DNA from: Procambarus clarkii
Lineage: Eukaryota; Arthropoda; Malacostraca; Decapoda; Cambaridae
DNA: 64,000 bases
NCBI RefSeq assembly: GCF_040958095.1
Contig: NC_091208.1
Span: 6,231,193-6,295,192, forward strand
Direction: 5' to 3'
This document shows, piece after piece, positions 1 to 64,000 of the stretch; the first letter of the stretch is position 1; each line of letters begins with the position of its first letter. A program made the position numbers and the translations under genes. A model generated the notes under the pieces. It made no database searches. It was given only the letters and a program-made list of their open reading frames with translations, and was not told the origin of the DNA.

Positions 1-616
1 AGGTGATAGCCGAGGCTATTTGAACGTCTTGTACATACCAGATGCATTGCTTCTGGGAGTATGGGTTCGAGTCACTTCTGGGGTGTGAGTTTTCAGTTGC
101 ATATGTCCTGGGGACCATTCAGGCTTGTTCGCATTTGTGTTCCTCACGTGTTGCCCCAAAGAATGAGGTGATTTGGTAAAATGCTATGCCCAAGATAACT
201 ATCCGAGTGCCGGCGGTGGGGTGGTTCAAATAGCCTCGGCTATCACCTCATTATGTCCGGTCGTGATGGTCAAGTGGATTAAGGCGTCTTGTACATACCA
301 GATGCATTGCTTCTGGGAGTATGGGTTCGAGTCACTTCTGGGGTGTGAGTTTTCAGTTGCATATGTCCTGGGGACCATTCAGGCTTGTTCGCATTTGTGT
401 TCCTCACGTGTTGCCCCAAAGAATGAGGTGATTTGGTAAAATGCTATGCCCAAGATAACTATCCGAGTGCCGGCGGTGGGGTGGTTCAAATAGCCTCGGC
501 TATCACCTCATTATGTCCGGTCGTGATGGTCAAGTGGATTAAGGCGTCTTGTACATACCAGATGCATTGCTTCTGGGAGTATGGGTTCGAGTCACTTCTG
601 GGGTGTGAGTTTTCAG

Positions 617-617
<1 letters not shown>
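1..617. repeat. 260-bp tRNA-derived satellite, about 2.4 units
   Basis: Near-identical units repeat every 260 bp (for example the same stretch at 173 and 433). Each unit holds a tRNA-like module: an A-box-like TGGTCAAGTGG followed about 50 nt later by a B-box-like GGGTTCGAGTC, around 268-330 in the second unit. The same satellite occurs inverted at 13221-14199. The last unit runs straight into a TA microsatellite. Open frames through it are by-products of the repeat. The tRNA origin is inferred from box spacing; no intact cloverleaf is visible. Confidence 0.85.

Positions 618-696
<79 letters not shown>
618..696. repeat. (TA)n microsatellite
   Basis: Uninterrupted AT dinucleotides between the satellite and a PLE 3' end. 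Confidence 0.97.
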
Positions 697-699
<3 letters not shown>

Positions 700-815
700 T
701 CATTGAATATGACCGCATATTCTGTATTTATTATTTTCTGGTTTAGGGCTTCTATCCCTCTAACTATTTTCTTAGCATCAGGGCTTGATTGAAATAGGAG
801 TTCTCCAAAACTCAT
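697..815 (-). pseudogene. PLE ORF start (second family), truncated
   Basis: About 40 residues starting MSFGELLFQ and ending VIFNETY, then translated TA repeat. Compared with the first PLE family, the FGEL, the central R.I and the IIN...VIFN positions agree while other residues differ, so this looks like real protein divergence rather than a DNA-level copy. The frame is cut by the microsatellite and cannot be functional here. Confidence 0.55.
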
Positions 816-1190
816 TTTCGTACTTTTAAGGTGAAGAAAAGAAGTGATTTACTATAGAGTGTATTACACTTATTTATATAATTTGCACAACGTTTCGAAC
901 CTCCATGGTTCATTCTCAAGTGAACAGATTTTACAATACTAGTTGATTTTATACCCGCACTGGGTCAGGTGATAATACAACAAATGTGAAAACATGGGGG
1001 GATACATAAGGGATAAATGTGAGGTGAAACATAGAGGCTGCAGAAGGCTTATTGGCCCATAAGAGGCAGCTCCTATCTAAACACAAAGATTAATCCAGTG
1101 TAATTGGCCTATTATGTTGGACATTGTCTTCTGTGTTGGCATCGATATGTTCTTGTCTTGTCCTTACTCTCATAGAGTAAGGACAAGACA
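697..1190 (-). mobile_element. Penelope-like element, second family, 3'-terminal piece
   Basis: Read on the minus strand, this ends in the beginning of a reading frame starting MSFGELLFQ at 815 and running into the TA tract. That start is a diverged relative of the MSFGELIFE start at the 3' ends of the other PLE copies here (3880, 12122, 19568). A repeated start of the ORF at the 3' end is expected for PLE pseudo-LTRs. Upstream sequence includes a motif (around 888-925) like those common near such ends. A short inverted repeat of TCTTGTCCTTACTCT lies near 1160-1190. Family assignment is by the shared N-terminal pattern only. Confidence 0.6.
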
Positions 1191-1237
<47 letters not shown>

Positions 1238-1240
1238 ACA

Positions 1241-1292
<52 letters not shown>
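1191..1292. repeat. (TA)n, two tracts split by ATAAGACAAG
   Basis: Two TA tracts separated by a short copy of the AAGACAAGA motif that also borders the left side, suggesting local duplication. Confidence 0.9.
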
Positions 1293-1295
<3 letters not shown>

Positions 1296-1676
1296 GTACC
1301 TAGTAGCCAGAACACACTTCTGAGCCTACTATGCAAGGCCCGATTTGCCTAATAAGCCAAGTTTTCATGAAATAATTGTTTTTCGACTACCTAACCTACC
1401 TAACCTAACCTAACCTAACTTTTTCGGCTACCTAACCGAACCTAGCCTATAGAGATAGGTTAGGTTAGGTTAGGTAGGGTTGGTTAGGTTCGGTCATATA
1501 TCTACGATAATTTTAATTCCAATAACAAAACATTGACCTCATACATAATGAAATGGGTAGCTTTATCATTTCATAAGAAAAAAATTTGAGAAAATCTATT
1601 AATTCAGGAAAACTTGGCTTATTAAGCAAATCGGGCCTTGCATAGTAGGCTGAGCGGTGCATTCTGGCACTAGGTC
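1293..1676. mobile_element. Foldback MITE with TTAGG-like core
   Basis: Begins GTCGTACCTAGTAGCCAGAA and ends with a mutated inverse of it; terminal inverted repeats are about 70-75 bp. The middle holds CCTAACCTAACC runs followed by the inverse AGGTTAGGTTAGG. No coding capacity. TA tracts flank both sides, consistent with insertion into TA or expansion of a TA target duplication. Four closer copies lie at 14628, 15068, 15513 and 19794. Superfamily not established. Confidence 0.8.
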
Positions 1677-1682
1677 ATTCTA

Positions 1683-1686
<4 letters not shown>

Positions 1687-1742
<56 letters not shown>
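1687..1742. repeat. (TA)n microsatellite
   Basis: TA tract on the right side of the foldback element. Confidence 0.95.
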
Positions 1743-1745
<3 letters not shown>

Positions 1746-2137
1746 CTTCAATGTACAGCCTGATAGTGTAATTTGGAAGTCAAGTCAACAGCGCCCGTTG
1801 GCTCGCAGGTCTGGCTGGCACAATGACGTCACAACTCCGTTTATCAACAACATTTTAATATTCATTATGACGTCATAAAGAAGAACCAATCAAAGTGTTC
1901 TATCGTCTGGACTTGATGACGTCATGCTTCAGACCCTTTCGTAGGGTTCTCTGAACATACTCTAATATGGTTCTCGTATTTATATGAATCTCTCATGACG
2001 CAATGAGAGGACCTTTCAGATAATTTCCTGGATATGAATGTCAATGGCAACATACACACATATATCAAATGCTCTCTGAATATGAATCTTGATGACGCAT
2101 TTCTTAAAAAACAGTCAAACGGCTAAGTATGCTTACA
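1743..2137. other. No gene recognised
   Basis: AT-rich sequence with scattered TGACGTCA/TGACGTCAT palindromes that recur in the 50-bp repeat to the right. I see no open frame or RNA gene. Confidence 0.5.
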
Positions 2138-2390
2138 TGTTCCTGACGTCATTCCAAGAGCTAATCAAACAGCTCTCTTCACATACTTGTTCCTGACGTC
2201 ATTCCAAGAGCCAATCAAACAGCTCTCTTCACATACTTGTTCCTGACGTCATTCCAAGAGCCAATCAAACAGCTCTCTTGACATACTTCTTCCTGACATC
2301 ATTCCCAGAGCCAATCAAACGGCTCTCTTGACATACTTGTTCCAGACGTCATTCGAAGAGCCAGTCAAACAGCTCTCTAGACATACTTGT
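2138..2390. repeat. 50-bp tandem repeat, five units
   Basis: Units of the form TGTTCCTGACGTCATTCCAA plus AGAGCCAATCAAACAGCTCT and a short tail, period 50 bp, with a degraded further copy near 2505-2550. Each unit carries a CRE-like TGACGTCA core and an AGAGC...GCTCT inverted pair. No coding role seen. A regulatory role is speculation. Confidence 0.85.
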
Positions 2391-2756
2391 TTCCTGGATA
2401 TGAATGTCAATGCCAACATATACATATATCACATGCTCTCTGAATATGAATCTTGATGACGCAATTCTTATAAACCAGTCAAACGGCTCAGGATGCTTTC
2501 ATGTTCCTGACATACTTCCAAGAGGCAATCAAACAGCTCTCTAGATATGTTTGATATAGATGTCAAGTGTATTAATCAATAGCATAATGCTTTGAAACTT
2601 TCGCTAGTCAGTGGGTTTCCTGATGTTTAGGACCTAATCAGACGAAGTTCACATCACACTCAACTCTATGCTCGCAGGTATACTGTTATGCTGATCTATA
2701 ACAGGTATACCTATACAAATTCTCCATGACAGGCCAGATCATGAATCATGCCATGC

Positions 2757-2915
2757 CAGTGCGTAACGTCTTCGTGCCAGACCGTGACTCCTTCCGTACT
2801 AGACTGTGACCCCTTCCATGACAGATTGTGACCCCTGCCGTGCCAGACCCTGACCCCTGCCGTGCCAGACCCTGACCCCTGCTGTACCAGACCCTGACCG
2901 CTGCCGCGTGACCAC
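2757..2915. repeat. GC-rich minisatellite
   Basis: Imperfect copies of CCGTGCCAGACCCTGACCCCTG, about six units. The bases to 3143 are not recognised as a gene. Confidence 0.75.
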
Positions 2916-3143
2916 GCCAGCCTCTGGGAGCTTAGTAGTCTGTGAATACCATATTTATTTTAAGAAAACTGTCGGTGCCATCTAGCATGTAAGGTTTAAA
3001 GTAATATAAATAAAACCTATGATAGTTACGTTTTTTTCCTCAACCTTCCTTAAGTGATCCCTCTGTCACCTACCTCAGAGACCCTCTGCAATCCCCCTCA
3101 GAGACCCTCCGTCACCTACTTCAGTGATCTTCAAGGTGACAAG

Positions 3144-3647
3144 GAAAGGGTCCTGAAAGATATTGTTAATAGAAACGTTATCCCTACAGACAAAAATCAG
3201 AGGATACAACTGACGATTTACTATAAAACCAGAAAAACGGCCAGCCTACTCATGAGAAACTCTCCAGACACAAAGCAGAACGCTTTAAAAGAGACCAACG
3301 TCGTCTATGCCTTCAAATGCCCTCTTGGGGACTGTAAGCTCCAAAAAAACCAGTATATAGACAAGACAACAACATCTCTTTCTAGGCGTTTAACGATGCA
3401 TAAGCAACAGGGCTCCATTAAGGAACATATAATCTCTTCCCACAACCAAACCATCGCCAGAGAAATCCTAGTAAACAACACAGAAATCATCGATAGATAC
3501 AGCGATAGCAGGCAGCTTGACGTTTGCGAGGCACTACACATTAAGAAGTCCACACCAGCAATCGACAGCCAATTAATGCACAACTATATTCTACCCACCT
3601 CAAGACTCCGCTCCAATATAGAAGCATCAAGAAATATGGACCAATAG
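3144..3647 (+). pseudogene. PLE copy A: C-terminal ORF with GIY-YIG endonuclease
   Basis: The C-terminal part of a Penelope-like polyprotein. Visible: VYAFKCPLGDC, then QYIDKTTTSLSRRL (the GIY-YIG-type QYIGKT, here with Gly changed to Asp), then an HIIS/H block and the end ASRNMDQ with stop at 3645-3647. The GIY-YIG nuclease of PLEs nicks target DNA for target-primed reverse transcription. The RT half is absent, so this copy is 5'-truncated at about 3144, next to unrelated sequence. The G-to-D change at the motif glycine suggests this nuclease would be impaired. Confidence 0.85.
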
Positions 3648-4799
<1,152 letters not shown>

Positions 4800-4911
4800 C
4801 ACCCTCACATCCAAGAAAAAAATGCAATTAATTGATGATTAATGGCATTTTTTCTGAAAGTAAGCATGTAATTACAAGTAAAAGAAAATTTATGATAATT
4901 ATATCTCATCA

Positions 4912-5412
4912 CTATGTCACATCAAAAATAAAACTCCTAGATAAAGCATCTGCAATCACATTTTGCCTACCAGGAATATGCTTAATTTCTACATTGAACT
5001 TCTGCAAGAATAATGATCACTAGAGTATTATTTGATTTTTGCACTTCATCTGGTTGAGGAAAACAAGTCGATTAGGATCTTTAAATACTACCACTTTGTT
5101 ACCTGACAGGTAAGTCTCAAATTTCTTAAAAGCTAGTATGAGACCAAGTGCTTCCTTTTCCACTACAGAATAGTTCTTTTGTGCTTTACTAAATATTCTG
5201 GAAAAAAAGTACACTGGGTGTTCAATATTGTCAAGTCCCACTTGAATAAGTACTGCACCTATTCTTAAGTCTGAAGCTTCAATATGCAGGATAAAAGGTC
5301 TGTCATATTGAGGGCTATCTAGTACAGATGACGTAGATAGTATTCCTTTTAAGCTCTGAAAGGAATCTTGACATTCTTGTGTCCATTTAAATTTTACTTG
5401 TTTATGCAACAA
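4912..5412 (-). pseudogene. Pol: RNase H
   Basis: Ty3/Gypsy-type RNase H. Visible are the F.LHIEASD opening (Asp-like catalytic strand; canonical D.S replaced by EASD), YFSR-like YFFSRIFSKAQKNYSVVEKE (the catalytic E block) and LAFKKFETYL. After a stop at 5020 the same frame continues to a recognisable HIPGRQNVIADALSR end near 4935. It degrades the RNA strand of the RNA/DNA hybrid in family members. It is directly followed by the LTR, so pol ends here and no integrase lies downstream. Confidence 0.85.
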
Positions 5413-5463
5413 ATTGGTTAATGGGGCAGCAACTGCAGAGAAATTTTTACAATACCGCCTATA

Positions 5464-6016
5464 TTATGCACACATTCCAATGAACCTTTGAACCCCCTTT
5501 TTACTTGTCAACACTGGATATTCCACTATAGCTTGAATTTTGTCTTGCAGAGGTAGTATCTTACCTTGTTCCCCTTCATGTTCTAGATAAATTATAGTGC
5601 CCTTTGCCCAACTACATTTGTTTACATTAATAGTTAAATTGGCACTTTGTAACACTTCAAATGATTTCTTAAGACCTGACATGTGATTTGTCCAAATTTT
5701 ACTACACAGTACTATATCATCCCTGCAATTTTGCACGTCCTTAAGCAAAACAAATCACTAGTTTCTAGAAAGTGGCAGGAGCATTTCTTAATCCAAAAGG
5801 CATGACATTAAATTCATATGCTCCATCAGGTGTAATAAAAGCCGTCACTTCCCTAGCATAATCAATCAACGGAATTTTGTGGTATCCCTTAGAAAGATTA
5901 ACTTTTGACACAAACTGAGCATTACCAATCTGGTCTATACACTCATCCAACAATGGTAATGGGAACAAATCAACTATTGTTACCTTATTTAATTTACGAT
6001 AGTCCATACACAAACG
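5464..6016 (-). pseudogene. Pol: reverse transcriptase, palm and thumb part
   Basis: Gypsy-type RT. Visible: CMDYRKLNKVT, the first catalytic strand SKVNLSKGYHKIPL (canonical D.. changed to N), FNVMPFGLRNAPATF, then the YxDD region as CRDDIVLCS (first Tyr lost). Between 5749 and 5764 there are stops. It reads on toward RNase H across one stop near 5460 (GMCA then YRRYC). The N-terminal part of RT lies at 7640-7760, beyond an inserted LTR. Confidence 0.85.
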
Positions 6017-6021
6017 CCAGT

Positions 6022-7634
6022 TGTTGGAAATAACCAACAGATTCATACATCCATTGTTTTTATACAACCTTTGTATTAACCATAAGTAGTTACTAAAATT
6101 ACTAACTTGTAGATTTAATCATCATCATGATTTATATTAAACATATTGCCAGATTCTTCCTAGTCAGAGTGACGACGCAAGGAACGACAGGCAGAGACAT
6201 GAATTCTTTCCACATTTAGTTGGATTTATAACAGAGTCCAGTTTATCATTTCTTTTACTAAAAATAGTTACTTACTAATAAGTTTAATTTTGTAGCATAC
6301 TACTGCTTACTGGAACGCCTTTATTTAGTTGATATTAAATATTCTAGAGGAAATTATTTTAATGTAAGTGATTTCACTTTAATTTCCTCAATTAGCTGCA
6401 TGACTTTAATAAACCAATTAATGTTGCAAGAAATTATACTTAACACAGAAGAGTTAAATGTAACATCAATACTCGTCACCATCTCTTCCTTCCTTAGTTA
6501 ATTACGATATATATAAATCCATTTACGCTCGAGATGTCTATCGAGAGCCGCGCATGCGCAATCGGGAAGAGGAGGAAGACAGAACGTCCCCAGCCACCAC
6601 GCGACACGGATGCCATTAGCAACGGAGATCTACGTTTCGATCTTGCTAACAGTTTGTATTTCGCTCCCACGACTAACAGAGCGGTGCCACGTCACTTGGC
6701 ACATCTAAGCAGTGTCCCAGGAACCAATAATTACTCCAACCCACAAGTAACGTCTTATCACGGCAGCTGAGGACGAGGGATCTGGAATCGTTCCTACATC
6801 AGTGGACACTCCGCCCGGCAACTAACCATTTCTAAACTATAATATTGTGCACATTTTTATATTTAGATTAATTGTCGTTAGGCTGTGAGCTTACCATCAA
6901 AGGCCCGTACGTTTAATCTCTAAATTTATTTCGCTTTATTGGAATATAAATTGCATAATTATTTACTTAAGATCTCTGCAATAATAATAACATTCTGTAG
7001 GAATATATTTCGTAATTCTGGATGTACTTGTAGTTACCATTAGTGGAATTCTACAATGTAATTGCCTTCCAGCTCCGAGTCGACGTCAACCGAGGTGCTA
7101 GGCTTCCCCACCTTCACGTGCAACAATTTGCCCTATGCAACACGTCGTCGGTGGAGCGTGGCAACTGATTACACCTCTCTAGTTTTACAGCTAAGCTCTT
7201 CATGTTTATCCGTAGTAATAACTCTGTAGTTATAGTAGTGATCTCCCAAAGAGATCAATTACACCTACCCATTGATTTACCATATACTGTACTATTCTAT
7301 CCAGTAGTATGTTGAGGTGCATTTACATCTAATTATTATTATATAATCAACCTTATTTACTTTCATAATTTCTTTACTCTGGTGAGGAACCAGCACCAGA
7401 TTAATGCTAGGGATGCATTAATCTTTTAGCATGCCCCAATTTTGTGCAAGTTAATTTGACTCCCTTTACATAAGAAATACTGTTTCACTAAGATCCATAG
7501 GACACTAGTTCTTGGTATTAGTTTAATCCATTGTCTCACTTTATTTTCCACTTTTTCTCAAAAAGTGGTGGTCCTTCACAGCTATCGAATTATACTTTTT
7601 TAGTTTCAAATTATTGGAGTCAGATTTTCCCACA
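6022..7634. mobile_element. Solo LTR (1613 bp) inserted in RT
   Basis: Ends are TGTTGGAAATAACC (left) and TTTTCCCACA (right), i.e. TG...CA, flanked on both sides by the 5-bp direct repeat CCAGT (6017-6021 and 7635-7639). The target is a tryptophan codon in RT, and RT homology resumes exactly on either side. Minus-strand start TGTGGGAAAATCTGAC resembles the start of the LTR at 48374 (TGTCGGAAAATCTGAC). A TATATATAAA box lies near 6507 on the plus strand; an 78-residue open frame at 6534 is not considered a gene. No internal retroviral-type genes, so a solo LTR. Confidence 0.85.
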
Positions 7635-7639
7635 CCAGT

Positions 7640-8130
7640 TTCCCCCTGGTTTTCTTACTAGCAAACAAGAACTCCAAGAACTTTGGCTTGGACGTATGAA
7701 GTTATATTGAAGTAGAAAATCCACTTCCTGTTGTATGGTTCTTCTTTTTTCGGGATTCACTCAGTAGGAATGCAGTCGAATTGGAGTGTCGTCAAGCAGT
7801 TGGATGTTGTGGGTGATGAGAGGAGTCTGAATTGGTACCTCCCCAAACAGATTAGAATGTGTGTCTAGCAAGACCTGTAACTCATCACGCTGCTCATCCT
7901 GCAAATGACATAGCAACTCCTTCCCTACGGAATTAGAACTGAAGTAAAGAATATTAATATCTTTTCCCTCATTGCAGTCCTCCTCAGGTGGTAATTCCTC
8001 CTGACCAAAACAAGCCACAACAACTGGCCCACAATAGGCCTTCAGCCGATTTGAATGTGCAATCATTTGCTGTCCTGAAATATTTGGGTTAGATACTTTA
8101 TATGATATATTTCCCAACTTTTCTACAATA
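7640..8130 (-). pseudogene. Pol: integrase C-terminus joined to RT N-terminus
   Basis: The key evidence for domain order. Reading the minus strand from 8130: the integrase tail (YNIVEKLGN, then HSNRLKAY, the usual H.NRLK.Y end of Gypsy integrases) is followed in the same open frame by FGEVPIQTP...HNIQLLDDTPIRLHSY, the standard lead-in to Gypsy RT, then EKRRTIQQEVDFLL and LLVRKPGG up to the LTR. One stop lies at about 7758. IN and RT are thus fused in one frame, IN first. Confidence 0.85.
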
Positions 8131-8137
8131 TTGTAGG

Positions 8138-8207
8138 GCCTCGTAGCCTGGTGGATAGCGCGCAGGACTCGTAATTCTGTGGCGCGGGTTCGATTCCCGC
8201 ACGAGGC
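8138..8207 (+). other. tRNA-Thr(CGT)-like head of the SINE
   Basis: Acceptor stem GCCTCGT pairs fully with ACGAGGC; the T stem GCGGG/CCCGC encloses TTCGATT; the anticodon stem CAGGA/TTCTG encloses CTCGTAA, anticodon CGT. The D arm does not pair well and the SINE body follows without a terminator, so this is treated as a SINE head rather than a working tRNA gene. Confidence 0.7.
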
Positions 8208-8388
8208 AGAAACAAATGGGCAATGTTTCTTTCACCCTGAATGCCCCTGTTACCTAGCAGTAAATAGGTACCTGGGAGTTAGTCAGCTGTCACGGGCTGC
8301 TTCCTGGGGGTGGAGGCCTGGTCGAGGACCGGGCCGCGGGGACACTAAAAAAGCCCCGAAATCATCTCAAGATAACCTCAAGATAACC
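8138..8388 (+). mobile_element. tRNA-Thr-headed SINE inside integrase
   Basis: A 70-nt tRNA-like head is followed by a body with CTGTTACCTAGCAGTAAATA, GTCACGGGCTGCTTCCTGGG and a CTCAAGATAACCTCAAGATAA tail. The same body occurs at 39895 and 51729 with different heads. It splits the integrase between HKVEG and PYNIV. Non-coding; Pol III promoted in living members. Confidence 0.9.
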
Positions 8389-9407
8389 CTCAACCTTATG
8401 AGACATGGAAGTCCCTAGTCGAGGTTTCAACACCAACACTAGATCACCACTTGCAAACGACCTGAGCTTTGTCTTAAATTTCAAATCATACCATTCCTTC
8501 ATCACTTGCTGCGCCTTCCCAAGATGTTTCATAGCCAGCTCCTTAGTGCGACACAACTTACTCTTGACATCACTCAGGTAACGACCACTCTGATGAACAG
8601 AGACATCACCAAGCATTTTCTCCTGAAGCATCTTCAAGGGACCTCTTACCTGGTGTCCGAACACGAGATCAAATGGAGAACAACCAAGTGACTCTTGTAA
8701 TCCCTCTCTGGCTGCGAATAGAACAAAAGGAAGATTCTCGTCCCAATGACGTGGATATATCTCCCCTGTAGTCTTCAGCATCTACTTCAACGTTTGGTGA
8801 AAATGCTCAATTCCACCTTGACTTTGTGGATCGTAAGGACTAGTAAATTTATGTAGAATCCCATGAGATTCACAAAAGGTTCTGAAAACCCTAGAACAAA
8901 AGTTTCCCCCATTATCAGCCTGGATAACACGTGGCATACCAAACAAGGGGAAAAATAGCTCCAGACACTTTATAAGGTTCTTAGCCTTAGTATTCCTCAC
9001 AGCATACGCCTCATGAAATCTCGTAGTCATGCACGTCAAGGTGAACAAAAACATATTACCTGATTTAGTTCTGGATAAATGACCTACACAATCCATAACT
9101 ACATGTGAAATAGATTCTTCTGGAACTATAATAGGTTGTAATGGTGCTCTTGACACAGATTGGTTGGGGTTTCCTACAGTTTGACATGCTACACAATTAT
9201 GGCAATATCTGACCACATCTTTCTTCAATTTAGGTCAGTAAAAATACAGATCTTATGATACATGCTAGTAATACCTTGGTGACCTCCCATAGGGTCATCA
9301 TGTGCAGCCTGCAAGACATGCTCGCGATAATCACTGGGGACAACAAGCTGGGTCCTCGTCTCACAATCATCTGATGAGGGAGCTCCCTTGGGTCTCCATC
9401 TTCTCAT
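8389..9407 (-). pseudogene. Pol: integrase (HHCC and DDE core)
   Basis: From the 5' side: a zinc-binding block with YREHVLQAAHDDPMGGHQG (H...H) and YCHNCVACQ (CxxC), then the catalytic core with HVVMDCVGHL (first D), QADNGGNF (second D) and SQGGIEHFHQTLK (E), then the PRHWDENLPF segment. Stops at about 9225 and 8780 break the frame. The integrase inserts LTR-element cDNA into the host genome. It lies directly after protease, not after RNase H. Confidence 0.9.
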
Positions 9408-9792
9408 CAGAAGTCGATCCTTGAAAAAGAAACTCGTCCCGTCCTACAATGCATCTACATTAGCAGTGGCCTCAGAACTACACTCAGGTAAACTGAGATC
9501 AGTACTTTGCAATGAACTCAAGATTAAGGACTCAAACTCGGAAGCGAGCGGGCATGTACCTGGCAACCTGACATCCTTTCCTAACCCCTGGCTGGTCAGA
9601 ATAAAATGGGTTCATGGCTACTACAGTCTCCCTCTCGTCTACTGGTTCAGAAGTGGAGACAAGCGGGCAAGTCACAGTTAAATCAGCCTCCTCACCTTCA
9701 CCTTCCTTGTGGCTAGGGCTCGGCAGGGCTTGCACTAATGACTTACTCTCATCATCCAACTGAGTCATGAATGAATCCACAAGATCCACCTC

Positions 9793-10734
9793 TCACTCCT
9801 TGTCTGAAGGGGTTCTGGTTTTGGAAACATCCACCTTGGTTGTAACAGGATTACTATCACCCATTTTTCCCATCGACCTGGTCACAACACATGCAGGGTA
9901 TATAATACCATCCTCTGCATCCTGCTGAGCCAGTACTCTGTTAGGGTTAAGCAACATTATTGGACATTCGGTCCCTTCAACCTTACGGTTCCCAAAATCA
10001 TTCCCTAGAATAATGTCCACTCCTGGAATGGGCAACTGTTTACTCACACCAACAGTACAACACCCAGAAGTAAAAGTTGAATCAAGATTAATTTGGATTA
10101 AAGACACTTGTTGCACACTACCTTCAATACCTTGTCTTAATATAACCCCACCAACATCCCTTGTATCAACATCAGTAAATACATTTTGAGAAATGAGAGA
10201 CTGTGAAGCTCCAGCATCACCGAGTAATTGCACAGACTTACACTTTCCATCTCTACACAATAATGTACCTTTGGACATATATGGTTTAAATTCAGTGATC
10301 CAATTGGGATTGACTGTAATACATTGAGAATTATTTATTTGTAACCCTCTACTCATGATGAGACCAGGTCGTCTTAATTCAGGGTGCAAACTAAAACATG
10401 AATTTATCACATGCCCTCTCCTCTTACAATGAGTGCAAAATTTGCCAGTGGTCACACCAGTTGAACCCACTGCAGGTCTAGAATTCACATTACTGGGAAT
10501 TTGTATCCCCATCAATGGTTTCTCAAGTTTAGATTTGGTAAGAGAAGAGTTCATGGGAGTAGCTAGGGAATTAGTACTGGGTTTGTTATGATAAACATGA
10601 TTATGAATATTATAATTTACTTTACTGTAAAAATTATGTGACTGGGCTTTAAATGGTGCCCTTGTAAGCAATTCATGCTCATCAGTGAGCTTGGAGAGCT
10701 GATAGATATCAGTAGTGCACTTTTGTTCAGCCAT
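9793..10734 (-). pseudogene. Gag end (zinc knuckle) and aspartic protease
   Basis: A CCHC knuckle CTHCKRRGHVINSC is followed about 70 residues on by LLGDAGASQSLIS, the retropepsin active site (usual DTGAS, here DAGAS), then GVDIILGNDF, typical of the protease flap/end region. The linker to integrase (9792-9408) is acidic and holds PSPSHKEGEGEE-like low-complexity sequence. The T-to-A change next to the catalytic Asp and surrounding stops indicate decay. Confidence 0.8.
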
Positions 10735-11719
10735 GAAAGTAGATAATTTATCTGGGAGACAAGATAAAACTTCTTCAGTAATGAGAAGATTTTTAAGAGT
10801 TGCAAACTCTATAATAGAAAGTTATTTCAGCCATCTCTCACAATAATTTACCTTCAACCTAGTAAAATCAGCAATGGTTTGTTCAGGTGCCCCTCATTAA
10901 ACTACGGCATATTTGTCGATGTGCCTCAGGATTTAACTGATATGCATTTAAGATGCTCTTTTTTAAAAATAGATAGTCAAAGCTATTTGCATCAGATAGT
11001 GATATGAATACCTCCTGACTCTTTCCCCTGAATTGACTTTGCATTATGGCCACCCATTGGTCCATAGGCCAGTCCATACTGACTGCAATCTTTGAAAAAT
11101 GAGAGAAGAAAACCTCAGGGTCTTCCTCATTAAAATTAGGCAACTCGACATATTTATTTATCCTAGATTGAGGGTTGGTACTGTTGCTAGTATTACCATG
11201 TCCAGCTGCAATTCTCTGTGCCTCAACTCTATTAATATCCACTGCCACCTGTCGTTTTATTTATAATTGTTTGGTTTGTTCATCTGCTTGCTGCTTCTTA
11301 GCTTCCACTAACTGTAACTGAGCTGGAAGTCTAGCATTCTGTGCCTCAAATTCTACTTGTTGAGTAGAATTTGCTCAATAAATTTGTTCCTCTAACTCTA
11401 ATTGCCTCTGTTGTTTTTGAGCCTCTAGCCTAGCGAATTCAAGCTGTGTTTCTAAATCAAGACGCTTTAATGCTAACTGCTCACTTTTCCCTTCAGTTAG
11501 TTCATCAAAAATCTCTTCCCCTAGATGACCATCTTCCACTAAATGAGTAACTATCACTTTCACTATCTGTCCTTTAACCATTTTGTTACTGGCTGGGAAC
11601 TCTAGTTTACCTGCCATCCAAATCAAAGCAGACTCTGTTAGGTTTTTAATCCCTTCAAAGTTAGGCTTTGACAGCAATAAATCTACTTGGTTCTCAATGA
11701 TTAACACATGGCACTTCAC
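10735..11719 (-). pseudogene. Gag (N-terminal and capsid-like part)
   Basis: Starts around MKCHVLIIENQVDLL, has a long Gln/Glu-rich helical stretch (LETQLEFARLEAQKQQ...), then PNFNEEDPEVFFSHFSKIA, the P.F.e.D.E.FF..FE pattern of Gypsy capsid domains. Two stops lie between 11374 and 11249 and a frameshift after 10883. The same domain plan is seen in the unrelated gag at 62156. Confidence 0.75.
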
Positions 11720-11739
11720 TAATCTACATAAATAAAAGT

Positions 11740-11876
11740 GTACTTGAATCGACTTGAGAATGGTCCAGGACGGACCGAAACGTCGTCGTCACTTCAACTT
11801 CTAGTGTGTGGTCTGGTCAACATACTTCAGCCACGTTATTGTTACTCATCGCCTGCATAAAAATGTATATATTTGT
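11740..11876 (+). repeat. Dispersed repeat with GGTCCAGGACGGACC motif
   Basis: Carries AATGGTCCAGGACGGACCGA, AACGTCGTCG, GTGTGTGGTCTGGTCAAC and ends near CTCATCGCCTGCATAAA. Other copies or parts: 32470-32560, 35123-35243 (inverted) and 37462-37545. Non-coding; probably the 3' end of a retroposon family. Confidence 0.75.
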
Positions 11877-11888
11877 TTCTTCAAAATC

Positions 11889-12635
<747 letters not shown>

Positions 12636-13057
12636 GGGGAATGGAGAATGGTGGGAAGGACAAGGGAACAGGGGAGTGGGGGATAGTGGAGAGAACGATG
12701 GGATAGGGAAGAGGGGAATGGTAGGGAGGACGAAGAGACGGGATTGGGAGATGGTAGGGAGGACGAGGGGATGTTGGAGTGGGGAATGGTTAGGAGGACA
12801 AGGGGATGTGGGTGTGGAATATGGTTTGGAGGACGAGGGGACAGGGAAGTGGGGAATGGTTTGGAGGACAAGGGGACAAGGGAGTGGGGAATGGTTTGGA
12901 GAATGAGGGGACAGGGCAATGAGGAATAGTTAGGAGGTTGAAGGGACGGGGGATGGGGCAATGGTGGGGAGGACTGGGATACAGGGAAAGGTTTCTGTGG
13001 CTCAGCAACGTACATGCGTTGCTGAGCCAAAGCAACGTGTGGACGAGTACAGCTAGA
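12636..13057 (+). mobile_element. Helitron-like 3' end with G-rich minisatellite
   Basis: A purine-rich tandem repeat (forms of GGGGAATGGTTTGGAGGACA) leads to a perfect 12-bp hairpin: GGCTCAGCAACG at 12999-13010 pairs with CGTTGCTGAGCC at 13017-13028. About 24 nt later comes CTAG (13053-13056). A terminal hairpin before CTRR is the hallmark of Helitron/Helentron 3' ends. No Rep/helicase ORF is present, so this would be non-autonomous. Confidence 0.6.
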
Positions 13058-13167
13058 CTATATAAATAAAATGTAAATGTTCGTTTGTTCCAAATCGCTA
13101 ATCTCCGAAAGTTCTTCACCGATTGCTTTGAAATTTTCACCTAACGTTCCATTCGCATCCGAGCAAG

Positions 13168-13172
<5 letters not shown>
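13058..13172 (+). mobile_element. Helitron-like 5' region, second copy in tandem
   Basis: Starts directly after the CTAGA end with TATATAAATAAAATGTAAAT, TTCGTTTGTTC, and CCGATTGCTTTGAAATTTTC, the last matching 20360-20400 and 20535-20560. It is cut by the TA tract at 13173. Confidence 0.5.

Positions 13173-13220
<48 letters not shown>
13173..13220. repeat. (TA)n microsatellite
   Basis: TA tract bordering the satellite. Confidence 0.95.
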
Positions 13221-13222
<2 letters not shown>

Positions 13223-14199
13223 CTGAAAACTCACACCCCAGAAGTGACTCGAACCCATACTCCCAGGAGCAACGCAACTGGTATGTACAAGACGCCTTAA
13301 TCCACTTGACCATCACGACCGGACAAAATGAGGTGAGAGCCGAGGCTATTTGAACCACCCCACCGCCGGCACTCGGATAGTAATCTTGGGCATAGCATTT
13401 TACCAAATCACCTCATTCTTTGGGGCACACGTGAGAAACATAAATGCGAACAAGCCTGAATGGTCCCCAGGACAATATGCAACTGAAAACTCACACCCCA
13501 GAAGTGACTCGAACCCATACTCCCAGGAGCAACGCAACTGGTATGTACAAGACGCCTTAATCCACTTGACCATCACGACCGGACAGAATGAGGTGATAGC
13601 CGAGGCTATTTGAACCACCCCACTGCCGGCACTCGGATAGTAATCTTGGGCATAGCATTTTACCAAATCACCTCATTCTTTGGGGCACACGTGAGGAACA
13701 CAAATGCGAACAATCCTGAATGGTCCCCAGGACAATATGCAACTGAAAACTCACACCCCAGAAGTGACTCGAACCCATACTCCCAGGAGCAATGCAACTG
13801 GTATGTACAAGACGCCTTAATCCACTTGACCATCACGACCGGACAAAATGAGGTGATAGCCGAGGCTATTTGAACCACCCCACCGCCGGCACTCGGATAG
13901 TAATCTTGGGCATAGCATTTTACCAAATCACCTCATTCTTTGGGGGACACGTGAGGAACACAAATGTGAACAAGCCTGAATGGTCCCCAGGACAATATGC
14001 AACTGAAAACTCACACCCCAGAAGTGACTCGAACCCATACTCCCAGGAGCAACGCAACTGGTATGTACAAGACGCCTTAATCCACTTGACCATCACGACC
14101 GGACATAATGAGGTGATAGCCGAGGCTATTTGAACCACCCCACCGCCGGCACTCGGATAGTAATCTTGGGCATAGCATTTTACCAAATCACCTCATTCT
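13221..14199. repeat. 260-bp tRNA-derived satellite, inverted, about 3.8 units
   Basis: Units repeat at 13350, 13610, 13870 and 14130 (260 bp) and are the reverse complement of the array at 1-617. Each carries the inverse of the B-box-like and A-box-like stretches. Units differ by a few percent. Both arrays end in TA tracts. Confidence 0.88.
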
Positions 14200-14207
14200 T
14201 ATATATA

Positions 14208-14271
<64 letters not shown>
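14200..14271. repeat. (TA)n microsatellite
   Basis: TA tract with one TATTATA slip. Confidence 0.95.
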
Positions 14272-14273
<2 letters not shown>

Positions 14274-14279
14274 TTAAAA

Positions 14280-14390
14280 GTTTGTGAGGGTACCACCTCT
14301 GGTGCCAATGTGGGGACCCATAGCCTCGGAGAAGAAAATAAAAAGTTTTCAGAGGAGACCTTGTGGTTTCTCACTGAACACTAATATTAT
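14280..14390. repeat. Dispersed repeat (also at 39040)
   Basis: Shared blocks GGGGACCCATAGCCTCGGAG and AGAAGA/AGGAGACCTTGTGG with 39045-39125. Identity unknown. Confidence 0.6.
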
Positions 14391-14391
14391 C

Positions 14392-14551
14392 TTCTCCTAC
14401 CACCCCCATTCTTTTGTATGTACACATATATATTTACTTTATTTGAACTTCGTTACAAAAAAGGAGTTACATATGGGTTACAAAGATGGTTATCATAGGT
14501 TGTCGAGTTCCTCCAGCTCCTCAGATGGCGGGCAGGAACCCTGGATGCAGT

Positions 14552-14557
<6 letters not shown>
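14392..14557 (-). mobile_element. 3' end of retroelement with SCPPSEELEEL C-terminus
   Basis: Reverse complement encodes the last residues (SCPPSEELEELDNL, stop) of the ORF also seen at 16025-17098 and 63683-64000, then a short 3' UTR (TTTGTAACGAAGTTCAAATA). It starts at the TA tract, so only the last 25 or so codons are kept. Confidence 0.75.

Positions 14558-14627
<70 letters not shown>
14558..14627. repeat. (TA)n microsatellite
   Basis: Between the retroelement end and the first foldback element of the cluster. Confidence 0.95.
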
Positions 14628-14630
<3 letters not shown>

Positions 14631-15002
14631 GTACCTAGTAGCCAGAACGCACTTCTCAGCCTACTATGCAAGGCCCGATTTGCCTAATTAGCCAAGTTTT
14701 CCTGAATTAATATATTTTCTCTAATTTTTTTCTTATGAAATGATAAAGCTACCCATTTAATTATGTATGAGGTCAATTTTTTTATTGTAGTTAAAATTAA
14801 CGTAGATATATGACTGAACCTAACCAACCCTACCTAACCTAACCTAACCTATCTTTATAGGTTAGGTTCGGTTAGGTAGCCGAAAAAGTTAGGTTAGGTT
14901 AGGTTAGGTAGTCGAAAAAACATTAATTCCTGAAAACCTGGCTTATTAGGCAAATCGGGCCTTGCATAGTAGGCTGAGAAGTGCGTTCTGGCTACTAGGT
15001 AC

Positions 15003-15005
<3 letters not shown>
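14628..15005. mobile_element. Foldback MITE, cluster copy 1
   Basis: 378 bp; starts GTCGTACCTAGTAGCCAGAA, ends with the inverse TTCTGGCTACTAGGTACGAC. The terminal inverted repeats run about 75 bp, the core has CCTAACCTAACC then AGGTTAGGTT. TA tracts on both sides. Confidence 0.9.

Positions 15006-15067
<62 letters not shown>
15006..15067. repeat. (TA)n microsatellite
   Basis: TA tract between two foldback copies. Confidence 0.95.
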
Positions 15068-15070
<3 letters not shown>

Positions 15071-15453
15071 GTACCTAGTAGCCAGAACGCACTTCTCGGC
15101 CTACTATGCAAGGCCCGATTTGCCTAATAAGCCAAGTTTTCCTGAATTAATATATTTTCTCTAATTTTTTTCTTATGAAATGATAAAACTACACATTTCA
15201 TTATGTATGAGATCAATTATTTTTTATTGGAGTTAAAATTAACGTAGATATATGACCAAACCTAACCAACCCTACCTAACCTAACCTAACCTATTTCTAT
15301 AGGTTAGGTTAGGTTAGGTAGCCGAAAAAGTTATGTTTTGTTAGGTTAGGTAGGTTAGGTAGTCGAAAAACAATTACTTGATGAAAATTTGGCTTATTAG
15401 GCAAATCGGGCCTTGAATAGTAGGCTGAGAAGTGCGTTCTGGCTACTAGGTAC

Positions 15454-15456
<3 letters not shown>
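15068..15456. mobile_element. Foldback MITE, cluster copy 2
   Basis: Same termini and orientation as copy 1, with small differences in the core (TTATGTTTTGTTAGG). Confidence 0.9.

Positions 15457-15512
<56 letters not shown>
15457..15512. repeat. (TA)n microsatellite
   Basis: TA tract between foldback copies 2 and 3. Confidence 0.95.
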
Positions 15513-15515
<3 letters not shown>

Positions 15516-15896
15516 GTACCTAGTAGCCAGAACGCACTTTTCAGCCTACTATGCAAGGCCCAATTTGCCTAATAAGCCGAGTTTTCATGAAATAATTGTT
15601 TTTCGACTACCTAACCTACCTAACCTTATCTAACCTAACTTTTTCGGCTACCTAACCTAACCTAACCTATAAAGATAGGTTAGGTTAGGTAGGGATGGTT
15701 AGGTTCGGTCAAATATCTACGTTAATTTTAGCTCCAATAAAAAAATATTGACCTCATACATAGCGAAATGGGTAGCTTTATCATTTTATAAGAAAAAAAT
15801 TAGAGAAAATATATTAATTCAGGAAAACTTGGCTTATTAGGCAAATCGGTTCTTGCATAGTAGGCTGAAAAGTGCGTTTTGGCTACTAGGTACGAC
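15513..15896. mobile_element. Foldback MITE, cluster copy 3 (inverted)
   Basis: Core order is reversed relative to copies 1 and 2 and matches the copy at 1293. Termini intact. Confidence 0.9.
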
Positions 15897-16024
<128 letters not shown>

Positions 16025-17098
16025 TCCCTCAGCGACTCACAGTGGAAACAGGCCTCCCTTCCTGTCAGACTCGGGGGCCTTGGTGTGCACACAGCAACAC
16101 AAATTGCTGTACCAGCGTTGCTGTCCTCTTCAGTGGGGTCTGACAATTTGGTGAAGGAAATCCTACCTGAGCACCTAGTTCAACAGGCAGGGGTGCATGA
16201 TCCCAGCTTCACAGACTGCACAACCAAATGGGTTTCTCCCGCAGGACCAGCACCCCAACCACCGCCTTCTGAAGCCCATAAGCAATCCAGCTGGGATCGC
16301 CCCATTGCCGACCAAGAAGCTGCAACTTTGATAGAAGCTGCGACAACACCACATGACACTGCCCGACTTAGAGCTGTAGCAGCTCCCCATGCAGGTGATT
16401 TCCTATTAGCAACCCCAATGTCAGCAACCGGCACCCGTCTCACACCGCAGGCCCTCCGAATTGCCGTGGCTCTCCGCCTTGCTGCCCCAATCCACACCGA
16501 ATACAGGTGTATTTGAGGCGAGGCAGAGGCCGACAGATATGGACGGCATGGCCTTCTTTGCCAAAGGACAGGAGGACGGCATGCAAGACACGGCGAGGTT
16601 AATGACATTATTAAGAGAAGCCTTACCACAGCCGGTTGTCCAGCAGAGAGAGAGCCCCGTTACCTAATGTCTCGCAACTCTGATGAGCCTGTCGGTCGCC
16701 CAGACGGAATTACGGTGAACCCCTGGAAGAATGGTAGACAGTTGGTGTGGGACTACACTTGCGTTTCAACTTTAGCCAATACCTATGTTGACTTCAGTGC
16801 TACACAAGCAGGAGGAGCTGCCAATCACCGAGAAGCGGCCAAGTCACGTAAATACAGAGACCTTGAGCACCACTACAATTTTGTCCCCATTGCCTCAGAG
16901 ACACTTGGTGCCTGGGGTAAAAGTGCTGCTAGCTTTTTGAAGGAGTTGGGGTCTAAGCTAATCGAAACAACTAGAGACCCTAGAGCTGCCAGTTTTCTTT
17001 TTCAGCGCCTTAGTGTGGCAATCCAGAGAGGAAATGCTCACTGCATCCACGGTTCCTGCCCACCATCTGAGGAGCTGGAGGAGCTGTTCAACTTGTGA
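16025..17098 (+). pseudogene. C-terminal part of a retroelement polyprotein, PD-(D/E)xK-like motif
   Basis: One frame from the TA border to the stop at 17096, interrupted only by TGA at 16514-16516. N-terminal part reads [19 protein letters not shown]; then a Cys/His-rich block (GRHGLLC, GGRHARHGEVNDII), then RPDGITVNPW and LVWDYTCVSTLA, and an end SCPPSEELEELFNL. The RPDG...VWD.T spacing resembles restriction-like endonucleases, and such C-termini follow RT in some eukaryotic retroelements; this link is inferred. The RT itself is absent, so the copy is truncated at the TA tract. A second copy runs off the window at 64000. Confidence 0.6.
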
Positions 17099-17124
17099 CA
17101 AGCAGCCTTGTACCCTGCATGTAA

Positions 17125-17475
17125 TCAATATTGTAACTTTTTTGTGTAATGACGACTTGTAATTGGCGACTTGTCACCTCTCCTGACAACTATCTCCTTG
17201 TTCTCACGAAGGCTTTTAGCTGCCGCTTTGAGCTCGGGGGACAGTATGGTGCTTCTGTAATTGCCTCGATTCTTTCCCCCTTCTGCAATAAGTTCTGCTT
17301 GTAAGGTATCTTTGGTAGTGACCTTCTTTTGTGTCTCGAGGTCGAATATGTCGTCCAACAGGATTTCCAACTCCACTTTCCGGGCCATCTCACTCGGTCT
17401 GGACATAACGTGACAGTTTATACCCAGATTTAGGAGAGTGATTTGGTCCTCAGTGAGGTTAATTCCTGCAAGGTT
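17125..17475 (-). mobile_element. PLE copy C: inverted partial duplicate at the 5' end
   Basis: Minus-strand frame with EGGKNRGNYRSTILSPELKA and SLRENKEIVVRRGDKSP matches the beginning of the plus-strand ORF at 17490, so two PLE pieces lie head to head with an inverted repeat of about 150 bp. Such inverted partial copies are a recurring feature of Penelope insertions. It contains stop codons and no complete domain. Confidence 0.75.
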
Positions 17476-17489
17476 CAGGAAGCCATCTC

Positions 17490-19338
17490 TTGGTCGTGGA
17501 ATACCAAGATACCTTACAAGCGGAAGGAGGAAAGAATCGAGGCAATTACAGAAGCACCATACTGTCCCCCGAGCTCAAAGCGACAACTAAAAGCCTTCGT
17601 GAGAACAAGGAGATAGTTGTCAGGGGAGGCGACAAGTCGCCAATATACGTCATTCTTAAAAAAGACGAATATCTGGCAAAAATGAACCTCATACTCTCTG
17701 ACCAAACTAAATTCCAAAGGATAACGAAGGACACAACAGCCGAATTAAAAGCAAAGGTCAACAAACTGATCGAAACTGTGAACGCCAAGAAATCCGGACT
17801 CCACCTGCCAAAGATTATTGGGGAATATAAACCTGGATATGTGTATGGAAATGTCAAGACACACAAGCCTGGAAACCCACTTCGGCCAATCATTAGCCAG
17901 ATACCCACACCCACGTACAGACTGGCGAAGCGACTCAACGGCCTGCTGACTCCTTATGTCCCTTGCGCCTTCAGCCTGAAGTCTCCAAAGGAATTTGTTG
18001 ACTTACTGCGGGGCACACGGGCCACAGGGATAAGAGCCTCGTTGGACGTAGAATCACTGTTCACCAACGTACCTGTGGACGAGACAATCGGGATGATAGC
18101 CGACAGAGTGTATCGTGATCCAGCCTGCACTCGTCTTGACATACCAGAAAACATCCTAAGGAAACTACTCCAAGCTTGTACTAAAGAGGCACCCTTCTTG
18201 AGCCCGGATGGGCACATGTATAAGCAAGTAGATGGGGTCGCCATGGGTTCTCCCCTAGGTGTCCTGTTTGCAAACTTCTACATGGGTACCATCGAGCAGA
18301 AAGTCTTAGTCGAAATGAACTTGAAACCGGCCATATACTGCAGGTATGTTGACGACATTTTTACACAGGTACCTGATGTCTGACATCTGCAGAAGCTGAG
18401 GGAGGCGTTTGAGCAGTATTCCGTGCTGCGTTTCACTTACGAGATGGAAACGGATGGGAAGCTGCCCTTTCTAGATGTAACAGTCATGGAAAAGAGCGGA
18501 GGTTCCCACACTGCAGTCTACACTAAGGAAACGAACATAGGAATGTGCCTAAATGCCAACAGCGACTGCCCAGACAGGTACAAGAGGAGTGTTTTTAATG
18601 CATATGTCGACCGTGCTCTCAGCCACAGCTCAGAAGGGAAGCAAGTCGACGAAGAACTCTGAAGGGTAAGGCAGGTCCTAGTCAACAACGGCTTCTCCAA
18701 TGGTTTCGTCGAAGACATCATAAGAAGGAAAGTGAAACGCCATGCAACCTCTGAAGAGACAACTAACACAACACCTATACCCCCTATTAGACTATTTTAC
18801 AGGAACTTCTTTTCCACAGCTCATAAAACGGAGGAAAGGGTCCTGAAAGATATTGTTAATAGAAACGTTATCCCTACAGACAAAAACCAGAGGATACAAC
18901 TGACGATTTACTATAAAACCAGAAAAACGGCCAGCCTACTCATGAGAAACTCTCCAGACACAAAGCAGAACGCTTTAAAAGAGACCAACGTCGTCTATGC
19001 TTTCAAATGCCCTCTTGGGGACTGTAAGCTCCAAAAAACCCAGTATATAGGCAAGACAACAACATCTCTTTCTAGGCGTTTAACGATGCATAAGCAACAG
19101 GGCTCCATTAAGGAACATATAATCTCTTCCCCACAACCAAACCATCGCCAGAGAAATCCTAGCAAACAACACAGAAATCATCGATAGATACAGCGATAGC
19201 AGACAGCTTGACGTTTGCGAGGCACTGCACATTAAGAAGTCAACACCAGCAATCAACAGCCAATTAATGCACAACTATATTCTACCCACCTCAAGACTCC
19301 GCTCCAATATAGAGGCATCAAGAAATATGGACCAATAG
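17490..19338 (+). pseudogene. PLE copy C: reverse transcriptase plus GIY-YIG endonuclease
   Basis: The most complete PLE here. In one frame: YGNVKTHKPGNPLRPIIS (RT2), SLDVESLFTNVPVDE (catalytic motif A), VDGVAMGSPLGVLFANFYM (motif B), YCRYVDDIF (motif C, YxDD), a thumb, then VYAFKCPLGDC and QYIGKTTTSLSRRL (GIY-YIG nuclease). Breaks: TGA at 18381 and at 18660, and one extra C near 19130 that shifts the frame before the C-terminus (end ASRNMDQ in another frame, stop 19336). All catalytic residues I can recognise are retained, so decay is recent. PLEs copy themselves by target-primed reverse transcription. Confidence 0.92.
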
Positions 19339-19686
19339 GCTTTCTACAATCACTTCCATTTCAATACCCATTGTTTCGTTTTCTGTCTTGTGTTGATGAA
19401 ATTAATACCCTATTAAATACCACCTCACCCCATCCACCTCACTCAAATGTAGATATAAACAAATCGGAGATATGTAAGTTCTATTCAGTTGTGTATGTGT
19501 AAAGTCTTCGAAAATGTAATAAGTTTTACGAAACGCGCTCAAGTGTCGCGTCAGATTAGAAATAAAAATGAGTTTTGGAGAATTGATTTTTGAATTACCA
19601 CCAACAGTGAAAAGAAATGTACGAAAGATTGACAAAATTCGTGTTAGAATTATTAATCTTACTTTTTCGGTCATATTTAATAATAT
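19339..19686 (+). mobile_element. PLE copy C 3' UTR and pseudo-LTR with ORF start
   Basis: Shared with copies A, B and D; ATG at 19568 opens [17 protein letters not shown] and runs into the TA tract. Confidence 0.75.
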
Positions 19687-19692
19687 ATATAT

Positions 19693-19778
<86 letters not shown>

Positions 19779-19793
19779 TATATATATATATAT
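19687..19793. repeat. (TA)n microsatellite
   Basis: TA tract with AAATA and CAGTA interruptions between the PLE end and a foldback element. Confidence 0.95.
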
Positions 19794-20178
19794 GTCGTAC
19801 CTAGTAGCCAGAACGCACTTCTCAGCCTACTATGCAAGGCCCGATTTGCCTAATTAGCCAAGTTTTCCTGAATTAATATATTTTCTCTAATTTTTTTCTT
19901 ATGAAATGATAAAGCTACCCATTTAATTATGTATGAGGTCAATTTTTTTTATTCTAGTTAAAATTAACGTAGATATATGACTGAACCTAACCAACCCTAC
20001 CTAACCTAACCTAACCTATCTTTATAGGTTAGGTTCGGTTAGGTAGCCGAAAAAGTTAGGTTAGGTTAGGTTAGGTAGGTTAGGTAGTCGAAAAAACATT
20101 AATTCCTGAAAACCTGGCTTATTAGGCAAATCGGGCCTTGCATAGTAGGCTGAGAAGTGCGTTCTGGCTACTAGGTAC

Positions 20179-20181
<3 letters not shown>
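19794..20181. mobile_element. Foldback MITE, copy 5
   Basis: 388 bp; termini intact, closest to the copy at 14628. Flanked by TA on both sides. Confidence 0.9.

Positions 20182-20270
<89 letters not shown>
20182..20270. repeat. (TA)n microsatellite
   Basis: Right border of foldback copy 5. Confidence 0.95.
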
Positions 20271-20272
<2 letters not shown>

Positions 20273-21605
20273 TGTCACGTCTGTGACGGTAACAAAAACA
20301 TGCTTTTTCTGAAAAACAGTTTTTCATGTGTTTTTCAAGTGCGGGAAATCTTCAAAACCTCTTTACCGATTGCTTTGAAACTGTGACACAACGTTGCATT
20401 CGAATAAGCTCATCTTTTTATACATCTGCTATATACATGCATCATCTGTGAGAGGAAAAAACATTGTTTTTTAAACAGCGCCATCTGTTGGACACAAGAG
20501 CAACACTTGCTGAAATCTCCAAAAGTTTTTCACAGAATGCTTTGAAATTTTGACACAACGTTGCCTTCGAATAGGCGCATCTGTTTATATACCTACTATA
20601 TAGATGCCACCCCTGTGATAGGCAAAAAAAAATGCGTTTTATAAAAACAAAGTCATCTGTTGCACATAATAGCAACATGCACACTATACTAAATATGTCA
20701 TGAATTCCAGTTTAATGCTTCCGATTGCATTGATAATTTTTTTTTAAAGATTTCGATTTATTTTATTTTTATTGAATTATTGTGTGTGACATTGTGTTGG
20801 AATTTGGTTCTGTTGTTTACCATACCGTTCATTTCATAAGTATAAGTATAGATGCCACACCTGTGATAGGTAAAACTATGCTTCTCTTGAAAAATAGCGC
20901 CATCTGTTGCATGCAAGAGCAATACACAGGCTATAATAAATATGTTACAATTCCATTTCAATGTTTCTGATTGCATTGATAAATTTAATCTTCATAGATT
21001 ATAATTTATTTTCATTTTGATTTAATTATTTTGTGTGAATTGCATTGGAATTGAGCTGTGTTGTTTACCATACCGTTCATATTTTGAGTATAGTTTATTT
21101 TTTTTATTTGTTCATATTTTCATTTCATTTTTTAACTGTTTTTCTTATATTTTAGTGATGGGAACATCAGATCACTTGATGATACAAATTTTCTGATATG
21201 AACATCAGACCATTTGGGAAGACATCAGACGAGGGAGTGGAGGATGACGAGGGGATGGAAGTGAGGGATGGTAAGGAGGACGAGGGGACAAGGGAGGGGG
21301 TAATGGTTGGGAAGGATGAGGGGACGGGGGAGTTTGGGATGGTGGGGGATGAGGGGATAGAGAAATGGAGAATGTTTGGGATGACAAAGGGACAGGGGAG
21401 TGTGGCATGGTGGGAAGGAAGAGGGGATGGTGGAGTGGGAAATGGTGGGGAGGAGGAGGGGACGGTGGAGTGGGGAATGGTTGGGAGGCCGAGAAGACGG
21501 GTGAGGGGAATGGTGGGGACGACTGAGGGACAGGGAAGGTTGCTGTGGCTCAGAAACGCGCATGCGTTGCTGAGTCACAGCAACGTGTGGCCGGGTATTG
21601 CTAGT
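20271..21605 (+). mobile_element. Helitron-like non-autonomous element
   Basis: Three degenerate internal units (GATGCCAC.CCTGTGATAGG, then CGCCATCTGTTGCA, then GATTGCTTTGAAA) are followed by a purine-rich minisatellite (21230-21535), a hairpin CTCAGAAACG/CGTTGCTGAG at 21549-21572 (one mismatch), GCCGGGTATTG and CTAGT at 21601-21605. This matches the end at 12999-13057. No Rep/helicase gene. The 5' end is not seen because the TA tract precedes it. Confidence 0.6.
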
Positions 21606-22034
21606 TAAAAATGAAATTGTAACAACACTGAACACTGCTTGGCTCCTTCACAAGCAAAAATAATGACACTTACCTCAATCGTTAAGCGTGTTGACACTGG
21701 TGGAGTAGGAGGATCACATAGGGCAGTACTTGCTGGCACGGTAATACTTGGCACAATAATTCCTAGGTCACACTTTTACCTAGGATAGCAAGTTTTAATT
21801 AATACACGTTATAAAATACAATACCACAAATTAATAATTAATTATTATATGTAATGTGGGAACAATTCTCCTGCACTTAGGCCCCGAAATCTTGTTATCC
21901 AGGCTTAGTCTTGGCACGGCTCGTAACGACAGTAATATTATCTATACCAGTATGTCCGTAGCTGGAACATATTAAATTTAAAATAAAGTCACAAGACTTG
22001 GTTGAGTGAAAGACATGCATAATATAAACTATAA

Positions 22035-22616
22035 TAATATTTATACATATAATATGACAATCACTCCTACTTTAACTGAACACTAATGACATAAAGTTAT
22101 ACACATGAGATGGCTATAATTAAATAAGTCTCCACAAATAAACTTTCATTCCCTAACTGTACAGTTAGATACAAGTACTTAACTTGAGATGTTTACCAAA
22201 TGGATGCCCAGACGCTACTAACTGAAGCACTCCCTCGCTTCACACAAAAACCTCCCTCCTTCTCCATAGGGAATGGCAAACGAGTAAATTCACAATAATA
22301 CTTATTTAATGACACAAATAATAGTTCTCAAATATACATCAAATAATGCATAATATATACTGATAAGTGTAAACAATATCAACAAAGTACAATATGCTTT
22401 AATAAGGGGTAACTCAAGTATTTATTATTAATATGAGACGACAACTGGCAATACACAGTTGATCATGTAGATTTATGCTGGTCCAAAAACTGACCGATAA
22501 TAGACAGGTCTGAATCAGGTGAACTCCAGCAAGTCCGCTTCTTGCCCAATTATGTTGCCATGTCCTATATAATATGACTTGAATGTGAGAATCCATATCT
22601 GACATGGATACGTAAC
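22035..22616 (-). mobile_element. LTR copy of the Gypsy-type element
   Basis: Nearly identical to 4175-4799 over its whole length; the end is TACGTAACA on plus (TGTTACG on minus). The adjoining minus-strand GAGAGGGC could be a polypurine tract, suggesting a 3' LTR with lost interior. The left limit is uncertain; 21610-22034 may be part of the LTR, because the TA tract cuts the other copy there. Confidence 0.7.
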
Positions 22617-23325
22617 AGCCCTCTCAGCACGCCTTCTCATCAATGGAGCCAGGTCCTCTCAGTAGGCTTGTTGGCCACTGCAAACCTGGCCACAGAGTCA
22701 ACCAACCATTTAAACTCAAGTGTTTGGCTCCTAATAATTAAACATACGATAAAGTAAGGGACAGCGAGAGTGATGACGCCGCCTCTCACTTTTCCTCTCA
22801 CCACATCTCTCAGTACGTGGATGTTACGAGCAGAGTAAAATTCCCGGATTTTTTTAATAACGTTTTAATTTTCTCTTCATTTTCCGCTTTACCCATGTTT
22901 TTCCTTTCATTAATTACTTCTCCTTTTCTCCTCTCTTTCCCATTCCTGACCTTCCTCCTAATTCCCAACCTTCCTTCCTAATTGGATAAAAATCCACTCC
23001 CTTCACATCAATTTTGCATTTCTCATCTTTTTTTCCCTCCTATCCCAACAATTTCCTCTTCCATTTCTAGCTCTGTCCCCTATATATTCCTTTCCCATAC
23101 CCATCCCATTCCTTCCCTTCCGTTCCCTCCCCTAGAGGCTGGATAGAAAAACACGACTGTGCATATTTTCCGATAAATTTGGATCACTGAACGAAACGGA
23201 AGATTGTATCATAGTCAAATAATATTTCAAGTACGTTTTCTTCAATTAAAAATTGAAATAAAAATGTATTTCAGGTTATTTCTGTTTTACGATTTCTTCT
23301 GTGTTGCTTTCCGGCCGTCACCAAC
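22617..23325. other. 3' flank of the lectin gene, pyrimidine-rich
   Basis: C/T-rich plus strand from 22850. The stretch from about 22960 to 23270 is related to 56030-56440 (shared TCCC.CAACAATTTC, GGATCACTGA, AATATTTCAAG.ACGTTTTCTT). This shows that the duplication of the lectin end includes the 3' flank. No gene seen. Confidence 0.6.
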
Positions 23326-23669
23326 AGACTACTGGGTAGCCATACACAGTGGGGTCACCAGGAGACTACTGGGAAACCATACACAGTGGGGTCACCAGCA
23401 GACTACTGGGAAACCATACACAGTGGGGTCACCAGCAGACTACTGGGTAGCCATACACAGTGGGGTCACCAGGAGACTACTGGGAAACCATACACAATGG
23501 GGTCACCAGGAGACTACTGGGAAACCATACACAGTGGGGTCACCAGCAGACTACTGGGAAACCATACACAGTGGGGTCACCAGCAGACTGCTGGGAAACC
23601 ATACACAGTGGGGTCACCAGCAGACTACTGGGTAGCCATACACAGTGGGGTCACCAGCAGACTAGCAGG
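23326..23669. repeat. 37-bp array, distal part (about 9 units)
   Basis: Unit GTGGGGTCACCAGCAGACTA plus CTGGG(A/T)A(A/G)CCATACACA; period 37 bp. On the minus strand the unit corresponds to the last codons of the lectin (around the final two cysteines). It was one array with 24698-25170 before an LTR entered. Confidence 0.92.
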
Positions 23670-24692
23670 TGTTACGGCCCTCTCGGGACGCAACGGGGTT
23701 CTTACTCTGATGTTATTAGAGGAAGTAGTATCCGGCCCCAAGCCAGCAGTGGCTTTCAAGGAATGAGATCCGTGACGCAATAAACTTAAAGGGGGGAAGG
23801 GAAAGAAAGTTAAGAACTTAAGACTATAATTGTTACCATCACCAAATAAATAATATATATAAAAGAGTGCACAGGGGGAGGGATATTAACACTGTACAGG
23901 GGAAATACACAATCGTCTTCTGCTGAAGACTCTGGATCCAGACTCTCGGTGCTGAGTCCTCGGTGCTTTCGTGGTCTCTTGACGAATCCTTCGACCAAGC
24001 TGAGTCTACCCCAAACACAAGCCAGCCAAAACACAGTTCCACTGGGGGCACCGCCGTGGAGGCCGTCAACCACAAGTCCAGCAGGTCTGCTGGCAGGTTC
24101 CGGATCAGCAAGGCTGGTCAGGCCACTCCACGAGCGATACTAGGGTAGCGCCCTAGTCAGGAGCCTCGTGCGATACCACAAATCACTCTCCTGTCCTCAG
24201 TACCCCAGTGGATAATCTTCTCCAGCAGTCGGTCCCGGGTATGACGATCCTTCTACTGCCACTCCACTGACAGGGTAACACCACAGTGTTCTTCCGGGGG
24301 ACGACTTCACAGCTGCTGCAGCAAAGCACAAGGTATGGAGACGGCTGCCTTGGGTAGACTGACTCAACTTCCATCACAGCAGTCCCAGGTCGACTCTGCA
24401 AGCAGACACGTCATCAATAACTGGGACACACTAAGGCACCTCACTTACAGGCTCAGACACAAACGCCCACCTATCCACTCCATAGATGGCGCTGGTGTCT
24501 GAGCACCACCTCACCAGAGGTCAGCAGCGGCTGTGTTGAGCGCTGACCAGGACTAGAAACTGGCCCTCGAGGCCAATACATCCCGTCCTCGCCAGGTGTC
24601 GTCGTCCATTTGGTGGGGGTCTCAGGAGCTGACCCACAGATGGCGCGGTCGTCACTGCTCCGTGCTCGGACGCTGGATCCGGGTTCGTAACA
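23670..24692. mobile_element. Solo LTR (1023 bp) inside the 37-bp array
   Basis: TGTTACGGCCCTCTCGGGAC at the left, CGGGTTCGTAACA at the right: TG...CA with a 7-bp inverted end TGTTACG/CGTAACA. The 5-bp target duplication GCAGG lies at 23665-23669 and 24693-24697. A TATATATAAAAG box at about 23852 suggests plus orientation. No internal genes, hence a solo LTR left by recombination. Confidence 0.92.
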
Positions 24693-24697
24693 GCAGG

Positions 24698-25170
24698 AAC
24701 CATGCACAGTGGGGTCACCAGCAGACTACTGGGAAGCTGTACACAGTGGGTTCACCAGCAGACTACTGGGGAGCCATACACAGTGGGTTCACCAGCAGAC
24801 TACTGGGAAGCTGTACACAGTGGGGTCACCAGCAGACTACTGGGGAGCCATACACAGTGGGGTCACCAGCAGACTACTGGGAAGCTGTACACAGTGGGGT
24901 CACCAGCAGACTACTGGGGAGCCATACACAGTGGGGTCACCAGCAGACTACTGGAAAGCTGTACACAGTGGGGTCACCAGCAGACTACTGGGTAGCCATA
25001 CACAGTGGGGTCACCAGCAGACTACTGGGTAGCCATACACAGTGGGGTCACCAGCAGACTAGCAGGAACCATGCACAGTGGGTTCACCAGCAGACTACAG
25101 GGTAGTCATACACAGTGGGGTCACCAGCAGACTAAAGGGGGACGCCGCACACAGTGGGTTCACCAGCAGA
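24698..25170. repeat. 37-bp array, proximal part (about 12-13 units)
   Basis: Same unit as at 23326, with alternating sub-types (CTGGGAAGCTGTACACA and CTGGGGAGCCATACACA) that suggest a 74-bp higher-order unit between 24720 and 24990. It begins at the lectin stop codon. Confidence 0.92.
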
Positions 25171-25325
25171 CTACAGGGTAGTCATACACAGTGGGGTCAT
25201 CAGCAGACTACAGGAGGCGTCACGGAAGTAGTGGTAACCCTGAGCGTCCAGCAGGATACAGTTCTCGGCTGTACCACCGTCTGGCTCCACCACGTTATTT
25301 CTCACTGATCCCCAGAAGGGCGACC
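25171..25325 (-). CDS. Two-CTLD C-type lectin, exon 6 (end of CTLD2)
   Basis: Terminal exon, 155 nt. The acceptor is CTATCTCTTCAG before GGTCGCCC, phase 1. It encodes PFWGSVRNNVVEPDGGTAEN, then CILLDAQGYHYFRDASC and LLMTPLCM, stop TAG at 25173-25171. EPD occupies the position of the calcium/sugar-binding EPN/QPD motif (mannose-type side), FRD that of WND, and the three cysteines are the last three of a canonical CTLD. Such lectins are secreted immune receptors in crustaceans that bind microbial sugars. The same exon recurs without a coding change in the second copy (57976-58130). The codons around the final Cys pair have seeded the 37-bp array. Confidence 0.88.
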
Positions 25326-26218
25326 CTGAAGAGATAGAAGTGTTTCAGCTAAGGTGACGTGCGATGACAAAGGAATATATACCCCAATAAGCAACCCTAA
25401 AATATATATAAAATTGCATTTATATATAGAAAATATATATTTTATTTCAATGCTCTCTTCCCTTCCCCTTTCCTTCCATTTTTCCTCCATAATCATCCCT
25501 TCCCTACTCCTTCTTTCCCCTCCCTTTCACTCTAAATCTTCCCTCCTTCACTCCCCACGGACGTGTTGTCACACTCCATCACTATATTGCCCACTATTTC
25601 CACGAGGTCAGTCAGTGAGACTTTTGCCATCAATAACAATAATATGATAATTCTGTGAGTTTTGCGAGTGTGATTTTCTGTGTTTATCTGAAGTTGGAGC
25701 GTAAGGTGTAAAGCACTTTGTCATTCACTCAAGTGCTTGTGGGTGATATGTAAAACTTGGATTGGCTACAGTAGGGGACTCCAGGAATCCTGTGATTTCA
25801 TTAGAAATACAGTTGTATAACTTTCATGAAGTCAGCGGTGGTGCAATGATAGAGTATGTGGCTGGCAATGCCTTAGTCGCGGGTTCACATCGTCTCACAG
25901 TCCTAGTGGATTTTCTCAGTGATAAGTAATGTAAATGATAAAGGAAATATCTCAATGATAAAGATCTTCTCAACGATAATGATTTTCTCAATGATAAACA
26001 TCTTCGCAATGATAAAGATTTTTTCAATGATAAAGAAATCTTACCAGAAGCAGCAGGAAAGTGTTCTCTAGTGAAAGTTTACAAATATATTAGAAAAACA
26101 CATTATTTGCTCTCGCGAGTCTTCCCTTTGAAAAACATTTGTAAGAATATTATTAAATTATGACGAAAGTGTGTAATTGCCAAGAGTGTGAGGAAAGAGG
26201 TGAAGGGACGAGACCCAC
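25326..26218 (-). other. Lectin intron 5 with tRNA-like stretch and 20-bp repeat
   Basis: Bounded by a GTGGGT donor (26218) and the TTCAG acceptor (25326). It holds a degenerate tRNA-like stretch at about 25830-25890 (CAATGATAGAG, then GCGGGTTCACATC), imperfect TCTCAATGATAAAGAT(T) repeats at 25915-26040 and a C/T-rich plus strand at 25450-25550. No gene. Confidence 0.6.
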
Positions 26219-26308
26219 CCATAGTGACGGGCTTTCCGTCCGTCCACGTCCACACGCCCTCCTTCGCCGCGTCGGAGCCACCCAGCCAGAAGGAGTGACC
26301 AGCGATCC
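26219..26308 (-). CDS. Two-CTLD C-type lectin, exon 5 (middle of CTLD2)
   Basis: 90 nt, phase 1 on both sides: acceptor TGTGTGTTGCAG before GGATC, donor ATGG before GTGGGT. It encodes AGHSFWLGGSDAAKEG and WTWTDGKPVTM, the FW.G.SD and W.W.DG core of a CTLD. In CTLD1 (exon 3) the same region and the end of the domain are in one exon, so the intron after this exon is a CTLD2-specific gain or a CTLD1 loss. Its 3' splice site is the unit of the 30-bp array that begins at the very next base. Confidence 0.88.
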
Positions 26309-27450
26309 CTGCAACACACAGGTAGTGATCAGTGATCCCTGCAACACACAGGTAGTGATCAGTGATCCCTGCAACACACAGGTGGTGATCAGTGATCCCT
26401 GCAACACACAGGTAGTGATCAGTGATCCCTGCAACACACAGGTAGTGATCAGTGATCCCTGCAACACACAGGTAGTGATCAGTGATCCCTGCAACACACA
26501 GGTAGTGATCAGTGATCCCTGCAACACGCAGGTAGTGATCAGTGATCCCTGCAACACACAGGTAGTGATCAGTAATCCCTGCAACACACAGGTAGTGATC
26601 AGTGATCCCTGCAACACACAGGTAGTGATCAGTGATCCCTGCAACACACAGGTAGTGGTTAACGATCCCTGCAACACACAGGTAGTGGTTAACGATCCCT
26701 GCAACACACAGGTAGTGATCAGTGATCCCTGCAACATACAGGTAGTGGTTAGTGATCCCTGCAACACACAGGTAGTGGTTAGTGATCCCTGCAACACACA
26801 GGTGGTGATCAGTGATCCCTGCAACACACAGGTAGTGATCAGTGATCCCTGCAACACACAGGTAGTGATCAGTGATCCCTGCAACACACAGGTAGTGATC
26901 AGTGATCCCTGCAACACACAGGTAGTGATCAGTGATCCCTGCAACACGCAGGTAGTGATCAGTGATCCCTGCAACACACAGGTAGTGATCAGTAATCCCT
27001 GCAACACACAGGTAGTGATCAGTGATCCCTGCAACACACAGGTAGTGATCAGTGATCCCTGCAACACACAGGTAGTGGTTAACGATCCCTGCAACACACA
27101 GGTAGTGGTTAACGATCCCTGCAACACACAGGTAGTGATCAGTGATCCCTGCAACATACAGGTAGTGGTTAGTGATCCCTGCAACACACAGGTAGTGGTT
27201 AGTGATCCCTGCAACACACAGGTAGTGATCAGTGATCCCTGCAACATACAGGTAGTGGTTAGTGATCCCTGCAACACACAGGTAGTGATCAGTGATCCCT
27301 GCAACACACAGGTAGTGATCAGTGATCCCTGCAACACACAGGTAGTGGTTAGTGATCTCTGCAACACACAGGTAATGGTTAGTGATCCCTGCAACACACA
27401 GGTAATGGTTAGTGATCCCTGCAACACACAGGTATTGGTTAGTTATCACT
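26309..27450. repeat. 30-bp array of lectin 3' splice sites (about 38 units)
   Basis: Plus-strand unit GATCCCTGCAACACACAGGT plus AGTGATCAGT; on the lectin strand each unit reads CTACCTGTGTGTTGCAG then GGATC, the real acceptor of exon 5 and its first bases. The array is open on the minus strand as repeated GITDHYLCVA decapeptides in the lectin frame. Variants (AGTGGTTAACGATC, CAACATACA, AGTAATCC) recur at 420 bp, giving a 14-unit higher-order repeat (26521-26760 matches 26941-27180). Confidence 0.95.
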
Positions 27451-27587
27451 ACCTGCAACATACAGGTAGTGATCAGTGGTCCATTTAACACAGACAGTGA
27501 CCAGTGATCCCTGCAACGCACAGGTTGCAGGATATCCCTATAGTTTTATCTTCTTAGTGGGGATAGAGGAATATTTAGTGAGGCTCC

Positions 27588-27912
27588 TCTTAATGAAATG
27601 AAGGTAAAAGTTGATGTATATATCCCCAGTAGCCTTACCTTCCTGGTGGAGGTAGAAGTATATATATCCAGTAGTCTTACCTTCCAGGTGGAGGTAGAGG
27701 TATATATCCCCAGTAGCCTTACCTTCCTGGTGGAGGTAGAAGTATATATATCCAGTAGTCTTACCTTCCAGGTGGAGGTAGAGGTATATATCCCCAGTAG
27801 CCTTACCTTCCTGGTGGAGGTAGAAGTATATATATCCAGTAGTCTTACCTTTTAGGTGGAGGTAGAGGTATATATCCCCAGTAGCCTTACCGTCCTGGTG
27901 GAGGTAGAGGTA
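27588..27912. repeat. 42-bp array of lectin 5' splice sites (7 donors)
   Basis: On the minus strand each unit carries CACC(A/T)GGAAG then GTAAG(G/A), copies of the exon-4 end and its donor. Exon-final G positions are 27891, 27849, 27807, 27765, 27723, 27681 and 27639, exactly 42 bp apart. Two sub-types alternate (84-bp higher-order unit). The array continues at 31333-31445 beyond an inserted LINE. Confidence 0.93.
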
Positions 27913-28329
27913 CCCCTAACGCTCCCCAAGTGGAACATTAAGAAGCTTGATAAGAAAAAAATGGGCTGATATTGTCCATCTCCCAGATACAGACGATGTA
28001 GACCCTATCACGTAACTGTCCACAATCACCTCGGCCATAAATTCTGCAGCCATCCAAATGTTCAAGAAAACTTCAGGACATAGGTCCAACAACCCACTTA
28101 ACAAGGTGGAATGCCGAATGTGCATGAGCAGTCGCGTTACGCCGACGAACCTTACAAAAACGAAGACGTCAAACCTCCTTACGAAACTGGGTCAATCTCC
28201 GGCGGGCCACAGCAGCAGCCAAAAAAAAACATACTGTCAACAAAGCGAGCATCATGGACAAACTTCTGTTATAGCTTCACACCCACCACGCTACATTCAA
28301 AAGCCTGGGCTACATTTGGGAATGTTGGG

Positions 28330-29340
28330 TGATCTTTAACAGCATTAAGGGTCGCCCAACATTCCCTTCGTTTCCCCTTATGATCAACGGTTCACTCAGT
28401 CAAACAACTCAGGAGCGTGCAAATGTTCTTGCTGAATATCTTAAAGTTACTCTCTTAACACCCTTCCTTCATGCCCAAGAACTATCCGTCAGACAAGAAA
28501 CTAACCGTGCTATGCCGCTACCCATGCTCGGCGTCGACAACATGTACACCTTAAGCGAGCTATAATTAGCCTTAACCCGCCTACCTCCTGGCAAGGCACC
28601 TGGAGAGGATGGAATTCCATATGAAGTTATCAAATATCTTCCATCGACTGCACACAGCACCCTTCTAAACTATTACAACCTATACTGGACTCACGGAAAT
28701 ATTCCCTTACAATGACAGACCAGTATTATTCTTCCATTCCTTAAACCAGAAAAGATACATTCCAACCTGCGTCATACAGACCTATCTCCTTACTATCATG
28801 CCTCAGTAAAATCATGGAAAGGCTGGTACATACTCGCCTCCAATAGTACCTTGAGTATAATAATATTATACCGTCACTCCAAGCTGGATTTCGACCTCAA
28901 TGCTCCACACTTGGTCAAATACTCTGCCTTGAACAAAAAATCCGCACATCTCTCAGAAGCAGTAAATTTTGTCTTGTTCTCTACCTAGACGTCAAAGACG
29001 CTTTTGATAGCATTTCTCATACTTGCCTCTTGGCAAAGTTTGCACGTTTAGGCGTACAGGGAAGATTACCTCTATGACTACAGTCCTATCTTACGAACAG
29101 GACCTCTAAAGTCTATGTACAAGGCGAGTTTTCCGATGGCATTCCAATACAAACGGTTGTCTCGCAAGGCTCCATGCTAAGCCCAACCCTTTTTGCTCCG
29201 TTCTTAGCAGATTTGCCTAACACCCATTCTGTTCACCTCTCGGCGTACGCCAAAGACATAACATTGTATTATTCAGACAATGCCCTACCTAATACAGTCT
29301 CAACAATGCAAACAGCACTTGACCACCTCATAGACAGAAC
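28330..29340 (+). pseudogene. LINE reverse transcriptase, decayed
   Basis: Fragments in several frames: LPPGKAPGEDGIPYEVIKYLP (28580-28640) and LLNYYNLYWTHGNIP, TSIILPFLKPEK, then LDVKDAFDSISH-like (28985-29020) and a SQGSMLSPTLF-like motif near 29160. These are blocks of Jockey/I-type RT in order. The catalytic YADD is not clear (AYAKDITLYY around 29245). Confidence 0.7.
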
Positions 29341-30138
29341 ACAATAATGAGGCCTTCAAGTTAGTACTACCAAAACCTGTTATCAGATTTTCACTAAAAA
29401 AAGACTTGTTCATCTACCCACTCTCACAATACACAACACTCCCATCTAACACGTACGAGGACATAAATACCTTGGCATGCACTTAGACTCACCCTTACTT
29501 ATCTGGAAGCACACATTCAACACCTTAAACAGAAGACAAAACTGACTCGCCATTCTATCATTTAATGGAAGCCCTCACTGGCACCACCTGGGGAGCACAC
29601 CATAAAAATCTTGCTCCGTTTCTATACAACCCACATATGCAGCCAACTAGACTATTGTTACCAAGCATGTGCGTCGTTTGCGCCAACTAACCTACAAAGC
29701 TAGAGGTCATTCAAAAAATGCCAAGCGACTTATATGTGGTGCAATGCGTTCCACTCCTATGCTCGGACTTTACGGGGAAAGGGCCTCACAAGACTAGCCA
29801 CCAAACGACACATAATGTGTGCCAACTATCACTGCTCGCCAGACACACCCAAACAGATCAAAATTTAACCCAACAGTTAACCCCCATATCCCCCGCTTCC
29901 CAACCAATTACTCGCAACTTTTCCTCACATGGGCTACAAATAACCTCAATATAGACCTCTCTCTCTACTCAAAAATTCTGAAACCCAACATACTGTTCCC
30001 CATATTCCACCTTGGCTCTATACAACTCCAAATACATCAATACAACTCGAAGACAACATTCCAAAGTCTGCACCAAACTCAGCTATAGCCTCAGTCTTTG
30101 TCTCAAGAAAGTGACAAATAGTTGGCACTGTCTCAACA

Positions 30139-30600
30139 ATGAAAAATTGCTACCCAAATACCACAGCGATTTATACAGATGGATCTGGCATCATCATGAA
30201 CAACGTACCCTCGGTCACTAGCGCTGTATGGATACCGGAATACCATCTCAAGCAGGGATGGCAGTTACCAAACCAACTATCTATTTTTACAGCTGAATTA
30301 TATGCCTTATATCAAGCTCTCCAAATAATCGTAACATTACCAGTTGGGATATATACAATCTGCAGTGACTCCAAGAGTGCGATTCAAGCAATTATGTACT
30401 CTTCAACAATGTGCAAGGAGTTTGTTTACCCATGCCTTCAACTTCTTCATGAACATTGAACGGTTATGACACCTCTATCCAATGGGTCCCAGCGCATTGT
30501 GGTATTCTCCACAATGAACTAACAGATCAACTAGCCAAAGCAATGCACAACACGCCTCACATTACCCGTCATACAATTTCCCATGTTGCACGTAAAGGAG
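30139..30600 (+). pseudogene. LINE RNase H domain
   Basis: IYTDGSGI (Asp 1), FTAELYALYQAL (Glu), ICSDSKSAIQAI (Asp 2), then after a stop at 30457 IQWVPAHCGILHNELTDQLAK (His/Asp end). All four catalytic positions are visible. This domain marks I-like LINE lineages. Confidence 0.85.
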
Positions 30601-30736
30601 CCTTCAAAAATACAATTCCCAAGATTTTGCGACGAAATGGAAAACGTCATGCTCACCTTTGTAATATGGGTCCATTAAAAAGAAATGGGAAACTTGGAAA
30701 CATGTCAGATATAAAAGCAGAGAAATTGATATAGCG

Positions 30737-31036
30737 ATGACCAGATTAAGGCTGGGACACACCAAACTGGCAGCACACAGCTCTAAGTACAGAACAATCA
30801 TCAACGAACTCTGCATCCTATGTCAGCTTCCTGAAACAATCGAACACTATCTCCTTCACTGCTTCCGACATCATAGTGCCAGAGTAAATTTCAAACAAGT
30901 AATTATTGCACTTAAAATACCCTTTACCATCGAGCATATATTAGGAGGAGGTGACCACTCGTTACAGGAAAAATACCAAATAGTCAAAGCACTGGCTAAA
31001 TATCTCCAGTCGACCAACAAATTGGGTCACATCTGA
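30737..31036 (+). pseudogene. LINE C-terminal CCHC region
   Basis: MTRLRLGHTKLAAHS then CILCQLPETIEHYLLHC, the C..C....(T/E)..H.L..C motif at the end of Jockey/I-type LINE ORF2. The rest to 31036 has no known domain. Confidence 0.8.
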
Positions 31037-31332
31037 CCCGTGCCACATTTATACCTGGCGCCACCAACAGCTAAACACAGAAAACAAATGTCTCGTCACA
31101 GCACCATGGATCAGCTGACACCATAAACGCAACATACCACCCTACGGTGCGGCAATTCTCCCTCTATCATGCACCTTTGTTTTAGTCCCCACTCCTATAT
31201 CTACAGCACAACGCAGCAAGCACCTTTGAAACTCTTATCATCCTCAACATAAACGCCTCTCCCTACATCTGTACTAGTGCAGTCATCGATATGACAAACC
31301 CTTCATGCAAACTGCACCTACTATCAAGAAGA

Positions 31333-31445
31333 AGAGGTATATTCATCCCCAGTAGTCTTACCTTCCTGGTAGATGTAGAGGTATATATTCCCGGTAACCT
31401 TACCTTCCTGGTGGAGGTAGAGGTATATATCCCCAGTAGCATTAC
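31333..31445. repeat. 42-bp donor array, exon-proximal part (2 extra donors)
   Basis: Downstream of the exon-4 donor (exon-final G at 31446) further donors stand at 31404 and 31362, 42 bp apart, with GTAAGG and GTAAGA, which fit the consensus better than the first (GTAATG). Read-through adds 14 residues per unit (NATGDIYLYLHQEG type) in frame. Confidence 0.9.
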
Positions 31446-31640
31446 CTTCCTTGTGGAGGTAGAGATATATAGCTCTGAGCTGCTCGATGTCAGTGATGGC
31501 GGCCAGCTCCCCGGACAATCCGTGACAAGCCTGACGGGCGTCCGCCCACGTCTCCTCCGCCCACGTCATGAACGCCAGACACAGGCCGTTCACACTGACG
31601 AAGAAGGGCGGGCAGTTCAGCTCCTCGGGCGTCACTGGTG
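31446..31640 (-). CDS. Two-CTLD C-type lectin, exon 4 (start of CTLD2)
   Basis: 195 nt, phase 1 on both sides. Acceptor TATTTCTTCACATCAG before CACCAGTG; donor GAAG before GTAATG. It encodes TPVTPEELNCPPFFVSVNG, CLAFMTWAEETWADARQACHG and LSGELAAITDIEQLRAIYLYLHKEG, i.e. the first three cysteines and the W.(D/E)AR..C..L.GELA..T helix region of a CTLD. A damaged paralogue lies at 61191-61386. The donor region is tandemly repeated, so the exon's 3' end may vary by multiples of 14 residues. Confidence 0.9.
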
Positions 31641-31998
31641 CTGATGTGAAGAAATAGTAGCCAACAATTGTCAGTTTATATTATATAACTCATCCGTGTT
31701 ACTGCTCAATGTTTATTTTCTCAAACATGAAGTAATAGCCAGCCTGGCAACTAAAGTACATGAATTATACACAAAGAATTCACAATAACGTGATGCATTA
31801 ATGCAAATATCTTTGGAGCAGAACGGTGGGATGGTCAGTGTCCTGGTGCATGGGTTACGATGTGTATCTGGACGACCCAGGATGATGGTTCCATCCCTAC
31901 CTTCCTGATTCAAAGATTTTTAAATGTATTATATTTTAAAAATTGGTAGAGTACAAAAGTTCACTGGGTAAAGTACTGGAAAATTCAAAGGGTTTTAC
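31641..31998 (-). other. Lectin intron 3
   Basis: 358 bp between donor A/GTAAAA (31999/31998) and the CATCAG acceptor (31641). Joining the phases makes a threonine codon. No other feature seen. Confidence 0.75.
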
Positions 31999-32253
31999 TT
32001 GTTTGAACAAGTTGTTTTTGTTCACACAGCGGAAACCATTGGGTGTTGCATTGTATATCGTCAAAGTTGAACAACAATTTCTTGTTCATCACTAAGCAGT
32101 GTTGAGAACGATTATAATTATCCGGCTGCTGGCCTGACAGCCTCGCCATCCAGAAGGGCGTTCCCATGGGAACTGCCAGACCGGAGGACGTCCGCCAGTC
32201 TCCCTCCGTTTCTTGGTCAGACCCGTCCAACCAGAAGTTTTTTGCGCCCAGAC
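31999..32253 (-). CDS. Two-CTLD C-type lectin, exon 3 (second half of CTLD1)
   Basis: 255 nt, phase 1 on both sides. Acceptor ATACCTCCACAG before GTCTGG; donor ACAA before GTAAAA. It encodes GAKNFWLDGSDQETEGDW, then TPFWMARLSGQQPDNYNRSQ, CLVMNKKLLFNFDDIQC and WFPLCEQ: the FW.DGSD core, the galactose-type QPD motif, FDD at the WND place, and the last three cysteines. The linker QKQLVQT leads to the second CTLD. If the splice were not used, the frame stops a few codons later (KTL, stop). Confidence 0.88.
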
Positions 32254-32325
32254 CTGTGGAGGTATACACAGTCAGACTTGTGGAGGTACACACACTCAAA
32301 CCTACAGGAGTACACACATGAGAGT
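32254..32325. repeat. 24-bp acceptor array next to exon 3 (3 units)
   Basis: On the minus strand the acceptor context TACCTCCACAG/GTCTG recurs upstream as ...CCACAAG/TCTG and CTGTAG/GTTTG. Longer stretches of the same unit lie at 33915-34040 and 34655-34985 within the same intron. Confidence 0.85.
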
Positions 32326-32439
32326 CTCCTCCAACTCAAGCCGGAACCCTTCTGACTCCCTGTGCAAAGCCTACCATATGCAAACGATGTCACAATAAAT
32401 TGGCTGAAGATACGATTACCAGACCACACATAAGACGCA

Positions 32440-32560
32440 GAAACGATGACGTTTCCGTCTGTGCTGGACCACATACGACTTGATAATGATTCAGGACGGA
32501 CCGAAACGTCTTCGTTTCCCCATCTTCTGATGTGTGGTTTGGTTATCAATGCCTTCCATA
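32440..32560. repeat. Dispersed repeat (CAGGACGGACCGAAACGTC)
   Basis: Relative of 11740-11876: CAGGACGGACCGAAACGTCT then GATGTGTGGTTTGGTTATC. 32565-32760 right of it is C-rich with no domain that I recognise. Confidence 0.65.
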
Positions 32561-32779
32561 CCACCCAAATCCTTCCTCACCCCGAGCACCCCCTGCTTCC
32601 CCATTTCTTTGCTTTACTTCTGCTCCAAGCAGTCCTCAGAAAGACCTAAGCCATCCATTCCCCACCCAATCTCCCGCCAAACCCCTAGCATGTACCCCTC
32701 ACAGAAGGATAAACCTACCCAAATAGCCCTGTCCATGGAACAGCTTCCTACACCAGTGGGGAGAGTACGTGATAATGTT

Positions 32780-33905
32780 TATAGGAAAATGAACTTCAAG
32801 ATAATGTACTCAAACATCGATAGATCATAAATATAGCAAGTGAACTGGACAAAAGGGCACAAGAAGAAAACCCAGATGTAATAGGACTCACAGAAGCGAA
32901 ATTGTCAATCATAACAAATGCATTGTATCTGTAGGGCTACTATGTAATTAGGAAAGTGAAAGAAAGTAGGAGGAAGAGTGGCCCTGCTGATAAGGAAGGA
33001 CTGGAGTTTCGAAGAGAATATTATCCCAGGCTGGGAATGATTCAAAGACCGTAAAACAAAAGCTATGACAATGGGAGGACATAAGTTAATAGCAGAAATG
33101 TATAACCTTCCATTAAATGATAGAAGCAACAACATAGTAGCCATTAATATAATAGAGAGAGCAGCTACAGTTGCCCACAAGAATGGATCCAGACTTTTAA
33201 CCATGGGGGGACTTCAACCACGGAAATATAGACTGGGAGAATTGGGAACCACATGAAGGTGCTGATACACGGAGAGCTAAACTCTTGGAAGTGGCTACAA
33301 GAAACTTTCTGAGTCAACATGTCAAGTCAACAACAAGAATAAGAGGCAACGACAAACCAGCTAGACTAGACCTAATATTCACCTAAAATGAGTCAGACAT
33401 AAGGAAAGTAAAATTAGAAGCCCCATGTGAATGAGTGACCACAACGTACTGACATTTGAGTATCTGGTGGAGGTAGGGATAGCCTATCCAAGGAAGGGAT
33501 CAGAAAGGAAAACGCTGGCTTACCGAAGAGGAAATTATGATGAGATGAACTTCCTAATTGGAAAACCAAGGGAAACAGAACTCAGAGAAAAATACTGTAC
33601 TAGATATAATAGACTACATCACCCAGAAGTGCCAGGAAGCTGTAGACAAGATTATTCCGACGCAAAAGGAGAAAAATGAAACGCAACAGCAGAATCCAAG
33701 AATACATCAAGCATGCAAGGCAGCAAAGCCCTTATGTACAAGAACAGGAATAACAGAGCACCAGAGAGCAGAGGGAGACACCAGACGGTCAGGAATGAGT
33801 ACCTCGGTGTAAGGAGAGAGACAGTATGAAAATGACATCGCAAGTAAAGCCAAGGCCCAATCAGAATTGCTCCTCAGCCACATCAAGAGGAACACAGCAC
33901 TGAAA
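32780..33905 (+). pseudogene. CR1-like LINE A, endonuclease part
   Basis: Related over its length to 50257-51440: NFKIMYSNIDRS, ALYL.GYYVIRK, IAEMYNLPLNDRSNN, MGGLQPRKYR (frame-shifted form of the MGG.FNH..IDWEN motif), then SDHNVLTFEYLVE and a basic end. It is an APE-type endonuclease remnant with several frameshifts. It breaks off at the 24-bp array (33905). Confidence 0.75.
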
Positions 33906-33914
33906 GAACATGTG

Positions 33915-34040
33915 GAGGTAACTGTGGAGGTAGATACAATCAGACCTTTGGAGGTACACACACTTAGACCTTTGGAGGTACACACACTCAGACCTGTGGA
34001 GGTACACACACTCAGACCTGTGGAGGTACACGCACTGCTT
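33915..34040. repeat. 24-bp acceptor-type array, detached part
   Basis: About five units GTACACACACTCAGACCTGT plus GGAG between two CR1 pieces. Confidence 0.88.
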
Positions 34041-34084
34041 TCAGAAACTTTAGCAGAACACACAACTTGAGCAGAACACACTGC

Positions 34085-34625
34085 TTCTCAGAACTGCTTT
34101 CAGAAACCTGTGTAAGGAATCCTTCAAAACCTTGTATACCACATATGTAAGGCCAATCCTGGAATTTGCAGCCCCAGCATGGAGTCCGTAGCTAGTCAAG
34201 CACAAGACGAAGCTGGAAAAAGTTCAGAGGTATGCCACTAGGTTAGTCCTAGAACTAAGAGGCATGAGTTATGAGGACAGACTACGTGAACTGCACCTCA
34301 CGTCGCTGGAAGACAGAAGAGCTAGGGGAGACATGATCACCACATACAAAATTCTCAGGGGAATTGACAGGGTGGACAAGGATGGATTATTTAACACGGG
34401 TGGCACACGCACAAGGGGACACAGTTGGAAGTTGAGTACCCAAATGAGCCACAGAGACATTAGAAAGGACTTTTTCAGTGTCAGAGTAGTTAGTAAATGG
34501 AATGCACCTAGGAAGTGATGTGGTGGAGGCTGACTCCATACACAGTTTCAAATGTAGATATGACAGAGCCCAGTAGGCTCAAGAATCTGTACATCAGTTG
34601 ATTGACGGTTGAGAGGCGGGAACAA
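34085..34625 (+). pseudogene. CR1-like LINE, C-terminal end and 3' UTR
   Basis: ESFKTLYTTYVRPILEFAAP (one frame), then RGMSYEDRLRELHLTSLEDR, DMITTYKILRGIDRVDKD, TRTRGHSWKL and RDIRKDFFSVRVVSKWN: the conserved tail of decapod CR1-like ORF2. The 3' UTR holds CAGTTGATTGACGGTTGAGA. It ends where the next array begins. Confidence 0.8.
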
Positions 34626-34654
34626 AGAGCCAGAGCTCAACCCCCCCAAACACA

Positions 34655-34985
34655 AGGTACACACACTTAGACCTGTGGAGGTACACACACTTAGACCTGT
34701 GGAGGTACACACACTCAGACCTGTGGAGGTACACACACTCAGACCCGTGGAGGTACACACACTCAGACCTGTGGAGGTACACACACTCAGACCTGTGGAG
34801 GTATACACACTCAGACCTGTTGAGGTACACACACTCAGACCTTTAGAGGCACACACACTCAGACCTTTGGAGGTACACACACTCAGACCTGTGGAGGTAC
34901 ACACACTCGGACCTGTGGAGGTACACACATTCAGACCTGTGGAGGTACACACACTCAGATCTGTAGAGTTACACACACACACACA
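34655..34985. repeat. 24-bp acceptor-type array, longest part (about 14 units) plus (AC)n
   Basis: Regular 24-bp units; minus-strand reading TACCTCCACAG/GTCTGAGTGTGTG equals the exon-3 acceptor. It ends in an AC dinucleotide tract (34972-34991) that grades into a CR1 piece. Confidence 0.93.
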
Positions 34986-34989
34986 CACA

Positions 34990-35109
34990 CATCTACCAGA
35001 AATATGGAAGACGGCTAACGTAGTTCCAATATACAAAAATGGTGACAGACAAGAGGCACTGAACTACAGGCCATTGTCTTTAAATTGACGGAGAGGATGG
35101 TGAGAAAAA
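34990..35109 (+). pseudogene. CR1-like LINE A, short RT piece
   Basis: LPEIWKTANVVPIYKNGDRQ and YRPLSL, the RT entry motif of CR1 elements, equivalent to 52020-52110. It is interrupted by the insertion at 35123 and resumes at 37546. Confidence 0.8.
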
Positions 35110-35122
35110 AACCTAGTAACAC

Positions 35123-37545
35123 GTGCAGGCGATGAGTGACAATAACGTGGCTAAAGTATGTTGACCAGACCACACACTAGAATGTGAAGGAACGACGACG
35201 TTTCGGTCCGTCCTGGACCATTCTCTAGTCGATTGTGATGAGGAAGTAGAACCTTTGCAGTTCCTACTACTAGCCCCTCTACTACACATTACTTTGCTCC
35301 TCATCTCTCGTGCCTATTTATTGCCTGTCTCTACTTCCTCATCACCCTCGAAAAAGCCTTTGAACTGGCTAGCGCCCCAGCTATTCTTTGCTGCCTCATT
35401 GACAAAGAGGTCAGAGGCAACCTGCTCTCCTGGACCAAAAACTGTCTCATAAACAGAGAAGCAAGAGTGAAACTTCATGGCACAGTCTCTGAGTACAAAA
35501 GACATGAAAATGGTACACCGCAAGGAGGTATTCTCAGCCCTCTTCTCTTCAACTGTTTAATGGAAAGAATAATGAGGTTGAAACTTCCACATCACTGCAG
35601 GCTGCTAAACTACGCGGACGACTTTGTCATCATAATAAAAGGAAGGGATGCGGCGCGCCTTGCACCCAAATGCTTAGACTGCATCAGTAAAGAGGCAAAA
35701 CAGATTGGGATCAAATTCAACCCCTCAAAGTCAAAGGCCATGCCCATAAAAATAGCGAAGCCCAACATCCAACTCACAGTACAGGGTCAACCAATTGAAT
35801 GGGTCGACACCTATCAGTATCTAGGAATCATCCTGGACACACACATGAATTTTAATGCTGAGGTCACTTACTTGAGAGAGCGAACTGCGGCCCGGACGGC
35901 AATCCTCAGGTCGCTAACCTCCCTTTCTGGAGGAGCCAATCTGCAAGTCATTCGCACATACTATGTACAGGCAGTCAGATCAGTGATCGATTATGCCGCA
36001 CCTGCACTCACAAATCTATCACAACAACAGTGGAAAAAGCTTGAAGTTGCCCAAAACAATGCTATGAGAGCTGCACTGGGAGCCCCCATGTGGACCAGGC
36101 TTGAAACTCTTAGACTGGAGACAGGTTTGCCCTCTCTACAAGAAAGAATATCACAAAGAACAGCTACAATTATCAGTAAGATAATTATTTCTTCTGATCC
36201 AATCCCAGTACGGCAGGCCTTGGTGGTTGGACTAGGCCAAAACAATGGAAACTCTTGGGTTGCAAGAGCAGGAAAAGTCCTAAACAGACTACATTTAAAA
36301 AACATGATTCTTGATAGAGAGGGTGATCATCCACACCCAAATTACACTCCTTCCGAGCCGTGGGAGGAGCCTACTTTCAAAATAGTAATAGAAAGTCTCC
36401 CAATGAAAAAGGCTGCCTATGATCCGACAATCCTAAGGCGCATAATAGAGGAGCGAATGTATAGCATAGCAGTAGCAGGAGCAACCTACATCTTCACAGA
36501 CGGATCGGTGGACACAGAATATGAGAGTGCTGGCGCTGCTCTTTGCACGGCCAGCGTACAGGCATATTGGAGACTGGGAGGACTGGTATCATCAACCCAA
36601 ACTGAGCTGTTTGCCATACAACAGGCATTCGCCTATGTGCTTGCACAAAACACTCAAAATGCAATCATAGACACAGACTCAAAAGCTGAACTTCAAATAC
36701 TAGGACAAAAACAGTGGAAAGATAATGTGGAAATAATTACCACCATTTTGTATCTTGGAGCAGTCGCTAAAGGCAAAGGCCTCAACATAACTTTCAACTG
36801 GATCCCATCCCATATTGGAATCCCATTAAATGAAAAAGCTGATGAAATTGCTAAATTGGCAACTCGTCATCCAGTGATACATAAAACAATTCAACCCAGC
36901 CTAGAGAACATAAAAAACATCATCACCAAAAAACTCTCACATCTCAACAAAGCCTACCTCCACCAGAGAGTAGCTGAAGGTTCGCCATCTGCAACATGGT
37001 ATCTTCAGGCAACCAAATTAGAAAGGTTAAATATCCCAAAAGGAATCCACAGGGAAATAGCAGTTAGGTTATATAGACTACGTCTAGGTTACAGATGCAA
37101 CTGGGAGATTGGTGAACCCCGACAGAGAGAGTGCATCTTCTGCCAAACTGTCACAGAAAAGCCATTACTTCACTATCTTCTGGAATGTGAAGCAACCAAT
37201 GACCTTAGAAGAGCTTTAAGAGTTCCTGAATCATGCAGTGGCCACCCTGAAGCCATCAACACAGCCACTCTCCTGGTCAACAAAGGTGTCCAGCAGCTGG
37301 ACACCCTCATAAAGACTGTGAAGCAGTATCCTCCCCCGCGATAACAGCTTGATGGTTAAATGCAAACTCAGAATACTGAGAAAAAAAATTGTATCACTTA
37401 CGGGCTATTCATGCCCGTGCCACCTCTTGGGTGGCTTAATCTTCATCAATCAATCAATCTTCCTCATCACAATCGACTTGAGAATGGTCCAGGACGGACC
37501 GAAACGTCGTCGTCCCTTCACATTGTAGTGTGTGGTCTGGTCAAC
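35123..37545 (+). mobile_element. LINE-containing insertion with 13-bp target duplication and 84-bp inverted ends
   Basis: AACCTAGTAACAC stands on both sides (35110-35122 and 37546-37558). Inside, GTTGACCAGACCACACACTA... (35160-35243) is the inverse of 37462-37545. Between them is a LINE ORF2 with its 3' tail GGGCTATTCATGCCCGTGCC and CAATCAATCAATC. The insertion lies inside a CR1 RT gene, whose sequence continues on both sides. Confidence 0.85.
35341..37344 (+). pseudogene. LINE ORF2 fragment: RT, RNase H, CCHC (long intact frame)
   Basis: An uninterrupted frame of about 660 codons ending at 37342-37344. Visible: LEKAFELASAPAIL (motif A region), GTPQGGILSPLLFNCLME (B), LLNYADDFVIII (C, YADD), YLGIILDTHM, then RNase H with YIFTDGSVD, QTELFAIQQAF, IDTDSKAEL and WIPSHIGIPLNEKADEIAKLA, and the end CIFCQTVTEKPLLHYLLEC. 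The frame opens at the truncation point and has no natural start; the N-terminal RT, endonuclease and ORF1 are missing. The open frame suggests recent arrival. Related in type to I/Jockey LINEs with RNase H. Confidence 0.9.
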
Positions 37546-38830
37546 AACCTAGTAACACATTTGGAGAAAAGGGACCTCGTGACAATCCACCAACATGGGG
37601 TTCAGGAAGGGTAAATCTTGCCTCACGGGTTTAATAGAATTCTACGATCAGGTGGCAAAGATTAAGCAAGAAAGAGAAGGTTGGGCAGACTGCATTTTCT
37701 TGGACTGTCAGAAAGCGTTTGACACAGTCCCCCATAATAAGCTCGGGCATAAGTTGGAGAAACAGGCAAGAATAACTGGTTGGGTGCTCCAGTGCATAAG
37801 AGAGTACATAAGCAGTAGGAAGCATGGAGTTACTGTGAGGGGTGGAACCTCAGATTGGCATGAAGTCACAAGCGGAGTCCCACCGGGTTCTGTACTCGGT
37901 TCTATCCAGTTTTTTATATACGTAAATGATCTTCCAGAGGGTATAAACTCACTCCTCTCAATGTTTGCTAATTTTGCCAAAATTATGAGAAGGATTAAGG
38001 CAGAGGAGGACAGAATGAGTCTTCAAGAAAACCTGGACAAACTGAATGAACGGTTCAACAAATGTTTGTTAGAGTTTAACCCGAGCAAATGTAATGTAAT
38101 GAATATAGGTGTAGGGAGCAAGAGGCCAGATACAAGGTATGATTTGGGAGATGAAATTCTTTTAAAATCAGAGAGAAAGTCCTACGGGTTGATATCACAG
38201 CAGACTTGTCCCCCAAAGTCCACATCAACGGAATATGCCAGGTTGGCCAACACGAGAACGTACTTTAGAACCCTGTGTAAGGAATCATTCAGAACCTTGT
38301 ATACCACGTATGTCAAACCAATCTTGGAATATGCAGTTCCAGCAAGAAGTCCATATTTCGTAAACTTTATAACTGAATTGGAGAAGGTTCAAAAGTTTGC
38401 TACCAGACTAGTGCCCGAACTGAGGGGCATGAGCTATGAGAAGAGACTACCGGAATTAAACGTCACTGGAAGACAAAAGAGTTAGGGGAGACATGATCCT
38501 CACACACAAGATTCTCAAAGGAATTGATAGGGTAGACAAAGACAGTTAATTTACCACAAGGGGCACACTCAATAGTGGACACAGGTGGAAATTAAGTGCC
38601 CAAATGAGGCGTAAAGACATGAGAAATCATTTTTTTAGTGTCAGCGTAGTTAATAAATGAAATGCATTAGGCAGTGATGTGATGGAGGCAGATTCATCAC
38701 ACAGTGTCAAGTGTAAATATGACAGAGCCCAAAAAGCTAGGGCGCCTGGACACTTGTTGATTGACAGTTGAGAGGCGGAACTAAAGCACCGAAGCTCAAC
38801 CCCCGCAAACACAACAAGGTAACTACAACT
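37546..38830 (+). pseudogene. CR1-like LINE A, RT to 3' UTR
   Basis: FRKGKSCLTGLIEFYDQV, FLDCQKAFDTVPHNKL (motif A), VTSGVPPGSVLGSIQFFIYV (B; usual PQGS is PPGS), MFANFAKIM (C; the usual FADD has become FANF, so catalysis is lost), CNVMNIG, TLYTTYVKPILEYAV, RGMSYEKRLPELN. One frame to 38485, then broken tail pieces and a 3' UTR ending AGGTAACTACAACTAGGTGA. Confidence 0.88.
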
Positions 38831-39039
38831 AGGTGAGTACAGAGGTTCAAACTGCAAAAAGGAGGCAAGTGTAAATAGGTAACAAATTTGAACAGAAACA
38901 CAGGAAGAGGAAGGGAAGACAACAAAGAAAGTGAGCAAAGTAACAGGATAAAGATATAGAATATAGCCAAGTTACTTGGTTATATTCTCTAATATATTTG
39001 TAGTTAAATATTTATAGTTATTATATTCTATAATAAACC

Positions 39040-39127
39040 TAAACGGGGTACCACCTCTTGTGCAAGTGTAGGGACCCATAGCCTCGGAGAAGAAATTAAA
39101 GAGTACTCAGAGAAGACCTTGTGGATA
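39040..39127. repeat. Dispersed repeat (also at 14280)
   Basis: GGGGTACCACCTCTTGTGCA and GGGACCCATAGCCTCGGAGA blocks. Confidence 0.6.
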
Positions 39128-39132
39128 ATATA

Positions 39133-40426
39133 TGTTGGAAAACCCGCCACCATTTACTAATATTAATAACAATAGACTGATAATATTGTTGCTGTTGTAT
39201 ACACAAGTTAACCAATAGAAAATGTGGCACATTGGAAGTTTCCATCAATAGAAAACGAGATATCATTACCACATAGTGCTATAAATTCACCAGCTTTTCT
39301 GTTGGGAATTATTGTTAATACAGCAGTCTTTTGGACTTTTAACATCATAAAAACATCTCATTTGAATTAACTTAATTATCAGTATCAAAACATAATAAAT
39401 GTGACCCTTCTATCACTTATTGACATCTGGACAAGGAGAGCCAAGCGTCAGTGGTGAGGGAGGTCAGCCATTGTGAAAGACCGAGTCGTTGGAGCAAATT
39501 CAGCTCCTATAAGTTCCCTTGGACGAAGTGTTATGGAGATCAAATTAGTGCTTCTACCATCATCAAAACGCAGTCACCGTCTAAACAAGGGAAGTGTCTT
39601 TCCGAAATCCTATTTAGTCATTATTGGCCAGTAATGTTACGTAAATTTTGTTAATTCTGGTTAGAATACGAGGCAATGGCTCAATGCAGGTAATTAATCC
39701 TTGGTCCTTATCTAATAATATAACAAATGTTTCATCTGATATAGCTGTTATATATAGGATTACGGCTTTACAGCTAGTTGCCTTTGACAGGAATAATAGA
39801 AGAGGAAACAAGAATTAATCTTGATACATCAGTTACTTGGATGTTGGAAGCTAGCCTCGCACGAGGATTCTTTGGTGTCATCAGCCTGGAGGGAGCCGGT
39901 CGGCTAAGTGGACAGCACACTGGACTTGTGATCCTGTGGTCCCGGGTTCGATCCCGGGCGCCGGCGAGAAACAATGGGCAGAGTTTCTTTCACCCTATGC
40001 TCCTGTTACCTAGCAGTAAAATAGGTACCTGGGTGTTAGCCAGCTGTCACGGGCTGCTTCCTGGGGGTGGAGGCCTGGTCGAGGACCGGGCCGCGGGGAC
40101 ACTAAAAAGCCCCGAAATCATCTCAAGATAACCTCAAGATCCTTTGTTTTTACCTGGTGGACTAAGTCTACCATATGATAAGATAAGGCACCTCAATTTA
40201 TTTAATAATATATGTAGTTTAATACTGTTGTTTGATTGGCTACATATATATAAATTTAATATAAACCCCCTAATGTGTAGGAATTGAGTTGTGAGAATAT
40301 TGCAGAAATACAGTCCGCTGAACATCATACAAATTGCTATCGAAATATATAAATTAATGTATATATTGATTCTATATAAATTCATATAAAGTAAATAAAT
40401 ATATATCTCACAGGTCGGTTCCCACA
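39133..40426 (+). mobile_element. Solo LTR with TSD ATATA, carrying a SINE
   Basis: Starts TGTTGGAAAACCCGCC, ends CAGGTCGGTTCCCACA; ATATA on both sides (39128-39132, 40427-40431). Most of it aligns with the LTR at 48374-49371 (blocks such as AAAACATCTCAT and ATGTGACCCTTCTATCACTT). The SINE at 39895-40140 is absent from that copy, so the SINE came later. Confidence 0.9.
39895..40140 (+). mobile_element. tRNA-headed SINE (second head type)
   Basis: Head GCCGGTCGGCTAAGTGGACA ... CCCGGGTTCGATCCCGGG ... CGCCGGC (T arm and acceptor clear), then the same body as at 8208: TTACCTAGCAGTAAAATAGG, GTCACGGGCTGCTTCCTGGG, CTCAAGATAACCTCAAGAT. Confidence 0.9.
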
Positions 40427-40689
40427 ATATATACAAATATATATTTAAATATATTTATTCTTTATCTTGTAATATAGTTACCAGATAAGGAATATAGCCA
40501 CGATTTGAGGAATAAGACCAGATAAAACCTTTGCTGCGGCAGCAAAGTGTTCAGAGGGAAAGAAGATAATTAAGGAAGCAGTGTCAGAGATTGTAAAAAC
40601 GACCCAAGTCATGAAATGCACATGGCATAAGTTAGACAGGAAGAGATCAGCACATGGGACGCTGGCAAATATAAGAACATGTTATTGGC

Positions 40690-41125
40690 ATGTGTTGGAA
40701 CCTGAATCAGACCTCTTTCAAAGCAATCTATACAACATTTGTTCGACCATTATTGGAATACTCATCACCTGTATGGAATCCATACCTTGCAAAACGTAAA
40801 GCCAAAATTGAAATATTACAGAGGTTTGCATTAAGATTCATGCCAGAGCTGAGAGGGCTAAGCTATGAATGTAGTTTAATGACCACATACTCATTAGAGT
40901 ATGCTACACACACATCTCACAACCCCACAATATGAGATACACAACCTCTTATCTCACAACCCTAGAGGATAGAATGAACAGGACAAATATGATCACTGCT
41001 TACAAGATACTGAGGGGAATAGACAAAGTGGACAAGGATAACTTCTTTAGACTGAGAGAAAGCAGAACAAGAGGACACAAGTGCATGATAGAAGTGCAAA
41101 TGAGCCGAAGGGACATAAAAAGATA
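40690..41125 (+). pseudogene. CR1-like LINE fragment, C-terminal
   Basis: SFKAIYTTFVRPLLEYSSPV, ELRGLSYE, LEDRMNRTNMITAYKILRG, RRDIKR in two frames; tail of a diverged CR1 ORF2. Confidence 0.75.
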
Positions 41126-41223
41126 AAAAGATAAAACCGATAAAAGGACCGAAAACCTAGATCAGGCTCTCCTGCACCCAGCACTGCCGGGTGGGTAAAC
41201 ATTGGGCAGCAACGATTAGAGCC

Positions 41224-42795
41224 ATGATTTACCGCATAAAGGTCCGGTTTCGTGACGAAACCACCTACACCGGGCCCCAATTACTAAGGAAAATCGTCGA
41301 CATCACGAATGCAGCCCCGTTGGACATCCGTGACGATGCTAACGGCGCTGTACTTCTCTATTCAAGCGAGCAAGCTCTGGAGCAACTGTTTGCACCAGAA
41401 CACCAGGACGCCCTACGAAACTCCTGATCATCACTACTAACCGTCGCTACTTGGCTGAACGAACCATCTTCGTCAGCCACACGAGTGTCTACATCGCCAC
41501 CCAGGACCCTGGCACCATACTTGATAGTATCAACACCAGAAACCCGGCTCTGACTGCTGCTACAGTCAAGGTCATCAAGAACGACGACAACCCTAGGCCT
41601 ACTCTCAAGGTCACCTTCACAACAGCTGCTGCAGCGACCCAAGCTGTGGAAAATGGATATAGATGTCTGGATATTTCCATCACACCTGACACTGTAAAGA
41701 AGGAACGTTACTACAACATTCTCCAGTGCTTTAAGTGTTACAAGTACGATCATGATACCAAGAACTGCCAACAAGCAGAGGTTAAATGCAGCATTTGTAC
41801 CCAGGATCATCGCCGTCTCCATGGACTGCCAAGTACGACTAGATGAAATAAATAAAACAGTAACTGCCAACCCAACAACCAATCAGCCGGCGAGCTTCAA
41901 TATCCAAGCTACATCGTTTCCAGTGCTTCCCAACGCTTCTGCTTCTGCTACACAGACGTCCACACCAGGCCAGACCACCCCCCAATGGGGACCCAGGACA
42001 CAGGCGACTGCAGCTCAGCCAACCAACTTGACTGTCAACCAATCAGCGGCCTCGACCAACACCACTCTCATCCCATGCCTGATCAGTGTAGCTGAGAGAG
42101 AGGCGGGAACAGACAACGCAAAATACGTGAGAGTACTGAACAGGCTGTTCGCCTAGAACAACCTGCCCACAATGTTGATACCAGCAGACCTATTTCAACA
42201 TCACAACGCTGCTTCAACCCAAACAGACGAAATTCCAACACCAACAGTAACTGCAGTCATACTGCTACCACCACCACCGGAGTCGAACCCAGCACAAGTC
42301 ACCCAGGCAACAGCATCCACCCAGACCACCTCCACAGCAGACCAGTCAACCTCATCACCTGCCCCCACCAGCCGGGGGCGACGGACGAAAAGGAAAGCAA
42401 AACGTCGGCAAGTGGAATCAGAACCAGATTCAGAACCAGAACCAGCACCAGAGTTCCTAGAATCACCATTGCGTCCATCTGACACTACTGAGGCCGTCAC
42501 ATATGAGGCCCCAGACTTCGACCTAAACCCAAGCAAATCAAGCAAGAAAAAGCCCTACTATGGACTTTACCTCAATCACGGTGGCACTTTCAACGGCAAT
42601 CGAAGCACAAGAATAGTCATTGCCTTAGAATGCAACAGGATCATCAACCAGCTCAAGACCTGCTTTCCTTACCCTGTGTTTGTCCACCACGAGACCCTGG
42701 AACTATATGTTGACCTCTGCGCTCTGGAGAGTGAATACATAGACCCTAAATTCGATTTCAAGAGGGGGACAAGTGACCTTCCTGGAAGAAGATGA
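41224..42795 (+). pseudogene. LINE ORF1 (gag-like) with zinc knuckles
   Basis: Three frames in sequence: ATG at 41224 (MIYRIKVRFRDETTY...), a shift to a frame with FVSHTSVYIATQDPGTILDS and knuckles CFKCYKYDHDTKNC and CSICTQDHRR (about 41725-41810), then a Thr/Pro/Gln-rich linker with a basic GRRTKRKAKRR (42376-42410) and an end FDFKRGTSDLPGRR. This layout is usual for ORF1 of Jockey/I-type LINEs, an RNA-binding chaperone. No RT follows; 42796-43320 is non-coding or decayed. Confidence 0.7.
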
Positions 42796-43320
42796 AGACC
42801 CGACAGGAACACCAATACCATCGCTGTCATTTGGGAAGTACATGCGAATACCTCGTGGCCAAGACACCAACAAGCAACAGTGAACTTACCTCTCACCACC
42901 TCAATGAGGAAGACGCCTCCTCCAAGCCAGACAGACCACCTCAAGTGAACCAGGACGACATCACCCTGCCCCACCACTAGCCTCCTACCGCCTAAGAAGA
43001 ACTTAAGCTACAGGCTTTGACTGAAAAAACATCTCCAATCCACGGTGGACGGGCCACCGAACTTTCAAGCCTCCTCTCTCCACATCCAAATCCTCTTCCA
43101 AGAATTTCATCGCCCCATCCTTCTTCCTCCCACATCCTTTCCAAGCTCTTTGGACATCAAAGCGAAAGCGAAGCCGAAGGGACGTAAGAAAATACTCGTA
43201 CCTTGTTGGGTAGTGGAATATGTTCAGACAGAGAAAGTTGTGGAAGCCACATCCATCCGCAACTTTACGGCCCGATTCGACAAAAATTTGAAAGTTGGAG
43301 TAGTTAAATAGAAATGAAGT

Positions 43321-44117
43321 AGGTACAAGGCTAGTAGACGAGGCATAAAGACCTAGACCTCACTTCCAGGAAGACACTAATAGGTAAGTACACTCAGACC
43401 TGTGGAGGAACACATTTTACACTAGTAAATGTTTATTGACATGTATTAAACTGCATTCTTTATTATATTTTAATTGACACAAGTATATGACTTACTAGGG
43501 CATATGTGACGCATCGTCATGTGTCAGTGACTGTTTTCCAGGAATTAACCCCCTCGGTCAGCCAAGCGACAGTGTCTGCCAGGTATACACAGTTACTGGC
43601 AGACTACCACTCCAGCACCCTACACCATGCAGACCCTCACACGCCACTAGAGATATGTTTCCAACATCTTATCTCCAGCAGGAACAGGTAGGTCATAATA
43701 TAATCCTTCCCTCACCACCACACAACGTGCCTTGTGGTGTAAGTTCTCCTAATTCGTTTTACATTCAAAATTTCTTGTTATTCCGCACTATTTAATGTTC
43801 TAGCACGGAGAAGACAGCCCTAAAATTATCCCCTCTTTGTGCTCCCTTGGTCACAGCAACAACAAAGGCGACACTCACAAACCACACACCCCATATAATA
43901 CACTTACAGATGAAATTGAAAGACTTAACATGAATCTGCTATTGGGCCCCAACACAAAAAACGAAATCAACCGAGAATGGCGGCATGAGTCCTCGCTCCA
44001 GTCTCAATGTGGGGCGCCTCCTCTGGTCCTCAGGGACATGCTAGACTGCCTGAGATGCTTTGTTACTTTCAGTCACCATAAAATAAGTCAGTACATGAAG
44101 GTGTTAAGGCTGCTCAC
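43321..44117. other. Part of lectin intron 2, no gene
   Basis: A single copy of the 24-bp acceptor-type unit (ACTCAGACCTGTGGAGGAACA) stands at 43389-43410. A 61-codon frame at 43506 shows no domain. Confidence 0.5.
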
Positions 44118-44351
44118 CGTTGTCATTAATGTAGTCGATGATGTTCTTCAGGCGGGTGGCTGTGAGGACGGCCGCCAGCTCCTCGTCCAGCGAGTGACAC
44201 ATCTGTCTAGCTTCTGTGAAGGTCACCTCTGCGAATGTGGCGAAGTAGAGGCACTGGTCGCCGACAGGCAGGAAGGGCATTGAGCACCCGCCAGGGGTGG
44301 TGACAGCACCCAGCTGGACCCCAGGTCTCTGGTCATTCCCGTACCCGCTCG
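44118..44351 (-). CDS. Two-CTLD C-type lectin, exon 2 (start of CTLD1)
   Basis: 234 nt, phase 1 on both sides. Acceptor CATTAACAG before CGAGCGGG (weak pyrimidine tract), donor CAACG before GTGAGC. It encodes the mature N-terminus SGYGNDQRPGVQLGAV, then GGCSMPFLPVGDQCLYFATF, TEARQMCHSLDEELAAVL and IIDYINDN: first three cysteines and the EAR..C.SL..ELA helix of a CTLD. Joined to exon 1 the junction codon is Ala, a plausible signal-peptide end. An upstream ATG in the same frame (44439) would lie in the intron. Confidence 0.87.
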
Positions 44352-46467
44352 CTGTTAATGATGTACGTTGGTCATTGATCAATTCATTTGAAAGTCGCTG
44401 CAAACACTTGGAGAGCATTTGGGAAACACTATACCACATAGTTATTATTCAAACTATACAAGTTGTTTGAAATATCTTAAGCATACTTACCCAGAGCCAA
44501 CACCAGCCAACCATGTGTCTATGCCTCACCAACACACAAAAGTTGCAGAGTGTGTAGATTCCTTGCCACACAAAATATGATATCTCAAGCAAAATGTATG
44601 ATACAGCAGAGGGCCAAGTCAGAAATCTATGATGGTTGAGCCAATAATTTCCAGAGTACTAACAGATTAAGTGGTTCCTATGGGACACTAAATTGTGAAG
44701 AAGGAAAGATGTAGTAGTTTGAAGGTGGAAACCAGAGGGATAAGAGGTAAAGTAAGAGAGTGGAAATTTCCCGGCGAAATGTGCACTGTGCATTATGTAT
44801 GATTATCCATATCTCAGGTTGGATTACCATCGTTTTGGGCGTCCCCTGGATAACAAAGCATATTAGACCATCCTGCATATTATTGAACTTAGGTTCTGTT
44901 AAATTTATTATCCTGTGTTGAATTCCAAAGGCCAGTCACCTAACTGATCATGAGCCCTTTTACGAACATAAATCATGCATTAGACAACATGAAAAACGAC
45001 GAAAACAGACAACATATATTTTCTCCCTGTTTATAGTATTGTTAGCAATTTATAATTAGAGAGATTAGCTGGCAGTAGTATACGTAGGCCACAACAAGTG
45101 AACCAATACGGCTGCTCAGCGTCCAACTGATAGGGGGACCTCCCTGGATCAACGACTTCCTTCCGGCAGTCACTATTAGATTGAATTTAGATTTATATTG
45201 TATTTCACAATATTTTCTCTCATAAATAATTCTGGATATAATGATGGTATCATCTTACGTGAGATATTGGTGTTGTGATGCCTTGTAACTGCTCTCATCT
45301 ATTCCCTCGTATTACCCACCAACATTATCATGGTAATAATATATAAATGATGAAAGGTACGGGTTTTCACTTGTCTCTGGTTGAAATGAGAGGCGGACAC
45401 GACTTTATGAGATAAATCTAAACTCACGTTGTAAGGAATGACTAACCATCTAATTACTAAGGATAAAATACCTTTACTCCTTTCACTGTATCCATATTTC
45501 GCTCTCAGTAGATAAACGACATATGAGATTAAGAAACAAGTAGTGTATTGTGAAGACTAGTACTAACAAACAGCAGCTCCCCTATGACTCGGAAATTTCT
45601 CCATTGCTCAAACAATTATGTATTAGCGATAAGACCAACCATTAATGTATAATGACTTACTGTAAATATATAGCTCTTGATATAGAACATTCTCTGTAAC
45701 TAGCTGACATTATAATTATAAGGTGTGAAGGATAGATGTAATTCTTAATGTAATAATCTCTGTTGAGGTCGGACAAAGACCTTTTGTGCTCTCAGTAACC
45801 CATTTTTGCGCTACCACTCACAGGATGAGTATGGGGTGCACAATAAACTAGCCTCCTCCGGCGGCAACAATCAATCAAATCTGGTTGAAGTATGAGGTTG
45901 ACACGACTTAATTTAGAAGTCGCGAAGTTTTAAATAGCAGCAGAAGAATATTTAAACTGCGTAATGACGATGTCGCTACTTGAAGCGGTCTTGATCTCTG
46001 TTTTGGCATGTAATGACCTCAAAGCTGCCTCCACTTCCGGTCCTGGAGAAAACTCACGTATATTATTTACTTGTATCGGTCTAAAGCTTGTATCGGTCTA
46101 AAAATTCGAATTAACGATGTTAATTCAGTCAATTTTTTTAAGAATTACTGAGTGTCTTATAGTTATATAATTTATCAGAAATAATAGAAGACCAATTTAG
46201 TTTACTGAGTGTTGTGATGGGTGACGTAGTAGTCAGGTGGCTTCCGCCAGCCCATAGATGGCGTGGCTCTGTTTAAGTACGCATTTATTAACTACGACTT
46301 AATTTGTCAATTAAACCTGAACAGAAAGTAGATTTCATTACGGTTCATAGAAATTTTTTACAATTAAAAGTAATGGTAACAAATATTTCCCACAATTAAT
46401 ACATACGTTCTCAGCAGGTGTGTACGTACCCAATTGGTGAGTGATTACCTGTGAGGTGTGTACTTAC
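44352..46467 (-). other. Lectin intron 1
   Basis: GT at 46467, AG at 44352. It holds a LINE-like 3' tail at about 45790-45880 (ATGAGTATGGGGTGCACAAT, also near 54390 with changes), and otherwise AT-rich sequence with nothing recognised. Confidence 0.6.
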
Positions 46468-46513
46468 CCAGCAGGTGTGTGCACATGAGGGTGAGGGCAG
46501 CGAGTCGCCACAT
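46468..46513 (-). CDS. Two-CTLD C-type lectin, exon 1 (signal peptide)
   Basis: ATG at 46513; 15 codons and one base: MWRLAALTLMCTHLL then G, before the strong donor GTAAGT (46467-46462). Arg after the start and a Leu/Ala-rich core make a short secretion signal. Phase 1 agrees with exon 2. Chosen because it is the only Met-hydrophobic-GT cassette I can see upstream of exon 2 on this strand; the summed coding length of all six exons is an exact multiple of three (975 nt). Confidence 0.75.
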
Positions 46514-46603
46514 CTTAGGGACGGCGGTCCCAGTTGGTCCACACAACGAGACGTTCAGAGCAGCAGTTGGGCCACAGAACAACCTTAGGACAAGAACATA
46601 AGA

Positions 46604-46631
46604 TCTTATAAGAAATATGACTGCTTATCTG
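46604..46631 (-). promoter_or_regulatory. Candidate TATA box and GATA site upstream of the lectin
   Basis: On the minus strand TTCTTATAAGA (46614-46604) lies about 90 nt before the ATG, and GCAGATAAGC (46631-46622) just upstream of it. GATA sites are frequent in arthropod blood-cell and fat-body immune promoters. Single short motifs, so weak evidence. Confidence 0.3.
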
Positions 46632-46994
46632 CAGTCAGAATATTTCTCAAAACCCAGTGAACGAGTCTCAAGAAAAATTTAAAACTACTGAGCAATTAAA
46701 CGGGAACAAATTCAGGAATTTTGTTTTTTCACAGACCAAGTGTGATATATATTATCAGTGATGCCGTATGATAGCTGATGATGTAGGACTAAACCACAAT
46801 GTAGAGAAACATTATGGTGAGAGAAGAGTATAATTGTTGACAAACCTTCATATTCACATCGTGGTGTTTCGGTACGTCGTTGTCAGTACTTGTGTTCTTT
46901 ACTGCTAATGTCCACACCTGGGAGCTGGTTATGGACGTCGATACTTCTAGTTCTTGACCTGATGAAAGACACCCTCCTCCCCCCTACCCTCTCT

Positions 46995-47845
46995 CCTCTC
47001 TCCTCTCCCCCCCCCCCCACACACACACACATAAACTTAGATGACTGTCATGCCCTTGAAGATGACCTGGACAAAATAAGTATGTGGAGCACCACTTGGC
47101 AAATCGAATTTAATGTTAATAAATGCCATGTTATGGAATGTGGAATAGGAGAACATAGACCTCACACAACCTATATATTATGTGAGAAATCTTTAAAGAA
47201 TTCTGATAAAGAAAGAGATCTAGGGGTGGTTCTAGATAGAAAACTATCACCTGAGGACCACATAAAGAATATTGTGCGAGGAGCCTATGCCACGCTTTCT
47301 AACTTCAGAATTGCTTTTAAATACATGGATAGCGATATACTAAAGAAATTGTTCACGACTTTTGTTAGGCCAAAGCTAGAATATGCAGCGGTTGTGTGGT
47401 GCCCATAAGCACATCAACAAACTGGAAAAGGTGCAAAGACATGCTACTAAGTGGCTCCCAGAACTGAAGGGCAAGAGCTACGAGGAGAGGTTAGAAGCAT
47501 TAAATATGCCAAAACTAGAAGACAGAAGAAAAAGAAGTGATATGATCACTACATACAAAATAGTAACAGGAATTGATAAAATCGATAAGGAAGATTTCCT
47601 GAGACCTGGAACTTTAAGAACAAGAGGTCATAGATATAAACTAGCTAAACACAGATGCCGAAGAAATATAAGAAAATTCACTTTCGCAAACAGAGTGGTA
47701 GACGGTTAGAACAAGTTAGGTGAGAAGGTGGTGGAGGCCAAGACCGTCAGTAGTTTCAAAGCATTATATGACAAAGAGCGCTGGGAAGACGGGACACCAC
47801 GAGCGTTGCTCTCATCCTGTAACTACAATTAGGTAATTACACTTA
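46995..47845 (+). pseudogene. CR1-like LINE fragment, RT C-terminal half
   Basis: DDLDKISMWSTTWQIEFNVN and CHVMECG, DLGVVLDRKLSPEDHI, FTTFVRPKLEYAAVVW; then in the next frame ELKGKSYEERLEALNMPKLE and DMITTYKIVTGIDKIDKEDF. One frameshift at about 47400. Starts after a C-run and AC repeat, ends with AATTAGGTAATTACACTTAG typical of this LINE's 3' end. Confidence 0.85.
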
Positions 47846-47948
47846 GATAATTAATTACATGTATCACAAACAGGATTTGGCACCTAGATAAGGGGTTTGA
47901 CCATACTACTTTCAGCCACCCTCCTCCTCTCCCTCTCCCCTCACACTG

Positions 47949-48060
<112 letters not shown>

Positions 48061-48113
48061 TTTGCCCCCTCCTGGCAAACCCTATCAAGACATAGTAGGA
48101 AATAGGACAAACA

Positions 48114-48373
48114 TGGCAGCGAGGAGTACCAAGGGAACAGGGGAAAAATCAGTGTGACCAAATGAAAGAAGTGTTTGCCCAGGTTTTGGAGGATATCAGA
48201 AGGGAGATGCAGGAAATGAATAATGCACTAAGCAACCTGCAAAGCGAGCAGACAGCAGCAAAGGAGATTAAAACCCACAATACTGAGACTGAGGCTCAAA
48301 TAATCCTTCAAAGAGAAGATGAAAATGGTACATTGGGAGGGACTGCCATAGTACATGCAACATTTGCAGAAAT
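48114..48373 (+). pseudogene. LINE B ORF1, first part
   Basis: MAARSTKGTGEKSV then a stop and, in another frame, MKEVFAQVLEDIRREMQEMN with SNLQSEQTAAKEIK: a coiled-coil region as in non-LTR ORF1 proteins. It stops at the LTR target site. Confidence 0.6.
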
Positions 48374-49371
48374 TGTCGGAAAATCTGACACCATTTAATA
48401 TAACATACAGACAGATAATAATTTCTGTATTGTATGAACAAGTTACCCATAGAAAATGTAAATTGTAGTGGAATTTCCGTTTATAGAAAACGGGATATCG
48501 TTACCACATACTATTATAAATTCACCACCTATTATGGTGGGAATTATTCTTAAATACATTAGTCTTTGGACTTTACCATCATAAAAACATCTCATATAAA
48601 TTAACTTAATTATCAGAGTTAAAATAGAGTAAATGTGACCCTTCTATCACTTACTGTCATCTGGACAAAGCAAGCCAGGCGTCAGTGAGGAGGGAGTGGT
48701 CAGCCATTGTTATTATACTGAGACCAGAGGCATGGGAGCATTTCGGCTCCTGTTAATTTTACTTGGACGAAGTGTTATGGAAACCAAAGGTGTACCATCA
48801 ACAACACGCTGTCAACAAATGCAAGTTAAGTGTTCTGCCGAAACCCATTTATCTATCATTTGTGGCCATTAATGTCATTAGATAGGGTGTTCTAGTTAGA
48901 GCATGAGATCGCCTCATACTGAAGGTAATTAAGCCAGGTCTTCATGGTTCCTTGTACAGTGTTTCTCTGATATAGCTGTCATATATTAGGATTCTGGCTT
49001 TACAGCTAGCGCCCTTTTGACAGGTCAAGACGAGGAAGCATGCTTTGTGTGCCAGTTACTGGGTGATGGAAGCTACCTCAAAGAGGATAATTTGGTGTCT
49101 ACATCCTGGTTATACCTGGTGGACTAAGGCCTGCTGTACAATAAGATAAGGAACCTCTTCAATGTATGTAGTCTAATACTGTAGTTTGATTGGCTGCATA
49201 TATATAAATTTAATATAAACCCCCCTAATGTGTAGAGGATCGATTTGTGAGATTATTGCAGAAATACAGTCCACTTAACATCATACAAATTGCTATCGAA
49301 GTATATAAATTAACGTAAATATAAATTCATATAAATTAAATAAATATAAATCTCACAGGTCGGTTCCCACA
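48374..49371 (+). mobile_element. Solo LTR with TSD GAAAT
   Basis: Starts TGTCGGAAAATCTGACACC, ends CAGGTCGGTTCCCACA; GAAAT at 48369-48373 and 49372-49376. Same family as 39133-40426, and the start resembles that of 6022-7634 read on minus. Confidence 0.92.
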
Positions 49372-49376
49372 GAAAT

Positions 49377-50130
49377 GTTATAAAAGAACAAGGAAGCAAT
49401 GTCCACAGTGAGGGAGGTAGCAATGAAAGCAGCCACCTTACAGGAAGCAGCAAGGGCCACTAGTCAGCTACTGGAAAGAAAAAGATCAGTGGTAGCTTTG
49501 AGTCTTAAAGAGCAGGAGGCTCCAACAGGACAGAATGGAAGGATAAGGACAGAGCAGCAACGAAACAAATACTAAAGAGGCTAGAGATGGAAGGGGCTGA
49601 ACATAGCATTGAGAAGGTTTTCAGGGTAGGCTGGTACAACAAGTACAGAGATTGCATGCTAAAAATAGTGTTTGCAAAACAAAACCACAAAGGAGAAGAT
49701 TTTAACAAGGAAGAGCCACCTGCAATATGTGGAAGAATTCTAAAAAGTATTCCTCCAGAGGGACATGACGAGGGAGGAGAGAGCCATGGCGGCAGAAGCA
49801 AGGAAGAGGAGCAGGGCGAGAGGGGAGAACCAGGAACTCACAGCTCCCAACACATCATCCCCAGAGGTGAAGGAGGAACTCACAACCAGCTACCCAGTAA
49901 CACCAGAGGGGAGGGCAACCACACCACCCTCCTCAGCATAGAACCCCCCCCCCCCTACGACTCACCCTACCTGCACCCACTCAAATATGTTAAGCTAACT
50001 CTCCCTCCCCCCCTCACCCTACTCCCACCCTGCTGCCTCTCCCCTACTCCTGCCATGTCCCCCCTCTCCCCTTTCCCCCACTGCCCTCTCTTCCCCTTCA
50101 TCCCATACCCTCCCTGCCCCCCTTTCACTT
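49377..50130 (+). pseudogene. LINE B ORF1, second part
   Basis: EMEGAEHSIEKVFRVGWYNK...CMLKIVFAKQN, then a charged and Pro-rich tail (PPPPYDSPYLHPL). An RNA-binding role is inferred from position only. Confidence 0.5.
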
Positions 50131-50256
50131 GACCCCCCACCCATCACTCCAGTATCCTCTGAGACCCCGTTATCCATCCTACAAATCCTCACACCCATGG
50201 AACAGCTTCCCCCATCAGCAGAACGCTCACCAAGAAGGGAACATGAGTAGGGACCG

Positions 50257-51200
50257 AAGAAAGTGAATCTCAAGGCAATGTTCACCAACATAGATGGAAT
50301 TACAAATAAAACAAATGATTTTGGAGAATGGGTACTTGAAAAAACTCAGACATAATAGCACTCACAGAAACAAAGCTAATGAAAATCATAATAAATGCAG
50401 TGTTTCCACAGGACTACTGTGTTGTGAGGAAAGAGAGAGAAGGACGAGGAGGTGGTGGTGTAGCTCTGCTATAAGAAAAAGCTGGGATTTTGAGGGGTAT
50501 GGTTATTCAGGGCTGTGAAGGTTTCAGTGACTACATAACAAGTACCATAGCAACTGGAGGACACAAAATTATAATCGCAGTCATATATAACCCGCCACCA
50601 AATGGCAGAAGACCCAGACAGGAATATGATAGAAGCAACATGGCCACCTTTAACATAAAAGAGAGAGCAGCTTCTCTCACTAGCAGGAATGAATCTGGGC
50701 TACTAATCATGGGGGGGAACTTCAACCACGGGAAGATAGATTGGGAGAACAGAGACCCACATGGAGGACCAGATACATGGAGAGCTAAGCTGCTGGACGC
50801 GGCAACAAGAAACTTTCTAAGCCAACATATCAAGGGGCCGACAAGAATGAGAGGAGAAGATGAACCAGCCATGCTTGATCTGACATTTACCCAAAATGAA
50901 TGTGATATAAGAGAAGTTAAGTTGGAAGCATCCTTGGAAATGAGTGATAACAGTGTATTGATCTTTGAGTACTTGGTAGAGCTAGGATTTATCTCACCCC
51001 AAAAAGAACTAGGAAACAAAAGGCTGGCATACCGAAAGGAGAACTATGAGGGGATGAGAAGTTTCCTAAGGAATATACCATGGGACACAGACCTCAGAGC
51101 TAAGTCTGTACAAGATATGATGGACAATGTCACCCAAAAGTATCAGAAGGCAGTAAACAAGTTTATCCCGGCCCGAAAAGGAAAAATCCGAGAAGCATAA
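50257..51200 (+). pseudogene. LINE B APE-type endonuclease
   Basis: LKAMFTNIDGITNK, ALTETKL (catalytic E), DYCVVRKERE, IIIAVIYNPPP (the VYRPP motif), LLIMGGNFNHGKIDWEN (the GDFN..IDW motif with G.N for D.N), and MSDNSVLIFEYLVE (the SDH motif with N for H). Stops at about 50345 and 50475; substitutions at two catalytic sites. Confidence 0.88.
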
Positions 51201-51728
51201 GAAGAATTCATGGCTTAATAGGGCATGTATTGAAGCAAAGGAACTGAACAAAAGGGCGTGGAGGAACTTCCGAAATAACAACACCAGAAAGCAGAGAAAG
51301 ATACCAGAGAAACAGGAATGAGTATGTTAGAGTGAGAAGAAAAGGAGAGAAAACTTATGAAAATGATATAACAAGTAAAGCCAAGACCGAACCAAAGCTA
51401 CTCCACAGTCACATCAGGAGGAAAACAACAGTGAAAGAACATGTAATGAAACTTTGAACAGGGGAGGACAGGTATACAGAGAATGACAAAGAGGTGTGTG
51501 AAGAACTCAACAAAAGGTTCCAGGAGGTCTTCACAATAGAACAAGGTGAAGTCACTTCAATAGGAGAGGAAGGCAGTAAACCAGGTGGCTTTGGAAGGGT
51601 TCGAAATTACGAGAGATGAGGTCAAGAGACACCTCTTGGATCTGGATGTGAGAAAGGCTGTTGGTTTAGACGGGATCTCACCATGGGTATTAAAAGAGTG
51701 TGCAGAGGCACTCTGCTTGCCACTCTCA

Positions 51729-51985
51729 GCCGGCGGCTGAGCGGACAGAACACTGAACGCGTGATTCTATGGTCCCGGGTTCGATCCCGGGTGCCGGGGA
51801 AAACAATGGGCAGTGTTTCTTTCATCCTGATGATCCCTGTTACCTAGCAGTAAATAGGTACGTGAGAGTTAGTCAGCTGTCACGGGCTGCTTTTTGGGGG
51901 TGGAGGCCTGGTCGAGGACCGGGCCGCAGGGACACTAAAGCCCCGAAATCATATCAAAATAACCTCAAGATCTCAAGATAACCTC
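51729..51985 (+). mobile_element. tRNA-headed SINE (third head variant)
   Basis: Head GCCGGCGGCTGAGCGGACAG ... CCCGGGTTCGATCCCGGGTG, then the common body and CTCAAGAT tail. Confidence 0.9.
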
Positions 51986-53345
51986 CATAGTAAATAGTAG
52001 GTCACTAGAGATGGTAGACCTACCAGAAATATGGAAGACGGCTAATGTGGTCCCAATATACAAAAGAGTTACAGACAAGAGGCACTGAACTACAGGCCAG
52101 TGTCCTTGTATACCACTGCAAGGTGATGGAGAAGATCATGAGAAAAAATCTACTAACACATCTGGAGAGAAGGAACTTCGTGACAAAACGTTCAAGGAGG
52201 GTAAATCTTGCCTTACTGGCTTAATAGAATTCTACGATCAGGTGACAAAGATTAAGCAAGAAAGAGAAGGATGGGCGGACTGCATTTTTTGGGGCTGTCG
52301 GAAAGCGTTTAACACAGTCCCCCATAAGAGGCAGATACATAAGCTGGAGAGACAGGCAGGAGTAACTGGTAAAGTGCTCCAGTGGATAAGGGAATACTTA
52401 AGCAATAGGAAGCAGAGAGATACAGTGAGGGGTGAAACCTTAGATTGGCCTGAAGTCACCAGTGGAATGCCACAGGGCTCTGTACTCGGTCCTATCCTGT
52501 TTCTGATATACGTAAACGATCTCCCGGAGGGTATAGACTCATTCCTCTCAATGTTTGCTGACGACGTCAAAATTATGAGAAGGATTAAGATAGAAGAAGA
52601 CTGCTTTTAGCTTCAAGAAAACCTAGACTAACTGAAGGAATGGTCGAACAAATGGTTGTTAGAGTTAGAACCATTACACTACATTTGCTTGTTACCTAAG
52701 CAAATGTAATGTAATGAAGATAGGTGTAGGGAGCAGGAGGCCATTTACAAGGTATCATTTGGGAGATGAAATTCTTCAAGAGTCAGAGAGAGAGAGAAAG
52801 ACTTTTGATATCACACCAGACCTGTCCCCTGAAACCCATATCAAAAGGATAACATCAGCAGCATATGCCAGGTTAGCCAACAGCATTTAGAAACTTGTGT
52901 AAGGAATCATTCAAAACTTTGTATACCACCTATGTCAGACCAATCCTGGAGTATGCCTCCCCAGCATGGAGACCATATCTAGTCAAGCATAAGACTAAAC
53001 TGGAAAAGGTTCAAAGGTTTGCCAACAGACTAGTGCCTGTGCTAAGAGGTATGAGCTAGAGGAGAGACTACGGGAATTAAACCTTACGTCGCTGGAAGAC
53101 AGAAGAGTTACGGGGGACATGATCACCATGTACAAGATTCTCAGAGGAATTGACAGGGTAGATAAAGACAGGCTATTTAACACAAGAGGCACACGCACTA
53201 GGGGACACAGGTGAAAATTGAGTGCCCAAATGAGCCACAGAGATATTACAAAGAATATTTTTTAGTGTCATAGTGGTTGTCAAATGGAATGCATTAGGCA
53301 GTGATGTGGTGGAGGCTGACTCCATACACAGTTTCAAGTGTAAAT
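51986..53345 (+). pseudogene. LINE B reverse transcriptase
   Basis: PEIWKTANVVPIYK and ALNYRPVSL (entry), LTGLIEFYDQVTKIKQEREG, ADCIFWGCRKAFNTVPH (motif A, LDC..AFD changed to WGC..AFN), VTSGMPQGSVLGPILFLIYV (B), FADDVKIMRR (C, intact FADD), then the tail with DMITMYKILRGIDRVDKD. Frame breaks after 52610. RT of the CR1 group. Confidence 0.88.
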
Positions 53346-53450
53346 ATGATAGAGCCCAATAGGCTCAGGAACCTGTACACCAGTTGATTGACAGTTGAGA
53401 GGCGGGACCAAAGAGCCAGAGCTCAACCCCCGCAAGAACAAATAGGTGAG

Positions 53451-55049
53451 TACACACACACACACACTCTCTCTCTCTCTCTTTCTCTCTCGTTCGTTCG
53501 TACGTAAGATTCTTACCTCCCTCGACTTCGTTACTGGTTCGTGCCAATGCGTGTCCTATGCAGCCCGACCCCTCGTCAAGTATGATGTCTTTAACACTTT
53601 ACTGGAGTAATATCGTATTTCAGTGTGAAGGTTCACATCACGTATTATTACTTTCATGAACGTGTTCTGACTAACGTACAGAATTATGAACTGATTCATG
53701 TGTATTATTAATGATAAGAACTCACAGTTAATTAAACATATTTTAAATGCAGACTTACTTTAAACAGTCACAAAAACGTTGATTTATCATCAGATAAACT
53801 GTCGCTGTGCAGTTTGTAGTGCTAGTCACAGGATTAATGAGTTGGAGGTGGTAGTCAGCAAGCGTATGCAGCTCCAATGGTTCCGTTTAATTAATATACA
53901 CAGCTTGCATCCCTACCCAGGTGATAACGTCCCACCGTAACCACGAGGAGCAGGTTAGTCATCCACCGACCCAGAAAGATATCATCCACCCAAAAGCTTA
54001 TCAGTCTTCCCCAAAATCTACTCCAAGAAAGCAAGCTGATGCAGTGAGCAATATCTGCATTGAACCTACAAGGGCTTATGTAAAACTTATAATTATAGCT
54101 CATATGAAAGCATTTTTAAAATAACCGCATATAAAGAGTGCTCAAAAATATGTTAAGATTGATTAAAAGAATTAAACTCTTGCCAAATAATGGCGACACT
54201 GTATGTGTATGTATATATGTATACGTATGTATATGTACATGTATGCATGAGTATGTGTACATGTATATGTAACATTAATAATTTTGTAACGAACGTCAAA
54301 AATTGTTATTTACTTAGCTAAACGAACTAGAGGGTTCAGTTCCTGAACCGATTATGTGCCTCTGTAATTCTTTACACCACCGCCCACGTGATGGATATGG
54401 GGTGCATAATAAAGAAAGAAATTGAATCTTACTTTTGCTGATTTTCATTGTGATATGAAGATGAAGATGATTCGAAATATTCCCCTAGACTTTGTTTCCC
54501 ACCTAACTTGCTACTCTCCTATTACTGTGTTCTTCATCGTCAATAATACCTACCATCTCTACCATTTGTTCTCTTTGCACGTGTGTCTCTTCATGTTCAA
54601 TAACAGGTAAGACACAGGTTATTCTCAGACTGTGAATAACTTGTGTCGGTTGACACCCAGTGTTAACCAAAGCACACACACACGCAACACTTTGTGCTCG
54701 GTTACCTACATGTTTGTGTATCTGCATTTCATTATTATAAAAACTAAAGGTAGCTGACACACCATCGAAGCTCATAGTGTTTTTCAATAGTTTTGGGTTA
54801 TTGTCTTTAATTTAAAATTGGGGATATGCCTTTGGGTGGCATTTTACGAATTGGATTATTTCAGATGAAATTCATTTTCAGGGTTTATAAATTCATCATA
54901 AATTCATTGGGTTTATTTAATTCATTGGAGATCTTGAAGACCGGCTGCTTCTGTGAGACCTTACTACTACAAATAAATGACCAGAGTAATTCGCAGGTAT
55001 CCTTAAGGAATGTGCTCTTTCCTATCAATGCTTGATCATGATGCATAAA
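53451..55049. other. No gene recognised
   Basis: AC, CT and TG/TA simple repeats (53450-53500, 54190-54265), a GGATATGGGGTGCATAATAA LINE-tail-like motif near 54395, otherwise AT-rich. Confidence 0.5.
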
Positions 55050-55410
55050 AATTCTAAGCTGGATTAAGACGGAGGAAGATAACAAGAGGCTACAAGATGA
55101 CCTCAACAAACTGAATGAATGGACCAACAAATGATTACTTGAGTTTAGCTCAATTTAGTGCAAAAGTAATGAAACTAGGGGAAGGGAGCAGGAGGCCTGA
55201 CATAAGTGCAAAATGGGAAATAAAATCGTTTAGAAACCCGAGAGAGCAACGCATCCTGGGATTGATATCACACCGAACCTGTTTCCTGAAGCACATTTCC
55301 AGTGCGTCTCATTCTACTCCCGCCTGCCTCTCAAGTTTGTATAATAGCCTTCTGTGTGGTACTGTATCAAAAGCTTTTTGGCAGTCCAGAAATATGCAAT
55401 CTGTGTGTGT
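55050..55410. mobile_element. Two CR1-like fragments in opposite orientation
   Basis: Plus strand 55055-55290: KTEEDNKRLQDDLNKLNEWT and LLEFSS remnants. Minus strand 55410-55300: DCIFLDCQKAFDTVPHRRLL and YKLERQAGV. Tail-to-tail rearranged LINE pieces. 55411-56030 shows no gene. Confidence 0.7.
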
Positions 55411-56030
55411 GTGGAGGGGGGCAAGGATGGCGTCGCGTGCATACGTGCGTTGTGAGAAGGGGATGTGTTTTTTATTCCACAAATATTGTTGTTTATCTGA
55501 AAATTGTATTTTTGATTCAGTCATTAATTGTTAAGATAAATATGTAAATGACCGACCAGTTCCCAGATATAAACTATCTGATTGTACGCAGTAAGCGGCG
55601 TCCTGTACACAAAAAACTCTTCCTCCTCGTCCCCTCAACTGACAGCAGGCGTTTCTCACGTTGTCGTAACCAACGTTACAAACGCATTGTGTCAATAGAA
55701 GTAACAACTCACAATTGGTCACGTTTTCTATGCATCGGACTCAATAGGTTAGTTGAGGCTTCCTCGTACATTTCTGGTTACGCTAAAAAGTTGGATATTT
55801 TACGGAGTGTCAGGGAACGGGGTGTTGGGGTCTAGAGTCCACACTATCTATGATATCTTGTGGAGACTGAGGCTCCCAGGAGCTGTGGGAAGCCTCCGCC
55901 CGCCACGCACCAAACACAGGCACTCTGACCTGCTCTAATTTAACTTTCTTGGAAATGTGATAAAATGTAAAGCGTTATCATTCCTATCAACCACCCAACC
56001 TAGCTTTAATTCCTTTCATCCCTTTTTCCC

Positions 56031-56639
56031 CTTCCCTTATTCATTACCCTCCCTTTTCATTTTACATTGCCTATGCTTCTCGACTTCACTTGTCCATACA
56101 CCCTCACTCTCCCTTTCTTTACTTTCATTCCTTCTCTTGTTTCTTTTACATTCCCTGATTTTCCTCCTTTCACTCAATCCCTTTTCATCCCTTCTCCATT
56201 TCCAATCTTTTTTTCCTCCGATCCCAACAATTTCTTTCTTTATTCCTCGCTCTATCCCCTTCGTACGCCTTCCCTTAACCGTCCTATTCTCTTTTTTCCG
56301 TTCCCTTCCCTTCAGCCTGTGTAGAAAATCACGGCTATTCTTATTTTCTAAGAAATGTGGATCACTGATTGACAACGAAAATTGTAACACAGTCAATTAA
56401 TATTTCAAGAACGTTTTCTTTAAATAAAATATAAAATAAAAGTGTGCTTTAAAGAACCGGGGGGGGGGGAAAGGGGGTATCCCTGTGTTACGGGTGTCTG
56501 AGCTGTTTTTCTGGCGAGCGAGGACGATGATGGTGTTCAGATTGGTTACCCTGAGTAGGTCGTGTTTGGATGCTTGGGTTACAATAGGCTAGAATCGTTG
56601 GGCGCGTTTGGTGAGGCAACAAACATGGGGTCACTAACA
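56031..56639. other. 3' flank of the lectin pseudogene copy
   Basis: Related to 22960-23270 (pyrimidine-rich block, then GGATCACTGA, AATATTTCAAGAACGTTTTC). No gene. A G9 run lies at 56459. Confidence 0.6.
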
Positions 56640-56760
56640 CAGTACTGCGGAGCCGCACACAGTGGGGTCAACAGGACAGTACTAGGGAGTCATACACAGT
56701 GGGGTCACCAGCAGGTTACTGGGTAACCACAAACAGTAGGGTCACCATCAGAATACTGGG
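56640..56760. repeat. Degenerate 37-bp units
   Basis: Three to four imperfect units with CACAGTGGGGTCA(A/C)CAG cores, the distal end of the array at 57465. 56761-57464 between them shows no gene. Confidence 0.75.
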
Positions 56761-57464
56761 AAGTATTATACTATCCTCTTTGTACCAACACCAAGGAGGA
56801 TTCCAGTAAACTGTGCCAAGTGTAGTGCAGTTTCTTACTGCACAACAACCCCCGCAGACTGATGATCTCTCTTGCATTCGCTCCGTCTCGCAACTGTAGA
56901 ATAGTTATCTCGTGAGATCATGCTAATAATACTGTCTCCGGGGCATACTGGCTCTCTACCTCATAATATCTTACAATATATACACAATGTCCGGGGTCTT
57001 GCACTCTGCCTCCAAGATCTTGTGAAAGGCAGAATACAGTACCTCTTACAGGCCTTGTTACAAGCTACGTGTGTGAACCATCTAGGTGCGAGCTACGAGC
57101 GGACTGTAGAATGACGGTCATGGTTCTCCCTTCTCTTTACCTGTGTCAGAATATACACACTCGTAGGAGAACATGAACTCCAGCTCCTCCGACAAGCTTT
57201 GTCACATACATGCCTTTTCTCTACACACTCCATAGAATGTTGTGTAAAAGTAAATTAAAAATCTTAGCTATGTTAGTAAAATTCAACGGTAATGGTTGAA
57301 ATTAAACTGGAGTGTACATGGAAACGCTTTTAATATAAATCTTGCAGGTGATAAATTTGAAGCCTCAAAATCAAGGAAATTAGCATCAAAATTCATATAT
57401 GACTTAACGAGGCTACAACTGTACTTCAAAGCTGATAACTCTCTGGCTACTGAGGAACCATTCA

Positions 57465-57975
57465 GAGCCGGGTCACCAGCAGACTACAGGTCACTAACAT
57501 ACAGTGGGGTCACCAGCAGACTACAGTGAAGCAATGCATAGTTGGGTCACCAGCAGACTACAGTGAAGCAATACATAATTGGGTCACGAGCAGACTACAG
57601 GGTAGTCATTCACAGTGGGGTAACCAGCAGACTGTACAGGGAAGCCAAACACAGTGTGGTCACCAGCAGACTGTACAGGGAAGCCATACACAGTGGGGGT
57701 GACCAGCAGACTGTAATGGGGAGCTATACACAGTGGGGTCACCAGCAGACTGTACTGGGGAGCCATACACAGTGGGGTCACCAGCAGACTACTGGGGAGC
57801 CATACACAGTGGGGTCATCAGCAGACTATAGGATAGTCCTACACATTGGGGTCACCAGCAGACTAAAGGGGGGCGCTGCACACAATGGGGTCACCAGCAG
57901 ACTACTGGGAAGCTGTACACAGTGGGGTCACCAGCAGACTACTGGGGAGCCATACACAGTGGGTTCACCAGCAGA
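57465..57975. repeat. 37-bp array of the lectin pseudogene (about 14 units)
   Basis: Same unit as at 24698-25170, with more length variation (CTGTACAGGGAAGCC, CTAAAGGGGGGCGC). Starts at the stop codon of exon 6'. Confidence 0.92.
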
Positions 57976-58130
57976 CTACAGGGTAGTCATACACAGTGGG
58001 GTCATCAGCAGACTACAGGAGGCGTCACGGAAGTAGTGGTAACCCTGAGCGTCCAGCAGGATACAGTTCTCGGCTGTACCACCGTCTGGCTCCACCACGT
58101 TATTTCTCACTGATCCCCAGAAGGGCGACC
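57976..58130 (-). pseudogene. Lectin pseudogene copy, exon 6' (end of CTLD2)
   Basis: 155 nt; as far as I can read it has the same sequence as 25171-25325, with acceptor TCTCTCTTCAG before GGTCGCCC, EPD, FRD and the three cysteines, stop TAG at 57978-57976. The exon itself is intact; it is called pseudogene because exons 4' and 5' are damaged. The near-identity suggests recent duplication or gene conversion. Confidence 0.85.
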
Positions 58131-58629
58131 CTGAAGAGAGAAAGAGAGAAGTATTACGGAGTGGAACATATAGTCAGCAGGACAATACAATGTGACTGGC
58201 AGTTAAGAGAAGTAATATGTATGGCAAGTGACGTCACTACATATTGTGTTCTGTGCATGTACGCTTGGAAGTTATTTGAACGTTGCCATTGAGAATAAAA
58301 ACTGTCAAATCACAACAGTGATTGCCCGCAGAACATCATGTTGAAGAACTTGTCAAGTCAAATATTAAAATATGTTTACTTCTATGTGCTCTTATACATA
58401 TGGATGTGCATGTATGTACAAATGTATCAAAGTTATATTATATAAAACATAGGTTAATTCCTTAATTTTGGGTTCACGCTCTTGTATTGAATCTGTCTAA
58501 AAACTGCCAAATCAACTCGTTCTTATAAATGTATAGATCGTATAGTTTGAGTGACTTGGTGAGCCAGTTTAGTGTTTGCATCTCACATCTCACGGTCAGT
58601 CAGAGGGTCTCTCTTATCATCTGAAAGGA
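58131..58629. other. Between lectin pseudogene exons, no gene
   Basis: AT-rich; nothing recognised. Part of the intron between exons 5' and 6'. Confidence 0.5.
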
Positions 58630-58897
58630 TTGAATAATCTTTTTTTGAGATATATACAAGAGTTGTTACATTCTTGTACAGCCACTAGTACGCGTAGTGT
58701 TTCGGACAAGTCCCTGGAATACGATCCCCGCCGCGAAGAATCGTTTTTACAACCAAGTACACATTTTACTGTTGCGTTAAACAGAGGCTACAGTTAAGGA
58801 TTTGCGCCCAGTAAATGCTCCCCGTCCCGGATACGAACCCATGACAAAGCGCTCGCGGAAAGCCAGGCGAGTGTCTTACCACTACACCACGGAGACT
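58630..58897 (-). mobile_element. tRNA-derived SINE, different family
   Basis: On minus: GTCTCCGTGGTGTAGTGGTA (A box TGGTGTAGTGG), ATGGGTTCGTATCCGGGAC (B box), ATTTACTGGGCGCAAATCC-like body, GTAGCCTCTGTTTAACGCAA, and an A-rich end CTCAAAAAAAGATT. The head resembles tRNA-Gly/Ala. Not coding. Confidence 0.8.
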
Positions 58898-60065
58898 AGA
58901 TAAGTAGATCAGGAGAATCAGTAATATCACCGAGTAGTTGATGAATATCTGGGTTGTTAAAGCGGTGAGAATCAGAGATGTGTTGAGGGGGAGGCAGACG
59001 ACATGCCCCTACAGTGTGGGTCTGTGAGCACCGAGACACTGACTACTCTGTCCTAATATTTCAGCTCTGTACCCAGAGCTCTCTGCCACTCTCAGGCAGC
59101 AACCATACGTCACCTGACTTGATCTCCAATTATACAAAGATTAATCGTTCACCAATTTGCCTTGAACATTAAATGTAAAATGTCCCATATTGACTAACTT
59201 TCGCCTTCCAGTGCTGAGGTATACTGAACCTCTGGAAATACTATCTGAGTACTTGAACACTTGATGATATTCTGGACTTGTACCCAAGATTGACTATGTA
59301 ATCCATCAGTTATACCTTGTATGTGATGTAACTATAACCTGAACTTGTGAAAGCATCTTAATCACCTTTAGTGGTCAAGTGAACACCAGTTTCAATACCA
59401 GCTATCGTACCCTTTCAAAGTATGAGAGACATAAATGTATATGTGTATGTATATATATGTATGAATGAGTATACAGGATATGTGTAAGCTTGTCAGAATT
59501 GCATTTCACCTTTGTAAACGCACACTAATGAAACTATGTAAAAGACACCTCGAACACTGGTTATATAGGACAGACGTAAGTCTGTGTATTTATGTATGTA
59601 GGTTAGATTAGCATTTTTAAAAGCAGTACAGTCACCTTCTATGGTTGATTGGTCAATAAATCACTGAACTAAATGTTTAACAGATCTCTGACCCTGTCCA
59701 TGGAGAACAGAAGAAAATTAACATATATTGGTTAGCAGTGTAAATGTGTGGCCACGTTTGTGGTAGAAACCAAAAAACCGCGTTTGCCCTTAATGTTCAG
59801 TGATGCTTATATCTTCTCCCTTACCCTAAGGGATAACATGATCAACTTTGTTATTATTATGCCTTATCAGCCGAACTAAGATGTTGCAATATATGATCAT
59901 TGCAGTGGTGGTCATTCTCAACATTGACAAATATATTAGATTATCACTTTGTTGCATCCTCGTACGTATTCCCTTTTTAATAATATTTATTACGACTTAT
60001 TAACTTGTTCCTAAAAATTACAATTGCCAAGAGTGTGAGGAGAGAAATGAAGGGACGCGACGCAT
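58898..60065. other. Between lectin pseudogene exons, no gene
   Basis: AT-rich with TGTATATGTGTATG-type simple sequence near 59430. No frame with a domain. Confidence 0.5.
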
Positions 60066-60155
60066 CCATAAGATAGGGCTTTCCGTCCGTCCACGTCCAC
60101 ACGCCCTCCTTGACCGCGTCGGAGCCACCCAGCCAGAAGGAGAGACCAGCGATCC
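60066..60155 (-). pseudogene. Lectin pseudogene copy, exon 5'
   Basis: 90 nt matching exon 5: acceptor TGTGTGTTGCAG before GGATC, then AGLSFWLGGSDAVKEG and WTWTDGKPYLM. The donor is changed: GTGGGT in the intact copy reads ATGCGT here (60065-60060), so the GT is lost and normal splicing to exon 6' is not expected. Confidence 0.82.
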
Positions 60156-60985
60156 CTGCAACACACAGGTAGTGGTTAGTGATCCCTGCAACACACAGGT
60201 AGTGATCAGTGATCCCTGCAACACACAGGTAGTGATCAGTGATCCCTGCAACACACAGGTAGTGATCAGTGATCCCTGCAACAGACAGGTAGTGGTTAGT
60301 GATCCCTGCAACACACAGGTAGTGATCAGTGATCCCTGCAACAGACAGGTAGTGGTTAGTGATCCCTGCAACAGACAGGTAGTTGTTAGTGATCCCTGCA
60401 ACACACAGGTAGTGGTTAGTGATCCCTGCAACACACAGGTAGTGGTTAGTGATCCCTGCAACAGACAGGTAATGGTTAGTGATCCCTGCAATAGACAGGT
60501 AGTGATCAGTGATCCCTGCAACACACAGGTAGTGGTTAGTGATCCCTACAACACACAGGTAGTGGTTAATGATCCCTGCAACACACAGGTAGTGGTTAAT
60601 GATCCCTGCAACACACAGGTAATGGTTAGTGATCCCTGCAACAGACAGGTAATGGTTAGTGATCCCTGCAACAGACTGGTAGTGGTTAGTGATCCCTGCA
60701 ACACACGGGAAGTGACCAGCGATCCCTGCAACACACAGGTAGTGGTTAATGATCCCTGCAACACACAGGTAGTGGTTAATGATCCCTGCAACACACAGGT
60801 AGTGGTTAATGATCCCTGCAACACACAGGTAGTGGTTAATGATCCCTGCAATACACAGGTAGTGACCAGCGATCCCTGCAACACACAGGTAGTAGTTAAT
60901 GATCCCTGCAACACACAGACAGTAATCATTGATACCTGCAGCACACAGTCAGTGATTGTTGATCCATGCAACACACATATAGTGA
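60156..60985. repeat. 30-bp acceptor array of the lectin pseudogene (about 27-28 units)
   Basis: Same unit as 26309-27450, but with its own variants (CAACAGACAGG in about nine units, absent from the other array), showing independent homogenisation. Open as GITDHYLCVA-type decapeptides on the lectin strand over long stretches. Confidence 0.94.
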
Positions 60986-61044
60986 TCAATGAATATTCTT
61001 TCCTTTATTGTGCAAATAGTGCTATATTCCCCTTCCCCCTAGAA

Positions 61045-61190
61045 CCCTTACCTTCCTGGTGGAGGTAGATATACAGTAGTCTTACCTTCCTGCTGGAGGT
61101 AGAGGTATATATCATTACGAGGTATTCATATATCAGAGGTACCATTACGATCATGGTGGAGGTATAGTTATATGTCCCCAGTAGTCTTAC
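61045..61190. repeat. Donor array of the lectin pseudogene (3-4 irregular units)
   Basis: On minus, GGAAGGTAAG donors at 61191 (exon end) and further copies near 61086 and 61055, with a mutated copy (CATGATCGTAATGG) between. Spacing is no longer 42 bp. Confidence 0.8.
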
Positions 61191-61386
61191 CTTCCTTGTA
61201 GAGGTAGAGGTATATAGCTCTGAGCTGCTCGATTTCAGTGATGGCGGCCAGCTCCCCGGACAATCCGTGACAAGCGTGACGGGCGTCCGCCCACGTCATG
61301 AACGCTCATGTTATGAACGACAGACACAGGGCCGCCCACTCTAACGAAGAAGGGCGGACAGTCAAGCTCCTCGGACGTCGCTGTTG
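61191..61386 (-). pseudogene. Lectin pseudogene copy, exon 4'
   Basis: 196 nt. Acceptor TTTCTTCACATCAG before CAACAGCG; TSEELDCPPFFVRVGG, then an extra C shifts the frame; downstream MTWADAR.ACHGLSGELAAI and TEIEQLRAIYLYLYKEG are recognisable in another frame after a TGA. The ETWADAR segment is rearranged. Clear pseudo-exon of CTLD2. Confidence 0.88.
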
Positions 61387-61446
61387 CTGATGTGAAGAAA
61401 TAGTAGCGAAAAATTAACAGCCAATCAATAACTAGAATATTTAACA

Positions 61447-61701
61447 ATGTCTATGGTTGGAACCCAGACACTTGGGCCTAATTTCATACAACTTTGCAAG
61501 GTGAATGGTCTGCGGTACGGGACAGACTTTGGGTTTACGGGATCGACAGAATTCAAGAGCAAACTGAATGCCAGGGCTTACATTCTGACCCCCAAAACAA
61601 TTGTTGGCATTGCCCGGCGGTTAAATATTCCAGCTAAATATTCTGAAAACAAGAATTTTGAAAGAATTTTTCTTCCATTAATATACACCATTATTCACTG
61701 A
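61447..61701 (+). CDS. Small ORF of unknown function, with AATAAA
   Basis: 84 codons, MSMVGTQTLGPNF to YTIIH, followed 3 bp later by AATAAA (about 61705). Sequence complexity is normal and the frame is clean, unlike surrounding repeats. There is a basic ARRLNIPAKY stretch and a hydrophobic end (IFLPLIYTI). I do not recognise a family. It could be a remnant of a DNA transposon or virus-like element, or a chance frame. Confidence 0.35.
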   Translation: MSMVGTQTLGPNFIQLCKVNGLRYGTDFGFTGSTEFKSKLNARAYILTPKTIVGIARRLNIPAKYSENKNFERIFLPLIYTIIH

Positions 61702-62039
61702 ACCAATAAAAAAACAACATAATTTTTCTGCTCTTCATACTTTGACCATAGTAGCATGACACAAACGATGCTCCCTAAGCTTCAAAAGATTTCTCAAACC
61801 CCAACCTCTTTTTTATGCAAACAGGTAACTATTATATTATGGATAAGTTACCTGCTAAGCTCCTCCCACTAGCGGACCACACACACATTCCAATAGTAGT
61901 GTATTGCATTATTTTTTTAAGAAAGGCAAATTGACTGGGATACTCTCCTGGCGTACAGTGGCACCGCGAGGATAGAGTGAAGACCCGCAGGGCTATGGTG
62001 AGTGACCTTGAGTATACTGTTACTCGCCCCTCTAATATG

Positions 62040-62070
62040 GTGGTGAACCCCGACATTGGCGACCTTGCCA
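62040..62070 (+). other. Candidate primer-binding site of a Gypsy-type element
   Basis: TGGTGAACCCCGACATTGGC then GACCTTGCC, between a putative LTR end and the gag ATG at 62156. A primer-binding site beginning TGG is usual; the matching tRNA was not determined. Confidence 0.4.
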
Positions 62071-62155
62071 GGATCACGATCAAGATAAAGGTTGCCGTTG
62101 TGGTACTTTGCAGTGGTATTAGGTATCAGGTACAGGTTATCACTCATAGCACAAG

Positions 62156-62929
62156 ATGGAGGATGATAAAGTAACAAGGTTCATTGACACTAGGGATGAG
62201 CAGGTGCTGGAGGAGTGCACCAAGGCAGAGTTACAGTCAATAGCAGACCATTTTGGGATAAAGCTGAGATCTTCCAAAGTGGGAGAGAGAAGACTGGAGA
62301 TCATGGCACAGCTCAGGGCACGAGATGAAGCTTTAGTGGAGGAACGGCCACAAACACCTGCCAGTGTGGGAGAACCGCTGAGCATCGGTGGAAGCAGCAG
62401 GGGATCCAGCGGCAGCAGGCGCAGCGTTAAGCTGGAGATAATGAAGCTGCAGCTGGAAGCACAACTGAAGCGGGAAGAACAGGAACGAGAGGCACAGCTG
62501 AAAAGGGAAGAGCGAGAAGCAGAAGCACAGCAGCGCAAAGAAGAGCGAGAAGCAGAAGCACAGCAGCGCAAAGAAGAGCGAGAAGCAGAAGCACAGCAGC
62601 GCAGAGAAGAGCGAGAGGCACAGCAGCGCAGAGAAGAGTGAGAGGCACATCAGCGCAAAGAAGAGCGAGAAGCACAGCTGCGCAGGGAAGAACAAGAGCG
62701 AGAAGCACAGCTGAGACGAGAGGAGCACGAGCTAGAAGCTAGACTGAAACAGCAGGAGATAGAAGCTAACAAGGATGTGGAGCTGAAGCGAGCTGAGCTA
62801 GGGCTAGCTCCACCTGTTCCGCCACAGCAGGAAGACCGCCGAGTGAGGGAGCGAGATTTGCCGGTCTTTGTACCAAATGAAGCTGAAGGTTTCTTCGACC
62901 ACTTCGAGAGGGTCGCCACCTTGAAGAAT
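62156..62929 (+). pseudogene. Gypsy-type gag with SAP-like N-terminus and coiled coil
   Basis: ATG at 62156. VLEECTKAELQSIADHFGIK resembles a SAP-type helix-turn-helix; then a long charged coiled coil of (E/Q)-rich repeats (REEREAEAQQRK unit, 18 residues/54 bp, about 62510-62640), one stop at 62639-62641, the continuation, and VFVPNEAEGFFDHFERVATL, the capsid entry motif. It is cut by PLE copy D at 62930. Same plan as the gag at 10735-11719 but not close in sequence. Nucleocapsid, protease and pol are absent. Confidence 0.8.
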
Positions 62930-63462
62930 TAGTTGTGCATTAATTGGCCAGCCAATTAATGCACAACTATATTCTACCCACCTCAAGACTCCGCTCCAAT
63001 ATAGAAGCATCAAGAAATATGGACCAATAGGCTTTCTACAATCACTTCCATTTCAATACCCATTGTTTCGTGTTCTGTCTTGTGTTGATGAAATTAATAC
63101 CCTATTAATGCCACCTCTTGTTCTGTCTTGTGTTGATGAAATTAATACCCTATTAATGCCACCTCACCCCATCCACCTCACTCAAATGTAGATATAAACA
63201 AAACCGGAGATGTGTAAGTTCTATTCAGTTGTGTATTTGTAAACTAAAGTCTTTGAAAATGTAATAAGTTTTACGAAACGCGCTCGTGTCGCGTCAGACT
63301 AGAAATAAAAATGAATTTTGGTGAATTGATTTTTGGAATGACCTCCAACAGTGAAAAGAAATGTACGAAAGATTGAGAAAATTTGTGTTAGAATTATTAA
63401 TCTTACTTTTTCGGTCATATTTAATAATATATGTCTACAGGAACGACTGCTACCAAAATATA

Positions 63463-63466
<4 letters not shown>
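62930..63466 (+). mobile_element. PLE copy D, 3' end with palindromic junction
   Basis: Begins with TAGTTGTGCATTAATTGGC followed after CA by its exact inverse GCCAATTAATGCACAACTA, then the ORF end (STSRLRSNIEASRNMDQ equivalent, stop at 63027-63029), the 3' UTR with a duplicated TTCTGTCTTGTGTTGATGAA block, and the next ORF start at 63311 (MNFGELIFG, one base shift) to the TA tract. Inserted in gag. Confidence 0.85.

Positions 63467-63541
<75 letters not shown>
63467..63541. repeat. (TA)n microsatellite
   Basis: TA tract at the PLE D end. Confidence 0.95.
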
Positions 63542-63544
<3 letters not shown>

Positions 63545-63682
63545 ATTCATAATTATTATAATACAATATATATATATTATCTTCTCCTACCACCCCCATT
63601 CTTTTGTATGTACACATATATATTTACTTTATTTGAACTTTGTTACAAAAAAGGAGTTACATATGGGTTACAAAGATGGTTG

Positions 63683-64000
63683 TCATAGGTTGTCGAGTTC
63701 CTCCAGCTCCTCAGATGGCGGGCAGGAACCCTGGATGCAGTGCGCATTTCCCCTCTGTATCGCCACACTGAGGCGCTGGAAAAGAAAGCTTGCAGCTCTC
63801 GGGTCCCTTGTTGTTTCAATGAGCCTAGAACCCAGTTCCTTCAAAAAACTGGTAGCACTTTTACCCCAGGCGCCGAGCGTCTCAGAAGCAATGGGGACAA
63901 AATTGTAGTGGTGATCCAGTTCTCTATACTTACGGGATTTGGCTGCTTCCCTGTGGGTGGCAGCGCCACCTGGTTGTGCAACACTGAGGTTAATGTAGGT
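63683..64000 (-). CDS. C-terminus of retroelement polyprotein, runs off the window
   Basis: Open on minus from 64000 to the stop TGA at 63685-63683. Visible: GGAATHREAAKSRKYRELDH, HYNFVPIASETLGAWGKSA, DPRAASFLFQRLSVAIQRGN and SCPPSEELEELDNL. Homologous to 16810-17098 without breaks in the part seen; the endonuclease-like RPDG motif would lie beyond the window. 3' UTR at 63590-63682. Confidence 0.75.
   Translation of the reverse strand, partial: TYINLSVAQPGGAATHREAAKSRKYRELDHHYNFVPIASETLGAWGKSATSFLKELGSRLIETTRDPRAASFLFQRLSVAIQRGNAHCIQGSCPPSEELEELDNL

Follow-up and report, generated by a model that had tools for sequence, protein, structure and literature searches.

Why is the 3′ end of one intron in a crayfish lectin gene repeated dozens of times, and do the copies serve to lengthen the protein? 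We analyzed a 64,000-nt stretch of the Procambarus clarkii genome (the window), in which exon C2 of a C-type lectin gene, gene A, is preceded by a long array of 30-bp units. Along the minus strand, the exon order of gene A established by tblastn and by its junctions is signal-like exon, N1, C1, N2, C2, and C3 (table 1). Exons N2, C2, and C3 joined match Pfam Lectin_C (PF00059) with E = 6e-14 and 53.1 bits, above the curated cut-off of 22.6, and exon C1 alone scores 21.7 bits, just below it. A protein search gave three matches, two of them from Cherax quadricarinatus (63% and 76% identical). In Cherax, protein P0001 corresponds to an N1-like half joined to C2/C3-like exons and P0002 to N2 joined to C2; the N and C junctions of gene A (46519-25171, minus strand) share the same phase in the order N1-C1-N2-C2-C3. 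Mix-and-match splicing of lectin halves may thus be possible.

Table 1. Exons, arrays, and insert of the two lectin gene copies in the window
Feature	Position	Strand	Basis
Gene A, signal-peptide-like exon piece	46469..46519	minus	tblastn with N-terminus of Cherax protein P0001, 76% over 17 aa
Gene A, exon N1, first half of C-type lectin domain	44117..44364, 5′ end approximate	minus	tblastn, junction
Gene A, 24-bp acceptor array of C1, distal piece, 13.5 copies	34655..34978	minus	TRF
Gene A, 24-bp acceptor array of C1, middle piece, 4.8 copies	33922..34036	minus	TRF
Gene A, 24-bp acceptor array of C1, exon-proximal piece, 2.9 copies	32249..32318	minus	TRF, junction
Gene A, exon C1, second lectin-domain half with stop	31986..32253	minus	tblastn
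Gene A, exon N2, first lectin-domain half	31446..31640, acceptor placed by eye	minus	tblastn, junction
Gene A, 42-bp N2 donor array, exon-proximal piece, 3.3 copies	31333..31471	minus	TRF
Gene A, 3.4-kb insert splitting donor array	27913..31332		by eye resembles reverse-transcriptase element
Gene A, 42-bp N2 donor array, distal piece, 7.1 copies	27616..27912	minus	TRF
Gene A, 30-bp acceptor array of exon C2	26294..27525	minus	TRF and site counts
Gene A, exon C2	26219..26308	minus	tblastn, sequence
Gene A, exon C3 with stop codon	25171..25325	minus	tblastn
Gene A, 37-bp array starting in last coding bases of C3, 13.9 copies	24696..25211	minus	TRF
Gene A, further 37-bp array about 1 kb downstream, 9.4 copies	23317..23664	minus	TRF
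Gene B, exon N2, broken (internal stop, frame change)	61191..61384, 5′ end approximate	minus	tblastn
Gene B, 30-bp acceptor array, 27.8 copies	60151..60984	minus	TRF
Gene B, exon C2	60066..60155	minus	tblastn
Gene B, exon C3	57970..58130, 3′ end approximate	minus	tblastn
Gene B, 37-bp array over coding-sequence end	57447..58019	minus	TRF

The array reported by the first-pass annotation is real, and the end given there, 27450, is slightly short: TRF extends it to 27525, with a period of 30, 41 copies, 92% match, and a score of 2001. Exon C2 starts at 26308 on the minus (sense) strand with the sequence GGATCGCTGGTCACTCC, and units of the type GGATCACTGATCACTACCTGTGTGTTGCAG directly precede it on that strand, so that the array does begin at the exon edge as had been proposed. 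Each unit comprises approximately 16 nt resembling the exon start and the last 14 nt of the intron. Among 40 acceptor-like sites, 38 are in register and in frame (37 copies and the exon's own), in agreement with the amplification of about 38-fold first claimed; the two out of register lie at the far end of the array. AG is kept at all 40 sites, and 21 of them share the 23-mer that surrounds the exon's own acceptor. Because each of the 37 exact-length units carries a branch-point-like yUnAy motif and AG (in the commonest unit, the branch A is positioned 20 nt before the end of AG), each represents by motif a complete 3′ splice site. This bears out the interpretation of the unit as a copy of the acceptor of a lectin exon. 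A 20-base core of the unit occurs 66 times in the window with up to three mismatches, with 0 occurrences expected: 39 in this array and 27 in the corresponding array of a second gene copy, gene B. The lectin frame, said to encode one GITDHYLCVA per unit, is indeed open across 38 decapeptide slots, but only 21 have exactly this sequence, the others being variants. An identical sequence of 420 bp is present at 26369-26788 and again at 26789-27208, which points to recent growth of the array.

Gene A has arrays at four of its edges, with units of 24 bp at the C1 acceptor, 42 bp at the N2 donor, 30 bp at the C2 acceptor, and 37 bp where the coding sequence ends. The donor of exon N1, AACG/GTGAGC, is without array. 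The exon-proximal 24-bp units are of the type GTCTGAGTGTGTGTACCTCCACAG and are unrelated to the 30-bp unit, though the two acceptors are homologous; AG is kept at 12 of the 13 sites of the distal 24-bp piece. The 42-bp unit combines about 27 nt of exon end with 15 nt of intron start, the donor of exon N2 itself being GAAG/GTAATG, and TACCTCT is found on both sides of the insert that splits this array. In gene B, the broken exon N2 is followed by a few decayed donor units, and despite this lesion 27 acceptor units are retained, with AG in 27 of the 28 C2 acceptor sites. In the window, arrays cover 6 of 16 junction positions against a mean of 2.33 (P = 0.05), and 4 of 13 junctions have an array end no more than 30 bp away, against a mean of 0.81 (P = 0.012). 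As the DNA of the window is rich in arrays, junction cover exceeds chance only modestly. More telling is the presence of the predicted junction itself within the units.

Coding-sequence edges are amplified as well as splice junctions. Arrays that start in the last coding bases and run 3′, with units of 74 or 37 bp, are found at the ends of genes A and B, at lectin locus L035 (1676-2453, 74-bp array), and at L014 (5816-6916). At L012 (5300-6022), a C1-like exon start with a 24-bp acceptor array is fused directly to an N2-like exon end, as if by deletion between neighboring lectin exons. The window also contains 260-bp tandem repeats flanked by long TA runs (25-618 and 13221-14200), minus-strand ORFs resembling by eye LTR-retrotransposon gag-pol (5020-11788), and a 33-bp coding-type repeat within an ORF rich in E, A, Q, and R (62474-62739).

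A search of the genome (4.03 Gb, 2308 contigs) with the 30-bp unit identified paralogous loci on C55, C74, and elsewhere on C59. The N2-C2 intron measures about 136 nt in C74a, 152 nt in C74b, 1035 nt in gene B, 1345 nt in C59d, 5137 nt in gene A, and 8293 nt in C55. C74a represents a low-copy state, with one donor, two acceptors separated by 30 bp, and an altered frame in N2. C74b has three C2 acceptors, adjoining 25 sites of the 24-bp unit at the upstream exon C1, and this acceptor unit is repeated 38.9 times at L063, a further C74 locus. C59d harbors 30 donor sites (spacing mostly 41-49 nt) and 2 acceptor sites at C2, as well as 15 acceptor sites at the upstream exon C1 (spacing mostly 28 nt). 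At C55, 64 acceptor and 84 donor sites occupy the two ends of one intron; the C1 acceptor and the coding-sequence end of this locus are free of arrays. Units copied from the two ends of the intron itself account for 77 of 136 nt in C74a, 87 of 152 nt in C74b, 979 of 1035 nt in gene B, 1342 of 1345 nt in intron 4 of C59d, 1640 of 5137 nt in gene A (1640 of 1717 nt without the insert), and 5605 of 8293 nt in C55. GT is kept at 83 of 84 donors in C55 and 29 of 30 in C59d; AG is kept at 55 of the 64 C55 acceptor sites, CAT replacing CAG at the other 9. Across paralogues of this one assembly, copy number ranges from 2 to 64 C2 acceptor sites and from 1 to 84 donor sites.

In the assembled sequence, the units demonstrably span predicted junctions, nearly all of them keep AG or GT, their number varies greatly, and some introns are almost entirely composed of units. 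We consider it likely that these arrays are mirage-type minisatellites, that is, junction-spanning duplications grown in tandem, tolerated since their units rebuild the splice signal, and devoid of protein function. The seed would be a short duplication spanning an exon-intron junction, which would then grow by slippage or unequal exchange. With a splice signal in each unit, the intron would keep a working end at any copy number, and array growth would for this reason be tolerated and not stopped by selection on splicing. Mature mRNAs would mostly join the exon-proximal sites, and the array would have no protein function. Independent seeds are found at the donor of the distant lectin L042 (20 bp) and at donors of trypsin-family genes (31 bp in L078 and L111, 33 bp in L125, and 20 bp in L106). 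We count against this interpretation the unit sizes of 24, 30, and 42 bp, all multiples of three, the in-frame position of the 148 sites of C55 and of 12 of 12 sites in L125, and the modest enrichment at junctions of the window.

Mirage minisatellites were described in amphioxus as tandem repeats across exon-intron boundaries in Adh3, the globins BflGb6 and BflGb9, TnC, and PGBD5, with units of 10-72 bp in Adh3 and about 150-160 bp in the globins. According to the portions of these reports available to us, regular splicing is undisturbed, Adh3 shows somatic length variation, and sizes reach 3 and 6 units in two BflGb6 haplotypes and 3 × 108 bp in PGBD5 (PMC3087553, PMC3902484). Like them, the crayfish arrays have boundary-spanning units, many with intact AG or GT, affect both 5′ and 3′ boundaries, and are unstable in copy number, here between paralogues. 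Unlike the counts given for BflGb6 and PGBD5, up to 84 and 64 sites are present at the ends of one crayfish intron. The crayfish introns also differ from the amphioxus cases, as these portions present them, in consisting almost wholly of units and in belonging to a decapod and to two gene families. Relative to these accounts, what appears to be new is the occurrence in a decapod and in two unrelated gene families, the higher copy numbers, the arrays at both intron ends, and the introns built nearly wholly of units. We found no mirage-type case from arthropods in the openly licensed literature, screened mostly at listing level, and the available part of a report on earthworm metallothionein describes no junction-spanning units (PMC12783039). 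Two other systems are comparable, as far as the accessible portions of the reports describe them. In human segmental-duplication genes, variable internal tandem repeats with units of ~30 bp alter exon/intron structure and can activate cryptic splice sites; the search for them covered exons of young paralogues and had transcript support, whereas the crayfish unit is the junction itself, known from genome sequence (PMC2812944). In Drosophila, introns were gained where coding sequence containing a proto-splice site was duplicated in tandem. Both this process and the crayfish arrays involve local duplication carrying splice signals, but the former creates a new intron position whereas the latter enlarges an old intron whose position is kept (PMC2891723).

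Mirage-type growth is compatible with some unselected use of the inner copies, at a measurable level, that would produce a functionless ladder of transcripts. This is a real possibility, although it falls short of being probable. The inner sites are locally identical to the exon's own, and the exon-proximal donor of gene A, GTAATG, has a predicted pairing with U1 of -6.6 kcal/mol, compared with -10.0 kcal/mol for the array donor GTAAGG, which makes some use of inner donors plausible. It is disfavored by the amphioxus mirages, for which the available portions of the reports indicate no disturbed or aberrant mRNAs (PMC3087553, PMC3902484). From the genomic data, we regard as rather unlikely a broader scenario in which junctions were amplified repeatedly, some introns were rebuilt almost entirely from their own ends, and the spliceosome uses many of the locally identical sites, so that lectins would form a ladder in 10- and 14-residue steps set by array length.

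Mirage-type growth might also be combined with targeted seeding, splice junctions, and donors above all, starting arrays more often than other sequences, for example because of repeated AG-GT letters or a transcribed exon edge. We retain this idea tentatively and with some doubt. It would account for several amplified junctions in one gene, including a homologous acceptor with an unrelated unit. Other lectins argue against it: at an array cover of 17% of the loci, none of 23 other lectin loci (from 30 excised loci among 81 matches listed; masked letters in 2 of the 23, none within 200 nt on the acceptor side) has an array over the homologous acceptor, L035 being one of them. Among C84 relatives of the same exon layout, arrays are present at none of five N2-like donors and none of five C2-like acceptors. 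A general feature of lectin genes is ruled out by these 0 of 23 homologous acceptors and 0 of 10 C84 junctions. Ten additional lectin pieces, selected in most cases for their long open frames, revealed no new junction array and one of the known 24-bp kind (L063). In the distant lectin L042, an unrelated 20-bp unit provides 16 donor sites at the homologous donor, 15 of them with GT.

In a trypsin-family sample of 60 junctions, arrays cross 4 of 28 donors, the first 20 junctions being hand-picked (first 8 donors, including L078), one donor piece mostly masked, and the pieces short. L078 and L111, a paralogous pair on C37, have 31-bp donor arrays with CAG/GTGAGT at every site (9 of 9 and 10 of 10, respectively), L125 has a 33-bp array of 12 sites, and L106 a 20-bp array assigned by eye. 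The L125 unit (40-500) is almost entirely exonic and encodes the active-site motif TAAHC. None of the 32 trypsin acceptors is crossed by an array, although array cover on the acceptor side is 6.8%, and there is for this reason no hint of acceptor preference. We considered that donors might be amplified no more than other intron sequence and rejected it: the cover of 8.9% deeper in the 28 donor-side introns includes the four junction arrays themselves, and falls to 0.8% over the 24 pieces without them. The donor pieces contain 7 arrays, of which 4 begin at the junction (P = 0.012 in a rough placement model), or 3 of 6 with the C37 pair counted once (P = 0.047). Hardly any trypsin donor array lies off the junction, which plain neutral growth anywhere in an intron does not predict. 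These data, subject to the hand-picking of the first donors and the shortness of the pieces, hint that donors are preferred array seeds in this sample.

We consider improbable the proposal that the arrays are a protein-length device, the spliceosome using many copies to lengthen lectins in steps of 10 residues at acceptors and 14 at donors under selection, for example for immune diversity. In tandem acceptors of the NAGNAG type, transcripts show that both sites are used. Similarly, neighboring in-frame acceptors in the crayfish could add whole codons; unlike in the NAGNAG type, the step is 30 nt and the sites are predicted from sequence. The frame is in favor of such a device in gene A (38 of 40 sites), gene B (28 of 28 C2 acceptors), and C55 (64 of 64 acceptors and 84 of 84 donors), as are the identity of 21 gene A sites with the exon's own acceptor and the weak U1 pairing of its exon-proximal donor. 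In C55, the matched exons lie within open frames of 1213 and 735 codons, and that of N2, of 1213 codons, spans the donor array. However, frame is ignored elsewhere: the sites in frame with the exon-proximal one number 13 of 30 for C59d donors, 5 of 15 for C59d C1 acceptors, 3 of 25 for C74b C1 acceptors, 6 of 16 in L042, and, in three of the four trypsin arrays, 4 of 9 (L078), 4 of 10 (L111), and 4 of 7 (L106). Selection for multiples of three remains unproven, as versions of 28 bp and 41-49 bp exist in C59d and the units of L042, L078/L111, and L106 measure 20, 31, and 20 bp; the 33-bp unit of L125 fits.

For each of six arrays, we built a minimum spanning tree of the unit variants and classified the changes along it according to the lectin frame. 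Although independent events are few, silent changes account for 24 of 97 events against 28.7 expected, with no silent excess in any array, and 1 stop arose against 2.3 expected. This is not the residue-level constraint that inserted residues of a tandem acceptor would be expected to show. The branch point and AG are kept no better than under neutral expectation (P = 0.23, 0.29, and 0.67, again from few independent events), which rules out their conservation as a sign of use. An open frame is weak evidence of translation since the gene A array has one plus-strand frame without stop and another minus-strand frame with 2 stops, both in the outermost unit, and few stops are expected. A search of predicted proteins with the array ORF returned two Cherax lectins, matched through the exon; neither contains the decapeptide, and no protein with GITDHYLCVA was found among those searched, which is weak evidence of absence. 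The lack of silent excess, the disregard of frame, and this search all weigh against the lengthening by 10 residues per step suggested by the first-pass annotation, as do the array retained beside the broken N2 exon of gene B and the array-free C84 relatives. As far as these comparisons go, the array gives no sign of protein-level constraint. Least probable of all is an assembly artefact, with arrays collapsed or inflated by long-read errors, as the perfect 420-bp duplication could be a local mis-join but the 30-bp unit recurs at distinct loci, where counts differ and units have diverged, and unrelated arrays occur at other genes.

The paralogue series illustrates how an intron can grow out of its own two ends without any shift in position. 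The sample of a second gene family suggests that junction amplification recurs in this genome, and the annotation of such genomes may consequently be misled by false exons. With dozens of locally identical donors and acceptors, these loci offer a natural experiment on splice-site choice by the spliceosome.
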